Shown here one piece after another: positions 1-64,000 of a DNA stretch of 64,000 bases. Under the pieces are notes generated by a model. That model ran no database searches, had not been told where the DNA came from, and saw only the letters and a program-made list of their open reading frames with translations. The stretch spans positions 1-64,000 of the forward strand of contig NZ_JAGGPB010000035.1 of assembly GCF_018614055.1 (NCBI RefSeq), in the 5' to 3' direction. Both the position numbers and the translations under genes were made by a program. This stretch comes from Streptomyces sp. ISL-98 (lineage in GTDB: Bacteria > Actinomycetota > Actinomycetes > Streptomycetales > Streptomycetaceae). Position 1 is the first letter of the stretch; each line of letters starts with the position of its first letter.

Positions 1-85
1 CCACACTCCGGGGGGCACCTCATGCGGCGGACCACCCCTGACCGATGTCAAGCAGTACATCGAGAACCAGCAGCGCCCCGTCTGA
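1..85 (+). CDS. 3' end of an unidentified gene cut by the window edge
   Basis: An open frame enters from the left edge and ends at TGA 83-85. Its last residues read TDVKQYIENQQRPV, a plausible helical protein tail. Nothing identifies the family and most of the gene is outside the window. The frame has typical high-GC codon use. It could be a chance frame, but a plus-strand gene ending here fits the hairpin that follows at 99-119. Confidence 0.4.
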   Translation, partial: HTPGGTSCGGPPLTDVKQYIENQQRPV

Positions 86-98
86 CCGTCACCACAAA

Positions 99-119
99 GG
101 CGCCGAGCCCTCCGGCGCT
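99..119. terminator. Hairpin, possible bidirectional terminator
   Basis: A 7-bp GC stem (GGCGCCG, 7-nt loop, CGGCGCT, with one G-T pair) lies 14 bases after the stop of the left-edge gene. Read on the minus strand the hairpin is followed by TTTG, so it could also close minus-strand transcription of the phosphoketolase stub. There is no long T tract. Confidence 0.4.
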
Positions 120-148
120 CCGCGCCACCGCCCATGGATGGCCTTCAC

Positions 149-168
149 CTCCGCCCTGAAGGACGGAG
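149..168 (-). repeat. IS200/IS605-like terminal hairpin remnant
   Basis: On the minus strand the bases read CTCCGTCC TTCA GGGCGGAG, an 8-bp stem with one G-T pair and a TTCA loop. This is very like the CCGTCCTTCAGGGCGG hairpins found at the right ends of IS200/IS605-type (tnpB) elements. It lies 12 bp beyond the stop of the truncated phosphoketolase frame. No transposase or TnpB coding sequence is present, so this would be only a scar. The match is from memory of the motif, not a search. Confidence 0.35.
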
Positions 169-180
169 CACTGGCCAAGA

Positions 181-294
181 TCAGAGATAGATCTGCCCGG
201 CGGCGAGGTAGTTGGCGGCCCTCCAGTGGGCGTCGAGGCCGTCCAGCTCCTCGCGGCTCAGCGCCACTCGCCCCCGAGGCTTGACTTTGGCCAT
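181..294 (-). pseudogene. xfp: Phosphoketolase N-terminal stub
   Basis: A GGAGG ribosome site six bases before ATG 294 opens a 37-codon frame. Its residues 18-37 (LDGLDAHWRAANYLAAGQIYL region) match the conserved start of xylulose-5-phosphate/fructose-6-phosphate phosphoketolase, normally about 790 residues long. In the family this stretch continues into the first thiamine-diphosphate domain, but here TGA follows directly after QIYL. No further phosphoketolase sequence is found in any frame between the stop and the left edge. The start region is intact, so the loss looks like a deletion or insertion event rather than slow decay. It cannot encode an active enzyme. Confidence 0.75.
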
Positions 295-317
295 GGATTC
301 CTCCGTAACGTCGATAC

Positions 318-1151
318 ATGGGAGACAAAAAGGGCACGGGCAAGGGCGCGGGCAAGCGCGAGAAGCTGCCGCGACCGCTGTACGAGCAGGAGCTGTACCG
401 GCTGCAGACCGAGCTCGCGAAGCTCCAGGAGTGGGTACGGGCCGAAGGTGCACGGGTTGTCGTGGTGTTCGAGGGGCGGGACGCGGCGGGCAAGGGAAGC
501 ACGATCAAACGGGTCACGGAACGCCTCAATCCGCGGGTCGCACGCATCGTCGCGCTGCCGCGGCCCACCGAGCGCGAGCGCACCCAGTGGTATTTCCAGC
601 GCTACACCCAGTACCTTCCCGCAGCGGGCGAAATAGTCCTGTTCGACCGGAGCTGGTACAACCGGGCCGGTGTCGAGCACGTCATGGGTTTCTGCACCGA
701 GGAGGAGCACCAGCGCTTCCTGCACCAGTGCCCGGTCTTCGAGCGGATGCTCGTGGAGGACGGCATCCTGCTGCGCAAATACTGGTTCTCGGTGAGCGAC
801 GAGGTGCAGGAGGAGCGGTTCCGCCGACGCCTGGAAGATCCCACCCGGCGCTGGAAGCTCTCCGCGATGGACCTGGAGTCGATCACCCGTTGGGAGGCGT
901 ACTCCCGGGCGAAGGACGAGATGTTCGTCCATACGGACATCCCTGAGGCCCCCTGGTACGTCGTCGAGAGCGACGACAAGCGCCGTGCCCGGCTGAACAT
1001 GATCGCCCACCTGCTGTCGAGCGTGCCGTACGAGCCGGTGCCCCCTCCGGACCTGGAACTGCCTCCGCGACCCCCGTCGAGCGGTTACGAAAGGCCGCCC
1101 CGTGGCCTGCAGACATACGTCCCCGATCACGCGGCAGGGCTGCGCGAGTAG
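318..1151 (+). CDS. ppk2: Polyphosphate kinase 2 (PPK2 family)
   Basis: A 277-residue P-loop kinase that transfers phosphate between polyphosphate and nucleotides in the cytosol. Walker A is GRDAAGKGS at residues 53-61. The family signature FDRSWYNRAGVE (lid and catalytic Asp/Arg) is at 109-120. The length and single domain fit class I PPK2. The N-terminal 20 residues are basic and low-complexity (GDKKGTGKGAGKREK). No clear Shine-Dalgarno precedes ATG 318, so translation may be leaderless or weak. The C-terminal 35 residues are proline-rich and probably disordered. The gene stands alone and diverges from the phosphoketolase stub. Direction (ATP use or NTP synthesis) cannot be told from the sequence. 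Confidence 0.93.
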   Translation: MGDKKGTGKGAGKREKLPRPLYEQELYRLQTELAKLQEWVRAEGARVVVVFEGRDAAGKGSTIKRVTERLNPRVARIVALPRPTERERTQWYFQRYTQYLPAAGEIVLFDRSWYNRAGVEHVMGFCTEEEHQRFLHQCPVFERMLVEDGILLRKYWFSVSDEVQEERFRRRLEDPTRRWKLSAMDLESITRWEAYSRAKDEMFVHTDIPEAPWYVVESDDKRRARLNMIAHLLSSVPYEPVPPPDLELPPRPPSSGYERPPRGLQTYVPDHAAGLRE

Positions 1152-1261
1152 GTTCAACTCGGGGTTTGCGCGCGTCGGCGTGATGATGGGTGTAGGAGTT
1201 GTTGCCGCCGCGCTCGTGCGGCAGTGCGGCTCCGCGGTCTGACCCGAAAGGGGCGGCAGCC

Positions 1262-2239
1262 ATGCACGCAACGGGAGTGAAGAGAACAGCCGCGGTTTCG
1301 GTCGCCACACTGGCGCTGCTGGTCCTGGCGGCTTGCGGTGACGGCAGCGGCCAGGGCGGCGGGACATCGCCTCCGCCCGACAACCGGGTTCCGTCCACCG
1401 AGAAGCCGGCGCCCGTACCGGACGACGCCCGCATCCTCGCCGTGAAGATCGACAACGTCCGGGCCGCCCGGCCGCCCACGGGACTGGACCGGGCGGACAT
1501 CGTCTACGTCGAGCAGGTCGAGTCCGGCCTCAGCCGCATACTCGCCGCCTACTCGTCCGACGTGCCGTCCGTCATCGGCCCGGTGCGCAGCGCCCGCGAG
1601 TCGGACCTGGAGCTGCTCCGGCAGTTCAACCGGCCGACGCTCGCCTACTCCGGTGCCCAGTCCAGACTCATTCCGCTCATCGAGGCGGCGCCGCTGGACG
1701 CACTGCCGCCGTCGAAGGCGCCGCGCGCGTACTTCCGCGGCGGCGACCGTCCGGCGCCCCACAACCTCTACCTGCGCCCCGGCGACACCCCGTACGACTC
1801 CTCCGGTGTGAACGCCGCCGAGAGCATCGGCCTCCGCTTCGCCGCCCCGCCGGCCGGCGGGAAAGTCGTGAAGGAGCGCACGGTCCGCTATCCCGCGGCA
1901 CGCTTCACCTTCACCTGGTCCGCGGACCAGCAGCGGTGGCTGGTCGCCATGGACGGCTCCCCCGCCCGTACGGCCGACGGGAAGCGGCTGAGCGCCGCCA
2001 ACGTCGTCGTGCAGGACGTGACCGTGCGGCCCTCGGCCTTCCGGGACCGGTCGGGCAGCCCGTCTCCGTTCACCGAGACCGTGGGGTCCGGCTCCGCGAC
2101 CGTCCTGCGGGGCGGCAGGGCGTACAACGCCGAATGGGGCAGGGACAAGGCGGAGTCCCGGACCGTGTTCACGACCCCGGACGGCAAGCGGATGACGTTC
2201 GCCTCCGGTCAGATCTGGATCGTGTACGCGGCACGGTGA
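1262..2239 (+). CDS. DUF3048 (YerB-type) lipoprotein
   Basis: A 325-residue secreted lipoprotein. ATG 1262 follows an AAAGGGG ribosome site. The basic N-region, hydrophobic stretch and lipobox VLAAC place the lipidated cysteine at residue 25, after which a Gly/Ser/Pro linker runs to about residue 48. The body carries DUF3048 landmarks: VKIDNVRAARPPTGLDRADIV, an IGPVRSARESD motif near residue 105 and a YxRGGDRPAPHNLY region. The family is found in the envelope of Firmicutes and Actinobacteria and its biochemical role is unknown. It is convergent with the ABC transporter operon, with 26 bases between stop codons. Confidence 0.88.
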   Translation: MHATGVKRTAAVSVATLALLVLAACGDGSGQGGGTSPPPDNRVPSTEKPAPVPDDARILAVKIDNVRAARPPTGLDRADIVYVEQVESGLSRILAAYSSDVPSVIGPVRSARESDLELLRQFNRPTLAYSGAQSRLIPLIEAAPLDALPPSKAPRAYFRGGDRPAPHNLYLRPGDTPYDSSGVNAAESIGLRFAAPPAGGKVVKERTVRYPAARFTFTWSADQQRWLVAMDGSPARTADGKRLSAANVVVQDVTVRPSAFRDRSGSPSPFTETVGSGSATVLRGGRAYNAEWGRDKAESRTVFTTPDGKRMTFASGQIWIVYAAR

Positions 2240-2265
2240 GGCGCGGCCGGGCCCGTACGGGGCTT

Positions 2266-3084
2266 CTACGGACGGTCGTCCTTGCCGGTCGCGTCCTCCG
2301 GGCCCGGCTGCTGAGCGGCGGCCGGGTCAAGGATGCGGTTGAGGAAGTTCCTGGTCCGCTCGTGCTGCGGGTCGACCACGACCTGGGCGGCCGGGCCCTC
2401 CTCGACGATCACGCCACCGTCCATGAACACCACCCGGTCGGCGACCTCGCGGGCGAAGCTCATCTCGTGGGTGACGACCATCATCGTCATGCCTTCCGAG
2501 GCGAGCACCCGCATGACGGCGAGGACGTCGCCGACGAGCTCCGGGTCGAGTGCGGAGGTCGGCTCGTCGAAGAGCATGACCTGGGGACTCATCACCAACG
2601 CCCGGGCGATGGCCACCCGTTGCTGTTGCCCGCCGGACAGCTGCGCGGGGTAGGCGTCCGCCTTCTCGGCCAGCCCGACACGGTCCAGGTTCTCGCGGGC
2701 GACCTCTGCCGCCCGTGCTTTGTCCCGGCCAAGGACGCGCCGCTGGGGCAGGGTGAGGTTCTTGGTCACTGTCACGTGCGGGAAGAGGTTGAACTGCTGG
2801 AAGACCATGCCGATGCGGCGGCGTACCGCGTCGATGTCGACGTCGAGGTCGGTGACCTCCGTGCCGCCGACGAAGACCTGGCCGGAGGTGGGCTCCTCCA
2901 GGAGGTTGACGCAGCGCAGCAGAGTCGACTTGCCCGAGCCGGAGGGGCCGATGACGCAGACCACCTCGCCCCTGGCGATGGTCAGGTCGATGCCCCGCAG
3001 GACCTCGTTGTCCCCGAACGACTTGTGCAGGCCCCGGATTTCGATCTCCGGGTGGTCGGTGGCCGTGCTGTCCGTCTTCTTCAC
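2266..3084 (-). CDS. Polar amino-acid ABC transporter, ATP-binding protein
   Basis: A 272-residue GlnQ/GluA-type ABC ATPase that powers uptake by the adjacent permease. Walker [10 protein letters not shown], the Q-loop QQFNLFPH, the signature [15 protein letters not shown], Walker [13 protein letters not shown] and the switch histidine VVTHEM are all intact. GTG 3084 directly abuts the TAA of the permease gene (TAAGTG), so the two are translationally coupled. This is the last gene of a binding protein-permease-ATPase operon. The last 25 residues are a hydrophilic tail. Glutamate or glutamine is the usual substrate, but the sequence alone does not fix it. Confidence 0.93.
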
Positions 3085-3885
3085 TTACCTGGCCTTGTCT
3101 GCTCGGGCTTCAAGGCGGCGTACCACGAAGCTCAGGGGCACGGTCACCAGCAGATAGCACAGGCCTGCGACCAGGATCGGGGTGGAGTTGGCGGTCTGGC
3201 TGGCCAGGTCCCTGCCGAATTTGGTCAGTTCGCGCTCCTGGAGCGTGACGCCGAGGAACAGCACCAGTGAGGAGTCCTTGAACAGCAGGACCAGTTCATT
3301 GGTCAGCGGCGGGATGACGATCCGGAACGCCTGCGGGATGATCACCGACACCATGGCCCTGGCGTGCGAGAAGCCCAGCGAACGGGCCGCCTCCATCTGC
3401 CCCTTCGGTACGGCCTGGATGCCGGCCCTGATCGTCTCCGCCATGTAGGCGGCGGCCACCAGTCCGAGGCCGAGGGCGACCTTGCCGTACGTATCGCCGG
3501 GGATTTCCGTTCCGGGGAACGCCAGCGGTACCGCGACGCCCACGAAGATGAAGATCAGCAGGGCGGGCAGGCCACGGAAGAACTCGATGTAGACACTGGC
3601 GACCCACCGGTAGGGCGCCACCGACGACAGCCGCATCAGCGCGATGACCAGGCCGAGTACGAGGCCGAACGCGAAACCGGAGAGCGTGTAGACCACCGTG
3701 TTGCGCAGGGCGGTGGTGATGATTTCGGGGAAGAGCTCTTCCGCGAGGTCCTTCTGTGCGAACTGGTTCTGCAGCCGGTCCCAGTCGGCCAGGAGACCGA
3801 TCAGGACCAGGACCGCGACGAACACCGCGTACTGGATGCCCTGCGAGACTCGGCGCCGCTGTCGCCTGGTGAGGCGAGAGGTCAC
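3085..3885 (-). CDS. Polar amino-acid ABC transporter, permease
   Basis: A 266-residue HisM/GlnP-type membrane permease with five or six predicted transmembrane helices, an SSLVLFLGVTLQEREL segment and the EAA loop (EAARSLGFSHARAMVSVIIP) that docks the ATPase. GTG 3885 overlaps the TGA of the upstream binding-protein gene by four bases (GTGA), which decides the start. The N-terminus is arginine-rich and cytoplasmic. There is one permease gene only, so the channel is probably a homodimer. It acts with the products at 3882-4724 and 2266-3084. Confidence 0.92.
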   Translation of the reverse strand: MTSRLTRRQRRRVSQGIQYAVFVAVLVLIGLLADWDRLQNQFAQKDLAEELFPEIITTALRNTVVYTLSGFAFGLVLGLVIALMRLSSVAPYRWVASVYIEFFRGLPALLIFIFVGVAVPLAFPGTEIPGDTYGKVALGLGLVAAAYMAETIRAGIQAVPKGQMEAARSLGFSHARAMVSVIIPQAFRIVIPPLTNELVLLFKDSSLVLFLGVTLQERELTKFGRDLASQTANSTPILVAGLCYLLVTVPLSFVVRRLEARADKAR

Positions 3886-4724
3886 GACTGGCCCTTGGGC
3901 AGCGGGCCGATCCACTGCTCGTACAGCTTCTTGTACGTGCCGTCGGCCTTGGCATCCTTGATGGCCTTGTCGATGGCGGCGCGCAGCTTCTCGTTGCCCT
4001 TCTTCACCGAGAAGCCGTACTGCTCGCCGGTCTCGATGTTCTGGCCGAGTGCGAACTGGTCGGCGTTGGCCTTGTCCTTGAGCCAGCCCTGGACGACGGG
4101 ATAGTCGATCACGACGGCGTCGACCTGGCCGGTGCGCAGACCGTTGAGCACGGCGTCGGAGCTTTCGAACGCGACAGGGTCGAAGCCCTGGCCCGTGGCG
4201 TAGCTCTCGCCGGTGGTCTCCGCCTGGGCGCCGAGCTTCTTCTTCATGGACTTCACGTCGGCCAGGGACTTGACGCCGCTCTTCTTGGTGGCGAGGAGAG
4301 CCTGGGTCGCGTCGAAGTAGGGGACCGAGAAGTCGACGTTCTTCTTGCGCTCGTCGGTGATGGTCATGCCGGCGGCCGCGAGGTCGCACTCGCCCGAGTT
4401 GAGGAACGCCCCTGTCTTGAAGTTCTCGAACGGGGTGTCGCGGATCTCCTGCTCGACCTTCAGGTTCTTCGCCACGATGTCGATGAGAGCCACGTCGAAG
4501 CCGACGACCTTGCCGCTCTGCTCGAACTGGAACGGCGGGTAGGGCAGGTGGGTGCAGGTGGTCAGCTTCCCCTTCTTGACCACGGGTACGCCGCCCGCTG
4601 CCTCGCCGGGCCCGTCGTCGTCCGAACCACAGCCGGCGACGAGGAACAGCCCGGCCGCGGCGACGCCTGCGGTCGCGAGGGTACGGATGCGGCGGGCGCG
4701 GTGACCGTTGGCCGTCCTGGACAC
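3882..4724 (-). CDS. Polar amino-acid ABC transporter, substrate-binding lipoprotein
   Basis: A 280-residue SBP_bac_3 lipoprotein that captures the amino acid outside the membrane. The basic N-terminus, hydrophobic core and lipobox VAGC give a lipidated Cys32. The mature part has the family pattern: LPYPPFQFE, VVGFDVALIDIVAK, CDLAAAGMTITDERKK and DFSVPYF, followed by GTYKKLYEQW near the end. GTG 4724 follows GGAGG at a good distance. It is the first gene of the three-gene importer operon. The ligand could be glutamate, glutamine or another polar amino acid. Confidence 0.92.
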   Translation of the reverse strand: MSRTANGHRARRIRTLATAGVAAAGLFLVAGCGSDDDGPGEAAGGVPVVKKGKLTTCTHLPYPPFQFEQSGKVVGFDVALIDIVAKNLKVEQEIRDTPFENFKTGAFLNSGECDLAAAGMTITDERKKNVDFSVPYFDATQALLATKKSGVKSLADVKSMKKKLGAQAETTGESYATGQGFDPVAFESSDAVLNGLRTGQVDAVVIDYPVVQGWLKDKANADQFALGQNIETGEQYGFSVKKGNEKLRAAIDKAIKDAKADGTYKKLYEQWIGPLPKGQS

Positions 4725-4864
4725 GGTTGACCTCCATGGGTGCGGGGGCGGCTGAGGAACGGAGCCCCGTCAGCCATGATCGTAGGGTAGCGGGGCGCTG
4801 CTGCGGGGGTGGCTGTGTGGGGTTCTTGCGCCAGTCGGGGCGCGCGGCGGGCGCGGTGACGGAT

Positions 4865-5344
4865 TCAGCCGAGTGTGGGGTAGCAGTACGCCCGGACCTC
4901 GGGCAGGTCCAACTCCGGACGCCAGGCGCGCAGTACGGCCGCCGACGGTGCGAAGAGCTGCGAGGGCACATCGGCTGCGGCGAACCACTCCCAGCGTGCG
5001 ATCTTCAGCGGTTCGGTGACGTGCGGGGCGCCCGCCGCCGTCTCCAGTACCGCGGCGGCGGTGACGCGGGTGATGCCGCCGGCGGCGTCCATCAGTACGG
5101 CGACGATCCGGACGGCGTCGGCGTCGGCGCGCAGCGCGGTCTCCTCCGCCAGCTCGCGCACGGCGGCGTCCTCGAAGCTCTCGCCCGGGTCGACCTTGCC
5201 GCCCGGCAGCTCCCAGCGGCCGTCGTGGCCGAGCCCCAGGAGGATGCGCCCGGCCGGGTCTACGACGATGACGCCGACGCCGGTCAGGGCGTTCGGCGTG
5301 GGGCGGGCGCGCTCGGGGCGTTCGGCCTCGGGGTGAGCCGTCAT
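4865..5344 (-). CDS. NUDIX hydrolase
   Basis: A 159-residue NUDIX-fold pyrophosphohydrolase. The Nudix box spans residues 49-71 (G-x5-E-x7-REL-x-EE-T), with the Mg2+-binding glutamates present and the usual final Gly replaced by Ala70. ATG 5344 is preceded by AGGAGGAAC. The protein resembles the compact MutT-like/CTP-pyrophosphohydrolase group (RWELPGGKVDPGES), so an oxidised or surplus nucleotide is the likeliest substrate. It diverges from the luciferase-fold gene across about 90 bp. Confidence 0.9.
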   Translation of the reverse strand: MTAHPEAERPERARPTPNALTGVGVIVVDPAGRILLGLGHDGRWELPGGKVDPGESFEDAAVRELAEETALRADADAVRIVAVLMDAAGGITRVTAAAVLETAAGAPHVTEPLKIARWEWFAAADVPSQLFAPSAAVLRAWRPELDLPEVRAYCYPTLG

Positions 5345-5435
5345 GTGTTCCTCCTGGGGCGGGAGCTTCGACGTGGCAGCGTAATCGTGCGCCCGCCGAT
5401 GTGCGGAGGTGGTCGGGCCGGGTGATGCTCGTGCT

Positions 5436-6251
5436 GTGACGGTGCCGACTCCTCTGCCCCTCCTGCTGGGTGCGAACGTCGATCCCGCCTGGTCCGATCC
5501 GCTGCGGGCGGTCGTGCGGGCCAGGCGGGTCGAGGAGGCGGGGCTCGATCTGATCACCCTCCAGGACCGTCCGTCGTTCTACGACCCGTGGGCCCTGACG
5601 AACTGGATCCTCGCGTCCACGGACCGGCTGCTGGTCCTGCCCACGGTCTTCAATCTGCCGCTGCGCCGGCGTGCCGTGGTCGCGAGGTCCGCGGCCACCG
5701 CGTACCTGCTGTCCGACGGGCGCGTGCAACTGGGTCTGGGGGCTCGTACGGGCGAGGTCCTCGACACGCTGAGCAACGGCATCGATGTCGTGCACGCGAT
5801 GTGGCGGGGTGAGCGGGACGAGCGGGAGGGCGTGACCGAAGGGCTGGGCATCTGGCTCGACGTGCTGGATCCGCGTGCGCTGCGGCTGCTCGGCGCGAAG
5901 GCCGACGGCTGGATCGCGTCGAGCAGCTATTTCGGCCCGGCCGAACTGCCCAGGGGCAATGGCCTGATCAAGGCGGGCGCGGAGGAGGCGGGCCGCGACC
6001 TGGCGGAGCTGACGCGGATGCGGAAGGTCTACAACGTCGCGGGGCTCATCGGGGCGGAGGCGGTCGATCCGTTTCACGGGTCGGTGCGGCAGTGGGCGAA
6101 TGCGCTGGTCACGTTGGTGCGGGAGGACGCGATGAATGCGTTCGTGTACTGGCCGGAGGACGACCACGACCGCCAGACGGAGATTTTCGCGGGCGAGGTG
6201 GCACCGCTGGTGCGGGAGACGGTGGGTGGCAGCGGGGGCGCGGCATCGTAG
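5436..6251 (+). CDS. LLM-class (luciferase-like) oxidoreductase, divergent
   Basis: About 271 residues with luciferase-like monooxygenase features: an N-terminal LLLGANVDPAWSDP strand, RVEEAGLDLITLQDRP, RLLVLPTVFNLPLRRRAVVARSAAT and GRVQLGLGARTGE. Such proteins are usually F420- or FMN-dependent and nearer 300-350 residues, so this one has lost part of the insertion after the fourth strand. Two in-frame GTG codons (5409 and 5436) could start it and neither has a strong ribosome site. The shorter is preferred because homology-like sequence begins just after it. The substrate is unknown. Confidence 0.75.
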   Translation: MTVPTPLPLLLGANVDPAWSDPLRAVVRARRVEEAGLDLITLQDRPSFYDPWALTNWILASTDRLLVLPTVFNLPLRRRAVVARSAATAYLLSDGRVQLGLGARTGEVLDTLSNGIDVVHAMWRGERDEREGVTEGLGIWLDVLDPRALRLLGAKADGWIASSSYFGPAELPRGNGLIKAGAEEAGRDLAELTRMRKVYNVAGLIGAEAVDPFHGSVRQWANALVTLVREDAMNAFVYWPEDDHDRQTEIFAGEVAPLVRETVGGSGGAAS

Positions 6252-6570
6252 GCCGGGTGGGGGAAAGAAACCGTCAGGCCGCAGCCCTGACCCTCCGCGC
6301 CGGTCAGGAGTGTGCCCTGTCGGCGCCTGCCCTGGCCCGGCTGTCGCTTCGCGGGTTTCTCCTCCGCCTTGCAGGCTGGACAGACGGGCTGGGCCTGCTT
6401 GCCGTACCGGGGGGTGAGACCGTGGCAGCGCACACGGCCCGACCTGCCGCGGCTCGCACCCCAGGAGCCGCTGCACCGTGGGCGACCGCACCGTCGAGCT
6501 TGCCTTGGGCGAAGGCTGCCGGCTGCCGTTCCCCGGCCGCTGACCGGGTGCTGTGCCGAGGGGCCGCGTG
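6252..6570. other. Intergenic stretch of 319 bases
   Basis: This GC-rich gap separates two 3' ends: the luciferase-fold gene (plus) and rmlD (minus). No convincing gene is present. On the minus strand about 6353-6431 reads as a short Cys/Lys-rich string (RCHGLTPRYGKQAQPVCPAC) that recalls small actinobacterial C-x-G...C-x2-C proteins. It has no ribosome site and its frame runs on antisense into the neighbouring gene, so it is at most a remnant. Confidence 0.4.
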
Positions 6571-7476
6571 TCAGGTGCTGACAGCAGCCCGGGCGAGAGC
6601 CGTGTGCAGAGCTGTCCGCCAGTGCGGCAACGCCGGCAGTCCCTCCCGATCCCAACGGAAGGTACCCAGCACGCTGTACGCCGGACGTGGCGCCGGCCGG
6701 GCGAATCGATCGCTGCTCACCGGCCGCACCCGGTCCGGGTCGGCGCCCAGCTCCTCGAAGACGGCCCGAGCCAACTCGTACCAGCTCGCCTCGCCCGCGC
6801 ACACGCAGTGGTAGATCCCCGGCGGCGCGCCGCGGACGACCAGGGCCAGGAGACCCTGGGCCAACTCATACGACCAGGTCGGTGAGCCGCGCTGGTCCGT
6901 CACCACCTCGACGGTGTCGCGGCTGCGTTCCAGCCGCGCCATCGTGCGGACGAAACTCGGCGCGTGCGCGCTGTACAACCACGCGCTGCGCACGACGTAT
7001 GCCTGCTCCGGCGCGGCCGTCAGGACGGCACGCTCCCCAGCGGCCTTCGTACGCCCGTACGCGCTGAGAGGGCCGACCGGAGCTTCCTCCGGATAGGGCG
7101 TGGTGGCGTCTCCGGGGAAGACGTAGTCGCTGGAAACATGGACGAGCCTCGCTCCGTGGGATTGCGCCACCGCCGCCAGAAATCCCGGAGCGGCCGCGTT
7201 GACCCGCAGGGCAGCCGGCTCGTCCTTCTCCGCCGCGTCGACTGCGGTGTACGCGGCGGCGTTGAAGATCACCAGGCGCGCGGCGCCCTCCCGCCGCGCG
7301 GAGGAGGCCCAGTCGCCCACGTACCGTTCCACTGCGACTGCGTCGCCGATGTCCAGATCCGCATGGCGCGGACCCCACACCGGCAGCACATCGGGCCGCG
7401 ATCCCAGTACGGTCACCAGGTCGTGCCCGAGCTGCCCATGCGCCCCGGTGACGAGCGCCGCCAGCCGGCCGCTCAC
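6571..7476 (-). CDS. rmlD: dTDP-4-dehydrorhamnose reductase
   Basis: A 301-residue SDR enzyme for the last step of dTDP-L-rhamnose synthesis, NAD(P)H-dependent reduction of dTDP-4-keto-L-rhamnose. Visible features are TGAHGQLGHDL (nucleotide binding), NAAAYTAVDAAEKDEP, HVSSDYVFPG, the catalytic YGRTKAAGE (YxxxK) and RSAWLYS. GTG 7476 overlaps the rmlC stop by four bases (GTGA), so the pair is translationally coupled. rmlB is transcribed divergently from the other side of rmlC. The length is normal. Confidence 0.95.
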   Translation of the reverse strand: MSGRLAALVTGAHGQLGHDLVTVLGSRPDVLPVWGPRHADLDIGDAVAVERYVGDWASSARREGAARLVIFNAAAYTAVDAAEKDEPAALRVNAAAPGFLAAVAQSHGARLVHVSSDYVFPGDATTPYPEEAPVGPLSAYGRTKAAGERAVLTAAPEQAYVVRSAWLYSAHAPSFVRTMARLERSRDTVEVVTDQRGSPTWSYELAQGLLALVVRGAPPGIYHCVCAGEASWYELARAVFEELGADPDRVRPVSSDRFARPAPRPAYSVLGTFRWDREGLPALPHWRTALHTALARAAVST

Positions 7477-8102
7477 GGGCCCGCTCCGGCCGGGTGCCCG
7501 GCGCTGTCGCGCAGGCTCGCGTACAACGCGCGGCAGTCGGCGTACCCGGGCAGCAGTCCGGCGTGCTCCGCCTCGCCCAGTGTCGGGGCGGCCAGATCCT
7601 TGGGGGACAGGATCGGTTCGCCCTCGACGCCCCACGGCACACCGATGGCCGGATCGAGCGGATTCACACCGAACTCCCGTTCGGGTGCGTACGGAGTCGA
7701 GCACAGGTAACTGACCGTGGCCTCCTCGCTCAAGGCCGCGAACGCATGGCCCAGCCCCTCGGCGATGTACACCGAGCGGCGTTCGACGCTGTGCAGCGGG
7801 ACGGTGGCGAACGCACCGAACATCGGAGAGCCGACCCGCAGATCCACGACGACGTCGAGCACGGCGCCGTGCTGACAGCTCACGTACTTCGCCTGCCCCG
7901 GCGGTACGGCCGCGCAGTGGATTCCCCGGATCACCCCCCGGCGAGAGGTTGAACAGTTGACCTGCGCGAGTGCCAGAGGATGCCCCACCGACCCGACCAA
8001 CGACTCCTGGACGAATTCTTCGGCGAAGACCCCGCGGTCGTCCCGGAACAGGCGAGGGGTCATCACAAAGGCATCAGGAATATCCAGCTCGCGTACCTCC
8101 AC
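7473..8102 (-). CDS. rmlC: dTDP-4-dehydrorhamnose 3,5-epimerase
   Basis: A 209-residue cupin-fold epimerase that converts dTDP-4-keto-6-deoxyglucose to dTDP-4-keto-L-rhamnose. The family pattern RGVIRGIH (catalytic His), PPGQAKYV (Lys), GAVLDVVVDLRVGSP, GLGHAFAAL and YLCSTPYAPERE is intact. GTG 8102 has GGAGG 12 bases upstream. The usual HFQ after the catalytic His reads HCAAVPPGQ, as in many actinobacterial forms. rmlC and rmlD form one transcript, divergent from rmlB across 102 bp. A plus-strand half-copy of the same gene lies at 10365-10784. Confidence 0.94.
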   Translation of the reverse strand: MEVRELDIPDAFVMTPRLFRDDRGVFAEEFVQESLVGSVGHPLALAQVNCSTSRRGVIRGIHCAAVPPGQAKYVSCQHGAVLDVVVDLRVGSPMFGAFATVPLHSVERRSVYIAEGLGHAFAALSEEATVSYLCSTPYAPEREFGVNPLDPAIGVPWGVEGEPILSPKDLAAPTLGEAEHAGLLPGYADCRALYASLRDSAGHPAGAGP

Positions 8103-8204
8103 TCTTCAAGCCTGCCTCCGGTCGAAAGGGTTCGCGAGCGGGGGCGGCGTAACGTGGAAGGAGGCGAGCCACCCTGGAAAGACCGATCCGAGCTGGAGAG
8201 ACGG

Positions 8205-9173
8205 ATGCGCGTTCTCGTCGTCGGCGGCGCCGGATTCATCGGCTCGGCGTACGTGCGGAACTTGGTGAGCGGCGCCTATCCCGCGCACGCGGGTGCCAAG
8301 GTGACCGTACTGGACAAACTGACCTACGCCGGCAATCTCGCCAATCTGGAGCCGGTGGCGGGTGAGTTTGTGTTCGTCCGCGGTGACGTCCGCGACTCCG
8401 AGCTGCTTGCCGAGGTGGTCCCCGGCCATGACCTCCTGATCAATTTCGCGGCGGATACGCACGTCGACCGCTCCATCACCGGCCCGGCTGAATTCGTGCT
8501 GACCAATGTGGCGGGCACCCAGACGCTGCTCCAGGCCGCGTTGGACGCCGGAGTGCCCCGAGTGGTGCAGGTCTCCACCGACGAGGTGTACGGATCCATC
8601 GACTCCGGGGCCTGGACGGAGCACTGCCCGCTGGAACCCAACTCGCCGTACGCCGCGACGAAAGCCGGCGGCGACCTCGTGGCCCGGGCCTACCAGCGTA
8701 CTTACGGCTTGCCCGTCTGCGTCACTCGCTGCTCGAACAACTACGGGCCGTACCAGTTCCCGGAAAAGGTCATCCCGCTGTTCGTCACCAATCTGCTCGA
8801 CGGCCTGCCTGTCCCGCTGTACGGAGATGGCCTCAATGTGAGGGACTGGCTGCACGTCGACGACCACTGCCGCGGCATCGAGATCGTCTCGGAGCGCGGC
8901 GTACCAGGTGAGGTCTACAACATTGGCGGCGGAGTCGAGCTGAACAACCGGCAGCTCACGCAGTTTTTGCTGGATGCCTGCGGAGCGAGTTGGGACATGG
9001 TGCGGCCGGTGCAGGACCGTCCGGGCCACGACCGGCGATACAGCGTGGACGACACCAAGCTGCGAGCGCTCGGCTATGCACCACGGGTGCCCTTCGCCGA
9101 GGGGCTCGCGGCGACTGTTGCCTGGTACCGCGACAGCCGCGCCTGGTGGGAGCCGCTGAAGCCGAGCCTCTGA
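8205..9173 (+). CDS. rmlB: dTDP-glucose 4,6-dehydratase
   Basis: A 322-residue extended SDR that makes dTDP-4-keto-6-deoxyglucose. Seen are GGAGFIGSAYVRN at the N-terminus, LDKLTYAGNLANL (nucleotide-sugar site), NFAADTHVDRSI, STDEVYG with the catalytic Thr-Asp-Glu, YAATKAGGD (YxxxK) and RCSNNYGPYQFPEK. ATG 8205 follows GGAGAG four bases upstream. Family length and all catalytic residues are normal. It supplies the substrate for RmlC and RmlD next door. It is convergent with the truncated glycosyltransferase at 9228. Confidence 0.96.
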   Translation: MRVLVVGGAGFIGSAYVRNLVSGAYPAHAGAKVTVLDKLTYAGNLANLEPVAGEFVFVRGDVRDSELLAEVVPGHDLLINFAADTHVDRSITGPAEFVLTNVAGTQTLLQAALDAGVPRVVQVSTDEVYGSIDSGAWTEHCPLEPNSPYAATKAGGDLVARAYQRTYGLPVCVTRCSNNYGPYQFPEKVIPLFVTNLLDGLPVPLYGDGLNVRDWLHVDDHCRGIEIVSERGVPGEVYNIGGGVELNNRQLTQFLLDACGASWDMVRPVQDRPGHDRRYSVDDTKLRALGYAPRVPFAEGLAATVAWYRDSRAWWEPLKPSL

Positions 9174-9227
9174 CGTCACGGTCAGCGCAAGGCGGTCGCC
9201 CCTTCGGGACGTACTCGCGTCGTACGC

Positions 9228-10168
9228 TCAGCGGGACTCGACCGGCTGGGGCTCGGGCAGGCCCAGCAGCCGGCAGTAACACGCGTCGATGGCCTTGCAC
9301 ATGGCATCCGGGCTGAAGGCGTCACGTACGCGTGCGCGCCCACGACGCCCCATCTCGGCGGCCTCGTCCGGGTGATCGAGCAACCAGCCGACCGCCCGGG
9401 CCATGCTGGCCGGATCCGCTGGGGCAGCGAGCAGCCCGGTGGCGCCGTGCCGCACGAGATCGGGTACGCCGCTGACAGCTGTGGCGGCGACCGGGCGTGC
9501 CGCGGCGAGTGCTTCGGTGAGCGATCGGCCGAGACCCTCGTACAGCGAAGTGATGACGAAGACGTCCAGGGCGGCCACGAGCCGGTCGGCGTCCAGCCGG
9601 TGGCCGGTGAGCCGGACCTCGACACCGAGTTCGGCTGCCAGCTTCCGGACTTCGTCGGCGAGCGGGCCGTCTCCCACCATCACGAAAACTGTGTGCGGGT
9701 ACGAAGTCCGGAGCGCCGCGGCCATGCGAACGAAGTCCAGTGGGGCCTTCTGGAAGGCGATCCGACCCACCGTGCCGACGAGGGCAGCCCCCGGCGGGAC
9801 GTCCAGCGCCTGACGGGCCATTGGGTCGAACTCGGTGGGAACACTGTCCAGGTCGACCGCCGATGGCACGACCTGGACGCTGCCTGGCCGCGCCAGACGC
9901 TCCTCGACGACCTCGCGGGCCAGGCGTGGTGCGACAGCCAGGAACGCGTGAGTGAAGTGCCTGGTCGAGCGCTCCAGGTTGCGATACGCCCAACGGCGCC
10001 GCCGGGACATGTAGTCGTGGAAGCTGATGCCGTGGAAGGTGTGCACCACCGCCGGTGTGCGGCACAGCCATGCGGCCAGCCGCCCGAGGAAACCGCCCTT
10101 GCCGGAGTGGGTGTGCACGATCGTGAACCGTTCGTGCCGGATCAGCCGCACCAACCGCCAGAGAACGC
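9228..10168 (-). pseudogene. 5'-truncated GT4 glycosyltransferase
   Basis: The sequence matches the intact glycosyltransferase at 11492-12724 from the VLWRLVRLIR segment onward, about 305 residues, including VVHTFHGISFH, VGTVGRIAFQKAPLDF, FVMVGDGPLADEV and ITSLYEGLGRSLTEALA. The first 95-100 codons of the paralogue, including the N-terminal nucleotide-fold strand, are missing. Identity to the paralogue ends near 10167 and unrelated sequence (NPCBM fragment, other strand) follows. Only an internal TTG could start translation, at 10154. The retained C-terminal half holds the nucleotide-sugar site, but without the acceptor half the gene is probably dead. Confidence 0.75.
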
Positions 10169-10362
10169 ATAGTCTGGCTGAAGGCCACCAACGGGTACGG
10201 TCCGGCCGAACGGGACCGCAGCAACGGCGAGTCGGGCACGGCCGACGGGCACACCCTCACCCTCGCGGGCAAGACCTACGAGAAGGGCATCGGCGCGCAC
10301 GCCGACTCCGACATCGAGGTCTACACCGGCGGACGCTGTACCGCCTTCACCGCCGACGCCGG
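10169..10362 (+). pseudogene. Orphan NPCBM/NEW2 domain fragment
   Basis: One plus-strand frame starting around 10169 reads VWLKATNGYGPAERDRSNGE, then DGHTLTLAGKTYEKGIGAHA and VYTGGRCTAFTADAG. This is the characteristic core of the NPCBM/NEW2 carbohydrate-binding domain found at the ends of secreted glycosidases. There is no start codon, signal peptide or catalytic domain. Both edges are abrupt: the left abuts the truncated glycosyltransferase, the right abuts the rmlC fragment at a GAATTC sequence. It is a transplanted scrap of a gene that is otherwise absent from the window. Confidence 0.7.
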
Positions 10363-10364
10363 AA

Positions 10365-10784
10365 TTCGCCGCGGTTCCTCCGGGGCAGGCCAAATACGTC
10401 ACCTGTGTCAGGGGCGCCGTACTCGACGTCGTCGTCGACATCCGCACGGGCTCTCCCACCTTCGGCCGGTGGGAGGCCGCGCGGCTGTCCGAGGAGAGCG
10501 GCCGCTGCGTCTATCTGGCCGAGGGTCTGGGGCACGCCTTCATAGCGCTGGACGATCATTCGACCGTCGTCTATCTGTGCTCGGAGGGGTACACACCACG
10601 GCGCGAGCACAGCGTTCATCCCCTCGATCCCGCCCTGGCCGTGGCGTGGCCGAAGGGCGTGACGCCGCTGCTCTCAGAGAAGGACGCGGCGGCGCCCACC
10701 CTCGCGGAGGCCGAGCGGCAAGGGCTGCTGCCCTCGTGCGAGAGGAGCCGCGCCTACCGGCAGAGCCTGCGCGACACCCAATAG
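10365..10784 (+). pseudogene. rmlC: rmlC 3' fragment
   Basis: From FAAVPPGQAKYVTC onward, 139 codons in one frame match the C-terminal two thirds of RmlC: GAVLDVVVDIRTGSPTFG, YLAEGLGHAFIAL, YLCSEGYTPRREHSVHPLDP and LAEAERQGLLPS, ending at TAG 782-784 of that kilobase. The N-terminal third with the catalytic histidine is lost at the NPCBM junction. The copy is diverged from the intact rmlC at 7473-8102, so it is not a fresh duplication. It is on the opposite strand to the intact copy. Confidence 0.8.
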
Positions 10785-10797
10785 ACCGCCGCGGTCA

Positions 10798-11439
10798 CTA
10801 GGCGATCTGCACCCTGCTGTGATCGCCCAGTACGAGGCGGTGTGCTGCGGGGTGCCTGGGTCACCTCGACGAAGTGGCCGATCAGGGAGGCCTGTATGCG
10901 TCGTACGCCGACGACACTGGCGCCGCGCAGGACGATGGAGTACTCGATCTCGCTGTCTTCGACGCGACAGTCCTCCGAGACCGAGGTGAACGGGCCGACG
11001 TACGAATCCTTGATCACGGTCCCGTAGCCGATGACGGCGGGGCCGACGATGCGGCTGGCCGTCACCTTCGCACCTGCCTCGATGCGGACCCGGCCGATGA
11101 GCTCACTGGCGTCGTCGACGCTTCCTTCGCTGCCGGGGTCCAGCGTTTCGAGCACCGTGCGGTTCACCTCAAGCATGTCCGGTGACATTCCCGGTGTCCT
11201 TCCAGTAGCCCGAGATTGTTGTGGAGCGCACGTCCCGGCCCTGGTCGATCAGCCACTGGATGGCGTCGGTGATCTCCGGCTCCCGATGCCGACGTCGGTG
11301 ATCGCGGCTTGCCCGATGGCTTCCAGGCCGTAGAACAGGACCGGTTTGTTGGCGACGGGGACCAGTTGCTTCGCCGAGGTGTGAGTGATCGGGCGGAGGC
11401 GGGTTCCCGCTCCGCCGAGGCGAGTACGAGCGCTTTCAT
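10798..11439 (-). pseudogene. rmlA: Decayed rmlA, frameshifted and internally deleted
   Basis: This is the remains of glucose-1-phosphate thymidylyltransferase of the long, left-handed beta-helix type, like the intact gene at 29233-30297. MKALVLA is followed by a frameshift, then another frame reads AKQLVPVANKPVLFYGLEAI. At about 11284 roughly 150 codons are missing and sequence resumes at EPEITDAIQWL and GYWKDTG. A second shift near 11190 leads into DMLEVNRTVLETL and the beta-helix repeats. A third, near 10850, leads to the true C-terminus AAHRLVLGDHSRVQIA and TAG at 10798. No functional product is possible. Confidence 0.82.
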
Positions 11440-11491
11440 GGTCGCAGTCCCAACGCCCTAAATATCAGACGTACACTTACGCTGTATACGT

Positions 11492-12724
11492 TCAACTTTG
11501 CGCCGTATGCGCATCAGCGTCAAGCGGACGCTCAAGCCCGAGCAACCGGCGGTAGCACCCGTCGATCGCCGCGCACATGGCGTCCGGCGCGAAGGCCATG
11601 CGCACCCGCGCGCATCCCTGGCGCCCCATGTCGGCGGCCTCGTCGGGGTGGTCGAGCAGCCAGCCGACCGCAAGGGCCACGCCTGCCGGGTCCGCCGGGG
11701 CGGCGAGCAGTCCGGTGGCACCCGCTTCCACGAGGTCGGGTACGCCGTTCACGGCCGTAGCGACCACCGGGCGGGCCGTGGCGAGAGCCTCGGTGAGCGC
11801 ACGGCCGAGCCCCTCGTAGAGGGATGTGATCACGAAGACGTCCAGGCCGGCTGCCAGCCGGGCCGCATCCGGCCGGTAACCGGCCAGCCGGACGTCGACG
11901 CCCATCGCGGCTGCCAGCCGCCGGACGTCGTCCGCGAGCGGGCCGTCACCGATGATCACGAAGGCGGTCTCCGGGTGCGTGGCGTGGACCGCTGCGGCCA
12001 TCCGGACGAAGTCCAGCGGGGCCTTCTGGTGGTCGATCCGGCCCACCGTGCCGACCAGCGCGACCTCCGGCGGGACGCCCAGCGCCTGGCGTGCGTCCTG
12101 GTCGAAACGGTGCGGAATGTCGTCCAGATCCACCGCCGAAGGCACGACGAGGACGCTGCCCGGCGGTGCCAGTCGCTGCTCGACGGCCTCCCTGGCCAGG
12201 AGCGGGGCGACGGCGAAGAAGGCATGCGTCCAGCGCCGGGTCAGGCGCTCCAGGCGTCGGTACGCCACACGCCGCCACCGGGGCATGTGGGCGTGGAAGC
12301 TGAGGCCGTGGAAGGTGTGCACGACCACAGGCGTCCGGCACAGCCGTGCCGCGAGGCGGCCGAGGAAGCCGCCCTTGGCCGAGTGGGTGTGCACGACGGT
12401 GAACCGCTCGCGGCGGATCAGCCGTACCAGCCGCCACAGTACGAGGGCGTCCGCCGGGGTGAGCACCTCCTTGAAGCCCGGGATCTCCACGGTGCGTACG
12501 CCCGCCGCCCTGGCCCGCTCCCACAGATCACCTCCCGGCACACCCGCCACCCATACCTCGTACACGGCAGGGTCCATCCCGGCAGCCGACAGCAGCGTGT
12601 TGCCGCCGGCCCCCGCCCAGAACCGGGTGATGACATGCAGGACCTTGACCCGCGGCGTCGCGGGCTGCGGCGGAAGGCCGTCCGTCGGGACCACCGGCGG
12701 GGGAGCCGTCGGCCAGCCGCTCAT
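11492..12724 (-). CDS. GT4-family glycosyltransferase
   Basis: A 410-residue cytosolic GT-B enzyme that adds a sugar to the growing lipid-linked glycan. The N-terminal Rossmann domain has KVLHVITRFWAGAGGN, and the VVHTFHGLSFHAH segment follows. The C-terminal domain shows GTVGRIDHQKAPLDF, AFVIIGDGPLADDV and the donor-binding ITSLYEGLGRALTEALATARPVV. ATG 12724 overlaps the epimerase stop by four bases (ATGA). The first 30 residues are proline-rich. It is the full-length paralogue of the truncated gene at 9228-10168. The sugar is unknown; rhamnose is a guess from context. Confidence 0.88.
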   Translation of the reverse strand: MSGWPTAPPPVVPTDGLPPQPATPRVKVLHVITRFWAGAGGNTLLSAAGMDPAVYEVWVAGVPGGDLWERARAAGVRTVEIPGFKEVLTPADALVLWRLVRLIRRERFTVVHTHSAKGGFLGRLAARLCRTPVVVHTFHGLSFHAHMPRWRRVAYRRLERLTRRWTHAFFAVAPLLAREAVEQRLAPPGSVLVVPSAVDLDDIPHRFDQDARQALGVPPEVALVGTVGRIDHQKAPLDFVRMAAAVHATHPETAFVIIGDGPLADDVRRLAAAMGVDVRLAGYRPDAARLAAGLDVFVITSLYEGLGRALTEALATARPVVATAVNGVPDLVEAGATGLLAAPADPAGVALAVGWLLDHPDEAADMGRQGCARVRMAFAPDAMCAAIDGCYRRLLGLERPLDADAHTAQS

Positions 12725-13680
12725 GCGCCCGCCACTCTGAACGCGGCACGCTCGGCTTCGACCATCGCCGCGAGCCCTTGGCGGATGCCGGTCGCGGGCC
12801 GGTAGCCGAACGCGTCGCGCGCCACCGTGATGTCCGCCCCGGTGTGGCGGGCGTCTCCGGGCTGCGCGGCCTCATGGAGCACGCGGACGGGAGCGATCAG
12901 CTCACCGACGATGGCCAGGACCTGATTCATCGTCACCCGGTTGCCCCCGCCGACGTTGGCGACACCGCTCCACGAGGAGAGCGCCGCCCGCCGCATCACG
13001 CTCACCACATCCATGACATAGGTGAAATCGCGGGTCTGTTCGCCGTCTCCGTGCAAGGGGAACGTCCCGTCGGTGAGGGCGGCCGTCACCAGGCGCGAAA
13101 ACGCCATGTCCGGGCGCTGGCGCGGACCGTAGACCGTGAAGAGCCGCAGCGACACCGCAGGGACGGCGAACGTGGTGCGGTAGATCTCGCACAGGTGCTC
13201 GGCGGCGAGTTTGCTCACGCCGTACGGAGAGACGGGCCGTGGCCGCGCCGTCTCGGCCGTGGGGTACGTCTCGGCGTCGCCGTACACGGAGGAGCTCGAC
13301 GCGAAGACGACCCTGGGCAGTCGTACGCCGTGCCGGGCCTCGTGCGCCGTCTCCAGGACGCGCTGCGTGGCGCGTACGTTCCGGTCCAGGTACACCGCGA
13401 ATTCCGCGCCCCAGGACGCCCGTACGCCGGGCTGGCCGGCGAGGTGGTAGACCACGTCGGCGCGGGCGAACTCCCGTCCCAGCGGAAGCGTGAGAAGGTC
13501 GCCGTGCCGGAAAGTGAACCTGTCTCTGCCCTGCAGCCGTTCGAGGTTGGCCCGCTTGCGAGAAACGGGGTAGTAGTCGGTCATGGCGTCGATGCCGATG
13601 ACGTCGTCCCCGCAGGCCAGCAGATGTTCGCAGAGGTGTGACCCGATGAATCCGGCCGCACCCGTCACTACTGCTCGCAT
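12721..13680 (-). CDS. NAD-dependent nucleotide-sugar epimerase/dehydratase
   Basis: A 319-residue extended SDR. Visible are GAAGFIGSHLCEHLL (NAD site), IDAMTDYYPVSRKRANLERL (nucleotide-sugar region, as in UDP-glucuronate 4-epimerases), YHLAGQPGVRASW, the catalytic SSSSVYG and SPYGVSK (YxxxK), RLFTVYGPRQRPDM and RDFTYVMDVV. It should interconvert UDP- or dTDP-sugars for the glycosyltransferases around it. The UDP-glucose/UDP-glucuronate 4-epimerase group is closest. ATG 13680 begins two bases after the upstream stop, with GGAGG inside the end of that gene. It is third in a four-gene minus-strand operon. Confidence 0.88.
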   Translation of the reverse strand: MRAVVTGAAGFIGSHLCEHLLACGDDVIGIDAMTDYYPVSRKRANLERLQGRDRFTFRHGDLLTLPLGREFARADVVYHLAGQPGVRASWGAEFAVYLDRNVRATQRVLETAHEARHGVRLPRVVFASSSSVYGDAETYPTAETARPRPVSPYGVSKLAAEHLCEIYRTTFAVPAVSLRLFTVYGPRQRPDMAFSRLVTAALTDGTFPLHGDGEQTRDFTYVMDVVSVMRRAALSSWSGVANVGGGNRVTMNQVLAIVGELIAPVRVLHEAAQPGDARHTGADITVARDAFGYRPATGIRQGLAAMVEAERAAFRVAGA

Positions 13681-13682
13681 GG

Positions 13683-15323
13683 TCAGCCTCCTTCCCCCGT
13701 GCGGTCCGTCCGCTCGCCCACGGCCGACAGCACGTACCGCGCGGTGCGCGCGATGAAGCGCACGGTGTGGGCCAGGGAGGGATCCGCCAGGAACTCCGCG
13801 TCCAGCGCCACCCTTTGGGGAACCATGACGTCGAGGTAGTACGCCTCGGGGTTCGGCTGCTTTTCGAGCTGCGCGGCGTACTCGCGCGACCTGAGCTGCA
13901 CCGGACCGGTCAGCCCCGGCCGGTAGTCGAGGACCCACCGGCAGTCGGGCGGGTAGCGCCGGGCCAGACCGGCGGTCTCCGGGCGCGGGCCCACCAGGGT
14001 CATGTCGCCGCGCGCCACGTTGAAGAGCTGCGGCAGTTCGTCGAGGGAGAAACGGCGCAGCTGCCGTCCCACCCGGGTGAACCGCGCGTCGCTGCTGCCC
14101 GTCACCTCCGGCCCCCACGCGCCCCTGCGCAGCGTACGGAACTTGTAGAGCGTGAACTCGGCCCCGTCCTCGCCGACGCGCTGCTGGCGGAACAGCACCC
14201 CTCCAGGGCCCGTGATCCGTACGAGCAACGCGACGACGGCCAGCACGGGGGAGAGCACGACCAGTGCCGCGACGCTGAACGTGACGTCCAGGATCCGGCG
14301 GGTCGCTCCCGGCCGCGTGGGCGTACCGGGCGGGCGGACGGGACCCGTCGGTGTGCTCTGCGCCAGGGCCGCTGAGCGGACTTCGCGCGAGAGAAGCCAG
14401 CGCAGGAAGCCCACGTACCCGACTGCTGTGTCACGCAGTTCGCGTCCGCTGCCGCGCAACGCCGCCCGCAGGAGCCGCGCAGCCGGTTCGACGGTCAGGG
14501 AGAGTGCGAGGAGCAGGCACGCCCGCAGGCGGGGCCAGTGCTGGAAGGCGAACAGGGTCCGGCTGCGCAGCGAGTGGCTCAGCCGCGTGCCCCGTATCTG
14601 ATCCGTGCTCACGTTCTCGGCGTGATAGACGCGTGCGGCGCGCAGGAAGTACGACGGCCGTCCCTGCCGACTCGCTCGCAGGGCGAGGTCCACCTCCTCG
14701 AAGTAGAGGAAGTAGCGCTCGTCGAAGCCCTCAAGCGCCTCGAACAGCGACCGGCGCATCAGATAGAAGGCGCCGATGACCTGGTCCACCGGCCCGGACT
14801 GAAGGGTTTCCTCGGGCGTCAGATGCCGGGGAGGGAAGAGCGCGGGCAGGAGACGGTCGAGGCCGGTCATCATGCCGACGTACGCGCGAAGGCTCGGGAA
14901 CCGCGAGGCCGAGATCCTGGGCCGCCCCTGCTCGTCGACGATCTGGACTCCGCAGATGCCGACCCGCTCGGCCGACGGCGTACACAAGAACTCTCCGACG
15001 ATCCGCAGGGTGTCGGGAAGGAGCCTGGTGTCCGGGTTCAGGAAAAGCAGGTATTCGGAGCCGCAGAGGGCGGCGCCCTGGTTGCAGGCGGCGGCGAATC
15101 CGCGGTTGCGGGCGTTGGTGATCACCTTGAGCCGGGGTCCGGACAGGTCGAGGTCGCATGCGGACCGGTCGCTGGAGGCGTTGTCCACCACGACCACGGA
15201 GTGGACGACGAGCGCGGACCGGTCGGCACGCGCGATGGAGTGCAGACATTCCTGCAGGTAGCGCCCGGTATTCCAGTTAACGATCACGATGTCGGCAACC
15301 GGTGCTGTCCGCGCGCCCGTCAT
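13683..15323 (-). CDS. Fusion: GT2 glycosyltransferase + phosphoglycosyl transferase
   Basis: A 546-residue two-domain protein. Residues 10-300 form a GT2 domain of the rhamnosyltransferase type: IVIVNWNTGRYLQECL, VDNASSDRS, NRGFAAACNQGA, the metal-binding LLFLNPDTRL and FDERYFLYFEEVDLALR. Residues 345-546 form a small monotopic phosphoglycosyl transferase (bacterial sugar transferase) with one re-entrant helix, QQRVGEDGAEFTLYKFRT, the catalytic Asp-Glu in SLDELPQLFNV, VGPRPE and PGLTGPVQLRSREY. The second half should start the glycan on undecaprenyl phosphate; the first could add the next sugar. ATG 15323 overlaps the upstream stop (ATGA). An upstream in-frame ATG at 15371 would overlap the neighbour by 52 bases. 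Confidence 0.88.
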   Translation of the reverse strand: MTGARTAPVADIVIVNWNTGRYLQECLHSIARADRSALVVHSVVVVDNASSDRSACDLDLSGPRLKVITNARNRGFAAACNQGAALCGSEYLLFLNPDTRLLPDTLRIVGEFLCTPSAERVGICGVQIVDEQGRPRISASRFPSLRAYVGMMTGLDRLLPALFPPRHLTPEETLQSGPVDQVIGAFYLMRRSLFEALEGFDERYFLYFEEVDLALRASRQGRPSYFLRAARVYHAENVSTDQIRGTRLSHSLRSRTLFAFQHWPRLRACLLLALSLTVEPAARLLRAALRGSGRELRDTAVGYVGFLRWLLSREVRSAALAQSTPTGPVRPPGTPTRPGATRRILDVTFSVAALVVLSPVLAVVALLVRITGPGGVLFRQQRVGEDGAEFTLYKFRTLRRGAWGPEVTGSSDARFTRVGRQLRRFSLDELPQLFNVARGDMTLVGPRPETAGLARRYPPDCRWVLDYRPGLTGPVQLRSREYAAQLEKQPNPEAYYLDVMVPQRVALDAEFLADPSLAHTVRFIARTARYVLSAVGERTDRTGEGG

Positions 15324-16399
15324 CTCCGCACCGCCGCCGTCTCGACGGCCGATTCCCAGCGTGGAAGCCACGCGTCGTAGGAGTACCGCCGGCAGGTGAT
15401 CTCATGGGCCTGCCGCCCGAGCCGCTCCCGGGTGGACACCGGCGAGTCCAGCAGGCTGAGGATCGCGTCGGTCCAGTCCTCGGCGTGTGGAGGGGCGGGC
15501 ATGGCGAACAGGGACAGAATCTCCGCGTTGACCCCGACGGGACTGGCGACCGCCGGCAGGCCCGCAGCACCGTACTGGAGCAGCTTGTAGCCGCATTTCC
15601 CCCGGCTGTAGGCGGTGTCGGGCACCGGCATGATGCCGATGTCGACCTCCGCCGGAGCCGTCCGCTGGCGGGCGGTGGTCCACTCGACGCGGTCGGTGAA
15701 GCTCTCCAGACGGCCGAGCGTGGGGCGCGTGGTGCCGATGATCGTCAGCCGGGCACCGGTCCTGCGGTGGACCTCGACGAGCGCGTCCTCGACGAGCAGC
15801 AGATGCGCCTCGTTGTCCGGCGAGCCGATCCAGCCCAGTCGCGGCGGATCGTGCAGGTGGTACGACGTCTTGCGTACGTACGCCTCGGGCGCCACGCAGC
15901 TGGGGATCACCACGACGTCTCTGTGGTGCTGGGAGGCCCAGTCCGCGAGGACGGCGTTGCCGGCGATCACCCGGTCGGCGTACCGCACGGCGACGCGCGC
16001 TTTTCCGGCCTTCGGGGCCAGCCTGCGCAGCAGACCGCCGCTGCCGTAGTCCCACTGAAGCGCGTCGTCGAAGTCGTACACGGCGAACTCCGAACGGGCG
16101 AGCAGCCGCCGTTCCGTCCCACCCCGGCTGAGCGGGGATGCCTCGCGGTGCAGCAGGAGCCGCCGTGGCCGGGCGGCCGCCATCTCGCGGAGCTGGCGCT
16201 CGGCGCGGGCGAGGGCGACGGGGCGGCGCGCGAGCTGTGCGGGCCTGGCGTTCCTGAGGGAGAGATAGCTGCTCACGGTGAACCGCAGTTCCGTGCGGTC
16301 CAGCCACTCGAACACGCGGACCCGCGAACTGCCTGCGTTCCGGCCGTAGGGCGTCACAGCACAGCGGTCCAGGTGATCGCGGTCCAGGCTGTCGTCCAT
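15320..16399 (-). CDS. GT4-like glycosyltransferase
   Basis: A 359-residue protein with a GT-B pattern: FAVYDFDDALQWDYG, ADRVIAGNAVLADWA, VVVIPSCVAPEAY, RLGWIGSPDNEAHL and, near the C-terminus, KCGYKLLQYGAAGLPAVASPVGVN. The last motif is the donor-nucleotide loop. It is the first gene of the operon 16399 to 11492, reading toward the left. Its promoter must lie in the 134-bp divergent region shared with the methyltransferase. The acceptor and sugar are unknown. Confidence 0.82.
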   Translation of the reverse strand: MDDSLDRDHLDRCAVTPYGRNAGSSRVRVFEWLDRTELRFTVSSYLSLRNARPAQLARRPVALARAERQLREMAAARPRRLLLHREASPLSRGGTERRLLARSEFAVYDFDDALQWDYGSGGLLRRLAPKAGKARVAVRYADRVIAGNAVLADWASQHHRDVVVIPSCVAPEAYVRKTSYHLHDPPRLGWIGSPDNEAHLLLVEDALVEVHRRTGARLTIIGTTRPTLGRLESFTDRVEWTTARQRTAPAEVDIGIMPVPDTAYSRGKCGYKLLQYGAAGLPAVASPVGVNAEILSLFAMPAPPHAEDWTDAILSLLDSPVSTRERLGRQAHEITCRRYSYDAWLPRWESAVETAAVRR

Positions 16400-16486
16400 G
16401 GAACCCCGTTCCTGGTGGTCGGCGGTCCATATCGGGGCGAATGCGCCTTATAACCCAGAGCTGAGCATATCTGAAGCCATATGAAC

Positions 16487-16501
16487 ATACTGGACCAGTA
16501 T
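16487..16501. promoter_or_regulatory. Perfect 15-bp palindrome in a divergent promoter region
   Basis: ATACTGG A CCAGTAT is a perfect inverted repeat (7-1-7) in the AT-richer 134-bp gap between the divergent glycosyltransferase (16399) and methyltransferase (16534) genes, 33 bases before the methyltransferase start. It has the size and placement of a repressor operator serving one or both directions. No regulator is identified. Confidence 0.5.
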
Positions 16502-16533
16502 CGACACCGTCGGCCACCTTACGAGGAGCTCGC

Positions 16534-17475
16534 ATGGCCCTCGCCGCACTGGACCAGGTCAAGCTCCTCCTGGTGTGTCCGCAGTGCCGGTCGGCTCTGG
16601 TGGCAGGGGACAGTGCCTTCCACTGCGTCTCGGCCGCCTGCCCCTACCATCCGGCCGACGCCTTCCCGGTGGTGGGGCGACTGCCCGTACTCGTCGATTT
16701 CGAGCGCAGCATCCTGCGCCGACAGGACCTCGTGGGACCCCCGCGAGCCGCCGGGGGCCGACTCCCGCAACTGGTGCGGGGAGTGTGGAAGCCGCTGAAC
16801 AGAGTCGCCGTACGCAACACCGAGCGGCTACTGCGGCTGCTGCCGGGCCCCGCGCCCACGCTGCTGGTCGTCGGAGGGGGCACGGTGGGCAACGGGGTGG
16901 CAGCGGTCTACGCCGATCCCCGGGTTCAGGTCATCGGCTTCGACATCGCGCCCAGTGCGATGACACAGTTCGTGGCGGACGCACACCAGATCCCGCTGGC
17001 GGACCGGAGTGTCGACGCCGTGCTGGTGCAGGCCGTGCTGGAGCACGTGCTCGACCCGGCACAGGTGGTCAGCGAGATTCACCGGGTGCTGGTGGACGGC
17101 GGACTCGTGTACGCGGAGACACCGTTCCTGCAGCAGGTGCACGCCGGTGCGTACGACTTCCTCCGCTTCACCGCCAGCGGGCACCGCTACCTCTTCCGGC
17201 GGTTCAGCGAAATCGACGCCGGTACGGTCGCGGGGCCGGGCACCCAACTGCTCTGGAGCGCCGACCATCTGGTGCGCGGCCTGACGCAATCCACGACCGC
17301 GGGCCGGCTGACGCGCGGCGCACTGTTCTGGCTGCGCTACCTCGACGCGCTCGTCCCGGCGGGTTACGCGTCGGACAACGCCTCCGCGCTCTACTTCCTG
17401 GGCCGCAAACGGGACAGAGAGATGTCGCCGAAGGAGATCGTCCGCTACTACCGAGGGGCGCAGCGACCCCGATGA
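16534..17475 (+). CDS. SAM-dependent methyltransferase with N-terminal zinc ribbon
   Basis: A 313-residue protein. The first 55 residues form a Trm112-like ribbon (LLLVCPQCRSAL, then FHCVSAACPYHP), giving Cys pairs for zinc, and end in FPVVGRLPVLVDFE. A class I methyltransferase follows: LLVVGGGTVGNGVAAVYA, VIGFDIAPSA, VDAVLVQAVLEHVLDP (post-I and post-II) and a YAETPFLQQVHAGAYDFLRFT stretch. This architecture is typical of methyltransferases in polysaccharide loci and probably O-methylates a glycan or terminal sugar. ATG 16534 has GAGGAG eight bases upstream. The gene diverges from the glycosyltransferase operon. Confidence 0.85.
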   Translation: MALAALDQVKLLLVCPQCRSALVAGDSAFHCVSAACPYHPADAFPVVGRLPVLVDFERSILRRQDLVGPPRAAGGRLPQLVRGVWKPLNRVAVRNTERLLRLLPGPAPTLLVVGGGTVGNGVAAVYADPRVQVIGFDIAPSAMTQFVADAHQIPLADRSVDAVLVQAVLEHVLDPAQVVSEIHRVLVDGGLVYAETPFLQQVHAGAYDFLRFTASGHRYLFRRFSEIDAGTVAGPGTQLLWSADHLVRGLTQSTTAGRLTRGALFWLRYLDALVPAGYASDNASALYFLGRKRDREMSPKEIVRYYRGAQRPR

Positions 17476-17517
17476 CGGGAAGGAACCTGAGATCATGTCA
17501 TGACCGGCTGTCTCCCC

Positions 17518-19092
17518 TTACCCGGCGTCGTCGTGCTGTCGGCGGGAAAACGCTGCGCGTACCGACTCCGCGGCGAAACGGTACGTCATCCGCAACCGCT
17601 GCCGGTTTGAAACGGCCAGGCCCGCAGCGAACAGGAGTACGGAAGTTACGCCGCCCAGGGCCCCGGACAGCAGGTCGGAGCCCGCCCGTGTGGCGATCAC
17701 CCATCCGGCCGAGGCCGAACCAAGGCCTACCACCACCGGGCCGAGTACCTCAGGGAGCAGCCGTACACGCAGTCGCCGGGAGGTGGCCCGTACCAGGACT
17801 GCCGCTTCCGTCAGCGCCGAGGCGGTCCAGCCGAGCCCAATGGAGGCTACGCCGATCACCGGGAGCAGCGGCAACGTCACGGCGAACCAGGCAGCGAGCT
17901 GCAGGACTTCGGCACGCAGGACGGCTTTGGCGTCGTCAATAGCGTAGAGATAGCTCTGGGTGGCCACCGAAATCGAGCCGCCGATGAGCAGCGCCAGACA
18001 GGCACCTGGAAGGATCGTGCTCGCCTCACGCCACTGATTCCCGAAGAGGCCGGGGACAAGCCCCGGTGCGGAACCAACCATCGCCGTGAGGACGAAGCCT
18101 GTGCCCACGGCTGTCATGCCTGCGGCCCGCTCCACAAGTGGCCCCACGTCCTCCTTGCTTGCGACCAGCCGGGACATCGTGGGGAACGAGACGCGCGACA
18201 GCGACACGAAGAGTAACGAAGGGACCTCCGTCATCCGCCTGGCGAGAGTCCACAAGCCGAGTGCTGCGATGCCGCTGATCGCGGCGACGGTCACATTGAG
18301 CAGCTGGTCGCCCAGGATCCAGACGGCGTTGACTGCCTGGAACTGCAGGCCGAAACGTATGAGGGGCTTGATCAGGCGAGCCGAGAACCGGGGGCGTACG
18401 CGGCCTTCGCGGCAGGCGAGGGCCATGGCGAGCGCCCCGGTCGCAGCCCGGACGACAGTCGCCGTGGCCAGTCCCCATACGCCGAACCCGGCGATCACGG
18501 TGCCGATCGCCCAGGCTTGATAGCAGATCACTTGCGTGAGTTCGACCATGGCGAGACGCTGATAGCGCAGTGACCGCTCCAGCAGGATGCGGCCCGGGAA
18601 TTGCAGCGCGACCAACGGCATGGACGCCACCATGATCGCGGTTACCCAGCCGACCTGGCCGAACGGACTCACGGCTGCCACCGTCGCCGCCACCAATGTG
18701 CCGGCACTGGTGATGCCGAGTTGCAGCGCGCTCAATGCTCCGAGTTCATCGCGGGTGGGGGGTTCGTCGCGCCTGATGAGCCCGGCGCCGAGGCCGCCGT
18801 CAGAGATGAGTCCGGCGAAGAAAACAAACGTCATGCCAATGGCGACGACGCCGAATTCGCGCGGGGCGAGCAGGCGGGCGACGATGATGTTTCCGACGAA
18901 CCCGAGCAGCATGATCACCAGCCCGCGGGTTCCCACAATGAGGACGCCCGCCGACGCCCGCCGTCTCAACTCGCTTCGTGTAAGAGCGTCGTCGGCAGGG
19001 CCGGAAGAGTGATCGCCATCCCTATCGGCATCAGGTGACGGCTTGCCGAATTCAGGTCGCAGTGGCCATCTCCTGCGCCCTGTAGGCACCAT
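17518..19092 (-). CDS. Wzx-like polysaccharide flippase
   Basis: A 524-residue polytopic membrane protein of the MOP superfamily with about 12-14 hydrophobic segments. The N-terminal helix LIVGTRGLVIMLLGFVGNII is followed by VARLLAPREFGVVAIGM, the hallmark start of polysaccharide exporters (LGP-x-YG). It should flip undecaprenyl-diphosphate-linked repeat units to the outer face of the membrane. ATG 19092 has GAAGGGA eight bases upstream. The first 50 residues are hydrophilic and unusually long. It diverges from the polymerase gene at 19254, its expected partner. Confidence 0.86.
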   Translation of the reverse strand: MVPTGRRRWPLRPEFGKPSPDADRDGDHSSGPADDALTRSELRRRASAGVLIVGTRGLVIMLLGFVGNIIVARLLAPREFGVVAIGMTFVFFAGLISDGGLGAGLIRRDEPPTRDELGALSALQLGITSAGTLVAATVAAVSPFGQVGWVTAIMVASMPLVALQFPGRILLERSLRYQRLAMVELTQVICYQAWAIGTVIAGFGVWGLATATVVRAATGALAMALACREGRVRPRFSARLIKPLIRFGLQFQAVNAVWILGDQLLNVTVAAISGIAALGLWTLARRMTEVPSLLFVSLSRVSFPTMSRLVASKEDVGPLVERAAGMTAVGTGFVLTAMVGSAPGLVPGLFGNQWREASTILPGACLALLIGGSISVATQSYLYAIDDAKAVLRAEVLQLAAWFAVTLPLLPVIGVASIGLGWTASALTEAAVLVRATSRRLRVRLLPEVLGPVVVGLGSASAGWVIATRAGSDLLSGALGGVTSVLLFAAGLAVSNRQRLRMTYRFAAESVRAAFSRRQHDDAG

Positions 19093-19117
19093 GTCGTTCC
19101 CTTCTGGTAAGGACCTT

Positions 19118-19133
19118 CTCACCATAGGGTGAG
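19118..19133. promoter_or_regulatory. Inverted repeat between flippase and polymerase genes
   Basis: CTCACC ATAG GGTGAG is a perfect 6-4-6 inverted repeat in the 161-bp divergent gap, 26 bases upstream of the flippase start. It could be an operator or a small leader hairpin of the flippase transcript. Nothing shows which. Confidence 0.35.
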
Positions 19134-19253
19134 GGGGATTCGCACCGTGCGCCAGACGGGACTAGCCTCATCCGGAGCGGATCCTCGACGCCAGAATCCC
19201 CGGCGGGACGCCGTGACCCAAATCAGTGTGCTTCTGGTCCGAATAGAGGATCC

Positions 19254-20552
19254 ATGACGCAGCAGGAGCCCCCATCCAACCCAAACATGGCAGGGCCTGC
19301 TGCACAGCGGCACCGGGTCGCTCTCATGCTCGTCCTGATTGCGGCTGCGATGCCGGTGCGTACCGCGGTACAGCTGCCGCTCATTCCCTCGGTTTCTGTA
19401 CTGGACATTCTGCTGGCGGCCGCCGCGGCGACCCTGCTCATCGATCTCGCATTCCGCCCGCTGGACATCGGGTATCCGCAGCTCTTCGCGCTCCTGTGCA
19501 TTCCCGTGGTCATCTGCGGACTTTCGGTTCTTTGGTCACAGGGCAGGGGGTACACGGCGCGTTCCACTATCATCTACGTGGAAGGGATCGTCGCCTATCT
19601 CTTTGCGCTGCGAGAACTTGGCGGGGCATCACCGAGTCGCATCATGACTTACATCAAGCGCTTCACGTACCTGCTGATAATTCCAGCTGTACTGCTGCTG
19701 CTTCACGCCCCCGGGTTTTCTCCGCGAGGAATCGAACTCTCCCCGTCCTCCGCCGAGTACCTTTCCTATTACTCCCGGCTCTCACACCCCGTGCTGGGCA
19801 AGTCCAACAATCTTGCCACCGCTCTCGCCTTCTTCATCCCGATCCTCCTTTACTGGGGGCATGTACACCGCGATCGCCGCATCACGCGAGCGGGATATAT
19901 CGCGCTCATCGCCGTGGTCCTCACTCTGTCGCGAGGTGTCGCTCTGGCACTGTTGATCACGGCAGCATGTGCAGCTCTGGGGAATGTCACGCGCCATCGG
20001 GGCATCGACAGCCGGGCGGCCGGCAAGACCCTCGGCGGCGTAGCGGTTATTGCAGCCGGAATAGTTTTGCTGTATCAGTTCAATCCTCGTACCCGTGAGT
20101 TCTTCGGTGGCCGGTTCAGCCAGGAGAACATCCTCATCCGATCCGACTTTGTGACGGCGGCGATCGAAAAGCTCGCCGAGCGGCCGTTCCTCGGCTACGG
20201 AGCCGGCGTCCCACCCGACTATGAGCTGGACCTGGCACGTGTTCACAACACTTATCTCCAGCAGGTGCTGAACTTCGGTCCACTGTTGGGATTGATCGTG
20301 TCGCTGTCATTGATCGGTACAGCGGTTTTCTTCTTCAGCCGTTGGCGCACCAGCGGCGTCGCTCGCGCCGTTGGGTTCACGCTCATGGCGCAACTCTTGA
20401 TCTTCGCAGTGGAGTCGAGTTTCGAAGGCACGGTCCTCCGGGTGCTGTTCTACCTTTCGGTCGGTCTCGCCACCGCTTTGACCCGGGCGTCCGAAGCGCA
20501 GGAGCAGCTCGGCCGCGAGCCGGGCGGAGGGAAGGTGTTGCATGCGCCATGA
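19254..20552 (+). CDS. O-antigen polymerase/ligase-like membrane protein (Wzy-like)
   Basis: A 432-residue polytopic protein with ten or more hydrophobic helices and a long periplasm-side loop (about residues 255-330) containing RTREFFGGRFSQENILIRSDF, then ERPFLGYGAGVPPDY and VHNTYLQQVLNFGPLLGL. The last two blocks are the Wzy_C/WaaL signature (GxG ... HN-x-YL). It should polymerise or ligate flipped repeat units outside the membrane. ATG 19254 follows GAGGATCC. Codon use is visibly less GC-biased than in flanking housekeeping genes. It overlaps the next gene by 11 bases. Confidence 0.83.
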   Translation: MTQQEPPSNPNMAGPAAQRHRVALMLVLIAAAMPVRTAVQLPLIPSVSVLDILLAAAAATLLIDLAFRPLDIGYPQLFALLCIPVVICGLSVLWSQGRGYTARSTIIYVEGIVAYLFALRELGGASPSRIMTYIKRFTYLLIIPAVLLLLHAPGFSPRGIELSPSSAEYLSYYSRLSHPVLGKSNNLATALAFFIPILLYWGHVHRDRRITRAGYIALIAVVLTLSRGVALALLITAACAALGNVTRHRGIDSRAAGKTLGGVAVIAAGIVLLYQFNPRTREFFGGRFSQENILIRSDFVTAAIEKLAERPFLGYGAGVPPDYELDLARVHNTYLQQVLNFGPLLGLIVSLSLIGTAVFFFSRWRTSGVARAVGFTLMAQLLIFAVESSFEGTVLRVLFYLSVGLATALTRASEAQEQLGREPGGGKVLHAP

Positions 20553-21438
20553 GCTGGTCATCTGTACCAGGAACAGGGCGGACGACACACGCCAGTGCCT
20601 GATCTCCGTCGCCGGGCAGTCCGCGCTTCCCGATCGGGTACTCGTCGTAGACAGCAGTGACACCGATGCGACGCGGCGGGTGACCGAGGCATTCAGAGGG
20701 CGGAGCGGGTTTGCCGTCGAATTCGTCGAGGCTCCCCCGGGGTTGACCATGCAGCGCAATGTGGCGCTCGACTGTCTGGATGAATCGACCGACGTGGTGC
20801 ACTTCGTCGACGACGACACGATTCTCGACCCGGGATATCTGCACGAGATTCTGGCGGCATTCGAGACGCATCCGGAAGCCGCCGGCGTGGGCGGTCGTAT
20901 CTCGAATCTTCCTGAGCACGCGCCGCGATGGTATCGCCGCGCCTTCCTGCTCGACAGCCGGCGAGAGGGCGTCCTGCTCCCCTCCGGGGTCAACGTACTG
21001 AGTTTCACCGGTGAACGGCCACGGCGGGTGGACTGGTTCTCGGGCTGCGCGATGTCCTATCGCTGCCGCTCCATCGCCGGGATGCGATTCGACGAGAGCC
21101 GCACGGGGGGCGGTATGGGGGAGGATGTGGACTTCTCGGCGCGGGTGGCGGCCAGGGCGCAACTCGTATGGACACCGAGGGCCGCTGTCGAACACCGGCT
21201 CTCATCAGTCAACCGCGAGGATCCGGGCATGGTCCTGCGGCGCATGATCCGTCACCGGTGGCGGCTCGCATCCGACGGCGTGGGACGCGTGAATCGGGCC
21301 GCAGTGCTCTATGCGATCGCCGGCGAGGTGTTTGTCTCGCTGGTCCTGGCAGCGTTTCACCGCTCCGGCCACTACGCACGGCTCGCCGTCGCGAGCGTCG
21401 CCGGTGCGGCCGACATCATCAGGGGCGTCCCGGTCTGA
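20542..21438 (+). CDS. GT2-family glycosyltransferase
   Basis: A 298-residue GT-A enzyme: ELVICTRNRADDTRQCL at the start, VLVVDSSDTDAT, GLTMQRNVALD, the metal-binding VHFVDDDTILDPGYL, and FDESRTGGGMGEDVDFSARVA, where ED is the likely catalytic base region. A hydrophobic C-terminal segment (AGEVFVSLVLAAF) may lie on the membrane. ATG 20542 lies inside the end of the polymerase gene, so the two are cotranslated. Its 3' end overlaps the convergent glycosyltransferase by 20 bases. The donor sugar is unknown. Confidence 0.86.
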   Translation: MRHELVICTRNRADDTRQCLISVAGQSALPDRVLVVDSSDTDATRRVTEAFRGRSGFAVEFVEAPPGLTMQRNVALDCLDESTDVVHFVDDDTILDPGYLHEILAAFETHPEAAGVGGRISNLPEHAPRWYRRAFLLDSRREGVLLPSGVNVLSFTGERPRRVDWFSGCAMSYRCRSIAGMRFDESRTGGGMGEDVDFSARVAARAQLVWTPRAAVEHRLSSVNREDPGMVLRRMIRHRWRLASDGVGRVNRAAVLYAIAGEVFVSLVLAAFHRSGHYARLAVASVAGAADIIRGVPV

Positions 21439-22561
21439 GCGCTTCCGTCGAACTGGGTCCGTCCAGAAGAGTCTCCAGGGGGCGAAGGGTGTTGTCCCAG
21501 GACAACTGATGCGCATGGGCGTACGCCTCGTCACTGACCGACTGCCAACGCTTTTCGTCGCTCAGCATGTCGATGCACGAGCGGAAGGTCTCCTCGGTGT
21601 AAAAAACGGATCCGGGCTCCAGCCCCGCATTGCGCCGCCACGCGGGGACAAGGACAGGAAGGCCGTAGGCGATGTAAGTCAGCTGCTTTGCCGAGAAGCC
21701 CTGTCGCATCGGCAAGTCCTTGCTGCAGGTGATCAGCCCGATCTGGTAGTTCCGCAGAACATCGGGCGGCGCGTATCCCAGGTAATTCAATTTCAGGCGC
21801 GGGTCGGGTGGCGGTCCACCGTACACATCGATGTTCGGGTACAGCGACGACAGACGTGCAAGGAGGGGGAGATTGATGAACCCTTCCATACCGAGGAATC
21901 CCAGGTAGACGATCCGTGGTGGATCGTCGAACCGCACCCGGTCGGCCGACGGCGTACATCCGTAATTGAGCGTTATCAGGTTGCGGCCACTGAGTCCGTA
22001 CTGCTCGACCGCATATTGCCCAATCGTCTCCCAAGAGAATGCCAAGTGGTCCACGCGCTCGAAAAGTCTGCTCTCGAAGCGGCGTAGCCTCTTGTGCTGC
22101 CGGGCAGTGAACCGGCCCTGGAAGTACGCTTCGTCCGCCCATGGCTGCGGGCAGTCGTACAGCGTGCGGGCAGACCGGACGGCAGTCAGTACCCCCGCGT
22201 TGTTCGGCGTCTCGCCGATCACCAGGTCGAAATCATCCAGCGGGAGCGACGATTTCAGGATGGCCCTCCGCAGACGGTGATCGGCCATGGCCAGGTGGTA
22301 CGAGAGACGGCGCCTGCCAAGTTCCCAACGGCGCGTGAGCAGCGCCGACGCGACCTCGGTCATATATAGGGCCAGCTTGTCGGGCCGCAGGGCGGGGAGT
22401 TTCCTCCGGATCGACCGGGGGGATCTGGAGGCCCGGCTCAGTCTGGACGTATCAAACAGACGTACCTCGTGCCCGCGCTCTTCGAGGAAGCGCTGAATCG
22501 CGAGGGGTCTCACGCTGTTGGCGTAGCCGTCCAATTGGCCGATGAGCAGAATGCGCTTCAT
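21419..22561 (-). CDS. GT4-like glycosyltransferase, paralogue A
   Basis: A 380-residue GT-B-type protein beginning KRILLIGQLDGYANSVRPL, with SLPLDDFDLVIGETPNNAGVL, TLYDCPQPWADEAYF, NLITLNYGCTPSADRVRF, IVYLGFLGMEGF and the donor-site loop SAKQLTYIAYGLPVLVPAW. It is closely related to the gene at 23998-25128, block by block. ATG 22561 overlaps the stop of the Wzz-like gene (ATGA). It is the last gene of a three-gene operon: paralogue B, Wzz-like, paralogue A. The sugar is unknown. Confidence 0.82.
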   Translation of the reverse strand: MKRILLIGQLDGYANSVRPLAIQRFLEERGHEVRLFDTSRLSRASRSPRSIRRKLPALRPDKLALYMTEVASALLTRRWELGRRRLSYHLAMADHRLRRAILKSSLPLDDFDLVIGETPNNAGVLTAVRSARTLYDCPQPWADEAYFQGRFTARQHKRLRRFESRLFERVDHLAFSWETIGQYAVEQYGLSGRNLITLNYGCTPSADRVRFDDPPRIVYLGFLGMEGFINLPLLARLSSLYPNIDVYGGPPPDPRLKLNYLGYAPPDVLRNYQIGLITCSKDLPMRQGFSAKQLTYIAYGLPVLVPAWRRNAGLEPGSVFYTEETFRSCIDMLSDEKRWQSVSDEAYAHAHQLSWDNTLRPLETLLDGPSSTEALRPGRP

Positions 22562-23982
22562 GGGGATCGCCCGGGAATGGTAGGGCCGGCGACCTGCTGC
22601 CCTTGTTCATTGCCCGGTCCGCTCTCCTGCTGAGCAGGCCTGGCCCACACATCGCCACGACGGCCGTTCGCCTGCGTGAGGATGGCGCCGAGGACCCTGA
22701 TGCCGACCGCGCGGAGGTACTGCACGGCCTGGCCGAGCTCGTCGCTCCTGGCCGCCTTGGTCCTGGCCACCACCACGACTTGGCCCACTGCGCGGCCCAG
22801 GACCACGGCGTCCGTCTGTGTCAGTACGGGGGGTGACGCGAAGATCACGACGTCTGCTCGGCGCTCGAGCTCGGCGCGCAGGGCGACGAGGGCGCCCTCG
22901 CGCAGCGGCGCCTGGCCTGAGCCCGGCTCGTGCTCACCGCTGGTGAGCACGAGAAGCGGCAGATCCGCACGCCACTTGCGCAACGCGAGGTCCAGAGGCG
23001 CCTGCTCGGCCAGCACTGCCCTCAGGCCCACGCCCGGCGAGAGTCCCAGCAGCCGGGCCAGGCGTGTATCGGACGTGTCTGCGTCAACCAGGGCGACCGA
23101 CGTGCCGCCTTCGGCCATGGCGATTGCCAGGCCGGCGGCTGTCGCCGTCGCTCCTCCGCCGCTGGGTTCCGTCAACACGTATGTCTGCGGCCCGGATCCG
23201 GACACGGTCAACTGCAAGTTGATCCCCAGTCGCCGATAAGCCTCGATCACCCTTGGGGGCCTCTGCCCACCCGTCGGCAGGGGGTTGCCCTCACGCACAC
23301 CGTCATCGGGCACAACGCCGAGAACGCTGACCCCGGCGGCGCGCACCAGATCGTCCACATCGCGCACCCGGCGGTCGGTGACCTCCCTTACCACCGCAGC
23401 GCCGATGCCCAGGACGAGCCCCGCCACCAGACCCAGCGCCATGTCGAGCTGCTTCTTGGGCGACACAGGTCCCGGCAGCAACTGCGCGGGGGCGAGCGAG
23501 CTCACTCCCGTCTCGGTCACTCCGGACTGGGGGGTATCCGGGGGACTCTCCACACCGGCCACCACACGGGAGAGCACCGGTCCGACAGAGTCAGCGATCT
23601 CCTTCGCCCGCTGCGCGGACCTGTCCTCCACAGTGAAGTCGATGACGGCGGTATCGGTCGGATTCGTGGCGCTGATCTTCCCTTGGAGCTCCTGGACCGA
23701 GTACGGCAGCTGCATTTCGTCGATAAGCGTCTTGACCACGTGCTGACTGGTCACCAGGTTGGTGTAGGACTTGGCCCGCTGCTGGGCGAGAAGGCCACCC
23801 TGGTACGCCTCGCTCGGTTCGGCGACCGTATCGGCAGCGGTCACGATCATCTGAGTTTTGGCCGCATATACCGGCGGCTGTGTCCACGCCACGGCGGCAC
23901 CCGCGGCCGTACCCAGCACGGTCAGCAAGAGGATGATGGACCAGCGTCTGCGGAACAGCCGGAGATACGTTCTGAGGTCCAT
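22558..23982 (-). CDS. Wzz/CpsCD-like chain-length protein with degenerate ATPase domain
   Basis: A 474-residue polysaccharide co-polymerase. A Wzz domain has helices at about 17-33 and 181-199 and an extracytoplasmic region between. Residues 215-450 resemble the BY-kinase (CpsD-type) ATPase. At the Walker A position the protein reads TEPSGGGATAT (271-281), with no lysine and no GKS/T. The A' motif keeps SVALVDADTSD (295-305), and the Walker B region reads DVVIFASPPVL, lacking the acidic residue of the usual DTPP. No C-terminal tyrosine cluster is seen. It probably sets chain length without kinase activity. GTG/ATG context supports the start at 23982. Confidence 0.82.
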   Translation of the reverse strand: MDLRTYLRLFRRRWSIILLLTVLGTAAGAAVAWTQPPVYAAKTQMIVTAADTVAEPSEAYQGGLLAQQRAKSYTNLVTSQHVVKTLIDEMQLPYSVQELQGKISATNPTDTAVIDFTVEDRSAQRAKEIADSVGPVLSRVVAGVESPPDTPQSGVTETGVSSLAPAQLLPGPVSPKKQLDMALGLVAGLVLGIGAAVVREVTDRRVRDVDDLVRAAGVSVLGVVPDDGVREGNPLPTGGQRPPRVIEAYRRLGINLQLTVSGSGPQTYVLTEPSGGGATATAAGLAIAMAEGGTSVALVDADTSDTRLARLLGLSPGVGLRAVLAEQAPLDLALRKWRADLPLLVLTSGEHEPGSGQAPLREGALVALRAELERRADVVIFASPPVLTQTDAVVLGRAVGQVVVVARTKAARSDELGQAVQYLRAVGIRVLGAILTQANGRRGDVWARPAQQESGPGNEQGQQVAGPTIPGRSP

Positions 23983-23997
23983 CTCGCTCCCTTGCCG

Positions 23998-25128
23998 CTA
24001 GGAAAGCAGGGCCTCCAGTGGCCGGAGGGTCTCGTCCCAGGTGAGCCGCTGTGCCTGGGCGTACGCCTCGTCGCTGAGGGACTGCCACCGCTTCTCGTTG
24101 TTCAGCGACTCGATCACCGAGCGGAAGGTCTGCTCCGTATAGGTCACGGATCCGGCCAGCACATCCAGGTGACGCCGCCACGCGGGAACCAGAACAGGGA
24201 GTCCGTAGGCGAAGTAATTCAGGTGTTTTGAGGAGAAGCCGTCGCGCCTCAGCTGGTCCTTGCTGCACGTTACGATCCCGAGTTGGTAATTCTGCAACAC
24301 GTCGGGCGACGGCGCACGTCCGAGGTAATTCAGTCCGAGCTGCGGATCGGGTGGGCGCCCCGAGTACACATCGATGGGGTACTGCTTCGCAAGGCGCGCG
24401 AGGAGCGGTGGGTCGTTGAACCGCGAGCTGAGAAAGCCGAGGTAGACAATGCGTGGTGGGTCCTCGAACCGGGCGCGCTGAGCCGCTGGCGTGCAGCCGT
24501 AATTGAGAGTCATCAGATTACGGCCGCTGATCCGGTACTGCTCGACCGCGTATCGTGCGTACGACTCCCAGTGGAAGGACAAGTGGTCCACGTCTTCCAT
24601 CAGCCCGGTCTCCAGGCGGCGCAGCTTGAGATGCTGTCGACCGGTCAGCCTGCCCTCGTAATAAACCTCGTCCGCCCACGGAGCGGGGGCGTCGTACAAA
24701 GTGCGGGCGGAAACGGCGTCGGCCAGGACTCCTGCGTCGTAAGGGGTTTCGCAGATCAGCAGGTCGAAATCATCAAGCGGCAGCGACGACTTCAAGATGG
24801 TGCGTCGCAGACGGTGATCCGTGACCAGCACGTAGTAGGAGAGAAAGCGCCGACCGCGTCTCCCATAGCGTGTGAGCAGAGCCGATGCCACGTCGTTCGC
24901 GTACAGGGCCAACCTCGCGGGCCTGAGACTTGGGAGCTTTCTCCCCAAGGACCCGGCAGAGCTGGAGGCCCGACTCAGTGAGTACGTATCGACCAAGCGC
25001 ACCTCGTGCCCGCGTTCCTGGAGGAACCGCTCGATCTCCAGGGGTTTCCAGCTATTGGCGAAGCCGTCCATGGAGCCAATGACCAGGATGCGCTTGGCCT
25101 CCCCATTCCCCCTTCGCATGGATGTCAC
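23998..25128 (-). CDS. GT4-like glycosyltransferase, paralogue B
   Basis: A 376-residue GT-B-type protein, paralogue of 21419-22561: KRILVIGSMDGFANSWKPL, LRRTILKSSLPLDDFDLLIC, TLYDAPAPWADEVYYEGRL, NLMTLNYGCTPAAQRARF, RIVYLGFLSSRFNDPPLL and HLNYFAYGLPVLVPAWRR. GTG 25128 has GGAGGGAG seven bases upstream; an internal ATG three codons later lacks such a site. It heads the operon with the Wzz-like gene 15 bases downstream. The two copies probably transfer related sugars or act in succession. Confidence 0.82.
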   Translation of the reverse strand: MTSMRRGNGEAKRILVIGSMDGFANSWKPLEIERFLQERGHEVRLVDTYSLSRASSSAGSLGRKLPSLRPARLALYANDVASALLTRYGRRGRRFLSYYVLVTDHRLRRTILKSSLPLDDFDLLICETPYDAGVLADAVSARTLYDAPAPWADEVYYEGRLTGRQHLKLRRLETGLMEDVDHLSFHWESYARYAVEQYRISGRNLMTLNYGCTPAAQRARFEDPPRIVYLGFLSSRFNDPPLLARLAKQYPIDVYSGRPPDPQLGLNYLGRAPSPDVLQNYQLGIVTCSKDQLRRDGFSSKHLNYFAYGLPVLVPAWRRHLDVLAGSVTYTEQTFRSVIESLNNEKRWQSLSDEAYAQAQRLTWDETLRPLEALLS

Positions 25129-25383
25129 CGACTCCCTCCTTGCCCACGTCGATGATCAATGAATCCGCCACAGCACGCCCTGCCATCGCTTCTGATCACT
25201 GACATAACACATGCTGCCCGCGCGGACGGGCGGGCTGATCGCGCACACGACGTACCAAAAGCCGTCCTTGGACCGCATCCGGCCGAGCCGACGGCTGCCT
25301 AGGGTCGTCTCAACTGGTACGCGTGGAACGCCACTGGCTTACGGAGTAGCGGATCAGGTGGCCCCGGTCTCAAGGAGTTATCG
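25129..25383. promoter_or_regulatory. Divergent promoter region, 255 bp
   Basis: This gap separates the paralogue-B operon (minus) from the aminotransferase-dehydratase fusion (plus) and must carry both promoters. It includes an AT-richer stretch (TGATCAATGAATC around 25152, and TCACTGACATAACACATG around 25197-25214). AAGGAG at 25372-25377 is the ribosome site of the fusion gene. No perfect operator was found. Confidence 0.5.
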
Positions 25384-28134
25384 GTGATGATGGTCCACCG
25401 GCTGGATGTCCGGCGAGCCCGGGGACCGGGCGGCCTCCGGGGAGCGGGGACGCGTGTGCCTGCGGCCGAGCAATTGGCGGTGCCGTTCGCTGTCACCGAG
25501 ATCAGCCCTGAGGCCAGGAAGGCGACGCAGCGCGTGCTTGCCTCCGGGTGGGTGACCAGTGGGCCGGAGACCGAACAGTTCGAGCGCGAGTTCGCAGCAA
25601 CCGTTCAGGCCGGGCATGCGGTTGCCGTGAGCTCTTGTACAGCGGCGATCGAGCTGGCATTCCGTGCCCTTCGGCTGCCTCCCGACAGCAACGTACTGCT
25701 GCCGACGCTGACCTTCTGCGGCGCGGCCGAGGCGATCGTGCACGCCGGGCTCCGGCCCGTGCTGGTCGACGTCGACCCGCGCACCGCGATGGCCTCCCCG
25801 GACACGGTCGCCGCGGCGGCCCGCGAGTGCGGGCGCCCCGCTGCCATGCTCGTCTTGCACTTCGCCGGAGCTCCGGCGCCGCTGGAGGAGCTGGCGGAGG
25901 CGGCCGGACTGCCGCTGGACCTCGTCATCGAGGACGCCGCCCACGGGCTGGGGACCTCCGTCGACGGCCGTCCCGTAGGCGCGCTCTCCCGGGCCGCCTG
26001 CTTCAGCTTCTACGCGACCAAGAACCTGCCGATCGGTGAAGGCGGCATGGTGACCACCGAGGACCCCGACCTCGCCGAGCGGATCCGCCGCGGGCGGCTG
26101 CATGGCATGTCCACGGATGCCTGGCGCCGCAATCTGCCGGGCGGAAGCTGGCGCTACACCGTCGAGGACGCCGGCCTGAAGGCCAACATGACCGATGTGC
26201 AGGCCGCGATCGGGCGGGCGCAGCTTGGTCACCTGTCCGGCTGGCAGCATCGGCGTGACGCGATCGCCATCTGGTACACGGCCCGACTGCGGCGGGTGCC
26301 CGGCCTGATCCTGCCCATGGCCCCGGTCCACGGCCGCCATGCCTGGCACCTGTACGTCGTGCGGGTTCTGGAGGAGTACGGGATGAGCCGCGACGAGCTG
26401 ATCACCGAGCTGGCGGAGCGCGGGATCGGCACGTCCGTGCACTTCATCCCGCTGCATCACATGCCCTACTTCCAGCAGGCCGCCCTGTCCCCGCAGGGGG
26501 GCCTGCCCGGAGCCGATGCGCTCTTCCCCCAGCTCCTGTCGCTGCCGATGTACCCCGCCCTCACCGAGGGCCAGGTCGACCGGGTCTGCACCGCGCTCAA
26601 GGAACTCGGCCGCCCGCCCGCACGGCAGCGCCCTGCGATCGCGACCTCGCTGACGACGGCAGTGGACAGCGCGCGGCAGGCAGACCACGCGGGGCTGCGT
26701 ACGCTCGTGATCGGCGCGGGGGAGGCCGGGCAGGCCCTCGCACGGGACCTGGCGAGGACACCCGAGTTCGGTTTGGTTCCCGTGGGATTCTTGGACGACC
26801 GCCCGGCCAGGCGGCTCGGCGACGGCCTGTCGGTGCTGGGCGGTCTGGACGATACCGAAGCGGCCGTTCGGGCCCACGGTGCCGAGGTGGTCGTCGTGGC
26901 CATTCCCGGGCTGCCGACGGAGCGCTTCCACCGGGTTGCCGAAGCGGCCGCCGCGGCGGGGGCCAGCGTCCGTTTCCTGCCGCCATTCATCGCGGCGCTG
27001 CGCCGTGAGGTAGTGGGCACCGACATGCGCTCGCTGGACGTCCAGCGGCTGATCGGGCGCACGGAGATGCATGTGGTCAGTCCGGAAGCGCGCTCGATCA
27101 TCGCCGGGCGGCGCGTTCTGGTTACCGGTGCCGGCGGGTCGATCGGGAGCGAGCTGTGCCGACAGGTACGCGGTTTCGAACCGAGTCGGCTGTTCCTGCT
27201 CGACCACGACGAGTCGAACCTGCACCGGCTGCAGCTCGAGCTGTACGGCGATGCGCTCCTCGACGACGACATCGTGATCTCGGACATCCGGGACCGAGCC
27301 CGGATCGACCAGCTCTTCCATGACTGCCGGCCCGATGTGGTCTTCCACGCCGCCGCGCACAAGCACCTTCCGCTGCTCGAGCGCAATCCCTGCGAGGGAG
27401 TCAAGTCGAACGTGCTGGGTACCGAGCACCTCGTCCGGGCCGCAGTCGAATCCGGCGTCGAGCGGTTCATCCTCATCTCCACGGACAAGGCGGCCGACCC
27501 CGTTTCGGTCCTGGGCGCGACGAAGCGGCTGGCGGAGCTGATAGTCCAGGCCAACGACGGCGGCCCGACCGTATTCGCTGCTGTCCGCTTCGGCAATGTG
27601 CTCGGCAGCCGTGGCTCGCTGTTGTCCGTGGTGGCGGAGCAGCTGGGGTCGAGGATGCCGGTGACCGTGACTCACCCGGACGTCACCCGCTACTTCATGA
27701 CGATCGAGGAGGCTGTCGGACTCGTCCTGGAGGCGGCGCGGATGGCAGCCGACGGCGAGGTGTTCGTCCTCGACATGGGTGACCCGGTGCGGATCGTCGA
27801 CCTCATCCAGAGGTTCGCCCAGACGATCAACGCACAGGACGTGCAGATCCGATACACCGGTCTGCGGCCAGGGGAGAAGCTGAACGAGGCACTGTTCTCC
27901 GAGTCCGAGGAGTGCGCCCGGACCGCCCATTCGAGAATCTTCGTCACGAACGCCGCCCCGCAGCACAGCCCCGCCGTCCTGCATCAGCAGCTCGCGGCCC
28001 TCTACACCGCCACGGAGCACAACGACACGACGCAGACCCGCCTCTTGCTCGCGCGCCTGCTGCCAGGTTTCCCCGCCTCGTCCTCACCCGATCTCGTTAG
28101 TCCATTGACAGATCCGTACCCGGACGACTTCTGA
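25384..28134 (+). CDS. Fusion: DegT/DnrJ-type sugar aminotransferase + nucleotide-sugar 4,6-dehydratase
   Basis: A 916-residue bifunctional protein. Residues 30-420 form a DegT/DnrJ/EryC1/PglE-type PLP aminotransferase: GWVTSGPETEQFE, AVSSCTAAIELAF, VIEDAAHGLGT, and the PLP lysine K213 in SFYATKNLPIGEGG. Residues 440-570 form a Rossmann CoA-binding-like domain (TLVIGAGEAGQALA). Residues 578-870 are a PglF/FlaA1/CapD dehydratase: LVTGAGGSIGSELCRQV, HAAAHKHLPLLE, STDKAADPVSVLGATKR. The catalytic Tyr position is Leu710 (LxxxK714), resembling PglF, which has Met there. The four membrane helices of PglF are absent. Order suggests UDP-HexNAc dehydration followed by C4 amination. GTG 25384 suits the ribosome site best; ATGs at 25387 and 25390 are alternatives. 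Confidence 0.9.
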   Translation: MMMVHRLDVRRARGPGGLRGAGTRVPAAEQLAVPFAVTEISPEARKATQRVLASGWVTSGPETEQFEREFAATVQAGHAVAVSSCTAAIELAFRALRLPPDSNVLLPTLTFCGAAEAIVHAGLRPVLVDVDPRTAMASPDTVAAAARECGRPAAMLVLHFAGAPAPLEELAEAAGLPLDLVIEDAAHGLGTSVDGRPVGALSRAACFSFYATKNLPIGEGGMVTTEDPDLAERIRRGRLHGMSTDAWRRNLPGGSWRYTVEDAGLKANMTDVQAAIGRAQLGHLSGWQHRRDAIAIWYTARLRRVPGLILPMAPVHGRHAWHLYVVRVLEEYGMSRDELITELAERGIGTSVHFIPLHHMPYFQQAALSPQGGLPGADALFPQLLSLPMYPALTEGQVDRVCTALKELGRPPARQRPAIATSLTTAVDSARQADHAGLRTLVIGAGEAGQALARDLARTPEFGLVPVGFLDDRPARRLGDGLSVLGGLDDTEAAVRAHGAEVVVVAIPGLPTERFHRVAEAAAAAGASVRFLPPFIAALRREVVGTDMRSLDVQRLIGRTEMHVVSPEARSIIAGRRVLVTGAGGSIGSELCRQVRGFEPSRLFLLDHDESNLHRLQLELYGDALLDDDIVISDIRDRARIDQLFHDCRPDVVFHAAAHKHLPLLERNPCEGVKSNVLGTEHLVRAAVESGVERFILISTDKAADPVSVLGATKRLAELIVQANDGGPTVFAAVRFGNVLGSRGSLLSVVAEQLGSRMPVTVTHPDVTRYFMTIEEAVGLVLEAARMAADGEVFVLDMGDPVRIVDLIQRFAQTINAQDVQIRYTGLRPGEKLNEALFSESEECARTAHSRIFVTNAAPQHSPAVLHQQLAALYTATEHNDTTQTRLLLARLLPGFPASSSPDLVSPLTDPYPDDF

Positions 28135-29213
28135 TGCCCGGGCCCGGCGACCGGTTTCCCGGCTGGCCTCCTCGGCCTGCCGGAGCGCGCCGTCGGCGGC
28201 GCGGCCGCGCGGTGCTGGTGTTCCTCGTGGTCGCCGCGCTCGGGCTCGTCGCCCTCACTGCGGGTGGCCTGTGGTGGGCTTCGGAGCACTACACCGACCG
28301 TGTCGAGCGCCTGCCCAACGTCTTCCCGCACCACAACGACCGACCGGACAAGCAGGGGGACGACGGTGCGCTGAATTTCCTGGTGGCAGGCATCGACAGC
28401 CGCTCCGACCTGCCGACTACCGGTAAGAACAGCAAAGCCGACCTGTGGAAGCCGGGGGCGCAGCGCAGCGACACGCTGATGCTGCTGCACCTGGCGGCCG
28501 ATCGCCACAAGGCATACGTGGTTTCCGTACCCCGGGACACCTGGGTGCCGATCCCCGGTCATGGCGACGCCAAGATCAATGCTTCGTTCTCCTTGGGCGG
28601 CCCGCCGCTGCTCATCGACACCGTGGAGAAGCTCACCGGAATCCGCATCGACCACTTCGCTGTAATCGACTGGGACGGGTTCAAGTCCCTCACCGACTCC
28701 GTCGGCGGAGTGACCCTGACCGTTCCGCAAGACACCTATGACACCGAACAGCATCGCGGCTGGAAAGCCGGCACCTACACGATGAACGGCGAGGAAGCGT
28801 TGGACTATGTGCGACAGCGGCATGGTCTGCCCCGAAGCGACTTCGACCGCATCGCGCGGCAGCAGAACTTCCTGCGCACCTTGATGAGCAAGATGCGCGG
28901 CGACATCAGCTTCACCAACCCCGGCGGCGTCATCGACGTCCTCGACGCGTTCACGGATGCGGTGAGCGTGGACGACCAACTGTCCAACAGCGAGCTGCGC
29001 ACACTCGCGTTCGACCTGCGCGATCTGAAGACCCGGGACGTGACGTTCATGACCGCGCCCATCGCACGGTCCGACTTCATCAAGGGCCAGAGCGTGGTGA
29101 TCATGGACCGGGCCAAGTCGAAGAGCCTCTGGCCCGCGATCGTCCAGGACCGACTGCCCGACTGGATCCGGCAGCATGGCGACGCCGATGTCCTTGGCAG
29201 CACCGTACGGTGA
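28134..29213 (+). CDS. LytR-CpsA-Psr (LCP) glycopolymer transferase
   Basis: A 359-residue type II membrane protein. A basic N-terminus precedes one helix (AVLVFLVVAALGLVALTAGGLWW, about residues 26-48), with the LCP domain outside. LNFLVAGIDSR, RSDTLMLLHL, VVSVPRDTWVPIP, KINASFSLGGPPLLIDTVE and DYVRQRHGLPRSDFDRIARQQ carry the conserved Asp/Arg residues that bind the polyprenyl diphosphate. LCP enzymes attach undecaprenyl-linked glycans to peptidoglycan by a phosphodiester bond. Here it would anchor the glycan made by the locus. Its ATG overlaps the upstream stop by one base (TGATG), so it is coupled to the fusion gene. Confidence 0.92.
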   Translation: MPGPGDRFPGWPPRPAGARRRRRGRAVLVFLVVAALGLVALTAGGLWWASEHYTDRVERLPNVFPHHNDRPDKQGDDGALNFLVAGIDSRSDLPTTGKNSKADLWKPGAQRSDTLMLLHLAADRHKAYVVSVPRDTWVPIPGHGDAKINASFSLGGPPLLIDTVEKLTGIRIDHFAVIDWDGFKSLTDSVGGVTLTVPQDTYDTEQHRGWKAGTYTMNGEEALDYVRQRHGLPRSDFDRIARQQNFLRTLMSKMRGDISFTNPGGVIDVLDAFTDAVSVDDQLSNSELRTLAFDLRDLKTRDVTFMTAPIARSDFIKGQSVVIMDRAKSKSLWPAIVQDRLPDWIRQHGDADVLGSTVR

Positions 29214-29232
29214 TGCGGCATCACCGTACGGT
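29202..29232. terminator. Perfect 15-bp inverted repeat, bidirectional terminator
   Basis: ACCGTACGGTGATGC, one G, then GCATCACCGTACGGT: a perfect 15-bp inverted repeat with a single central base. It starts inside the last codons of the LCP gene, includes its TGA, and ends one base before the complementary stop of rmlA. Placement between two convergent 3' ends points to shared termination. There is no T tract on either side. Confidence 0.65.
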
Positions 29233-30297
29233 TCAGGCAATCGAGACCTGGCTGTGGTCGCCGAGCACCAGCCGGTGTGCCGTCGGCATCCCCGTCGACG
29301 GGACCACCCGGACCCTTCTCCCGATCAGGGAGTTCTCGATGCGTGTCGCCCCCCTGATGGTGGCCTCGTCCATCACGATCGAGTACTCCAGTTCCGTCCC
29401 CTCGATCAGACACGAGTTCTGTACTGACGTATACGGCCCGATGTACGAGTCGACGATGCGGGTGTTCCGGCCGATCACCACAGGGCCGCGCACAACTGAG
29501 CGCTCGATCCGCGAGCCCTCCTCCGCGATGAGTTCGCCGATGATCTGGCTGCCCTCGTCCACGTAGCCGTCCACGCGGCCGCTCACTGACTCCAGCACTT
29601 TGCGGTTGCACTCGAGCATGTCCTCCGGCCGCCCGGTGTCCTTCCAGTATCCGTTGACGATGTGCGACCGCACCGAGTGACCGCCGTCGAGGAGCCACAG
29701 GATGGCATCGGTGATCTCCAGCTCGCCACGTCGGCTCGGGCTGATCGCGCGGACCGCCTCATGGACCAGAGGGCCGAACATATAAACGCCGACCAGAGCG
29801 AGGTCGCTCTTGGGGCGGGACGGCTTCTCCTCCAGGCCTATCACCCGGCCCGTCTCGTCCAGCTCGGCCACCCCGAAGGCTCGCGGCTCCGCGACGGGCG
29901 TCAGCAGTATCTGTGCGTCGTGAATGCCATGCTTGAACTCCTTGACCAGCTCGGTGATGCCGCCAATGAGGAAGTTGTCGCCGAGGTACATGACGAAATC
30001 GTCACCGGCGAGATATTCGCGGGCGATGAGCACAGCGTGCGCGAGGCCGAGCGGGGCTTCCTGCCGGATGTAGGTGATGCGAAGCCCGTCAGGGCCGGAG
30101 TCGTCGACCGCCCCCCGGATCTCCTGCTCTGTTTCGCCCACAACCATGCCCACATCGGTTACGCCTGCATCCTGGATCGCTTCCAGCACGTAGAACAGCA
30201 CCGGCTTGTTGGCGATCGGTACGAGCTGCTTGGCATAGGTATGTGTGATGGGCAGCAGGCGCGTCCCCGAACCGCCCGCGAGAACGAGTGCCTTCAT
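29233..30297 (-). CDS. rmlA: Glucose-1-phosphate thymidylyltransferase, long form
   Basis: A 354-residue nucleotidyltransferase for the first step of dTDP-rhamnose synthesis. The N-terminal domain has LAGGSGTRLLPITHTYAKQL, IANKPVLFYVLEAI, VMYLGDNFL and the EKPSRPKSDLALVGVY block. The C-terminal 110 residues form a left-handed beta-helix (hexapeptide-like GPVVIGRNTRIVDSYIGPYTS), as in actinobacterial antibiotic-pathway thymidylyltransferases, rather than the 290-residue RmlA of enterobacteria. ATG 30297 follows GGAGCG. It is the only intact rmlA here, 20 kb from rmlBCD, and a wrecked relative lies at 10798-11439. Confidence 0.92.
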   Translation of the reverse strand: MKALVLAGGSGTRLLPITHTYAKQLVPIANKPVLFYVLEAIQDAGVTDVGMVVGETEQEIRGAVDDSGPDGLRITYIRQEAPLGLAHAVLIAREYLAGDDFVMYLGDNFLIGGITELVKEFKHGIHDAQILLTPVAEPRAFGVAELDETGRVIGLEEKPSRPKSDLALVGVYMFGPLVHEAVRAISPSRRGELEITDAILWLLDGGHSVRSHIVNGYWKDTGRPEDMLECNRKVLESVSGRVDGYVDEGSQIIGELIAEEGSRIERSVVRGPVVIGRNTRIVDSYIGPYTSVQNSCLIEGTELEYSIVMDEATIRGATRIENSLIGRRVRVVPSTGMPTAHRLVLGDHSQVSIA

Positions 30298-30407
30298 CGC
30301 TGCGCTCCTTCACCAGGGGTTGAGCTTTACCAGGGATTGAGCTCGCGCCGGGAAAGATTCTGGTGGGCAATCGACGCGGCACGACACCGCCGAGGTGCCG
30401 ATCACTG

Positions 30408-31109
30408 CTACGCCATCCGCCGTAGGGACGGTGCGTGCGGTGCGCGGTCGGCAAGGGCGACGGCCTCCAGGCGTGAGTGGACCCCGAGTTTGTCGAGGAC
30501 ATTTTGGACATGCGTACGCGCCGTATTGATCGTCACCCCCAGCGCCTGGGCGATCTCGGTGGTGCCCTCGCCATCCGTCAGCCTCCGCAGAACCTCCAGT
30601 TCACGCTGGGTCAGCCAGCGCAGCGGCTGGTCCTCGACGTCTCGGTGGTTGCCCAGATGCCGGAGCGTCTCCTGGGCCAGGGAAGGCTCGATCGTGAGCT
30701 CGCCGCGGCTCAGCTCTGCCAGGGCGTGGTCGATCACATCCACCCCCTGCCTCTTGCTCAGATAGCCGACCGCTCCGGCCTCCATGGCGGCGGCGACCGA
30801 GTCCGCGTCGGTACGGGCCGAGACGACGAGCACCTTGACCTTCGGCAGCCGCGCGTGGATGCGGTCGATCACATCGATGGCCGGGCCGTCCAGAAGCTGT
30901 ATGTCGAGTACGCAGGCGTCGGGGCGGTGCACGAGCACCGCGCGCAGCAGCTGGGTGCGCGTGGTGGCGATGCCCCTTACGCCGTAGCCCCGGCGGGCCA
31001 GGGTCAGGGCGAGAGCGTCCACGAAGAGACGGTGCTCGTCAGCCAGGACCAGCTGCGGCGAAGCCGTGGCTCGCGGGCTCCTGTCCGAGAGCGAAGTACG
31101 AGGGGCCAT
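30408..31109 (-). CDS. NarL/LuxR-family response regulator A
   Basis: A 233-residue two-domain regulator. The receiver domain (residues 18-135) has LVLADEHRLF (acidic pocket), the phospho-acceptor Asp in CVLDIQLLDG, VLVVSARTDADS and GYLSKRQG (Lys). The LuxR helix-turn-helix is at about 160-225: LTQRELEVLRRLTDGEGTTEIAQALGVTINTARTHVQNVLDKLGVHSRLEAVA (quoted in parts: the recognition helix is NTARTHVQNVL). No sensor kinase lies beside it. ATG 31109 is chosen because AAGGACC precedes it; an upstream in-frame start would enter the divergent promoter. It diverges from regulator B and is the likely local controller of the glycan locus. Confidence 0.88.
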   Translation of the reverse strand: MAPRTSLSDRSPRATASPQLVLADEHRLFVDALALTLARRGYGVRGIATTRTQLLRAVLVHRPDACVLDIQLLDGPAIDVIDRIHARLPKVKVLVVSARTDADSVAAAMEAGAVGYLSKRQGVDVIDHALAELSRGELTIEPSLAQETLRHLGNHRDVEDQPLRWLTQRELEVLRRLTDGEGTTEIAQALGVTINTARTHVQNVLDKLGVHSRLEAVALADRAPHAPSLRRMA

Positions 31110-31217
31110 GGGGGGTCCTTCTCCCGTTCGCTGGTCGCGCTCAGTGGGACCACTACCCCTCTTCATGGGATCACGGTGAGGGGGGCCTGTCATATCGGAG
31201 CCGGGACCGCTTCGGAT

Positions 31218-31234
31218 GCCCACCGGTGGTGGGC
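31218..31234. promoter_or_regulatory. Inverted repeat between divergent regulators
   Basis: GCCCACC GGT GGTGGGC is a perfect 7-3-7 inverted repeat in the 152-bp gap between the two response-regulator genes, 28 bases before the start of regulator B. It could be an autoregulatory operator for either protein, or a leader hairpin. It is GC-rich, so chance occurrence is more likely than for an AT-rich palindrome. Confidence 0.4.
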
Positions 31235-31261
31235 CTCTGTGACCCGGTGGACCATCGGCGT

Positions 31262-31960
31262 ATGTCCATGTCCAGCGGCATTCACGTGCTCGTGGTGGCT
31301 GACCGCCGGTTGGTCGCCGAGGTGCTCGTCGCTGCGCTGGAGCACAGCGGTATCACCGGCAGTGCGGTGACCGACATGAATGAGGTACATCGGGCAGTTG
31401 CCCGCAGGCAGGTGGATGTGGCCGTGGTGGACCTCGACTCCGTCGAGGTCGGGGAGGGCGGTATCGACGGTCGTTTTCCGTGGACCGACTCACCCGGCGT
31501 GCCGGTCGTCGTGGTCACCGGGAACGGCCGAGCAGACAGCCTGGCCTCCGCCGCCGTTCAGGCCGGCGTCCGGGGCTGGGTCTCCAAGGACAGCCCGATC
31601 GAACATCTGGGCGAGGTGATCCGCGGGGTGCTCCGGGACGAGACCTGGATTCCGCCCGCACTCCTCACCCGCATTCTGTCGGACCTGACGTCCCTGTACA
31701 TCGAGCTGGAGGGGGAGGCCAAGAGGCTGTCCACCCTCACCGCCCGGGAGCGTGAGGTGCTGATGTGCATGTGCGCGGGGATGCCCCGGCCGAAGATCGC
31801 ACGGCACCTCTTCCTGTCGCCCTACACCGTGCGCACCCACATCCAGAATCTGATGGTCAAGCTTGATGTGCATTCGTCGCTCGCCGCCGTCGCCCTGGCC
31901 CGCCGTGTCGGACTGCCCACCCGCCTCACCGATCCGGAGGAGCGGGACACCGGCACATGA
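31262..31960 (+). CDS. NarL/LuxR-family response regulator B, atypical receiver
   Basis: A 232-residue regulator related to its divergent neighbour. The receiver reads IHVLVVADRRLVAEV, so one of the two acidic pocket residues is Ala. The acceptor Asp is retained in VAVVDLDS, and VVVVTGNGRADS and RGWVSKDSP keep the Thr and Lys. The LuxR domain has LTAREREVLMCMCAGM and the recognition helix PYTVRTHIQNLMVKLDVHS. Phosphorylation is uncertain. ATG 31262 lacks a clear ribosome site and ATG 31268 is an alternative. The pair of divergent orphan regulators sits at the edge of the polysaccharide locus. Confidence 0.82.
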   Translation: MSMSSGIHVLVVADRRLVAEVLVAALEHSGITGSAVTDMNEVHRAVARRQVDVAVVDLDSVEVGEGGIDGRFPWTDSPGVPVVVVTGNGRADSLASAAVQAGVRGWVSKDSPIEHLGEVIRGVLRDETWIPPALLTRILSDLTSLYIELEGEAKRLSTLTAREREVLMCMCAGMPRPKIARHLFLSPYTVRTHIQNLMVKLDVHSSLAAVALARRVGLPTRLTDPEERDTGT

Positions 31961-32031
31961 CGACGGCCTTGCCGAGGCCTCCCGTTCGGCGGTCCACACC
32001 AAGCGAACGTAACGGGGAACAGCGCACCACA

Positions 32032-34158
32032 TCAGGCAGATTCATCCTGTACGGCGCCGTCAGTAACCGGAATATGCCCTTCAGTGCTGCGTTCCCGCGA
32101 AGAATCCTCCGTAGTCGTGACCGGCACCTGCGGCCCCTGGCACTCCCGCAGCCAGCGCCGCAGCACCCCGTGCAGCTGCTCCGCGCCGACCAGCTCGTGC
32201 CCGTCGGCGACCGGCGCCGAGAGGGTGTACGGGGACAGCAGGAAGGGCCGGGCCTGCTCGCCGCCGAGGCCGCCGTGCGATCCGATCTGCTCCTCGAAGG
32301 CGTGCACGCGGCCGGTGGCCGGGTCGTGCCAGGAGTTGACCATGATGTCGGCGACGTGGGGGAAGGCGTCCGTACGCCGTACCACCTCGGCCGCGCCCGG
32401 GCCGAAGACCGCCAGCGGCCCGGTGTCACCCGTGCCGTCGTCGTCCAGGCGCAGTTCGGCGCCGTCGGCCCCGAGCACCAGCGCGCCGTGCTCCTCGCTC
32501 CGTACGAGCAGGAAGCCGATGCCGGGGTGGTTGGCGAGGGTGGTGAGCAGCGCGGGATGACGGCGGTCGATCCGCTCGCGGGTCGCCCGGCCCCTGGCGT
32601 CGGGGAACGAGATCAGCCCCAGATTGCCCGAGGCGAGCACGACCGGGTCGGTGCCGGGCCCGGGGTGCTCTTCCTCGCCCTCCACCACCGGCCTGTGCAA
32701 CGCGATCCGTACCGCGTCGCGCGCCTCGGAGGCACTGACGGTGCGCGCCGCGCGGCGTGGAACCGGCAGCCCGCAGCCTGCCCTGACGAGGTCGGCGAGC
32801 GTGAGCCCGTACGCGTCCGCGAAGGTCTGACCGGGGCTCTGCCCGTGGTCGGAGAGGAGGACGATCCAGTACGCACGCGGGGCGTGCTCGGCGACCTTGA
32901 CGATCAGCGCGAGCGAGCGGTCGAGCCGCTCCAGGACCTTCTTCGCGTCCGCGCTGTGCGGCCCGGAGTGGTGCGCCACCTCGTCGTACGCGACGAGGTC
33001 GGCGTAGACGGCAGTGCGCCCGGCGAGCATGTCGCCCAGCACGGCGGCGACGACCACGTCCCGCTCGACGACGGTCGCGAAAGCCCGGATGAAGGGGTAG
33101 AAGCCGCCCCGCTTCACCCGGGGGACGTCTCCGCGCAGGCGCGCGCGGGTGGACTGGCCGATCTCCCGGCCCACTTCGGCGACGAAGGACATGGCGGTAC
33201 GTACGGCATTGGCGGGGTCGGAGAAGTACGCGAAATAGCCGGCGCGGGACCTGTTGGACTTGCCGCGTCTGGCGGCGATGGACAGGACGAGGGCGAGCTG
33301 GTCGGCGCCGCCGCTGAAAAGATTTCCTCGGCTCGCGCCGTCGAAGGTGAGCAGTCCGCCGTCGCCGGTGCGCTCGACGGCGCGGCGCTGCATGAGGGCG
33401 GCGCTGGCGGGGCGGCTGGAGACGACGATCTCGCCGGTCTCCTTCTCGTACCAGCGGAAGGCGGGGACGTCGTGGTTGCTGCCGTGCAGGATGCCGAGCT
33501 GGCTGGCGGCGGTCTGGCTGGACCAGTCGGTGCGCCACGCGGTGAGCCGGTGCGAGGGCTCCTCGCCTTCGAGCCAGCTTGCGACGGTCGGCATCAGCCC
33601 GTCGCCGACCGCCTCGCGCAGCACGTCATGGCCGACGCCGTCGAGCTGCAGGAAGAGCGTGCCGGGCAGCCCGGTACGCCCGTCGTCGCCGCCCCGCCTG
33701 CGGCGTCGCTGCGCGAGCCGCGAGAGCCTGCGCCGGTACGCCTCGTCGTCGCGGACGGCGAGGGCACCCGATGTCGCGGAGGCGACGGCGGACATGACGG
33801 CGGCCACCACGACCGCGGTCTCGGGGTCGGCCTCGCCCCGCCCGTCGGGGATGAGGCTGAGCGCGATGAGCAGCAGCGAGCCGTTGAGGAAAAAGGCCAG
33901 CAGACCGAGGACGAGTGCGGGGACGAGCAGCAGTGCCCGTACGGCCAACGGCCAGACGAGCGCGCCGAGGAGACCGAAGGCGCCCGCGCCCCAGGCCGCG
34001 GTGAGCGCTACCTGGGTGATGCTGTCGCGGTCGTCGGCCCGGAGCTGGAAGTCCGGCAGGATGCCGGCAAGCGCCAGCATGGTGAGGGTCGAGACCGCCC
34101 ACACCGTGACCACGCGCAGTGCGGCGCTGCCCGTACTGCGCCATCGACCTCGGACCAC
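32032..34158 (-). CDS. Membrane protein: holin-like N-terminus + alkaline-phosphatase-superfamily domain
   Basis: A 708-residue protein. Residues 10-150 hold four hydrophobic helices that resemble the phage-holin-4 superfamily (LALAGILPDFQLRADD, LLLVPALVLGLLAFFLNGSLLL). Residues 165-690 resemble type I phosphodiesterase/nucleotide pyrophosphatases: TLFLQLDGVGHDVL (first metal Asp), TDWSSQTAASQLGILHG (nucleophile region Ser/Thr), ADLVAYDEVAHHSGPHS (Asp/His metal site) and VLLSDHGQSPGQTF (Asp-His). The active side is predicted to face the cytoplasm or outside depending on helix count. Phosphodiester or phosphatase substrates are unknown. It is convergent with regulator B. Confidence 0.82.
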   Translation of the reverse strand: MVRGRWRSTGSAALRVVTVWAVSTLTMLALAGILPDFQLRADDRDSITQVALTAAWGAGAFGLLGALVWPLAVRALLLVPALVLGLLAFFLNGSLLLIALSLIPDGRGEADPETAVVVAAVMSAVASATSGALAVRDDEAYRRRLSRLAQRRRRRGGDDGRTGLPGTLFLQLDGVGHDVLREAVGDGLMPTVASWLEGEEPSHRLTAWRTDWSSQTAASQLGILHGSNHDVPAFRWYEKETGEIVVSSRPASAALMQRRAVERTGDGGLLTFDGASRGNLFSGGADQLALVLSIAARRGKSNRSRAGYFAYFSDPANAVRTAMSFVAEVGREIGQSTRARLRGDVPRVKRGGFYPFIRAFATVVERDVVVAAVLGDMLAGRTAVYADLVAYDEVAHHSGPHSADAKKVLERLDRSLALIVKVAEHAPRAYWIVLLSDHGQSPGQTFADAYGLTLADLVRAGCGLPVPRRAARTVSASEARDAVRIALHRPVVEGEEEHPGPGTDPVVLASGNLGLISFPDARGRATRERIDRRHPALLTTLANHPGIGFLLVRSEEHGALVLGADGAELRLDDDGTGDTGPLAVFGPGAAEVVRRTDAFPHVADIMVNSWHDPATGRVHAFEEQIGSHGGLGGEQARPFLLSPYTLSAPVADGHELVGAEQLHGVLRRWLRECQGPQVPVTTTEDSSRERSTEGHIPVTDGAVQDESA

Positions 34159-34260
34159 GCCGTAACCACCTCACGTCCCGGCCCGCGCCTGTGGGCCGGT
34201 CTCCAGCCTGGCACAACGGGAACGGCGCGGGGTGGGCGTGGAGCGGGGTTCAGCGGTCCG

Positions 34261-34665
34261 TCAGCAGCCGTCGTATCCGGCCGTCGGCATCGACAGTCTG
34301 CGGTGGACGCTGGCCTTCATGGCGGCGTTGTACGCGGGCTCGTCGAGGCCCGCGGTCTCCAGGCGTACGCCGCGGCGCTCGCACTCGGCGGAGAATTCGG
34401 GGACCGACGTCAACGCCCGTTCCAGCACGCGCTCGTTGGGCGCGACGAACAGGTCGACCGTGCCCGCGTCGATGTCGGCCCACAGGCCGCAGTGGTCGGG
34501 ACGCATCCCGTAGAAGAGCAACTGCCGTGTGACGACGTATCCCTTGTCGGCCGCCCAGCGCGCGCACATCGCCTGCTGGCTGCGGGTGTCCACCAGGAAC
34601 GGATCGCTGTCGAGCTCCTCCAGCGGAGTCAGGCTGGCAATGGCCGCCACTCTTACCTCGTCCAT
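34261..34665 (-). CDS. Small protein resembling the serine-recombinase fold, catalytic residues absent
   Basis: A 134-residue protein. The middle follows the resolvase N-domain plan: SQQAMCARWAADKGYVV, then LWADIDAGTVDLFVAPNERVLE and FSAECERRGVRLETAGL, like LxAQ...CRxYAExxG, LLxxIxxGxVDVVVVWKxDRL and ELxxRGVxLVS. The catalytic serine segment (Y-x-R-V-S) reads VAAIASLTP, and the DRLxR arginines are missing. It is probably a domesticated or non-catalytic relative with an unknown role. ATG 34665 sits upstream of a conserved-looking frame. The family call is an inference from pattern, not a search. Confidence 0.65.
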   Translation of the reverse strand: MDEVRVAAIASLTPLEELDSDPFLVDTRSQQAMCARWAADKGYVVTRQLLFYGMRPDHCGLWADIDAGTVDLFVAPNERVLERALTSVPEFSAECERRGVRLETAGLDEPAYNAAMKASVHRRLSMPTAGYDGC

Positions 34666-34757
34666 GACCCGACCCCCTGTGCTAGCTGTCGCCGCCGACC
34701 CTACTCCGATCGCGTCGCGGGGAGGAGGCGCACCCGAGGAGCATTCAGGGCGAGCGT

Positions 34758-34862
34758 TCAGGGCGGGGAGGAGTAGCCGCACGAGTGGCAGATCTTCCAG
34801 CCGTCCTGGGTGACCGCCAGGACTCCCCCGCAGCGGGGGCACTGCTCGGAGTGCGTGGTCAT
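34758..34862 (-). CDS. 34-residue zinc-ribbon protein
   Basis: ATG 34862 is preceded by GGGAGGG nine bases upstream and opens a 34-codon frame ending at TGA 34758. The protein has two knuckles, QCPRCGGVL and ICHSCGYSS, separated by TQDGWK. It is a complete rubredoxin/TFIIS-like C-x2-C ... C-x2-C ribbon with almost nothing else. Such mini-ribbons are common but uncharacterised in actinobacteria and may bind nucleic acid or a partner protein. It precedes the recombinase-like gene by about 90 bases on the same strand, so the two could share a transcript. Confidence 0.75.
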   Translation of the reverse strand: MTTHSEQCPRCGGVLAVTQDGWKICHSCGYSSPP

Positions 34863-35049
34863 GGCGCTGCCCTCCCGTTCGTCCCCGGGATTGCTACCCC
34901 CGGACATTCATGAACAGACTCGGCCCCTTCACGCACGCATCAGGGCATTTGCGATCAGGCCCGCCGCACACCGCCTACGCTCGTAACGAGAACTGGTACC
35001 GAGAACTCGTGCCGAGGGACCGACGCCACCGACAGCGAGGAGGCCGTTC

Positions 35050-35823
35050 GTGCCGGTGGAGATCACCTGGTGGGGTCATGCCACGTGCACCGTCGAGGAC
35101 TCCGGTGTCCGGCTGCTGACCGACCCGCTGTTCGCGCGGCGCCTGGCCCATCTGCGGCGCAGGCGCGGCGCGCTGCCGCCGCCCGATGCCGCCGTGGCCG
35201 ACGCCGTACTCGTCTCGCACATGCACTCCGACCATCTGCATCTGCCTTCGCTGGCCCGGCTCGCGCCCGGGACCACGCTGATCGTGCCGCGCGGCGCCTC
35301 GCGCGCCGTGCCCGCGCTGCGCAGGCTCTCCTGGCTGCGCATCACCGAGGTAGCGGTCGGCGAGGAAGTGCGGGTGAAGGATCTGCTCGTACGGGCCGTT
35401 CCCGCGCTGCACGACGGACGGCGGCTGCCCGTCGGGCCGCACCGCGCGCCCGCCCTCGGCTACGTCGTCACCGGTGAGGAGCGTACGTACTTCGCCGGGG
35501 ACACCGGGCTCTTCGACGGCATGGCGGAGGCCGTCGGGCCCGTCGATGTGGCGCTGCTGCCCGTCGGCGGCTGGGGGCCCTTCCTCGGGCACGAGCATCT
35601 GGACGCGGGGCGGGCGGCGCAGGCGCTCGCCCGGCTCGCGCCGGCGGCGGCCGTGCCGGTGCACTACGGCACGTACTGGCCGATCGGCCTCGACGGGTTC
35701 AGACCGCACGAGTTCCACTCCCCCGGCGACGAGTTCGTACGGAAGGCGGCCAGGCTCGCGCCGGAGGTCGCCGTGCACCGGCTCGGGCACGGCGAGAGCG
35801 TCCGGCCCGAGGCCACCCGGTGA
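35050..35823 (+). CDS. Metallo-beta-lactamase-fold hydrolase (UlaG-like)
   Basis: A 257-residue cytosolic MBL-fold enzyme. It starts VEITWWGHATCTVED, typical of the UlaG/lactonase-like group. The metal motif is SHMHSDHLHL (HxHxDH). YFAGDTGLFDG carries the bridging Asp, and LGHEHLDA and VPVHYGTYWP supply the remaining His ligands. GTG 35050 follows GAGGAGG. The stop overlaps the DedA start by four bases, so the two form an operon. Substrate unknown; related proteins act on lactones or phosphodiesters. Confidence 0.86.
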   Translation: MPVEITWWGHATCTVEDSGVRLLTDPLFARRLAHLRRRRGALPPPDAAVADAVLVSHMHSDHLHLPSLARLAPGTTLIVPRGASRAVPALRRLSWLRITEVAVGEEVRVKDLLVRAVPALHDGRRLPVGPHRAPALGYVVTGEERTYFAGDTGLFDGMAEAVGPVDVALLPVGGWGPFLGHEHLDAGRAAQALARLAPAAAVPVHYGTYWPIGLDGFRPHEFHSPGDEFVRKAARLAPEVAVHRLGHGESVRPEATR

Positions 35824-36491
35824 TCCAGGCGGTGTTGACCCATACGGTGTTGAACCAGGCAGCGTTGAACCAGGCCGTGTTGACCCAAGAAGTGGTGAGC
35901 CAGGTGCCCCCGGAGTCGACCCAGCAGGCCGTCGGCTATCCGGCGCTGTTCCTGCTGGTCGTGCTGGGGTCGCTGGTGCCTGTGGTGCCGACGGGTGCGC
36001 TGGTGAGTACGGCGGCCGTGGTGGCCTTCCACCAGCTCGACCCGTTCGCGCTGCTTGTCGTCTTCGCGCTGGCTTCGTCCGCCGCCTTCCTCGGGGACAT
36101 CGGCCTGTACTGGCTGGGCCTGCGCGGTGTCCGCTCCAGGAACGGCTCGCGCTGGCTGGAGGCGCTGCGCAAGCGGGCCGCCCCCGACCGCCTCGAACAG
36201 GCGCAGGGCAAGCTCCACGAGCACGGTTCGCAGGTGCTGGTGCTCTCCCGCCTGGTGCCGGCCGGGCGCATCCCGGTGATGCTGGCGTGCCTGTTCTCCC
36301 GAATGCCGATGCGCCGCTTCGCCCGGGGCGACGTACCGGCCTGCCTCGCCTGGGCGGCGGCGTACCAGCTGATCGGGATCCTGGGCGGGTCGCTGTTCCC
36401 CGAGCCGTGGCAGGGCGTGGTCGCCGCGGTGGCGCTTGCTCTGCTGATCAGCGGGGCGCCGACGGTGTGGCGCAGACTGCGGCGTGCGTAG
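35820..36491 (+). CDS. DedA-family membrane protein with repetitive N-terminus
   Basis: A 223-residue protein. The first 30 residues are low-complexity pentads (QAVLT, HTVLN, QAALN, QAVLT, QEVVS). The DedA core follows: hydrophobic LFLLVVLGSLVPVVPTG, FLGDIGLYWLGLRGV, HGSQVLVLSRLVPAGRIPV (the conserved R..P.GR motif) and two C-terminal helices. DedA proteins act as undecaprenyl-phosphate or phospholipid flippases, which would suit a strain making lipid-linked glycans. GTG 35820 overlaps the stop of the hydrolase gene. The usual acidic residue after the first helices is replaced by small residues, so function is uncertain. Confidence 0.8.
   Translation: MIQAVLTHTVLNQAALNQAVLTQEVVSQVPPESTQQAVGYPALFLLVVLGSLVPVVPTGALVSTAAVVAFHQLDPFALLVVFALASSAAFLGDIGLYWLGLRGVRSRNGSRWLEALRKRAAPDRLEQAQGKLHEHGSQVLVLSRLVPAGRIPVMLACLFSRMPMRRFARGDVPACLAWAAAYQLIGILGGSLFPEPWQGVVAAVALALLISGAPTVWRRLRRA
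35826..35900 (+). repeat. Five 15-bp tandem units inside the DedA gene
   Basis: Five degenerate units of 15 bp: CAGGCGGTGTTGACC, CATACGGTGTTGAAC, CAGGCAGCGTTGAAC, CAGGCCGTGTTGACC and CAAGAAGTGGTGAGC. Each encodes a pentad. The period is a whole number of codons, so unit gain or loss keeps the frame. The unit core (A/G)ACCAGGC(C/T)GTG also occurs in the sigma-factor repeat at 40981-41085. Confidence 0.85.
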
Positions 36492-36527
36492 CCGTGGGCG
36501 TACGTACGCCGCAATCGCCCTACGGCC

Positions 36528-37595
36528 CTACGGCGTCAGTACGCGGGACCCGCCGATCGGCAGGTCCCACAGCGCCTCGCGCACGCGGCCCGCTTTCTCC
36601 CAGGCCGTACGCACCCGTGTCAGCGGCTCCAGCACCGGCTCGGCGGAGAGCAGGAACGTCCCCCAGTGCATGGGCGCCATGCGCTCCGCACCCAGGTCGT
36701 CGCAGGCCTGCACCGCCTCTTCCGGGTCCGCGTGTACGTCGCTGAGCCACCAGCGGGGGTTGTACGCGCCGATCGGGAGCAGCGCGAGGTCGATGCCGGG
36801 GTGGCGGGCGCCGATCTCGCCGAACCAGTGGCCGTAGCCGGTGTCGCCCGCGAAGTACACGCGTTCCCCCAGGCCGTCGCTCCGGGCGCTGTCGCCCCGA
36901 CGGTCGCTCAGCACCCAGCCGCCCCACAGCGAACGGCACGTGTCGGTGAGGGAGCGCTTGCTCCAGTGGTGGGCGGGGACGAAGTCGAAGCGGACGCCGC
37001 CGAGTTCCGCGCCCTCCCACCAGTCGAGCTCGGTGACCCGGGTAAACCCGCGGCGCCGGCACCAGCGGGCCAGGCCGGCCGGGACGAAGAGCGGGGTGTC
37101 CCGGGGAAGCCGCTTGAGACTGGGGGCGTCCAGGTGGTCGTAGTGGTTGTGGCTGATGACCACCGCGTCGACGGGCGGCAGGTCGGCCCAGCGGATGCCG
37201 ACGGGGGTGATGCGGGACGGCGTACCGAGGATCTTGCGCGACCAGACGGGGTCGGTGAGGACCGTGAGGCCGCCGATGCGGATCACCCAACTGGCGTGGC
37301 CCGCCCAGGTGACGGCGACGGTGGATGCCCCGGCGGCGGGCATGGGGCCGGGCTCGTAGGGCACCAGCGACGCGTCGCGGAGCGCTTCGGGCCCCGGGCG
37401 CAGGGCCCCCTCGCGGGCGAGCCTGGTGAAGGCTTTGACGCCGGGGAGCGGGGTGGTGAGGCGGTCGGCGAAGGACCGGGGCCAGGTGCGGATCTCGCCG
37501 AGAGGGCGGGTGCGGATGTCGCCCTGGGGGCGGGGTGGGGCGAGTGTGTCAGGCGGGGTGAGGGAGCGCTCGGTCTGCTGTTCCGTCTCCGTCAT
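36528..37595 (-). CDS. Metallo-beta-lactamase-fold hydrolase (NAPE-PLD/RomA-like)
   Basis: A 355-residue MBL-fold protein. AVTWAGHASWVIRIGGLTVL begins the fold. The zinc motif is ISHNHYDHLDAPSL (HxHxDH). FVPAGLARWCRRRGF, DFVPAHHWSKRS and RVYFAGDTGYGHWFGEI give the remaining ligands, and PMHWGTF is the last histidine. This order is characteristic of the N-acyl-phosphatidylethanolamine phospholipase D/RomA-like group, acting on phosphodiesters. The N-terminal 75 residues are a polar extension. It is convergent with the DedA gene and lies downstream of the aminotransferase-like gene. Confidence 0.85.
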   Translation of the reverse strand: MTETEQQTERSLTPPDTLAPPRPQGDIRTRPLGEIRTWPRSFADRLTTPLPGVKAFTRLAREGALRPGPEALRDASLVPYEPGPMPAAGASTVAVTWAGHASWVIRIGGLTVLTDPVWSRKILGTPSRITPVGIRWADLPPVDAVVISHNHYDHLDAPSLKRLPRDTPLFVPAGLARWCRRRGFTRVTELDWWEGAELGGVRFDFVPAHHWSKRSLTDTCRSLWGGWVLSDRRGDSARSDGLGERVYFAGDTGYGHWFGEIGARHPGIDLALLPIGAYNPRWWLSDVHADPEEAVQACDDLGAERMAPMHWGTFLLSAEPVLEPLTRVRTAWEKAGRVREALWDLPIGGSRVLTP

Positions 37596-37634
37596 CGAAG
37601 GGGCTCCATTCGGTGGCGTACGCCGGCGTAGGGG

Positions 37635-38852
37635 TCATCGCAGTTCGTCGAAGGCCGATCCGAAAGTGCTCAACGCCCGGGTCACGTGCGGCAATTCCAG
37701 TGGCTCCACTGCGTTGAGGGACTCCAGACGCTGCTCCGGGGTTGCCCCGAGCAGCGGAGCCGTCGCGATCCTGACGCGCAGGGTGTCCATTTCGTCGCCG
37801 AAACGGTGACCGCCGGGTACGGGCGCACCGAGGCGCTCGCTCAGGTAATCCTCCAGCTCCATGGAGTCGGTGACGCCCCGGGCCGCGAGGCCGGTGCGCA
37901 GCGGGGCGAGGTCGGCGTACAGGTGGCGGCCCGCCTGCGGGGGGCGGGCCAGGGCGCCGGACGCGAGGACGGCGCGGTGCGCGGCTGCGGCGACGCGTGC
38001 GTGCAGGGCGGTCGCGGCCAGGACTCCGGCGGCGACGGGCTCCGGTTCGCCGAGTGCGTACGTCGCTGCCTCGGCGACGGGACGCGGCACGACGGCGCCG
38101 GTGGCGGTGAGGAGGTCGAGGGTCCTGGCGCGCAGTCCGGCGCCCTCCCCCGTGACGGGGAGGCGGGCGACGGCGACGGGCCAGCCGGTCGGGGTGCAGG
38201 CGCCGGCCAGGTCGGCGAGGACCGTCACATGGCCGGGGAACATCTCGGCCGGTCTGAGGAACACCGTCTCCTGCGGCCGGTGCAGGGTGTCGCCCCACGT
38301 CTCGTCGCTGATGACGTGCAGCCCCTCGGAGACCGCGGCCTCGCAGACCTCGTGCACGACTTCGGGCGGGGCGACGGTGGCGGTGGGGTCGTCGGGGACG
38401 GAGAGCAGCAGGAGTCGCGGATCGCCGCCCTCGTCGCGTACGCGTCGTACGGTCTCGAAGAGCGCGAAGGGGTCCGGTACGCCGCCGCACTCGGCCGGGG
38501 TCGGCACATGGTAGGCGGGGTGGCCGAGCATCCTGGCCTGCGGCACCCACCAGGCGGGGCAGGGCCGCGGCAGCAGGACGTCGCCGCCGATCGCGGCGAT
38601 CAGCGCGAACAGCAGCGGCTGGGCGCCGGGAGCGGCGACCACGCACTGGGGCTCGGTGTGCAGCCCGCGCCGCTGCCAGTACCCGGTGGCCGCCGCGCGC
38701 AGGGCGGGTCCGCCGCCGGGGGGCTCGGGGTCGGGCCGTGCTGCTGCGGCGGCGAGTACGGCGGCGAGCTCGGGCAGCACGGGCAGCCCCGATTCGGGGG
38801 CGTGCGGCCCGTAACGGACGGGGCCGCGCCCTTCCGACACCGTCCGCTGCAT
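37635..38852 (-). CDS. Class I aminotransferase-fold protein lacking the PLP lysine
   Basis: A 405-residue protein with a fold-type I (class I/II aminotransferase) layout: PALRAAATGYWQRRGL, VVAAPGAQPLLFALI, an LLLLSVPDDPTATVAPPEVV segment where NPxNPTG is expected, and VISDETWGDTLHRP. At the site where the S-x-S-K lysine binds PLP the sequence reads VTVLADLAGACTPTGWPVA (209-227), with Gly in place of Lys. The substrate-binding Asn of NPTN is Asp. Catalysis by the usual Schiff base seems impossible; a regulatory or binding role is likelier. ATG 38852 has GGAGG six bases upstream. A GTATA-N4-TATAC repeat lies in the promoter. Confidence 0.75.
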   Translation of the reverse strand: MQRTVSEGRGPVRYGPHAPESGLPVLPELAAVLAAAAARPDPEPPGGGPALRAAATGYWQRRGLHTEPQCVVAAPGAQPLLFALIAAIGGDVLLPRPCPAWWVPQARMLGHPAYHVPTPAECGGVPDPFALFETVRRVRDEGGDPRLLLLSVPDDPTATVAPPEVVHEVCEAAVSEGLHVISDETWGDTLHRPQETVFLRPAEMFPGHVTVLADLAGACTPTGWPVAVARLPVTGEGAGLRARTLDLLTATGAVVPRPVAEAATYALGEPEPVAAGVLAATALHARVAAAAHRAVLASGALARPPQAGRHLYADLAPLRTGLAARGVTDSMELEDYLSERLGAPVPGGHRFGDEMDTLRVRIATAPLLGATPEQRLESLNAVEPLELPHVTRALSTFGSAFDELR

Positions 38853-38906
38853 GCGCCACCTCCACCGATCCACTGAGGACAACTGCCCGGCCTCAGTGCC
38901 CTGTAT

Positions 38907-38920
38907 GTATACGGTTATAC
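38907..38920 (-). promoter_or_regulatory. GTATA-N4-TATAC inverted repeat upstream of the aminotransferase-like gene
   Basis: GTATA CGGT TATAC lies 55 bases upstream of the start at 38852, in an AT-richer island (TGTATGTATACGGTTATACG) unusual for this DNA. GntR/MocR-type regulators often bind such GTATA boxes near aminotransferase-fold genes. It could equally contain the -10 region. Confidence 0.45.
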
Positions 38921-39045
38921 GGGGCATAGGGGTGGCGCGCTTGTGGGACGGGGCTGTGTCACGGAGGGTGGTGTGCGAATCTCTCGGGCCCGTTGGGCGC
39001 GGCGCGGCGCGCTGAGTCGGCGGTGCGAGCCGGAGAGAGGTCCCT

Positions 39046-39753
39046 TTAATCGGGCGTTGCGAGCCGGGACAGGTCCTTTTCCAGGCCGCGTCCCTTGCCG
39101 CTGACCACCGCGTCCGCGACGTCGGCGAGCTTGCGGTTCGAGCGCTGCGAGATGCGCCGCAGTACCCCGAACGCCTCGTCGGCCTCGCATCCGAGCACAT
39201 GCATCAGGATGCCGCTCGCCCGGTCGATGACAGGACGCGAGCGCAGCGCCGCCTCCAGCTGGTCGACCTCCGCGAGGGCGGCGCGGTAGCGGCGGTCGCG
39301 GACGAGACCTGCGGTGGCCTGTTCGCCGAGGATGCTCACCGGGCCGTGCGCCGCGTTCTCCAGAGATCCGGGGCGGAATCCGTAGAGGCTGACGGTGACT
39401 TCGATGCCGGCGCGGCGGAAGGGAATCGTGACGCTGGACCGTACGCCCGATTCGAGCGCCACGGCCCGGTACTCGGGCCACCGCTCCTCGCTCAGCAGGT
39501 CCTCGGCGTCCACCGGTTCGCCGCGGTCGATGGCGGTGGGAATGGGCCCGTCTCCCATGGCGAGCTGGACTGAGGCCAGCGCGGCCAGGTCCGGGTGGGT
39601 GGCCGTGCTGCGGCGCTCCGCCGCACCGTCCGCGATCGTCGCGACGGCGCCGCAGCAGGCAGGGGCGCAGCGCGCGGCCTGCTCCGCCAGTTCGGACAAC
39701 CGCCCGTCCGTGGAAGTGGACTCCGTTCCTTGCTGCTCAGGCTCCAGAAGCAT
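39046..39753 (-). CDS. GAF-ANTAR domain regulator
   Basis: A 235-residue soluble regulator. A GAF sensor domain occupies about residues 25-150 (LASVQLAMGDGPIPTAIDRG, SSVTIPFRRAGIEV). The ANTAR RNA-binding domain is at about 160-225: RSRPVIDRASGILMHVLGCEADEAF and LRRISQRSNRKLADVADAVV. ANTAR proteins bind paired stem-loops in mRNA leaders and cause antitermination. ATG 39753 has GGAAGGA upstream. It diverges from the PAS-GAF gene over 77 bp, suggesting a signalling pair. The GAF ligand is unknown. Confidence 0.9.
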   Translation of the reverse strand: MLLEPEQQGTESTSTDGRLSELAEQAARCAPACCGAVATIADGAAERRSTATHPDLAALASVQLAMGDGPIPTAIDRGEPVDAEDLLSEERWPEYRAVALESGVRSSVTIPFRRAGIEVTVSLYGFRPGSLENAAHGPVSILGEQATAGLVRDRRYRAALAEVDQLEAALRSRPVIDRASGILMHVLGCEADEAFGVLRRISQRSNRKLADVADAVVSGKGRGLEKDLSRLATPD

Positions 39754-39830
39754 GCCCGGGTTCCTTCCCTCTCCCCTGCGGCTTCCCCCGGTCCGCTCCG
39801 CAAAACTGCTGGGCAGGTTAGCTTTCTCGT

Positions 39831-41105
39831 ATGACGCAGATGGACGAGTTCGGCCAGGACCTTGCGGATTTCGTCAGAAGGGTCGGGGAGTTGAGGACTG
39901 CCCGGTCCAGACCGTCCGGCGAGCACCTCATCGTTCTTGACGCGGCTCTCTTCGAACTCCAGCATGTGGCCGACACCTTGTGGCCCCGGTACGAACAGCT
40001 GGCGGCCGGGGCCCCTGCCGTCACGTCCGCCGACCGCCAGGAACGGCAGCTGCTCAAGGCCCTGTTCCAGCGGCTGCCGCTGCCGGTCGCCCTCATCGAC
40101 CGGGACACCGTCGTGCGGCGGCTGAACTTCGCCGCGACGGGGCTCACCGGCGTACGGGCCGGGTACGCGACGGGGCGACCGCTGGCCGCTCTCCTCACCC
40201 CCGGTGACCGGGCCGCCTTCCGCTCGCAGGCCGCGGCCGTGGCGCGCGGCGAGGGTGCCCGCAGCCTTGTCGTCCATCTCCAACAGCGGCCGCACGAGCC
40301 GCTCCTGGCCACGCTCAGCGCGCTTCGCCCGCCGGACGAGCCTCAGTCCGCGGTGCTCACCGTCTTCCAGGCCGGTGTCTCCACCGGCGCCCACCCACCG
40401 GCCGGGGCTGCGGGGGCCCGGGTGCCGAGCCAGGCGCTGCCCGATCTGTCGGAAACGACCAGGCACGCGGAGCTGATGGATCTGGTCGACGCGATGACGA
40501 CGGCTCTGTTGTCCGCCGCGCCCGGGGACCGTACGGCGGCCCTCGGCAGCGCGGCGGGGGTGCTGCACGGACGCTTCGCCGACTGGGTGGTGGCCGACGC
40601 GGTCGAGGGCCGGTCGCTGAAGCGGCTGGTCGTACGGTGCCCCGACGAGCCCGGCGCCGATGCGCTCGCCCAGGAGGTGGCCGGGCAGGATCCGGCGGGG
40701 TGCCCGCTGGTGGTGGAGGCCGCGCGCGGCGGCTCGACGACCCTGCAGGTGCGTCCCGAGGACGCGGACGGCTTCGGCCGGGACGCGGCGGGCGATGCGG
40801 TGCTCCTACGGGCCGAGGTCAGCTCGCTGCTGTGCGTACCGCTGACCGCGCCGGCCGACGGCGGGGCCCCCGGGCCCGTACAGGGCGTGCTCAGCCTGTT
40901 CCGTACGGGGCCGCGGCGGGCCTTCTCCATGGCGGAGGCACAGGTCATGGACCTGATGTCACGCCATGCGGCGCTCGCTATGCGGCGTCCCGCACCTCCT
41001 GGTCGAGCAGAGCGTGATCCCGAAGAGCCTGGTCGTGCACAGCCTGGTCATGCACAGCCTGGTCGTGCAGCGCCTGGTCCCGCAGGCGGGTGCAGCAGCG
41101 GCTGA
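39831..41105 (+). CDS. PAS-GAF sensory protein
   Basis: A 424-residue protein without an obvious output domain. Residues 1-60 are helical. A PAS-like domain is at about 75-180 (FQRLPLPVALIDRDTVVRRLNFAATGLTGV). A GAF domain occupies about 215-385: LMDLVDAMTTALLSAAPGDRT, DAVLLRAEVSSLLCVPL and VQGVLSLFRTGPRRAFSMAEAQVM. No kinase, phosphatase or DNA-binding motif follows. The last 30 residues are PGxA pentads encoded by a 15-bp repeat. The 3' end overlaps the convergent sigma gene by 128 bases. No good ribosome site precedes ATG 39831, so the mRNA may be leaderless. Confidence 0.8.
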   Translation: MTQMDEFGQDLADFVRRVGELRTARSRPSGEHLIVLDAALFELQHVADTLWPRYEQLAAGAPAVTSADRQERQLLKALFQRLPLPVALIDRDTVVRRLNFAATGLTGVRAGYATGRPLAALLTPGDRAAFRSQAAAVARGEGARSLVVHLQQRPHEPLLATLSALRPPDEPQSAVLTVFQAGVSTGAHPPAGAAGARVPSQALPDLSETTRHAELMDLVDAMTTALLSAAPGDRTAALGSAAGVLHGRFADWVVADAVEGRSLKRLVVRCPDEPGADALAQEVAGQDPAGCPLVVEAARGGSTTLQVRPEDADGFGRDAAGDAVLLRAEVSSLLCVPLTAPADGGAPGPVQGVLSLFRTGPRRAFSMAEAQVMDLMSRHAALAMRRPAPPGRAERDPEEPGRAQPGHAQPGRAAPGPAGGCSSG

Positions 41106-41844
41106 TCAGGCGGGAGACGTGCATCTGCGAGAGCCCCAGGTCCTCCGCGATACGGCTCTGCGTCATGTCGCGGAAGAAACGCATGTAAAGGATCTTCTTC
41201 TCCCGGTCGGGGAGCTTCCGCAGGGCCGGCTTGACCGACTCGCGGTCGACGACGATGTCGAGTGCCGGGTCGGGGCCGCCCAGTGCGTCACTGAGTGTGT
41301 ACCCGTCGTCGGCGCCGGGGAGTTGGGCGTCGAGGGACAGCGCGGTGAAGGAGTCCAGTGCTTCGAGGCCGGTCATGGCCTCCTCCTCGGTCATGCCCGC
41401 CCGCGCGGCGACCTCCGCGACGGTGGGGGCGCTGCCGGTCGCGGTCTGGGCCAGGTCCTGGCGGGCGGCGCGGACGCGGTTGCGCAGGTCCTGGACCCTG
41501 CGCGGTACGTGGAGCGTCCACATGTGGTCGCGGAAGTGCCGCTTGATCTCGCCGGTGATGGTGGGCACCGCGAAGCTCTCGAAGGCTGAGCCGCGGTCGG
41601 GGTCGTACCTGTCGACGGCTTTGACCAGGCCGAGTGCGGCGACCTGGCGCAGGTCTTCGAGCGCCTCGCCGCGATTGCGGAACCGGCCGGCGATGCGCCC
41701 GGCCATGGGCAGCCAGGCGTTGATGATCTCCTGCCGCAGCGTGTCCCGCTCCTCGCCCTCCGGCAGTCCGGTCAGCCGCCGGAAGGCGGCGGCGGTGTCG
41801 GGGGCGTCGTCGTGCGGGTGCTTTCGCTGCACGTGAGTGCGCAT
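40978..41844 (-). CDS. SigB/SigF-family RNA polymerase sigma factor
   Basis: A 288-residue alternative sigma factor of the stress/sporulation (SigB/F/G) group. Region 2 has LEDLRQVAALGLVKAVDRYDP and FESFAVPTITGEIKRHFRDHMW. Region 3 has VPRRVQDLRNRVRAA and PTVAEVAARAGMTEEEA. Region 4 has LRKLPDREKKILYMRFFRD, MTQSRIAEDLGLSQMHVSRLI. After region 4 the protein carries an unusual tail of about 38 residues built from pentads (LRDQA, LHDQA, VHDQA, VHDQA, LRDHA, LLDQE, VRDAA). No anti-sigma gene is adjacent, though the PAS-GAF protein could play such a part. Start ATG 41844. Confidence 0.93.
   Translation of the reverse strand: MRTHVQRKHPHDDAPDTAAAFRRLTGLPEGEERDTLRQEIINAWLPMAGRIAGRFRNRGEALEDLRQVAALGLVKAVDRYDPDRGSAFESFAVPTITGEIKRHFRDHMWTLHVPRRVQDLRNRVRAARQDLAQTATGSAPTVAEVAARAGMTEEEAMTGLEALDSFTALSLDAQLPGADDGYTLSDALGGPDPALDIVVDRESVKPALRKLPDREKKILYMRFFRDMTQSRIAEDLGLSQMHVSRLISRCCTRLRDQALHDQAVHDQAVHDQALRDHALLDQEVRDAA
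40981..41085 (-). repeat. Seven 15-bp tandem units in the sigma/PAS-GAF overlap
   Basis: Seven units of 15 bp, the best conserved being AGCCTGGTCGTGCAC, AGCCTGGTCATGCAC and AGCCTGGTCGTGCAG (plus strand). On the minus strand they encode DQAVH-type pentads of the sigma tail; on the plus strand they encode PGRAQ-type pentads ending the PAS-GAF protein. Both tails change together when unit number changes. The minus-strand unit shares the core GACCAGGCTGTG with the DedA repeat at 35826-35900. Confidence 0.9.
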
Positions 41845-41999
41845 CGTGGTTGCATCTCCCTGAACGGTGCAGACGGATGGGTGTCACCGTGGGGAGCGAA
41901 CGGCTCCGGTCGTCACACGCCCGGAGCGCCGACTGGCGCTCCCACGGACGTGCCTCCGGTCCGAAGCACAAGTAGCGCGTGCCCGGCACCCGGCCGGTC

Positions 42000-42022
42000 A
42001 AACAAAAACCCGGTCAGCCGGG
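42000..42022 (-). terminator. Rho-independent terminator of the small membrane protein gene
   Basis: On the minus strand CCCGG CTGA CCGGG is followed at once by TTTTTGTTT. The 5-bp stem begins in the last codons of the small gene ending at 42014 and includes its TGA. This is one of the few canonical intrinsic terminators in the window. Confidence 0.75.
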
Positions 42023-42190
42023 GATCGTTCGGCCAACCGGGTCACTGTCCTTCAACTGAATCTGCGCCTGCACCTTTTCCTGCACCTTTGCCGTCGCCTT
42101 CGTCGGCGTCAGCATGAATTCCTCGTAGCGGCCGAGCGCGATGATCACGCCCAGCATGAGTCCCGGGATCAGCACGGCCAGTACCACCAT
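42014..42190 (-). CDS. 58-residue single-helix membrane protein
   Basis: ATG 42190 has GGAAGGAC eight bases upstream. The protein opens with a hydrophobic helix MVVLAVLIPGLMLGVIIALG and continues as a charged, probably cytoplasmic, helix (RYEEFML, then TKATAKVQEKVQAQIQLK). The gene ends in an intrinsic terminator, so it is a real transcription unit. It is upstream of, and transcribed toward, the sigma gene, and divergent from the CBS-protein gene. No family is recognised. Confidence 0.7.
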   Translation of the reverse strand: MVVLAVLIPGLMLGVIIALGRYEEFMLTPTKATAKVQEKVQAQIQLKDSDPVGRTIPG

Positions 42191-42343
42191 CGCCCTGTCC
42201 TTCCTGATGGACAGCCTGTAATGCCGAGTCACCAGCAAGCCGGTGCGCAAACCGGCATGGCCGGTCGATTCCTGGGTACTGCGGGCGGCAGCAACCGCAC
42301 AAAGAGCCCAGAGACAGAGACGAGAGGGATGAGGCATACAGCC

Positions 42344-42787
42344 ATGACTCAGTTCGTGAGGGAAGTCATGACGGCAGGCGTCGCAGCCGTACGGCCCGAT
42401 GCCTCGCTCGTCGAAGCCGCGCAGCTGATGCGCGCCCAGGACATCGGTGACGTCCTGGTGGCCCAGGACGACCGGCTGATCGGAGTCCTGACCGACCGGG
42501 ACATCGCCCTGCGGGCGGTCGCGGACGGCGTGGACCCCCTGACCGTCAACGCCCAGTCCGTCTGCACACCGTCCCCGGTGTGCATCGGCCCCGACGACGA
42601 CGTGTCGACAGCGGTCGCCCTGATGCGCCAGCACGCGATCAGGCGGCTTCCCGTGGTCAAGGACGGCAGGCCGCTCGGCGTGGTGAGCCTCGGTGATCTC
42701 GCCGAGTTCCGGGACCCGGGCTCCGCGCTCGCCGACATCAGCCGCGCCGCGCCCAGCCCCGGTTCCGGTCCCGGCAGCGCGCTGTAG
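42344..42787 (+). CDS. Two-CBS-domain protein
   Basis: A 147-residue soluble protein made of two CBS domains: TAGVAAVRPDASLVEAAQLM with LIGVLTDRDIALRAVADG, and PSPVCIGPDDDVSTAVALM with RLPVVKDGRPLGVVSLGDLAE. Such stand-alone Bateman modules bind adenine nucleotides and modulate partners. A Pro/Gly/Ser tail ends the protein. ATG 42344 has GATGAGG nine bases upstream; an in-frame ATG at 42329 is less likely. The neighbouring sigma factor and small membrane protein suggest a stress setting. Confidence 0.88.
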   Translation: MTQFVREVMTAGVAAVRPDASLVEAAQLMRAQDIGDVLVAQDDRLIGVLTDRDIALRAVADGVDPLTVNAQSVCTPSPVCIGPDDDVSTAVALMRQHAIRRLPVVKDGRPLGVVSLGDLAEFRDPGSALADISRAAPSPGSGPGSAL

Positions 42788-42802
42788 CGGCGGAACGGGT
42801 TC

Positions 42803-43378
42803 TCATACCCGGCGCCCCGTCAAGGAGAGGAGCTTGGTCTGTACGTCGGCCCCGGGAGGCGCTTCCACCGGGGCGGCGAACAGGCCGCTCTTCTCCAACT
42901 CCGCCGAGTTCGGGCCGATTTCACGCACCGCGAACTTCACCAGATCGTCCGGCAGCCGCTCGTCGGCGCCGATCGCCCGGGACAGGTCCCAGGCATGCAC
43001 CACCAGGTCGGTCACCATCTGTGCGCAGTACGCGTGGCCCGTGCTGCTCCCGTACGACAGGTGTACGGTCCGCTCCAGCGCCCCCGGCTCCGCGAGCGCC
43101 GCGCGCGCCCTCTCCGCGGCCCGGTCCCAGACGGCCACCGGGTCGTCGCCCAGCACGTCGCCGTCGAACTCGTCGCCCACATCGGCGATCGTCCGCCCCT
43201 CGCTCACCAGCGGCGGAACCCACAGCTGCTCCTCGGTGAGATGACCGACCAGATCGCGTACCGACCACTCGGTGCACGGTGTCGCCAGCTGCCACTGTTC
43301 CTCCCGTACGGCATGCACCCGGTCGGTGAAGAGCTTGAGCGCCTTTTCGTGGCGCTCGAGAAGAGGGTTCTTTTTCAT
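42803..43378 (-). CDS. TIGR03086/DinB-like (mycothiol-dependent enzyme superfamily) protein
   Basis: A 191-residue protein of the DinB/maleylpyruvate-isomerase fold. The TIGR03086 signature is seen: ATPCTEWSVRDLVGHLTEEQLW (first metal His), VWDRAAERARAAL and QMVTDLVVHAWDLSRAIG (H-x3-D metal ligands). Relatives act on mycothiol adducts or are uncharacterised. ATG 43378 has GGGAAG upstream. It is convergent with the CBS gene, with 15 bases between stops, and divergent from the PAP2-kinase fusion. Confidence 0.85.
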   Translation of the reverse strand: MKKNPLLERHEKALKLFTDRVHAVREEQWQLATPCTEWSVRDLVGHLTEEQLWVPPLVSEGRTIADVGDEFDGDVLGDDPVAVWDRAAERARAALAEPGALERTVHLSYGSSTGHAYCAQMVTDLVVHAWDLSRAIGADERLPDDLVKFAVREIGPNSAELEKSGLFAAPVEAPPGADVQTKLLSLTGRRV

Positions 43379-43478
43379 GCCCCCAACTCTTCCCTCGCTG
43401 ACGCGCCCGCGCGAGTCCTGGTGGGTGAGACGGGGCGCGACGGGATTCGAAACGGGCCGCGCAGGGTACCCGCGTGCC

Positions 43479-44984
43479 ATGCCTGACCCCATCGCGCAGG
43501 ATGCCTCGTCCCGTCCGGCCAGGAGTCTGTCCGCCTGGCTGACCGCCCGTGATCATGCCGTCTTCCATGCGGTGGCCTCCCGGCACTGGCCCGGCGCCGA
43601 GCAGTTCCTGCCCCGCCTGAGCCACAGCGCGAACCACGGCATGCTGTGGTTCGGCGCCGCCGCCGGGATGGCGGCCCTGGGCGGCAGCACCCGCGCGCGC
43701 CGCGCCGCGATGCGCGGGATCGCGTCGCTCGCCCTGGCGTCCGCGACCGTCAACACCGTGGGCAAGCGTTCCGTACGCCGTGTCAGGCCCGTGCTGGACG
43801 CGGTGCCGGTGATACGGCAGTTGAAACGGCAGCCGATCACCACGTCCTTCCCTTCCGGGCACTCCGCTTCCGCCGCGGCCTTCGCGACGGGCGTGGCGCT
43901 GGAGTCGAAGAGGTGGGGCGCGGTCGTGGCCCCGGTCGCCACGGCAGTCGCCGTCTCCCGGATCTATACGGGCGCGCACTTCCCGAGCGATGTGCTGGTC
44001 GGCGCGGCGCTGGGGGTGGGCTCCGCCTTCGCGGTGCGGGGGCTCGTACCGACAAGGACGCAGATCCCGGCGCCCGGCCGGCCGCACACCGACGCGCCTG
44101 CCCTGCCCGGCGGCCGTGACCTGGTCGTCGTGGTCAACAAGGCGTCGGGCACCGCGCTCACCAAGGCCCGCCTGGTGCGGGACGCTCTGCCGCTCGCCAG
44201 GGTCGTCGAGTGCGCGCCCGACGAGCTGGGCGCCGCCCTGGAGAAGGCCGCCACGGACGGACACGCACTCGGGGTCTGCGGCGGTGACGGCGCGGTCAAC
44301 CGGGCGGCGGTGGTCGCTGCCCGGCACCGGGTGCCGCTCGCCGTGTTCCCCGGCGGCACGCTGAACCATTTCGCGTACGACCTGGGCATCGAGGAGGTCC
44401 ACGACACCTGCCGGGCGCTGGCCTCGGGCGATGCCGTCAAGGTCGACCTCGGCCGCTTTACGCCGGGCCCGGGGGCCGAGGGCACGCCCGGGTTCTTCCT
44501 CAACAACTTCAGCCTGGGCGTCTATCCGGAGCTGGTACGCATCCGGGAACACTGGGCACCCCGCATCGGCGGCTGGCCCGCGGGCGTCCTGGCGGCTCTG
44601 GAGGTACTGCGCGGAGAGCAGCCGCTGGAGGCCGAGCTGAAGGGGCAGCGCCGGGCGCTGTGGCTGCTCTTCGCCGGGAACGGCATGTACCAGCGGGTCG
44701 GCCCGACGCCCGGCCGGCGCTTCGACATGGCGGACGGGCTGCTGGACGTACGCGTGGTGCACGGCGGTCGCACGCCCGGGCTGCGGCTGCTGGCCGCGGC
44801 GCTGGCGGGCCCGCTGAGCCGGTCGCCCGTACACGCGGCGCAGCGGAGGCGGAGGCTGCGGATCACCGGCATCGCACCGGGTACGCCGCTCGCCTACGAC
44901 GGTGAAGTGGCGGACGCACCATGGGAGTTGCTGATCGACAAGGTCGACGAGGCGCTCACGGTGTACCGTCCGTTGGCTCTCTAG
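43479..44984 (+). CDS. PAP2 phosphatase-diacylglycerol kinase fusion
   Basis: A 501-residue bifunctional protein. Residues 20-195 form a PAP2/type-2 phosphatidic acid phosphatase: KRSVRRVRPV (K-x6-RP type), FPSGHSASAAAFATG and SRIYTGAHFPSDVLVGAALG (catalytic His, Asp). Residues 205-495 form a DAGK-family lipid kinase: VVVVNKASGTAL, the nucleotide motif VCGGDGAVNRAAV near residue 268, and AVFPGGTLNHFAYDLGI. Opposing phosphatase and kinase activities suggest recycling of lipid phosphates, perhaps of undecaprenyl or diacylglycerol type. ATG 43479 is the first start after the divergent promoter. The fusion is known in actinobacteria. Confidence 0.88.
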   Translation: MPDPIAQDASSRPARSLSAWLTARDHAVFHAVASRHWPGAEQFLPRLSHSANHGMLWFGAAAGMAALGGSTRARRAAMRGIASLALASATVNTVGKRSVRRVRPVLDAVPVIRQLKRQPITTSFPSGHSASAAAFATGVALESKRWGAVVAPVATAVAVSRIYTGAHFPSDVLVGAALGVGSAFAVRGLVPTRTQIPAPGRPHTDAPALPGGRDLVVVVNKASGTALTKARLVRDALPLARVVECAPDELGAALEKAATDGHALGVCGGDGAVNRAAVVAARHRVPLAVFPGGTLNHFAYDLGIEEVHDTCRALASGDAVKVDLGRFTPGPGAEGTPGFFLNNFSLGVYPELVRIREHWAPRIGGWPAGVLAALEVLRGEQPLEAELKGQRRALWLLFAGNGMYQRVGPTPGRRFDMADGLLDVRVVHGGRTPGLRLLAAALAGPLSRSPVHAAQRRRRLRITGIAPGTPLAYDGEVADAPWELLIDKVDEALTVYRPLAL

Positions 44985-45097
44985 CCGTCCCGGCGGTTTC
45001 CTCTCCTTCTTCGCCCAGGGGCGCCTCCGTCACGTCGAGGAAGACGTGGCAGCCTCGGTCGTGCGAGCACCCCCCGGCGGCCGGGCCAAACCCCGTG

Positions 45098-46012
45098 TCA
45101 GCGCAGGGAGTTGAGACGCTTGCGGGCCGGTCCCAGGGCGCGGGCGCGCGACGACAGGCCCGACCACGGGTTGGCGCGGGCCTGCTCCAGCACGTCCTCG
45201 ACGTCCGTCGCCGACCAGCGCCGCGCCGTCAGGTCCTCGTCGTCGAGCTGCTCCCAGGAGACCGGCGCGGCCACGGGCGCGCCGGGCCTGGGCCGGATGG
45301 ACCAGGGCGCTACGGCCGTCTGGGCGTAGGCATTGCGCTGTACGTCCAGATAGAGCCGGCCGCCGCGTGACTGTTTGCGTACGGCCGTGGTGAGCCGGTC
45401 CGGGTGGCGCGCGGCGAGGGTCTCCGCGACGTCCGTGGCAAACGCGCGTGAGTCGTCGAACGTGGTGTGACCGCTGAGGGGCACGATCACATGCAGGCCC
45501 TTGGATCCGGTGGTCATCAGGGCGGAGGGCAGCCGGAGTTGGTCCAGCAGCTCACCGAGTCGCAGCGCCGCGTCGCGCACGGCGGGGAAGTCGTCGCCGG
45601 GAGGGTCGAGGTCGAAGACGAGACGGTCGGGCCACTGGACACGTCCGGCCCGCGACAGCCAGCGGTGCAGGGTGATACACGCCTGGTCGGCCAGAAAGAC
45701 GAGGGTCGCGCTGTCGTCGCACACCGTGTGCGTGACGGTGCCGCCCTCCTTCTCGACCTTCACGCGGCGCACCCAGTCGGGATAGTGGTCGGGGGTGTCC
45801 TTCTGCATGAAGCGATGGCTCTCGATGCCGTCGGGGTGGCGTTCGAGCATGAGGGGGCGGTCGCGCAGGTGCGGGAGCATGGAGGCGGCGATGCGGCGGT
45901 AGTACTCGGCGATGTCGGCCTTGGTGAGGTTGCAGTCGGGGAAGAGGACCTTCTGCGGGCGATGGATTTCTACGGTGCGGCGGCCCGCGCGCACGCGCGT
46001 GGTGTCGGTCAT
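45098..46012 (-). CDS. Stand-alone LigD polymerase (primase-like) domain
   Basis: A 304-residue archaeo-eukaryotic primase-fold polymerase of the non-homologous end-joining system. QKVLFPDCNLTKADIAEYYRR, PHLRDRPLMLERHPDGIES and SHRFMQKDTPDHYPDW match the LigD PolDom. The catalytic metal motif is LVFDLDPPGDDF (D-x-D), with the GSKGLHVIVPL histidine downstream. It fills gaps with ribonucleotides at broken ends. Ligase and Ku genes are not in the window. ATG 46012 has AGGAGGAACC. The stop faces the PAP2-kinase gene. Confidence 0.92.
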   Translation of the reverse strand: MTDTTRVRAGRRTVEIHRPQKVLFPDCNLTKADIAEYYRRIAASMLPHLRDRPLMLERHPDGIESHRFMQKDTPDHYPDWVRRVKVEKEGGTVTHTVCDDSATLVFLADQACITLHRWLSRAGRVQWPDRLVFDLDPPGDDFPAVRDAALRLGELLDQLRLPSALMTTGSKGLHVIVPLSGHTTFDDSRAFATDVAETLAARHPDRLTTAVRKQSRGGRLYLDVQRNAYAQTAVAPWSIRPRPGAPVAAPVSWEQLDDEDLTARRWSATDVEDVLEQARANPWSGLSSRARALGPARKRLNSLR

Positions 46013-46064
46013 GGTTCCTCCTGTCGCGAGCGCGGCGTGGGCGGCGGGGGCGTGGGCGTGGGCA

Positions 46065-46223
46065 GGTTGCCTGCGGCGCTTTCCCCTCCCCGCCCCTTTC
46101 CCGAAGCTGGGATTTTCCGGACGGGCCGGAAATCCAGCCCGGCCGGCGTTTGAGGACGCTCCCCTACGCCTGGGGCGTCGGGGGACCCCCAGAAGGGCGG
46201 AGCCGGGGGTCTGGGGCGGAGCC
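46065..46223. repeat. Dispersed intergenic repeat, copy A
   Basis: The left block GGTTGCCTGCGGCGCTTTCC with CCTCCCCGCCCC, a central GTTTGAGGA and a right block GGGGTCTGGGGCGGAGCC are shared with copy B at 51075-51222. Between them copy A has an inverted repeat (GGATTTTCCGG ... CCGGAAATCC). Elements of this composition recur between genes in Streptomyces chromosomes. It fills the gap between the LigD-domain and transketolase genes. Confidence 0.75.
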
Positions 46224-46274
46224 GCACATGTCACAGCCAGGGCGCCCCGCCACCCACACCCCACCGCGCGCCGT

Positions 46275-48149
46275 TCACCGTACGATCGCCTCCTCCACCA
46301 GGAGTTTCACCGCGGCCGCGATCGAGTCCGCGTCGATGCCCGACTCGCTCAGCTGCTCCGCCGCGGTCGCCGAACCCGGCATGTTCCGCACCCCCAGCCT
46401 CACCAGGCGCGGGACGGGCCGGCCGTCGGCGAAGACCTCCGCCACCGCGTCGCCGATGCCGCCCTCCGGGTGGTGGTCCTCGATCGTCACCAGGCAGCCG
46501 GTGAGTTCCGCCGCGGTCTGCACGGCCTCCGCATCGACCGGCTTGACCGAGTACAGGTCGACGACCCGCACCGTGATGCCGTCCTCCGCGAGGACGTCCG
46601 CCGCGCGCAGCGCCTCGTGGACCGTGACGCCCGCGGCGAGCAGCGTCAGCCTGTCGTCGTCGCCGGACCGCAGCAGCGTGCTGCCGCCGACCGGGAACTC
46701 CTCGTCGGCGCTGTAGATCACGGGCGTTGCGCCCCTGGTGATGCGCAGATAGCGGATGCCGCGCGTCCTGGCGTCGCCCTCCGCCATGCCGGCGACGAGC
46801 TTCGCCGTCTGGTTGGCGTCGCACGGGTAGAGGACCGTGCTGCCGTGCACGGCGCGGAAGAGCGCCAGGTCTTCGAGGCCCATCTGGGAGGGCCCGTCCT
46901 CGCCGATGGCGACACCGGCGTGCGAGCCGACAAGGTTGATGCCGGCCCCGCCGATCGCGGCCATCCGTACGAAGTCATGCGCGCGGGTCAGGAACGCCGC
47001 GAAGGACGAGGCGTACGGAACGTATCCGCGGGTCTGCAACCCCACGGCGGCAGCGACGAGTTGCTGCTCCGCGATGTAGCACTCGAAGAACCTCTCGGGG
47101 AACTCCTTGGCGAAGGTCTGGGACCGCGTCGAGTCGCTGACCTCCCCGTCCAGGGCCACGACGTCCCCGCGCGCGGCGCCGACCGCGGCGAGCGCCGCGC
47201 CGTACGCGTCACGCGTGGCGACCTTGTCGCCGAACTCGTAACGGGGCAGGTCGAGTTGACCGGCGACGGTGGCGGGCGGTGTCGGCGCCGGATCCGGTTT
47301 CTGTACGTCGACGTGGATGGACCGCAGCCCGCCCAGCTCCGCGATCGCCGCCTCGGCGTTCTTCAGCGGCTTGCCGTGCCTGCCCTCACGGTCCTCGACA
47401 GCCGCGACGCCCCTGCCCTTGTGGGTGGCCGCTATGACCGCGGCCGGCCGGCCGATGGTCGACCGGGCCTCGGCGAAGGCGAGGTCGATCGCCTCGGGGT
47501 CGTGCCCGTCGACCTCGATCGCGTGCCAGCCGAAGGCGTGCAGTCTGCGGCTGTACGCCGCCAGGTCGCGCCCGTGGCGGGTGGGGCCGCGCTGCCCGAG
47601 CCCGTTGACGTCGATGACCAGGGTGAGGTTGTCGAGGTGCTGGTTGGCGGCGTGTTCGACGGCCTCCCACACCGAGCCCTCCGCCATCTCGCTGTCGCCG
47701 CTGAGCACCCAGACGCGGTACGGGACCCGGTCGAGCCGCTTGCCCGCGAGCGCCACTCCGACGCCGACCGGCAGCCCCTGCCCCAGCGAGCCGGTCGCCA
47801 CGTCGACCCACGGGAGGCGAGGCGTCGGGTGGCCTTCGAGGCGGCTGCCGCGTTGCCGGTAGGTCAGCAGTTCCTCGTCGTCGATGGCGCCGGCCGCCCG
47901 GTACATGGCGTAGAGCAGGGGCGACGCATGGCCCTTGGAGAGGATCAGCCGGTCGTTTCCGAGGTGGTCGGGGCGGTCGAAGTCGTAGCGCAGATGCCGG
48001 GCGAGGAGTACGGCGGCGAGGTCCGCCGCCGACATGGACGAGGTGGGGTGGCCCGACCCGGCGGCGTCGGCGACGCGCACCGAGTCCACCCTCAACTGCT
48101 GGCCGAGCTCGGCAAGTTCCGCCAGTTCCGCCCGTTTCCTGCTTTCCAT
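46275..48149 (-). CDS. Transketolase
   Basis: A 624-residue single-chain thiamine-diphosphate enzyme. The N-domain has AAGSGHPTSSMSAADL, ILSKGHASPLLYA, EGHPTPRLPWVDVATGSLGQ and the TPP/Mg2+ motif SGDSEMAEGSVWEA with LVIDVNGLGQ. The pyrimidine domain has RFFECYIAEQQLVAAAVGL (catalytic Glu) and VGSHAGVAIGEDGPSQM. The C-domain carries VRVVDLYSVKPVDAE. It would run ketol transfer in the pentose-phosphate pathway. The arrangement resembles archaeal or Desulfo-type transketolases more than the 700-residue housekeeping form. ATG 48149 begins one base after the upstream NDH-2 stop (AAGGAGTGACATG). Confidence 0.9.
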   Translation of the reverse strand: MESRKRAELAELAELGQQLRVDSVRVADAAGSGHPTSSMSAADLAAVLLARHLRYDFDRPDHLGNDRLILSKGHASPLLYAMYRAAGAIDDEELLTYRQRGSRLEGHPTPRLPWVDVATGSLGQGLPVGVGVALAGKRLDRVPYRVWVLSGDSEMAEGSVWEAVEHAANQHLDNLTLVIDVNGLGQRGPTRHGRDLAAYSRRLHAFGWHAIEVDGHDPEAIDLAFAEARSTIGRPAAVIAATHKGRGVAAVEDREGRHGKPLKNAEAAIAELGGLRSIHVDVQKPDPAPTPPATVAGQLDLPRYEFGDKVATRDAYGAALAAVGAARGDVVALDGEVSDSTRSQTFAKEFPERFFECYIAEQQLVAAAVGLQTRGYVPYASSFAAFLTRAHDFVRMAAIGGAGINLVGSHAGVAIGEDGPSQMGLEDLALFRAVHGSTVLYPCDANQTAKLVAGMAEGDARTRGIRYLRITRGATPVIYSADEEFPVGGSTLLRSGDDDRLTLLAAGVTVHEALRAADVLAEDGITVRVVDLYSVKPVDAEAVQTAAELTGCLVTIEDHHPEGGIGDAVAEVFADGRPVPRLVRLGVRNMPGSATAAEQLSESGIDADSIAAAVKLLVEEAIVR

Positions 48150-48150
48150 G

Positions 48151-49500
48151 TCACTCCTTGTGCGGGCGTTCGGGTGCGCCTGCGACCTTGGCCAGTTCGG
48201 GCGACGAGGTGTCGAGCGGCACCGACCAGGAGCGGACGAGGCCCAGCTGCACGGCCTGGCGCGGCAGTACGGCGTCGAGCAGCCAGTCGGCCGCGACGCG
48301 CACCCGGTTTCCGGGCATGGCGGCGAGGTGGTAGCCGCGGGTGACGGCACCGGCCAGGGGCCCCGACAGCGGCACGCCGAGCGGATTGGCCGCGGCCTGC
48401 ACGCCGCCGAGGTCGACGGCGAAGCCCAGGTCGTTGTGGCTGTACGTGCGCCGCATCCCGTGCCCGAGGGACGCGGCCACGTTGCGGCCCGCCACCTTCC
48501 CCTGCCGGGCCGCGTGCTGCGCGGTCATCGGCGTATACTCGCCCGGCCTGGTCAGGTCCGGTACGGCGGCGGCGTCCCCGCAGGCGAAGACCTCCGGGTG
48601 ACCCGGCACATTCAGCTGCGGGTCGACGACGAGACGCCCGCGCTCGACGGGCAGGCCGAGACCGGACACCAGCGGGTCGGGCCGTACGCCGACGCACCAG
48701 ATCAGCGTCCTGGTGTCGACGAACTCCCCGTCGTCCAGCAGGACACCGGCCGGGGTGGCCTCCTTGACGGAGGTCTCGGTCCGTACGTCCACACCGCGCT
48801 CGCGCAGGACCCGGTCGGCGGTCTTCGAGAGCCGCCGGTCCAGCTCGGGCAGGACGCGTGGCGCGATGTCGAGGAGCAGCCAGCGCGGCGTGTGCCGGCT
48901 GTGCTGCCAGGCGCGCTGCTTGCGGACGAGCGCGTCGGTGAACATCTTGCCGTGGGCGGCCACTTCGGTTCCGGTGTAGCCCGCGCCGACGACGACGAAC
49001 GTACAGCGCGCGGCGCATTCGGCGGGGTCGCCGGTGGCGGCGGCCAGCTCGATCTGGCGGGTGACGTGGTCGCGGAGATAGAGCGCTTCGGGCAGGCTGC
49101 GGAAACCGTGGGCGTGCTCCGCGACGCCCGGGACCGGCAGCAGCTTGTTGACGCTGCCGACGGCCAGCACGAGCCGGTCGTACGTGAGCTCGCCGGTGTC
49201 GCCCTCGGGGTCGGTGTAGTGAACGGTCCGCGCTTCCAGGTCGACCCGGTCCGCTTCACCGAGGACCAGCCGTACGTGCGGCAGCGTCCCGGGGAGCGAG
49301 ACCGTGACCCGGCGGGGTTCGAGGATTCCGGCTGCGACCTGCGGGAGGAGGGGAAGGTAGAGGAAGTAGTCGGTCGGGTTCAGCAGAACGATTTCGGCCG
49401 GGTCCCTGAGCTGCCTGATCTGCCGGGAGAGGGTCCTGGCGGCCTGGTGGCCGGCGAAGCCTGCTCCGACGATGACAATGCGGGGGCGTTCTCGTGTCAC
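48151..49500 (-). CDS. Type II NADH dehydrogenase (NDH-2-like)
   Basis: A 449-residue FAD flavoprotein that passes electrons from NADH to quinone at the inner membrane face. RIVIVGAGFAGHQAARTLSR binds FAD. DYFLYLPLLPQVAAGILEP is the NDH-2 landmark, and YDRLVLAVGSVNK and FVVVGAGYTGTEVAAH form the second dinucleotide fold. VFACGDAAAVPD and PMTAQHAARQGKVAGRNVA close the FAD site. A C-terminal region (from LPRQAVQLGLV) may lie on the membrane. GTG 49500 has GAGGTGA upstream. It heads the operon with the transketolase gene. A 15-bp palindrome lies 47 bases upstream. Confidence 0.88.
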   Translation of the reverse strand: MTRERPRIVIVGAGFAGHQAARTLSRQIRQLRDPAEIVLLNPTDYFLYLPLLPQVAAGILEPRRVTVSLPGTLPHVRLVLGEADRVDLEARTVHYTDPEGDTGELTYDRLVLAVGSVNKLLPVPGVAEHAHGFRSLPEALYLRDHVTRQIELAAATGDPAECAARCTFVVVGAGYTGTEVAAHGKMFTDALVRKQRAWQHSRHTPRWLLLDIAPRVLPELDRRLSKTADRVLRERGVDVRTETSVKEATPAGVLLDDGEFVDTRTLIWCVGVRPDPLVSGLGLPVERGRLVVDPQLNVPGHPEVFACGDAAAVPDLTRPGEYTPMTAQHAARQGKVAGRNVAASLGHGMRRTYSHNDLGFAVDLGGVQAAANPLGVPLSGPLAGAVTRGYHLAAMPGNRVRVAADWLLDAVLPRQAVQLGLVRSWSVPLDTSSPELAKVAGAPERPHKE

Positions 49501-49546
49501 TGCACTTCACCTCTTGCGGGGGTGGTGGCGGTGGACGGACAGGGTC

Positions 49547-49561
49547 ATTACGCAGCGTAAT
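49547..49561. promoter_or_regulatory. Perfect palindrome upstream of the NDH-2/transketolase operon
   Basis: ATTACGC A GCGTAAT is a perfect 7-1-7 inverted repeat, 47 bases before GTG 49500. TTACG...CGTAA boxes are typical of TetR- or SoxR/MarR-like operators. No regulator gene is adjacent. It is the only AT-rich palindrome in this gap. Confidence 0.55.
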
Positions 49562-49633
49562 CGTCGGCACACTGAGTGTACGTCGGCGCGCGTGGCACCA
49601 ACAACCGCAGCCGGGCGCCGCCCGCCCTCGCCG

Positions 49634-50098
49634 TCACTCGCCGGAGTGCAGGCGCCCCGGGCCGTGGGGCGCCGCCGGCGGTACGGGCGGCGCCGGTACG
49701 CCTCCCGGCGAGGCGGCGTCCGGAGGGGTGACGGGCGGGGCGGTCGGCGGGGCGACTGACGGCGCGAGGGGGACGCCGAGCTCGGGGCCGTGCGTGGGCG
49801 CACCACCGACGACTGATCCCCCCGGCCTGCCCGCAGGGCGACGCGCGGCCTGCCTGAGTGCCACCGCCACACCAAAGAGCACGATGCCCGCGACGAGCGC
49901 GGCCGCCCAGGCGGGCAGGACGAGGTCAAGTACGAGTACGAGGAACGCCGTGACGGCAGCACCCGCGTACAGGGCCGCTGCTCCGGATCCGGCGTGGAGG
50001 CGGGCCGTGCGACGCCGCTTTGTGGCCTGTTCGCGCAGTTCGTCCTTGAGTGTTTCGCGGACGGCCTGTGCGATCTGTTCCGACAGGTTGGTGTCCAT
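49634..50098 (-). CDS. Holin-X-like (DUF1469-type) membrane protein with proline-rich tail
   Basis: A 154-residue membrane protein. A charged amphipathic N-terminus (LSEQIAQAVRETLKDELREQ) is followed by two adjacent helices (LYAGAAVTAFLVLVLDLVLP and AALVAGIVLFGVAVALRQA) and a Pro/Gly-rich C-terminus of 50 residues. The order matches the actinobacterial holin-X/phage-holin-3_6 family, a membrane family of unknown function. ATG 50098. It lies upstream of the NDH-2 operon on the same strand, 133 bases away, and diverges from a methyltransferase gene. Confidence 0.75.
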   Translation of the reverse strand: MDTNLSEQIAQAVRETLKDELREQATKRRRTARLHAGSGAAALYAGAAVTAFLVLVLDLVLPAWAAALVAGIVLFGVAVALRQAARRPAGRPGGSVVGGAPTHGPELGVPLAPSVAPPTAPPVTPPDAASPGGVPAPPVPPAAPHGPGRLHSGE

Positions 50099-50230
50099 GG
50101 GGCGGCGAGTACCCGGCGGCCCCGGCGCTATTCGCACACAACGGCTTGTCCACATCGCGAGATTCGAGTCTCACAATCCGACATGAGGGCGTAGCGTGCG
50201 CGTATCGCTTCCGAGAGAAGGAGTACGACC

Positions 50231-51040
50231 ATGCCGAAGGAGACCGCCGTCTACACCCACGGCCACCACGAGTCGGTGCTGCGCTCGCACCGCTGGCGGA
50301 CCGCCGCGAACTCCGCGGCGTACCTCATCGGCGAACTGCGCCCCGGACTGGACGTGTTGGACGTGGGCTGCGGCCCCGGCACCATCACGGCCGACCTGGC
50401 GGCGCTCGTCGCTCCCGGCCGGGTGACGGCGGTCGACGCGGCCGACGACGTGCTGGAGCAGGCGCGGGAGGTGGCGGCCGAACGGGGCCTGAACAACGTG
50501 GAGTTCGCGGTCGCCGATGCGCACGCTCTCGACTTCCCCGACGACTCCTTCGACGTCGTCCACGCCCACCAGGTCCTCCAGCACGTCGGCGACCCGGTGC
50601 AGGCCCTGCGCGAGATGCGCCGCGTGTGCCGCCCCGGTGGCATCGTCGCGGCGCGCGACAGCGACTACGCGGCGATGACCTGGTTCCCCGAGGTGCCCGG
50701 CATGAACGAGTGGCAGCAGCTGTACGGCCGGGTGGCCCGCGCGAACGGAGGCGAGCCGGACGCCGGCCGCCGACTGCTCTCCTGGGCCCGCAGCGCCGGC
50801 TTCACCGACGTACGGGCGTCGGCGGCGGCGTGGTGTTTCGCGACCCCCGAGGAGCGCGCGTGGTGGAGCGGCCTGTGGGCGGACCGTACGACGAGCTCGG
50901 TGTACGCGCGCCTGGCGGTCGAGGGGGGCCATGCGCGGGTGGAGGAGCTGGGGGCGATTGCGGGGGCGTGGCGCGAGTGGGGCGGCCGGGACGACGCGTG
51001 GTTCATGGTGCCGCATGGGGAGGTGCTGTGCCGGGTGTGA
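50231..51040 (+). CDS. SAM-dependent methyltransferase (UbiE/Coq5-like)
   Basis: A 269-residue class I methyltransferase. VLDVGCGPGTITADLAAL is motif I, VTAVDAADDVLEQA is post-I, FAVADAHALDFPDDSFDVV is motif II, and AHQVLQHVGDPVQALREM and CRPGGIVAARDSDY are post-II. The C-terminal part (residues 165-269) is variable and contains WW-rich segments. The substrate is a small molecule of unknown kind. ATG 50231 has GAGAAGGAG upstream. The downstream gap carries repeat copy B. Confidence 0.87.
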   Translation: MPKETAVYTHGHHESVLRSHRWRTAANSAAYLIGELRPGLDVLDVGCGPGTITADLAALVAPGRVTAVDAADDVLEQAREVAAERGLNNVEFAVADAHALDFPDDSFDVVHAHQVLQHVGDPVQALREMRRVCRPGGIVAARDSDYAAMTWFPEVPGMNEWQQLYGRVARANGGEPDAGRRLLSWARSAGFTDVRASAAAWCFATPEERAWWSGLWADRTTSSVYARLAVEGGHARVEELGAIAGAWREWGGRDDAWFMVPHGEVLCRV

Positions 51041-51074
51041 GGCGCGGCGTGTGCGGTGCGGCGCGTGAAGTTCG

Positions 51075-51222
51075 GGTTGCCTGCGGCGCTTTCCCCTCCC
51101 CGCCCCTTCCCGAAACTGGGGGCAAGCCCCCAGCCCCCCAGGGACTGGATTACCAGCCCCTGGGGGTCCCCCTGGACGTAGTCCTTGGGGGAGTTTGAGG
51201 AGCGGGGTCTGGGGCGGAGCCC
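51075..51222. repeat. Dispersed intergenic repeat, copy B
   Basis: The same outer blocks as copy A (46065-46223): GGTTGCCTGCGGCGCTTTCC with CCTCCCCGCCCC at the left, GAGTTTGAGGAGCGGGGTCT and GGGGCGGAGCCCC at the right. The central part differs, with an inverted repeat around GGGGCTGG ... CCAGCCCC. The element lies between the methyltransferase and VOC genes. Confidence 0.75.
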
Positions 51223-51268
51223 CGGTTCGGCCGCCGCACCCGCACCCGCACCAACTACCCTGATCCTT

Positions 51269-51625
51269 ATGGAGATCCTCGGAACCACGCTGCGCATCTG
51301 CGTCGACGACCTGGAGGCCACGGTGGCCTTCTACGAACGCCTCACCGGAACCCGGGCGCTGCGCTTCGAGCGCGGCGGGGTCTCAGTCGCAGCGGTCGGC
51401 TGCTTCCTCCTGATGAGCGGCCCCGAGTCGGAACTCGAGGTGCTGCGCAAGGTGTCGGCGACCATCGCCGTCAAGGACGTGGACGAGGCGGGCGCCGCCC
51501 TGACCGGGGCCGGCGCCCGCATCATCGCGGGGCCCGTACCGACCCCGGTGGGCCGCAACCTGATCGCCGCCCACCCGGACGGCTCCGTCTTCGAGTACGT
51601 CGACCGCCGCGCCGCCGCGTCCTGA
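51269..51625 (+). CDS. VOC-family (glyoxalase/bleomycin-resistance-like) protein
   Basis: A 118-residue vicinal-oxygen-chelate protein: TTLRICVDDLEATVAFYERL, VSVAAVGCFLLMSG, IAVKDVDEAGAALTGAGA and AHPDGSVFEYVDRR, with Glu in FEY as the last metal-ligand position. A single VOC module usually dimerises. No ribosome site is seen, but TACCCT six bases before ATG could be a -10 box of a leaderless transcript. The substrate is unknown. It is convergent with the DUF5107 gene. Confidence 0.82.
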   Translation: MEILGTTLRICVDDLEATVAFYERLTGTRALRFERGGVSVAAVGCFLLMSGPESELEVLRKVSATIAVKDVDEAGAALTGAGARIIAGPVPTPVGRNLIAAHPDGSVFEYVDRRAAAS

Positions 51626-51640
51626 AGCCTGCTTATCCGC

Positions 51641-53614
51641 CTAGCCCGCCGCGGTCGGCCGCATCCGGTAGTTGTACGCCTCCGGAAGCGCCTCGTCGCT
51701 GACCGCGGCCCAGACCTCGCCCAGCGTCTCCGCGCCCTCGCGCAGGTCGGCCACCTCGATGCCCGCGTCGAGGATCGCGCGGGCGGCCTCCGCATCGCCC
51801 TCCGCCACGAGGAGTTGCGCTTCGATGAGCCGGAAGCGGCCGCTCCCCCGCACATCGGGACCAAGCCCCTCCCAGACCGCGCGCGCCCCCTCCGCACGCC
51901 CCACCGCGAGGAGCGAGGCGATCGCCTCGCGGCCCAGCGCCGCGCCCGCTGCCGCCCAGGCCTCACCGTCGCCCCGCTCCCGGCACAGGTCGTCAAAGGC
52001 CTCCGCATAACGGTCCGCGGCGCGCTGGAGGTGGCCCGCCTCCCGGTCGGCAACGGCCAGGCAGCGCAGCAACGGCCAGCGGCTGGCCGCGAGTTGCAGG
52101 CCGCGCTCCCAGCTGCGCACCGCCTGCGCCACATCGCCCGCGTGCCACTGCGCGACGCCCAGGTGGTACTCGGTGAGGGGTTCCGCAAGGGCGGTTTCCA
52201 GCATGTCGCGCCAGTGCGGTGCGACCAGCGAAGGCCCCGGCGGGGCGGACATGCCCGCATCGGGGAAGGTGCCGCTGCGCAGCAACTCCGCCCAGGGCTC
52301 CTGCTGTTCCCCCAGCGTCGACTCGCCGAAGGGCGTGCCGGGCAGCTTCAGACCGCCCCGCAGGACTTCGAGCGCGCCCCATCCCAAGCCGGTGGCGAGC
52401 GACTCCCCCGGCTCGTGGTCGGCGTACGGCCGCCACGCCTCGTACGCCGCTTCGACCTGCGCCCGGGGCAGCGCCTCCTCCAGCCGCGCCCCGACCTCCC
52501 CACGGGCTGCGCCCCAGTCCGCGCCGTGCACCGCGGCGGGGTCGGCGGCCAGCGGCCCGTACGCCTCCAGCCAGCTGAACTCGGCGCCCGCCTCCAGCGG
52601 TACGTGCTCCAGTTGCGTACGGGCGAGCCCCGCCTGGATCTCGGCGTAACCCGGCGTCCCCGCCTCCGTCAGCCACTGCTGCCAGCGGCGCCCGCCGCGC
52701 GCCGCGCCCCACAGGAAGAGCTTGCGGCCGCGCAGCAGATCGGTGGAGGTCTGGACGAGCCCCTGCCCGTCGGCGCCGAGCGAGGCGACCCACTTCCGCT
52801 GTTCCTCGGGCACTTCGTAGAAGTAGTCGGCCGGGTACTCGCTGCGCAGCGGATACGTACGGTCGGCGCCGTCGAACTCCGGCACCGGCACGCGCCGCAG
52901 GCTGCGTTCGTACCCGAAGTGCCAGGCCTCGTCCGCCGGGGCGAGGACCCGGGTCGTCTCGTCCTCGGGGACCGCGATGTTGGACCACCAGTAGACGGGT
53001 GCGGTCAGCTCGTGCGGGTTGCGTATGCGCACGCCGACGTACAGGAAGTCGGAGTCGGCCGGCAGCCACAGGTCGACCTGGAAGGGCAGGTCGCGCAGCC
53101 GCTCCCACTCCCAGAGCCTGACCATCTCGCCGCCGTCGGGGGCGGGGACGACGGCGGCGTGCAGCGGGGCGCAGGACAGGGTCGTGTGCCCGGTGGCACC
53201 GATGTTCCACTCGACACCGCCGGAGAACCAGGCGCCGTTGAGCGCGAAGTCGGCGGGCTGGAACACCGGGTTGCGGTAGAGGAGTTCACGGCCGGTCGGC
53301 TTGTGGAACAGCGAGTGCACGCGCCCGCCGAGTCCTGGCAGTACGGTCGCCCGGAGCCGGTCGTTCTCGATGACGATCGCGTCGAGTTCCGTCTCCGTAC
53401 GCTCGCGCCCGTACCCGTCGAGGACGCGTACGGGCAGGAGGGTGCGCAGCGGCTCGTATCCGACCTGCCTGGCCATGTCGCGCGGCAGCTCCGCGCGGGA
53501 CCGCTCGTCGATGACGTGCGACTCGTCGAGGGGCCGCAGTCCTGGAAGCGGGTTCTCCGGCCCCAAAGGGGCGGCAGGCAGGGTCAGTACGGCACGTCGC
53601 ACAGTCGTGGCCAA
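51641..53614 (-). CDS. DUF5107 domain protein with TPR-like C-terminus
   Basis: A 657-residue soluble protein. Residues 65-380 form a DUF5107 domain, a beta-rich galactose-mutarotase-like fold: AIVIENDRLRATVLPGLGGRVHSL, PTGRELLYRNPVFQP, WFSGGVEWNIGATGH and VYWWSNIAVPEDETTRVLAP. Residues 470-640 are helical repeats (EYHLGVAQWHAGDVAQAVRSWERGL and further TPR-like units). A carbohydrate-related role is inferred from the fold only. Translation seems to start at TTG 53614, behind GTGAGG. It faces the VOC gene. Confidence 0.82.
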   Translation of the reverse strand: MATTVRRAVLTLPAAPLGPENPLPGLRPLDESHVIDERSRAELPRDMARQVGYEPLRTLLPVRVLDGYGRERTETELDAIVIENDRLRATVLPGLGGRVHSLFHKPTGRELLYRNPVFQPADFALNGAWFSGGVEWNIGATGHTTLSCAPLHAAVVPAPDGGEMVRLWEWERLRDLPFQVDLWLPADSDFLYVGVRIRNPHELTAPVYWWSNIAVPEDETTRVLAPADEAWHFGYERSLRRVPVPEFDGADRTYPLRSEYPADYFYEVPEEQRKWVASLGADGQGLVQTSTDLLRGRKLFLWGAARGGRRWQQWLTEAGTPGYAEIQAGLARTQLEHVPLEAGAEFSWLEAYGPLAADPAAVHGADWGAARGEVGARLEEALPRAQVEAAYEAWRPYADHEPGESLATGLGWGALEVLRGGLKLPGTPFGESTLGEQQEPWAELLRSGTFPDAGMSAPPGPSLVAPHWRDMLETALAEPLTEYHLGVAQWHAGDVAQAVRSWERGLQLAASRWPLLRCLAVADREAGHLQRAADRYAEAFDDLCRERGDGEAWAAAGAALGREAIASLLAVGRAEGARAVWEGLGPDVRGSGRFRLIEAQLLVAEGDAEAARAILDAGIEVADLREGAETLGEVWAAVSDEALPEAYNYRMRPTAAG

Positions 53615-53789
53615 GGCAACCTCACTCCCTCACACGGGCGGCCGTCCGCCGGCGCCCGACGACCATCGGAACATGCCGGGTGCCGCCCTGACCAGGGGAT
53701 CCCTGAGCCAGTACGTCAGCCTTCGGCAAAGGCCGCCACGACGAGGCCGGCGAGAAGGGCGTCCGGGGGGGCAGGCGTCGCCTCCGCCG

Positions 53790-54326
53790 TCAGCGGGCGC
53801 CCCGCATCTCCACCGTGATCGCCCACCGTTCATGGTCGCGCCACGCCCCGTCGATGAAGAGGAAGTCCGGCGAGAAGCCCTCCCGCCGGAACCCCGCCCT
53901 CCGCACAAACGCGATGGAAGCCTCGTTCCCGGGCTGAACGTTCGCCTCCAGCCGGTGCAGCCCCAACGCCCCGAACGCGTACCCCAGCACCAGATCGAGG
54001 CCCTCGCCCATCAAGCCCCGCCCGGCGGCGTGTGCGAACGCCCCGTACCCCAGTGCCCCGCACTGGAAGCTGCCCCCGACGATGTTGTTGATGTTGATGA
54101 AGCCGGCGATCCGTCCGCCGCCCGACCGCTCGCAGACCAGAAAGCCCTCCCTGGCCGGGTCGGCGATGAGCTGCCCCGCGTACGCCGCGTACGCGGGGAG
54201 CTGGTCCGGCGGGAAGAGCCAGGGATGGTGCAGGCTCTTGCTCTCCCGCGCCCGCGCCGTGAATTCCTCCGCATCGTCGGGCCTGAAGTGCCGTATGCCC
54301 GCACGCGGGCCCTCAGCGAGATACAT
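53790..54326 (-). CDS. GNAT-family N-acetyltransferase
   Basis: A 178-residue RimJ/RimL-like acetyltransferase: GIRHFRPDDAEEFTARARES, GFLVCERSGGGRIAGFINI, CGALGYGAFAHAAGRGLMGEGLDLVLGYAF (acetyl-CoA loop in AAGRGLMGEG) and LEANVQPGNEASIAFVRRAGF. The family acetylates protein N-termini or small amines. ATG 54326 is preferred; a GTG nine bases upstream is possible. It follows the LapA-like gene by 12 bases on the same strand. Confidence 0.88.
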   Translation of the reverse strand: MYLAEGPRAGIRHFRPDDAEEFTARARESKSLHHPWLFPPDQLPAYAAYAGQLIADPAREGFLVCERSGGGRIAGFININNIVGGSFQCGALGYGAFAHAAGRGLMGEGLDLVLGYAFGALGLHRLEANVQPGNEASIAFVRRAGFRREGFSPDFLFIDGAWRDHERWAITVEMRGAR

Positions 54327-54338
54327 GCCCCCCACACT

Positions 54339-54578
54339 TCACTTGCGTCTCTTGATGAAGTAACCGCCGCACAGCGCCCCGATGACCGCCATGGCGAGCA
54401 GCGCCAGATAGAGCGGCATGGTGACTTCCGGAATCAGAAGGCGGACCTTGACCTGACGGGTGTTCTCGAAGATGAAGACGAGCGTCAAGATCACGATCAG
54501 GATAATCGCAACCCTGGCGGGCGTGATCCTGCCGTCCGCCCGGCGCCAGTCGCCGCCCGGTCCGTCCTTGGGGCTCAT
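54339..54578 (-). CDS. LapA-domain (DUF1049) small membrane protein
   Basis: A 79-residue protein with two helices: VAIILIVILTLVFIFENTRQV and LYLALLAMAVIGALCGGYF, split by KVRLLIPEVTMP. This FxFxN...V..R plan is the lipopolysaccharide-assembly LapA/DUF1049 pattern. In actinobacteria it occurs without LPS and its role is unknown. ATG 54578 has CGGAG upstream. It forms a unit with the acetyltransferase gene. Confidence 0.85.
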   Translation of the reverse strand: MSPKDGPGGDWRRADGRITPARVAIILIVILTLVFIFENTRQVKVRLLIPEVTMPLYLALLAMAVIGALCGGYFIKRRK

Positions 54579-54671
54579 GCTCCGGCCCTTTCCTGGAGTG
54601 CTGGGGGTCTGCGTCCAGGATGTGGGGATCCTGGACGCGCGGGGCGGTGGAGCGGGCCGTACGGGTGACCG

Positions 54672-56474
54672 TCAGCCCAGGGAGCCCCTGATCACAGGGA
54701 GCTCCAGCACGCCCGTGTCGTCCGGCTCGCTCACTACCTTCACCGGCTTGATGCCCCGGTTGCCGTAGTACGCCCCGTCGCTCGCCGCGATGACGAATTG
54801 CAGGCGGTGCCCCTTCTCGTAACGGTGGACGATGCCGGGAAGCGTGACGGTGAAGGGCCGCGTCACATCGGGCACGCGCACCGGCGCGATCAGCCGTCGG
54901 ACGAGCGTCTTCGTGCCGTCGGGCGCGACGTCGTACAGCTTGGCGAAGAGGACGAGCTTGTCTGCGGCGTCGCCGGAGTTCTGTACGCGCTCGGCCCTGG
55001 GCGAGACGACCTCGAGGGTCGCCTTCGGTACGCCGACGACATCCACCGGGGCCTTGAGCGGCTTGGTGGACCAGCCGAGGTAAGTGCCCTTGGTGTCATG
55101 GGGCTTGGGGTCGATCATGCCGAGCATCGGGGCGAGCGAGGTCTCCGAATGGCTGGTGGGGATGCTCCAGTTGCGGTACTTGCGCGCACCGGGCACCACC
55201 TTGGCGCGGTTGTCGACGAGCTTGCCGTCGCCGGAGAGGTAGACCTTCTGCGACAGGGCGGGCGGCGCGGCAGCCGTACCGTAACCGCTCTGCCAGTCGC
55301 GGTAGTAGGCGAAGGACGGGCCCGTGTCGGTGCCCCGTTTCCCGTGCAGATAGCGATCGAACCAGGCGAGGATGCGCTTGCCGACGTAGCTCGTCTCCAG
55401 ATTGCCCTCCCCGATGTTGAGTTCACCCGGGGCGGGGTCGCGGAAGCCTCCGCTGTGGCCCCAGGACTGCCAGATCATCTTGGTCTCGGTGCCCTGCGCC
55501 TTGAGGGTCTTGTACGTCGCTTCCGCCTCGTTGAGGTTGAACAGGCTGTCGGCCTGGCCCTGGATGATCAGGGTCGGTGTCCTGACCCGGTGGAGGTACG
55601 AGGCCGGGGAGACACTGCGCGCGAAGGCGAGCATCTCGGCGGTGCGGTCGGCGGGGTAGCGGCCCGAGGTCAGCAGGCGGGTGGTCCGGCAGACCTCGGC
55701 GACGAAGTGCACGCAGCCACCCCTGCCCAGGCGCGACGGATCGAGCCTGGGGTTGAGCAGGCCCTGGGCCTCGCCCATGAGGAAGAACGCGGACGTCCAC
55801 TGGTACTTGTACGCACCGGGCGTGACGGGCGTGACCTGGTCGTTCGCGTTGTTGGGGTCGATGGCGTAGGCGAGGTCGTTCCAGGTGATGAGGGGGACGA
55901 GCGCGTCGAGGCGGCGGTCCTTCGAGGCCGTCGACAGCTGGATGGAGCCGCCGTACGAGCCGCCCATCATGCCGACGCGCGGGTCGCCCTTACGGTCCTT
56001 GGTGACGTAGTCCGCCCGGGTGCCGTCGTCGGCCGCGCGGCTGCCGCCCAGGAAGTCGATCAGACCCGAGGTGGCCCTGCCGTCGATCTCGGGGTCGTTG
56101 AGGGAGATGAGGCAGCCCGACTCGCCGAAGCCGAGGCCGGAGTAGGCGAGGGCGACATAGCCGCGGGTGGCGAAGGCCTTGGCGATGGCGTCGGTGGAGC
56201 CGTCGGCCTTGCTGCCACCGAAGCCGTTGGTGGTGAGGACGGCGGGAGCGGGGCGCGTCCTGTCGACTCCGGCGGGGCGGTAGAGGTCGGCGTCGACGGT
56301 GCACTTCCTGTCGCCCGCATCGACCGTGAAACTCAGTGGGGTGACGGTGTATTCGGCTGCCGCACCGGCCTGGCCGGGTGCGGAGAGGGCGAGGGGCGCT
56401 GCCAATGCCGCACCGGCGGCGAAGACGATCGGTCTGCGGGACGCGGGCGCGGAGCGGCGGCGACGGGACGGCAT
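54672..56474 (-). CDS. Secreted S15/CocE-type Xaa-Pro dipeptidyl-peptidase-like hydrolase
   Basis: A 600-residue exported alpha/beta hydrolase. A basic N-terminus and Ala-rich core (IVFAAGAALAAPLALSAPGQAGA) form a Sec or Tat-like signal (RRRRSAPASRR before it). The nucleophile serine is in MMGGSYGGSIQL, the region of the catalytic Asp follows in RTPTLIIQGQADSLFN, and the His is in WQSWGHSGGFRD. The C-terminal 220 residues form a jelly-roll (X-Pro dipeptidyl-peptidase C-domain). It cleaves X-Pro peptides or esters outside the cell. ATG 56474 has GGAGG five bases upstream; a start 33 bases earlier would spoil the signal peptide. Confidence 0.88.
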   Translation of the reverse strand: MPSRRRRSAPASRRPIVFAAGAALAAPLALSAPGQAGAAAEYTVTPLSFTVDAGDRKCTVDADLYRPAGVDRTRPAPAVLTTNGFGGSKADGSTDAIAKAFATRGYVALAYSGLGFGESGCLISLNDPEIDGRATSGLIDFLGGSRAADDGTRADYVTKDRKGDPRVGMMGGSYGGSIQLSTASKDRRLDALVPLITWNDLAYAIDPNNANDQVTPVTPGAYKYQWTSAFFLMGEAQGLLNPRLDPSRLGRGGCVHFVAEVCRTTRLLTSGRYPADRTAEMLAFARSVSPASYLHRVRTPTLIIQGQADSLFNLNEAEATYKTLKAQGTETKMIWQSWGHSGGFRDPAPGELNIGEGNLETSYVGKRILAWFDRYLHGKRGTDTGPSFAYYRDWQSGYGTAAAPPALSQKVYLSGDGKLVDNRAKVVPGARKYRNWSIPTSHSETSLAPMLGMIDPKPHDTKGTYLGWSTKPLKAPVDVVGVPKATLEVVSPRAERVQNSGDAADKLVLFAKLYDVAPDGTKTLVRRLIAPVRVPDVTRPFTVTLPGIVHRYEKGHRLQFVIAASDGAYYGNRGIKPVKVVSEPDDTGVLELPVIRGSLG

Positions 56475-56506
56475 GAAGACCTCCACACTGAGGAACACCC
56501 AAGGCA

Positions 56507-56524
56507 CCTTACCGGCCAGTAAGG
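56507..56524. promoter_or_regulatory. CCTTAC-N6-GTAAGG inverted repeat upstream of the S15 hydrolase
   Basis: A perfect 6-6-6 inverted repeat (CCTTAC CGGCCA GTAAGG), 33 bases before ATG 56474. TTAC-CGGCCA-GTAA type boxes are usual for TetR-family operators. It is in the 207-bp gap with the divergent DinB gene and may overlap the promoter. Confidence 0.5.
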
Positions 56525-56544
56525 ATCGACGGCGGTCATTGCTG

Positions 56545-56556
56545 TGACACGTGTCA
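56545..56556. promoter_or_regulatory. TGACACGTGTCA palindrome in the S15/DinB intergenic region
   Basis: A perfect 12-bp palindrome with no spacer, 20 bases from the preceding inverted repeat. TGACACGTGTCA-like sites resemble operators of IclR/FadR or TetR-type repressors. It could serve either divergent gene. Confidence 0.4.
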
Positions 56557-56681
56557 TACCACTGTCAACGTTGAGGACACGCATGCTTGATGGAAAGTCA
56601 GAAAAGATGAAGCGGCCTCGGCCGGACGGCCGACCGGAAGCGCTCGCGTCCCGTTGTCAGACCCGGCTGTTACGTTCGGGC

Positions 56682-57173
56682 ATGATGAAACACGTTCCCT
56701 TCACCGGTGATGAGAAGGAAAGTCTCCAGGTCAGCCTCGACCGGCACCGCGATGCGGTGCTGTGGAAACTCGAAGGCCTCGACGACGAGCAGCTGCGACG
56801 GCCGATGGCGCCGTCGGGGACCAATCTGCTGGGTCTGGTGAAGCATCTGGCGAGCGTCGAGTACGGCTGGTTCTGCACCACGTTCGGGCGCGAGACCGAG
56901 CCGCTCTGGTTCGATCCGGAAGAAGACATGGTCGTGGCCGCCGGCGAGTCCACGGCGGACATCGTGGAGCTCTACGGCCGTGCGCGGGCCGCCGCCGACC
57001 GGGCTATCGCCGAGCTCGACCTCGACACCCTCGGCACGTCGTGGTCGGGCAATACCGTGTCGATGCGGTGGGTGCTCATCCACATGCTGGAGGACACCGC
57101 ACGGCATGCGGGCCATATGGACATCCTGCGCGAGCTCATTGACGGCGCGTCAGGCGACCATCCGAGGGCCTGA
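56682..57173 (+). CDS. DinB-superfamily (DUF664) protein
   Basis: A 163-residue four-helix protein: LQVSLDRHRDAVLWKLEGLDDEQL, LLGLVKHLASVEYGWF (first metal His), and MRWVLIHMLEDTARHAGHMDIL (H-x3-E and H metal positions). The DUF664 branch is related to bacillithiol/mycothiol S-transferases. No substrate is known. ATG 56682 and ATG 56685 are both possible; no ribosome site is obvious. It faces the carboxypeptidase gene, 20 bases apart. Confidence 0.86.
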   Translation: MMKHVPFTGDEKESLQVSLDRHRDAVLWKLEGLDDEQLRRPMAPSGTNLLGLVKHLASVEYGWFCTTFGRETEPLWFDPEEDMVVAAGESTADIVELYGRARAAADRAIAELDLDTLGTSWSGNTVSMRWVLIHMLEDTARHAGHMDILRELIDGASGDHPRA

Positions 57174-57193
57174 CCTCCGCCCTCCCGTTCGCT

Positions 57194-58129
57194 TCAGCCG
57201 AGGGCGGGCACATCGAGCGTGAGGGTGCCGGTGTCCGTGTCGAGTACGGCGGGCAGGCCGAGCGGCATGGTCAGAGCGGTCGCGCAGTGGCCGAAGCCCA
57301 GCTCCTCGACGACCGGCACACCCAGGGTGACCAGCCGGTCGTACAGCAGCGTCCGCACCTCCTGCTCGTACGGGCCGCACTCCTCCCAGGAGCCGAGCGC
57401 GACGCCCGCGACGCCGTCCAGCCAGCCGGAGCGCAGGAGTTGGGTGAGGATCCGGTCGAGGCGGTACGGCTCCTCGCCGATGTCCTCGATGAGCAGCAGG
57501 CCGCCGCGCACCGAGGCTCTGGCGTGCGGGGTTCCGAGGTCGGCGGCGAGCAGGGAGACACAGCCTCCGAGGGTGATGCCGCGTGCCCGGCCGGGGACCA
57601 GCGGTCGCGCCGTCTGCAGGCCGAGGGTCATGACCGACTCGGGTTCGAAGAGCGTGGCCCGCAGTGATTCCCGGGTGCGGGGGTCCTTGAGGAAGGACAT
57701 CGTGGCGACCATCGGGCCGTGCAGGGTGGACAGGCCCAGCCGTACGGCGAACGCCTCGTGCAGCGCGGTGATGTCGCTGTAGCCGACGAACACCTTGGGC
57801 CCGGCCGCGCGCATCGCCGCCCAGTCGACCAGGTCCACCATGCGCTGCACGCCGTACCCGCCCCGCGCGCAGATCACGGCGTCCACCGACGGGTCGCACC
57901 AGGCCGCCTCCAGGTCCCTGGCGCGCGCCGCGTCCTCGCTCGCGAGGTAGTCGAACTGCCGGTGCCGGTCCACCACATGGGGCGCGACCACCGGGTCGAG
58001 GTCCCAGCCCCGCAGGATGTCGAGGCCCGCGTCGAGGCGCTCCTGGGGGACGGGACCGCTGGGTGCCACGACGGCGACGCGCGCCCCCTGTTTCAGTCGC
58101 GCGGGCCTGGTCAGCGGCGTAAGGGTCAC
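57194..58129 (-). CDS. Muramoyltetrapeptide LD-carboxypeptidase (S66, LdcA-like)
   Basis: A 311-residue cytosolic peptidase that removes the terminal D-alanine from muropeptide tetrapeptides. VAVVAPSGPVPQERLDAGLDIL opens the fold. The nucleophile Ser is in VFVGYSDITALHEA, and ARGGYGVQRMVDLVDW is conserved before it. GGLLLIEDIGEEPYRLDRIL carries the catalytic Glu region and LGFGHCATALTMPLG the His. GTG 58129 overlaps the stop of the S9 peptidase by four bases (GTGA). It is the last gene of a four-peptidase operon. Confidence 0.9.
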   Translation of the reverse strand: MTLTPLTRPARLKQGARVAVVAPSGPVPQERLDAGLDILRGWDLDPVVAPHVVDRHRQFDYLASEDAARARDLEAAWCDPSVDAVICARGGYGVQRMVDLVDWAAMRAAGPKVFVGYSDITALHEAFAVRLGLSTLHGPMVATMSFLKDPRTRESLRATLFEPESVMTLGLQTARPLVPGRARGITLGGCVSLLAADLGTPHARASVRGGLLLIEDIGEEPYRLDRILTQLLRSGWLDGVAGVALGSWEECGPYEQEVRTLLYDRLVTLGVPVVEELGFGHCATALTMPLGLPAVLDTDTGTLTLDVPALG

Positions 58130-60129
58130 TTCCTGAGCTCCAGCAGGGGTACGTCGTTGCGGTCGATGCCGAAGGTCTGGGCGTAGAGGGAGAGCTCGGC
58201 CTCGAGCGCCCGGGCCACCGTCTCGGCCCTGCGGAAGCCGTGGCCTTCCCCCTCGAAGGCGATGTAGGCGTGCGGGATGCCGCGGCCCGTCATCCGTTCC
58301 AGGAACCGCTCGCACTGCACGGGCGGGCAGATCACGTCGTCGAGGCCCTGGAGCAGCAGGAACGGTGCGGTGATCCGTTCCGCGTGCTGTATGGGTGAGC
58401 GGTCCCGGTACCGGCCGGGGCAGGCCTCGTGCGGGCCCACGAGGCTCTCCGTGTACTGCGACTCGAAGTCGTGGGTCTCGTCCGTCGCCCAGCCGGTCAG
58501 GTCGAGGATCGGGTAGAGGATGGTGGCGCAGGCGTACACATCCGTGGTGGTGATGGACGCCGCTGCCGTCCAGCCGCCCGCGCTGCCGCCACGGACACCG
58601 ATCCGGCGGGGGTCTGCCGTGCCCTCCTCGGCCAGGGCGAGGGCGACGGCGGCGCAGTCCTCGACGTCCACGACGCCCCACTGCTCGCGCAGTCGGTTGC
58701 GGTACTCGCGGCCGTACCCGGCGGATCCGCCGTAATTGACCTCGGCGACGCCGATGCCGCGCGAGGTGAAGTAGGCGATTTCCAGGTCGAGTACCAGCGC
58801 GGCGCGTCCGGTCGGGCCGCCGTGGGCCCATACGACGTACGGCGGCAGTTCGTCGTCGGGCGCGATGTGGCCGGGGTTGTGCGGCGGGTAGATGTGGGCG
58901 TGGATCTCGCGGCTGTCGGGGCCTGTGAAGGTGCGGAGCTGTGGCTCGGGGTAGTACGCGGGGTCCACCGGGTCGTCGTGGGCGGAGCCGATGACGCGGG
59001 TGTGGCCGGTGCCGGTGTCGAGCTCCACGACCTCGTACGCGCTGCGCGGGCTTGCGGCGACGCCGACGACGCGGCTGCCGTTCGCGGCGAGCGTGGGGGC
59101 CCATTCGGTCCAGGGGCCCGCGGCGTCGACGAGTTCGCCGCTCTCCGGGTCGAGGATGCCCAGCGCCGTGGTGCCGCTGCCGTGGATGACGGCGATCAGG
59201 CCGTTGTCCAGGGGGTGGAACCAGCGCAGCCCGATCTTCCAGAGCGGCCCGCCGAACTCCTCTGGGCGCCCGCAGAGCGTCACCGCTTCCGGGTGGGGGT
59301 CCGCGATATCGGGTACGCAGTACAGGTTCCACCAGCCGGTGCGGTCGCTGGTGCACAGCAGCTGCCCGTCGGCGGTCCAGTCGATCTGGGCGATCGACTC
59401 GTCGGGCCCGCCGAGGAGGCGCCGTGCGCCCTCGAAGGTGCCGTCCTGCGTGACGTCCGCGAGGATCACCTCCGTGCCGTCCCAGGGCATCCGGGGGTGG
59501 TCCCAGGCGATCCAGGCCGCGTGGAGCCCGTCCGGCGAGACGCGGGGCCCGGTGACGAAGCGGTGCGCGTCGTCGGAGAGTTCCCGCACGGCGGCGCGGT
59601 CGTCGGCGGCCGAGCCGTCGAGCGGTACGGCCGCGATGACGCGGCGTACGTCGGTGGGCGCCTCGCCGGTGAACTCCTCCAGCACGCACCACACTTCGCC
59701 CGCGGCCCCGCCTTCCGGGCGCAGCTGCGGATCGGCCCAGCGCAGCCCGCCGCCGGTCTCCGACACCGGGGTGAGGGGGCGGGGTGCGGCGCCGGGGACG
59801 TCGGGTTCGTACGCGTAGAGCCGCTGGTCGGGGAAGTGCACGAAGACGACCAGGGCGCCGCCCTCGTCGCGCACCGTGCCCGCCCAGGGCTGTCCGCCGT
59901 ACTCGATGACTCTGCTGCGTACGTTCCAGGGGGCGGGCAGGACCGATTCCTCGCCGCCGTCCGCCCGCCGCCGCACCAGCGCGCGCCGGCCGCCCTCGCC
60001 GGGCCGTGGCTCGGTCCACCACACCTCGTCGCCGACCATGCCGACGTACTCCGGGTGGCCGTCGTGTGTGGCGGCGAGCGCGGCGCCGATCGGCGACGGC
60101 CAGCTTCCGTACGGCCCTGAGGGCACCAT
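58126..60129 (-). CDS. S9-family prolyl oligopeptidase-like peptidase
   Basis: A 667-residue protein: an N-terminal beta-propeller (residues 20-390) and a C-terminal alpha/beta hydrolase. The nucleophile Ser is in GVRGGSAGGWTAA, the Asp is in LLLQGLDDVICP and the His in FEGEGHGFRRAE. The oxyanion region reads VWAHGGPTGRAALVLD, and EVNYGGSAGYGREYRNRL is typical of acylaminoacyl-peptidase/DPP-IV relatives. No signal peptide, so it acts on short peptides in the cytosol. ATG 60129 has GGAG 7-11 bases upstream. Third gene of the peptidase operon. Confidence 0.9.
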   Translation of the reverse strand: MVPSGPYGSWPSPIGAALAATHDGHPEYVGMVGDEVWWTEPRPGEGGRRALVRRRADGGEESVLPAPWNVRSRVIEYGGQPWAGTVRDEGGALVVFVHFPDQRLYAYEPDVPGAAPRPLTPVSETGGGLRWADPQLRPEGGAAGEVWCVLEEFTGEAPTDVRRVIAAVPLDGSAADDRAAVRELSDDAHRFVTGPRVSPDGLHAAWIAWDHPRMPWDGTEVILADVTQDGTFEGARRLLGGPDESIAQIDWTADGQLLCTSDRTGWWNLYCVPDIADPHPEAVTLCGRPEEFGGPLWKIGLRWFHPLDNGLIAVIHGSGTTALGILDPESGELVDAAGPWTEWAPTLAANGSRVVGVAASPRSAYEVVELDTGTGHTRVIGSAHDDPVDPAYYPEPQLRTFTGPDSREIHAHIYPPHNPGHIAPDDELPPYVVWAHGGPTGRAALVLDLEIAYFTSRGIGVAEVNYGGSAGYGREYRNRLREQWGVVDVEDCAAVALALAEEGTADPRRIGVRGGSAGGWTAAASITTTDVYACATILYPILDLTGWATDETHDFESQYTESLVGPHEACPGRYRDRSPIQHAERITAPFLLLQGLDDVICPPVQCERFLERMTGRGIPHAYIAFEGEGHGFRRAETVARALEAELSLYAQTFGIDRNDVPLLELRK

Positions 60130-60151
60130 GCTTCCCACTCCCCCTGTGCGG

Positions 60152-61531
60152 CTAGGCGGTTCGCAGATAGTGGTCGAGTACCCGCACACCGAAGTGCAGG
60201 GCTTCGACCGGTACACGTTCGTCGACGCCGTGGAAGAGCGCCTGGTAGTCGAAGTCGGCGGGCAGCTTGAGCGGCGAGAAGCCGTAGCCGGTGATGCCGA
60301 GCCGGGAGAACTGCTTGGCGTCCGTGCCGCCCGACATGCAGTACGGCACGACATGCCCTTCGGGGGCGAAGCGTTCCACGGCCGCACGGAGTTTCGCGTA
60401 CGTCGGGGAGTCGGTCGGCGCCTGGAGGGCGACCTGCTTGTGGTGGTACTCCCAGTCGACGTGCGGCCCGGTGAGCAGATCGAGGGTCTGCTCGAATTCC
60501 TTCTCGCCGCCGGGCAGGAACCGCCCGTCGACGTAGGCGGTCGCGCGTCCGGGGATGACGTTGACCTTGTATCCGGCGTCGAGCATGGTCGGGTTGGCGC
60601 TGCCCCGTACGGTCGCCTCGACTAGCTCCGCGGCGGGTCCCAGCTTGTTGAGCAGGGCGTCGACGTCGAAGTCGGGCGCGTCGAAGTCCGGTGCGTCCAG
60701 TGCGTGCAGGACCGCGAGTTCGGTGATGCTGGCGCGGACGGTCGGGGTGAGCCGTACCGGCCATTCGTGCTCGCCGATCCGGGCGATGGCGGCGGCCAGT
60801 CTGCTCACCGCGTTGTCGCGGTTGACCTTGGAGCCGTGTCCTGCCGTGCCGACTCCGGTGAGGCGGAGCCAGCCGGTGCCGCGCTCCCCCGCCGCGATCG
60901 GATAGATCTCCATGCGGGGGCCCGCGTGGAAGGTGTAGGCGCCGGATTCGCTGATGCCTTCCGTACAGCCGTCGAAGAGCTCGGCGTGTTCCGCGGCAAG
61001 GAAGCCGGAGCCGTCTTCCGCGCTGGCCTCCTCGTCCGCGGTGAAGGCGAGCACGATGTCGCGTCTCGGTCTGGTGCCGGATCTCGCCCAGGCCCGTACG
61101 ACCGCGAGGACCATCGCGTCCATGTTCTTCATGTCGACCGCGCCACGGCCCCAGACCACTCCGTCGCGGATCTCCCCGGAGAAGGGGTGCACGCTCCAGT
61201 CGGCGGGCTCGGCCGGTACGACGTCGAGGTGGCCGTGGACGAGCAGTGCGTCGGCGGTGGGGTCGGTGCCCGCGATTCGGGCTACGACGTTGGTGCGTCC
61301 GGGGGTGCGTTCGAGGAGCACCGGCTCCAGGCCGGCGTCGGCCAGCCGCTCCGCGACGTACTCGGCGGCCGGGCGCTCGCGGCAGTCGCCGCCGCCGCGG
61401 TTCGTGGTGTCGATGCGGATGAGATCGGACGTGAAGGCCACGACCTCGTCGAGCGCGAGCGCGTCGATCACTCCGTCGCCGTCCGCCCCGTCGTCGGTCG
61501 CCCCCGCGCCGACCGGCTGCTTGTCAGCCAT
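60152..61531 (-). CDS. M20-family metallopeptidase
   Basis: A 459-residue zinc exopeptidase/deacylase. The first metal His-x-Asp is in LLVHGHLDVVP, the bridging Asp in VWGRGAVDMKNM, and the catalytic Glu-Glu in AFTADEEASAEDG. The dimerisation lid domain is at about 215-340. VPYCMSGGTDAKQF holds the last His/Asp region, with FHGVDERVPVEAL the terminal His. Relatives remove amino acids from dipeptides or acyl groups from amino acids. ATG 61531 has GGAGGAG and overlaps the M55 gene by eight bases. It works with the three other peptidases of the operon. Confidence 0.9.
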   Translation of the reverse strand: MADKQPVGAGATDDGADGDGVIDALALDEVVAFTSDLIRIDTTNRGGGDCRERPAAEYVAERLADAGLEPVLLERTPGRTNVVARIAGTDPTADALLVHGHLDVVPAEPADWSVHPFSGEIRDGVVWGRGAVDMKNMDAMVLAVVRAWARSGTRPRRDIVLAFTADEEASAEDGSGFLAAEHAELFDGCTEGISESGAYTFHAGPRMEIYPIAAGERGTGWLRLTGVGTAGHGSKVNRDNAVSRLAAAIARIGEHEWPVRLTPTVRASITELAVLHALDAPDFDAPDFDVDALLNKLGPAAELVEATVRGSANPTMLDAGYKVNVIPGRATAYVDGRFLPGGEKEFEQTLDLLTGPHVDWEYHHKQVALQAPTDSPTYAKLRAAVERFAPEGHVVPYCMSGGTDAKQFSRLGITGYGFSPLKLPADFDYQALFHGVDERVPVEALHFGVRVLDHYLRTA

Positions 61532-62357
61532 ACTGCTCCTCCACCGCGGACGAGACGATCGTCGTGACCGCCTTGAAGGTACGAATGGCCTCATACATCG
61601 TGCCGCTGGTGTACGCGACACGCCGTTCCCCGGTCGGCACCACCCCCGGCACGACGGTGGCGACCCCCGAAAGGTGCTCCGCGTCGAACTCCAGCTCCAC
61701 GGTGAACGAGCCGCCGATCACGGGTTCGTGGCGAATGGCGAGGGCCGCCGCCTCCTTGGCGGCGGCCCTGATGCCGGCGGCGGTACGGGCCGGGGTGCGG
61801 CAGACCGCGGCGTACCGCGAGACGTAGTCCTTGACCGGGACCTTGCGGGCCGCGGGTGCGTACCCGTCGGCGTCGCGGCAGGTCATGTCGTCGCCGGTGA
61901 CGAGCACGACCGGGACGCCGTACTCCGCGACGACATGGGCGTTGAGCAGGCCCTCGCTGGCCCGTTCGCCGTTGAGCCACACGCCCGTGATGGAGTTGGC
62001 CAGGTAGGTGTGCGCGAGGACGCCCTCGGTGCCCGCGCCGGTGTGGTAGCCGACGAAGGCGATGCCGTCGACGTCGCCGTGCTGCACGCCCTCGACCATG
62101 CTGAGCGACTTGTGCCGGCCGGTGAGCATCTCGGCGCGTTCGTCGAGTTGTTCGAGGAGCAGGTTGCGCATGGTCCAGTGCGCTTCGTTGATGAGCACTT
62201 CGTCGGCGCCCCCGTCGAAGAAGCCGAGCGCGGCCGCGTTCACGTCGGAGGTGAACATGGGGCGGCAGCGCTCCCACTGTGGCGTGCCCGGAAGCACATC
62301 GGCAGGCCAGGTGACGCCGGTGGCGCCTTCCATGTCGGCACTGATGAGGATCTTCAC
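61524..62357 (-). CDS. M55-family D-aminopeptidase (DppA-like)
   Basis: A 277-residue zinc D-aminopeptidase. The metal ligands Asp8 and Glu10 are in ISADMEGATGVT. ADEVLINEAHWTMRNLL and IAFVGYHTGAGTEGVLAHT carry the His ligands, and VWLNGERASEGLLNAHVVAEYG the last Glu. DppA cuts D-Ala-D-Ala and D-amino-acid N-termini, pointing to peptidoglycan turnover products. It is the first gene of the operon; its promoter lies in the 132-bp gap upstream, which has a CGCGT-N6-ACGCG inverted repeat at 62399-62414. Confidence 0.92.
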   Translation of the reverse strand: MKILISADMEGATGVTWPADVLPGTPQWERCRPMFTSDVNAAALGFFDGGADEVLINEAHWTMRNLLLEQLDERAEMLTGRHKSLSMVEGVQHGDVDGIAFVGYHTGAGTEGVLAHTYLANSITGVWLNGERASEGLLNAHVVAEYGVPVVLVTGDDMTCRDADGYAPAARKVPVKDYVSRYAAVCRTPARTAAGIRAAAKEAAALAIRHEPVIGGSFTVELEFDAEHLSGVATVVPGVVPTGERRVAYTSGTMYEAIRTFKAVTTIVSSAVEEQYG

Positions 62358-62453
62358 GGTGCTCCAGTCCTACGGCAGGCGAGATGAGATCTTCATGTCG
62401 CGTTACGTTACGCGCTGGAGAACACGCGGGCCAGGTTCAGACGGATGGCCTCA

Positions 62454-62480
62454 CCGGCCCGGCCGGGCCGGCCGGGCCGG
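62454..62480 (-). terminator. GC-only stem-loop downstream of the oxidoreductase gene
   Basis: CCGGCCCGG, a 9-nt spacer CCGGGCCGG, then CCGGGCCGG again. The first and last 9-mers are perfectly complementary, and the middle one can replace the last. It lies ten bases past the stop of the FAD gene (62490) on the minus strand. No T tract follows. It may stop transcription into the peptidase operon. Confidence 0.5.
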
Positions 62481-62489
62481 CCCACCGGG

Positions 62490-63851
62490 TCAGCAGCCGC
62501 CCGAGGCGGCAGGGGCGCCGATCTGAAGCGTCGTGGGCGCGGCGCAGCAACCTCCGCCACCCTCGCCCTCGGCCTGGGCGGCGTCGGGCTCGTCGAAGAG
62601 GCCCGCGCCACCGCACACCCCGGTTTCGGGCAGGGTCAGCTCGACGCGTCCGGCGGCTTCCGCGTCTCCGGCGAGGTGGGCGGCGATGGAGCGGACCTGC
62701 TCGTAACCGGTCATGGCGAGGAAGGTGGGCGCGCGGCCGTAGCTCTTCATGCCGACCAGGTAGACGTCCTGCTCGGGGTGGGACAGCTCCTTTACGCCGT
62801 GCGGGTAGACGGTCCCGCAGGAGTGCTGGTTGGGATCGATGAGCGGAGCAAGTTCCGTCGGGGCCTGGAGGCGTTCGTCGAGGCCGAGGCGCAACTCGGA
62901 GACGAACGACAGGTCGGGGCGCAAGCCGGTCAGGACGATGACCTCGTCGACCGGGTCGAGGCGGCGGCCGTCCTCGGCCACGAGCACCAGCCGGTCGCCG
63001 TCCTTCTCGACGGCGGCCGTACGGAACCCGGTGACGGCGTCGGCATGTCCGTCGTCCACGGCCGCCTTGGCCGCGAGTCCGAGCGCACCGCGGGCGGGAA
63101 GCTGGTCGTCCTCGCCGCCGCCGAAGGTGGAGCCGCCGATTCCGCGCCGCAGGACCCATACCGCGTGGGTGCCGGGGGCGTCCTTGGCAAGTTCGGCCAG
63201 GTAGGCGAGTGCGGTGAAGGCGGACGCGCCGGATCCGATGACGGCGGTGCGCCTGCCCTCGTAACGGGCCCGTACGGCGGGGTCCTTGAGGTCGGGCACG
63301 CGGTACGAGATGCGCGCGGCCGCAGCGCGCTCACCGAGGGCCGGGAGGCCGTCGCCGCCGATGGGAGCGGGGGTCGCCCAAGTACCGGAGGCGTCGATGA
63401 CGGCGCGGGCGGTGATCCGCTCCTCGGTGCCGTCGGCGTACCGGACGTGGACGGTGAAGGGCTGCCGCTCGCGGTCGGCGTCGACGACCCGGTCCCGCCC
63501 GAGGCGCGATACGCCGGTGACGCGGGCGCCGAAGCGAACTCTGTCGCCGAGGACGTCGGCCAGCGGCTGGAGGTAGTCCGCAGCCCAGTCACCGCCGGAG
63601 GGGTACGTCGCCCCGTCCGGCGCACTCCAGCCGGTCGGGGCGAGCAGCTTCTCGGCCGCCGGGTCGACCACCTCGGCCCAGGGGGAGAACAGCCGCACAT
63701 GGCTCCACTCGCGGACGGCGGCACCCGCGCCCGTGCCGGCCTCCAGAACCAGCGGCTCGATGCCGCGTCCGACGAGATGGGCGGCGGCGGCCAGGCCGAT
63801 CGGGCCGGCTCCGATCACGACGGTGGGCAGGGCGCTGGTCTGCACGGTCAC
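62490..63851 (-). CDS. FAD/NAD(P)-dependent oxidoreductase with Cys-rich tail (ArsO-like candidate)
   Basis: A 453-residue flavoprotein. The FAD site is TVVIGAGPIGLAAAAHLVGR and the NADP site RRTAVIGSGASAFTALAYL. REWSHVRLFSPWAEVVDPAAE and SHPEQDVYLVGMKSYGRAPTF recall the flavin monooxygenase-like proteins linked to arsenic genes in actinobacteria. The tail is rich in cysteine (ETGVCGGAGLF, GGGGCCAAPT and a final SGGC), suiting a thiophilic metal or metalloid. GTG 63851 sits five bases after GGGGAG. Repeated TCGAC boxes lie upstream. The arsenic link is an inference from memory of the family; other thiol or metal oxidations are possible. Confidence 0.75.
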   Translation of the reverse strand: MTVQTSALPTVVIGAGPIGLAAAAHLVGRGIEPLVLEAGTGAGAAVREWSHVRLFSPWAEVVDPAAEKLLAPTGWSAPDGATYPSGGDWAADYLQPLADVLGDRVRFGARVTGVSRLGRDRVVDADRERQPFTVHVRYADGTEERITARAVIDASGTWATPAPIGGDGLPALGERAAAARISYRVPDLKDPAVRARYEGRRTAVIGSGASAFTALAYLAELAKDAPGTHAVWVLRRGIGGSTFGGGEDDQLPARGALGLAAKAAVDDGHADAVTGFRTAAVEKDGDRLVLVAEDGRRLDPVDEVIVLTGLRPDLSFVSELRLGLDERLQAPTELAPLIDPNQHSCGTVYPHGVKELSHPEQDVYLVGMKSYGRAPTFLAMTGYEQVRSIAAHLAGDAEAAGRVELTLPETGVCGGAGLFDEPDAAQAEGEGGGGCCAAPTTLQIGAPAASGGC

Positions 63852-63869
63852 GGTGACTCCCCAGTTGAT

Positions 63870-63883
63870 TCGACATACGTCGA
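63870..63883 (-). promoter_or_regulatory. TCGAC-N4-GTCGA inverted repeat
   Basis: TCGAC ATAC GTCGA is a perfect 5-4-5 inverted repeat 19 bases upstream of the oxidoreductase start. It has the form of an ArsR/SmtB-type operator and shares TTCGAC with the two direct repeats at 63912 and 63970. Confidence 0.5.
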
Positions 63884-63911
63884 TGACTTCGCGGCCCAGC
63901 ATGGCACCTGA

Positions 63912-64000
63912 TTCGACGAACGTCAACATAGACAGCTATCGAATCAGCATCCGCATCGATGATCCTTGGTTCGACGTGTGTCAACATAGACATATGTCGA
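63912..64000. repeat. Two 31-bp direct repeats at the window edge, operator-like
   Basis: Copies at 63912-63942 and 63970-64000 start with TTCGAC, share GTCAACATAGACA ten bases on, and end in TCGA. The second contains the perfect palindrome GACATATGTC. They are 58 bp apart in phase, about 5.5 helical turns. They probably bind a repressor such as ArsR that controls the oxidoreductase and a gene beyond the edge. Confidence 0.55.

Follow-up and report, generated by a model that had tools for sequence, protein, structure and literature searches.

The 64-kb window (the whole stretch of Streptomyces DNA analysed, 64,000 nucleotides) encodes, in one uninterrupted frame of 916 codons without internal stops, a DegT-type aminotransferase joined to a soluble PglF-type 4,6-dehydratase (Table 1). 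Enzymes of these two families catalyse consecutive steps of amino-sugar pathways and normally act in turn, making rare amino sugars for surface polysaccharides. The fused protein is probably a soluble two-step enzyme that would convert UDP-GlcNAc into a UDP-2-acetamido-4-amino-2,4,6-trideoxy-hexose for the surrounding polysaccharide cluster, the fusion apparently having arisen from adjacent overlapping genes. With its domains conserved, the same fusion was found at at least 21 other distinct loci of Streptomyces, a genus of soil bacteria, counted over named genomes; because it recurs in independent genomes, an error of sequencing or assembly joining two genes, the artefact that the first-pass annotation had kept in view, is excluded for practical purposes.

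Table 1 Features of the fused gene and of its surroundings in the window.
Feature	Position	Strand	Details
Fused aminotransferase/4,6-dehydratase gene	25384..28134	+	916 codons from GTG 25384; probable start ATG 25387; AAGGAG at 25372-25377
DegT/DnrJ/EryC1/StrS aminotransferase domain	25504..26598	+	residues 41-405; Pfam PF01041 (DegT_DnrJ_EryC1), 348.6 bits
PLP lysine K213	26020-26022	+	in aminotransferase domain
Inter-domain linker, disordered	26623..26688	+	residues 414-435; pLDDT <50
CoA_binding_3 domain, ahead of dehydratase core	26671..26982	+	residues 430-533; Pfam PF13727, 34.9 bits (cut-off 25)
PglF/WbpM-type 4,6-dehydratase core, Polysacc_synt_2	27115..27948	+	residues 578-855; Pfam PF02719, 336.1 bits (cut-off 20.2)
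Catalytic Thr700-Asp701-Lys702 (PglF T395-D396-K397)	27481..27489	+	5bju alignment; roles from the available part of PMC8987622
Leu710, SDR Tyr position (PglF Met405)	27511..27513	+	5bju alignment
C-terminal YPDDF tail	28117..28131	+	common to intact dehydratases whose partner, separate or fused, is this aminotransferase
TGATG stop/start overlap, fused gene to LCP gene	28132..28136	+	TGATG in 22/22 fused loci
LytR-CpsA-Psr (LCP) glycopolymer transferase	28134..29213	+	Pfam PF03816, 164.2 bits; homologue directly downstream in 19/19 fused loci tabulated
RmlA, next to LCP gene	29233-30297		
Glycosyltransferase 2 + Bac_transf (phosphoglycosyl transferase) protein, probable priming enzyme	13683..15371	-	
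Wzx-type flippase	17518..19125	-	
Wzy/O-antigen-ligase-type polymerase	19254..20552	+	
Family 2 glycosyltransferase	20542..21438	+	
Glycosyltransferase, GT4-like	21419..22561	-	weak, under Pfam cut-off
Wzz/tyrosine-autokinase-type chain-length protein	22558..23982	-	
Probable glycosyltransferase	23998..25128	-	no Pfam match

Architecture and active sites of the fused protein

The GC content by codon position (0.74/0.49/0.87) is of coding type in this frame, and the predicted product has an estimated mass of about 98 kDa. Translation probably begins at ATG 25387 and not at GTG 25384, since most relatives printed start with MTVH and the window protein reads MMVH from its second codon. The domain search proposed in the first-pass annotation returned DegT_DnrJ_EryC1, CoA_binding_3 and Polysacc_synt_2, all above Pfam cut-offs, and the PLP and Rossmann residues were present, in agreement with the claim of a one-frame fusion with intact motifs. 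The AlphaFold model of the protein contained two mostly well-formed domains connected by a low-confidence linker; the search pattern located the linker in 19 of 22 fused proteins (not in the other three), with lengths varying from 13 to 59 residues.

The N-terminal half is of the DegT-family fold with an internal-aldimine lysine, K213, beside which D184 and H187 are present. K213 was kept in 23/23 fused rows, 38/38 split-pair rows and 9/9 aminotransferase-only rows. Residue counts were made over 97 of 115 loci, 18 repeats of another locus having been dropped; locus L001 is the window gene and both entered the counts and trees, so that the window's own gene figures twice among the fused rows. 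ArnB was the best solved match of this half both by sequence and by fold (Foldseek), and the two leading NCBIfam models were PseC (TIGR03588, 292 bits against a cut-off of 423.5) and ArnB (NF008658, 287.9 against 631), both under their equivalog cut-offs. PseC and ArnB are UDP-sugar C4 aminotransferases, and C4 amination of a 4-keto nucleotide sugar is the predicted reaction of the N-terminal half.

For the dehydratase core, the best PDB sequence match was PglF (5bju, 248 bits over 307 aligned residues), and Foldseek gave 38% identity with a TMt of 0.91. The half carries the Rossmann motif GAGGSIGSE (GxxGxxG) and the active-site motif T700-D701-K702...L710-x3-K714, whose T-D-K was kept in 22 of the 23 fused rows (own gene twice). 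Genome G198 has Ala at the Thr700 position of its fused copy and also a stand-alone copy with TDK. According to the available part of PMC8987622, the PglF/WbpM-type motif is TDKxnMx3K, with Met replacing the SDR Tyr, and the PglF Met is not the catalytic base. The Leu pointed out earlier at the Tyr position is indeed there, but it is the usual actinobacterial state: Leu occupied position 710 in all 23 fused rows (own gene twice) and in 23 of 28 "lone" dehydratases, defined by the absence of a match to this type of aminotransferase that ends within the interval from 400 bases upstream to 120 bases downstream of where the dehydratase match begins, the five with Met being L086, L104 and L109-L111. 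Leu710 as a mark of lost activity was thus rejected. The membrane helices of PglF are likewise absent, as first remarked, with no transmembrane helix ahead of the dehydratase in the window protein. This is hardly surprising, since 15 split relatives also lack one, WbpM truncated of its helices is still active (PMC8987622, available part) and truncated PglF has been used for making the 4-keto sugar (PMC10653937, available part).

We infer substrate, product and sequential action as follows. The C-terminal half is predicted to dehydrate UDP-GlcNAc to the 4-keto-6-deoxy sugar UDP-2-acetamido-2,6-dideoxy-4-keto-hexose by the PglF mechanism, in which Thr700 and Asp701 would oxidise C4 and Lys702 would handle C6, with Leu standing where Tyr is usual. 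Amination of C4 by the N-terminal PLP half, with glutamate, would follow, giving UDP-2-acetamido-4-amino-2,4,6-trideoxy-hexose of either gluco (bacillosamine) or galacto (AAT-Gal) type. The dehydratase half is unlikely to act on dTDP-glucose; a separate RmlB is encoded in the window.

Distribution, split relatives and origin of the fusion

The fusion was detected in 8 of 392 sampled Streptomyces genomes, the seven others being 71-74% identical to the window protein; two candidates were scored per genome and these counts are therefore lower bounds. Relatives from named genomes were the best 80 of 214 candidates. No fusion was found in any other genus searched, and among 394 genomes searched class-wide (E up to 1e-90, again with two candidates from each genome) full-length one-frame matches came only from two Streptomyces (G000 and G238); these searches covered genus and class, and fusions of more distant aminotransferase/dehydratase pairs could be missed. 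The literature searched (titles and abstract openings, mostly without subscription papers) did not describe an aminotransferase/4,6-dehydratase fusion. Purifying selection acts on both halves in four close fused pairs, two of which share one row (dN/dS 0.19-0.37).

In the nearest relatives the two halves are encoded by neighbouring separate genes with the aminotransferase first, found as 15 split pairs in Actinomycetota and in MAGs labelled Chloroflexi, Gemmatimonadetes and Dormibacteraeota; Humibacillus and Terrabacter are examples of genera with such a pair. In the split operons of Intrasporangiaceae, Catenulispora and several MAGs, the halves are 56-66% identical to those of the window. These operons resemble the fusion in gene order, in having no membrane helix seen ahead of the dehydratase and in the kind of C-terminal tail, and differ from it in consisting of two genes, with a possible 4-base start/stop overlap in 12 of 15. 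The domain order with the second enzyme first, previously considered unusual, is thus the very gene order of the split relatives. In the trees of both halves, the Streptomyces rows formed a single supported group (99/99 and 100/99), within which five aminotransferase-only rows and one dehydratase-only row were nested; the root of the aminotransferase tree is unsure owing to the long row L023. Since the nearest relatives are adjacent, in the same order and mostly with a possible overlap, a coupled two-gene operon apparently became fused, once, by the joining of two overlapping neighbours in a Streptomyces lineage, in which case the order and the membrane-free dehydratase would already have been there.

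All 37 intact dehydratases that have this aminotransferase as a separate or fused partner ended in a Y[PA]D[DG][FY] tail, against none of 50 others scored. This count covered 96 loci, the window's own left out; nine aminotransferase-only loci have no dehydratase row, and the split-pair dehydratase L073, cut by a contig end, was unscored. The loci of eight lone dehydratases (L019, L020, L094, L096, L097, L111, L113 and L115) also encode an aminotransferase of more distant kind (30-45% identity), directly upstream of the dehydratase in L111, so that absence of the tail in these eight tracks the membrane-type dehydratase and not the unpaired state. A tentative reading, possible though on the doubtful side, is that of an amino-sugar synthase with two active sites, in which the YPDD[FY] tail would be a docking peptide for the aminotransferase. 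In the ancestral operon it would have kept the two proteins in contact, until covalent fusion either reinforced this contact or made the peptide redundant, and the 4-keto sugar would be passed between active sites. If so, repeated loss of the dehydratase in sister Streptomyces would amount to release of the aminotransferase to a new 4-keto donor, and the fused, decayed and freed states would form a natural series.

Polysaccharide cluster and alternative explanations

Judged from the predicted products of its neighbours, the fused gene sits in a Wzx/Wzy-type polysaccharide cluster. The product of 23998-25128 was considered a probable glycosyltransferase because, in other loci, its best match and that of the glycosyltransferase at 21419-22561 fall on one and the same stretch. 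The amino sugar would enter this cluster, and the polysaccharide would probably be joined to the cell wall by the product of the overlapping LCP gene. The overlap ties the amino-sugar step to the LCP gene in Streptomyces polysaccharide clusters and thereby hints at a wall-linked polymer as the destination of the sugar. A PglD/NeuD-type acetyltransferase (TIGR03570) scored over the cut-off in two of the eight genomes with the fusion that were searched, in both more than 100 kb from the fused gene, and none did so in the genome of the window. An LbH-like ORF (10754-11188, minus strand) was ruled out as a PglD-type acetyltransferase, matching part of RmlA_long. RmlA, RmlB and RmlC are all encoded within the window, and a dTDP-4-keto sugar is thus available. 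RmlA as a pathway partner was unsupported, with matches in 0 of 43 loci tabulated (E up to 1e-15, over no more than about 10 kb of flanking sequence).

That the two halves perform consecutive steps, as the first-pass annotation proposed, agrees with both looking catalytically intact, with what is known of their families and with their being separate neighbours in the same order in relatives. The further proposal that fusion channels an unstable 4-keto intermediate fared less well. At five related Streptomyces loci the aminotransferase half is intact and the dehydratase half lost or decayed, by at least three separate events, and no other close PF02719 dehydratase was found in those genomes, although a miss is possible in G408-G411, whose completeness was not given. 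Persistence of the aminotransferase under these circumstances argues against obligate channelling, and at these five loci it may have another substrate. Streptomyces olindensis (L067) is an example of an aminotransferase-only relative. Among the loci without a dehydratase, L068 is set apart by having no LCP gene behind it.

The same five loci, the lack of a close substitute and the dN/dS of one pair (L053/L057, 0.19 for the aminotransferase and 0.73 for the dehydratase remnant) would also suit halves that are joined without acting in sequence, the aminotransferase working on the dTDP-4-keto-6-deoxyglucose of RmlB, the dehydratase giving its UDP-4-keto sugar to another enzyme and fusion fixing only stoichiometry or stability. 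The presence of the three Rml genes fits this too, yet we consider it rather unlikely: the window RmlA goes unmatched in the tabulated loci, the two genes stay together in 15 catalytic split pairs that have the C-terminal tail in common, and the best aminotransferase models and structures are of UDP-sugar types. Less likely still is a dehydratase half that serves mainly as a scaffold, its enzymatic role largely gone, in a fusion on the way to losing it. Repeated loss or decay in Streptomyces points that way, as do the absence of the TDK lysine from the homologues L005-L008, the replacement of K714 by Met in 22 of 38 split-pair rows (the 11 printed were all Actinomadura) and the Thr-to-Ala change in one fused copy; however, the catalytic residues are present in the window copy and the dehydratase halves of intact fused pairs are under the purifying selection reported above.

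Relation to known systems

If the two-step reading is correct, a single enzyme would turn UDP-GlcNAc into the donor of a 4-amino-4,6-dideoxy sugar, and the protein would allow natural channelling of a reactive 4-keto intermediate to be tested cleanly. As split-overlapping, fused, decayed and freed versions exist in living relatives, the consequences of fusion are testable by comparing homologues.

One close parallel is the diNAcBac pathway of Campylobacter jejuni, whose PglF, membrane-bound through its N-terminal part, is a protein distinct from PglE. In the comparison, which was with PglF, the window protein shares the T-D-K triad without the SDR Tyr and, as predicted, the same two consecutive reactions, but is a single soluble protein with the aminotransferase first and Leu in place of Met, in a genome with no PglD-type acetyltransferase over the cut-off. 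In Bacillus subtilis, as described in the available part of PMC10653937, a 4,6-dehydratase and an aminotransferase of the EpsC/EpsN/EpsM/EpsL system supply an exopolysaccharide cluster that includes a phosphoglycosyl transferase; it is a precedent for exopolysaccharide, but with separate enzymes and the dedicated acetyltransferase EpsM. In the multifunctional UDP-rhamnose enzymes covered by the available part of PMC8987622, the partners are a 3,5-epimerase and a 4-reductase, and not a PLP aminotransferase as in the window protein.

A single frame for two enzymes

The frame described in the first-pass annotation as an aminotransferase joined to a 4,6-dehydratase is open for 916 codons without a stop, has the GC content by codon position of a real gene, and yielded Pfam domains of both kinds when the protein was searched as that annotation had suggested. 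Its candidate starts (GTG 25384, ATG 25387 and ATG 25390) all lie 3' of AAGGAG at 25372-25377; read from ATG 25387, the probable start, the protein begins MMVH-, which matches the MTVH- at the start of most fused relatives printed. In an AlphaFold model based on 28 sequences (mean pLDDT 81, pTM 0.51) both domains are ordered, and confidence is low for the N-terminus, residues 239-269, the linker (414-435), 533-550 and the tail (905-916). Foldseek matched the first half to ArnB and the second to PglF (TMt 0.88-0.91).

Features of the window and of homologous loci (L numbers)
Feature	Location	Strand	Detail
Fused gene	25384-28134	+	DegT half, then dehydratase half
DegT aminotransferase	residues 41-405	+	Pfam
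CoA_binding_3	residues 430-533	+	Pfam
Polysacc_synt_2	residues 578-855	+	Pfam
GT2 + Bac_transf (phosphoglycosyl transferase) protein	13683-15371	-	one protein, 562 residues
Short ORF	10754-11188	-	144 residues
RtcB-like protein	L055:12633-14240; L056:12694-15170 (RtcB-like and HPr-kinase-like)		after split dehydratase
Protein upstream of split aminotransferase	L056:8503-9987; L061:7059-8402		447-494 residues; no Pfam match

With two candidates scored per genome, the full-length fusion was found in at least 8 of 392 genomes of the genus, its own included, and a full-length one-frame match in at least 2 of 394 genomes of the class, both from the window's genus. Adding named loci, with the best 80 of 214 candidates kept, brought the fused loci to at least 22 distinct ones, own included, which rules out the joining of two genes by sequencing error. 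The flanking domains are conserved among these proteins and the linker is variable, spanning 13-59 residues in those that allowed a measurement (19 of 22). The fusion is genuine and natural; it unites two known kinds of enzyme, and its origin in an operon is evident. A literature search, judged by titles and abstract openings and with most subscription papers outside its reach, found no description of it.

Descent from adjoining genes and a shared tail

Among the matches listed, the closest non-fused relatives are 15 adjoining gene pairs with the aminotransferase first, as in the fusion, from Intrasporangiaceae, Catenulispora and MAGs labelled Dermatophilaceae, Chloroflexi, Gemmatimonadetes and Dormibacteraeota. 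In 12 of them a possible dehydratase start overlaps the final 4 bases of the aminotransferase gene, stop codon included (ATGA or GTGA), and one more could use a TGATG overlap. A simple hydropathy scan detected no membrane helices ahead of the dehydratase in any of the 15, and 2-4 membrane segments in 18 of 28 dehydratases lacking such a partner. Streptomyces rows group together with support in the aminotransferase tree (99/99) and in the dehydratase tree (100/99). Losses explain the label changes within this group most simply, and one fusion event is the simplest reading, without being proven by the trees. The RtcB-like proteins of two split-pair loci are odd company for sugar enzymes, and L056 also has a below-cut-off HPr-kinase-like protein after the dehydratase. 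The tabulated upstream proteins of L056 and L061 directly precede the aminotransferase.

The motif Y[PA]D[DG][FY] immediately precedes the stop in all 22 fused proteins and in the dehydratases of all 15 split pairs with the catalytic Thr-Asp-Lys (TDK), as well as in one further split pair (G761). None of the 28 dehydratases that lack a neighbouring aminotransferase of this kind has it, nor does any of 22 Actinomadura/Spirillospora pairs whose dehydratase shows neither the exact TDK string nor a detectable CoA_binding_3 part (one further pair is cut). Since a more distantly related aminotransferase occurs in the locus of 8 of these 28, directly upstream in L111, the tail marks this pair lineage rather than pairing generally. 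Of 5197 open stretches with 150 or more codons, taken from fetched loci of at least 12 kb with repeated loci included, 36 end in it, all of them these dehydratases (33 assigned by motif test; L031, L045 and L047 by inspection). Tail-bearing rows are related, and the counts are not independent events. L032 and L005-L008, all stand-alone dehydratases, lack the tail, each within an otherwise tail-bearing clade. The tail may be a docking peptide; in the monomer model it is disordered.

Loss of the dehydratase half and the polysaccharide setting

Evidence against an obligate coupling of the two steps, by channelling, comes from five loci in which the aminotransferase outlasts the dehydratase half: three retain the aminotransferase only (L034, L067, L068) and two have lost the catalytic core of the dehydratase half with the frame retained (L053, L057). 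For PF02719 these five genomes gave top scores of 65-70 bits, on a par with other SDR enzymes (the completeness of G408-G411 is not given), and five fused genomes tested gave 315-342 bits, once per genome and twice in G198. All but L068 keep the TGATG overlap with the following LytR-CpsA-Psr (LCP) gene, as expected from in-frame deletion inside a fused gene. In the aminotransferase tree L067 lies beside fused L042, L068 beside L043 and L049, and L053/L057 beside L027, a scatter implying at least three separate loss or decay events; the placement of L034 is not settled by this tree. For the single pair L053/L057, a crude method gave dN/dS of 0.19 for the aminotransferase versus 0.73 for the dehydratase remnant. 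Channelling by the fused protein is a candidate idea, with evidence against its obligatory form.

The window holds a Wzx/Wzy-type polysaccharide cluster with the GT2+Bac_transf protein (the probable priming enzyme), a flippase, polymerase, chain-length protein, glycosyltransferases and LCP, together with RmlA, RmlB and RmlC. LCP directly follows the fused gene in all 19 fused loci tabulated, and the TGATG overlap is present in 22 of 22. Because LCP enzymes attach glycopolymers to peptidoglycan, the product is likely a wall-linked polymer. No PglD-type enzyme exceeded the cut-off in the window's genome, and one occurs in 2 of 8 fused genomes, over 100 kb from the fused gene in both, so the 4-amine is expected to stay free or to be acylated by another enzyme. 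The priming protein has best matches of 55-64% identity in 7 of the 19 other fused loci tabulated and of 42-51% in 5 more; that in L031 comprises Bac_transf only. The short ORF, matching only positions 226-336 of 353 of TIGR01208 (long-form RmlA), is apparently a gene remnant.

Catalytic residues compared with PglF

Both halves appear constrained in four fused pairs, two sharing a row, with Nei-Gojobori dN/dS of 0.22-0.30 (aminotransferase) and 0.19-0.37 (dehydratase). The PLP lysine K213 occurs without exception in 23 fused (own gene twice), 38 split-pair and 9 aminotransferase-only rows. All but one of the 23 fused rows (own gene again counted twice) have the whole TDK; the exception is the G198 copy, with Ala for Thr. 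That genome carries, about 15 kb from this copy (L031), the stand-alone L032 with TDK intact. Elsewhere, the partner dehydratases of the Actinomadura/Spirillospora pairs (L072-L108), without detectable CoA_binding_3 or exact TDK string and in many cases carrying Met at the K714 position, are probably degenerate enzymes retained beside the aminotransferase; L005-L008, with the TDK lysine deleted and Gln or His at K714, are likely pseudo-enzymes.

The window protein has K213 and T700-D701-K702 all present. Leu710 is indeed the residue at the position annotated as that of the Tyr, and in an alignment to 5bju it matches PglF M405, which according to PMC8987622 is not the base; the proposed chemistry is carried there by PglF T395, D396 and K397, with which T700, D701 and K702 align.
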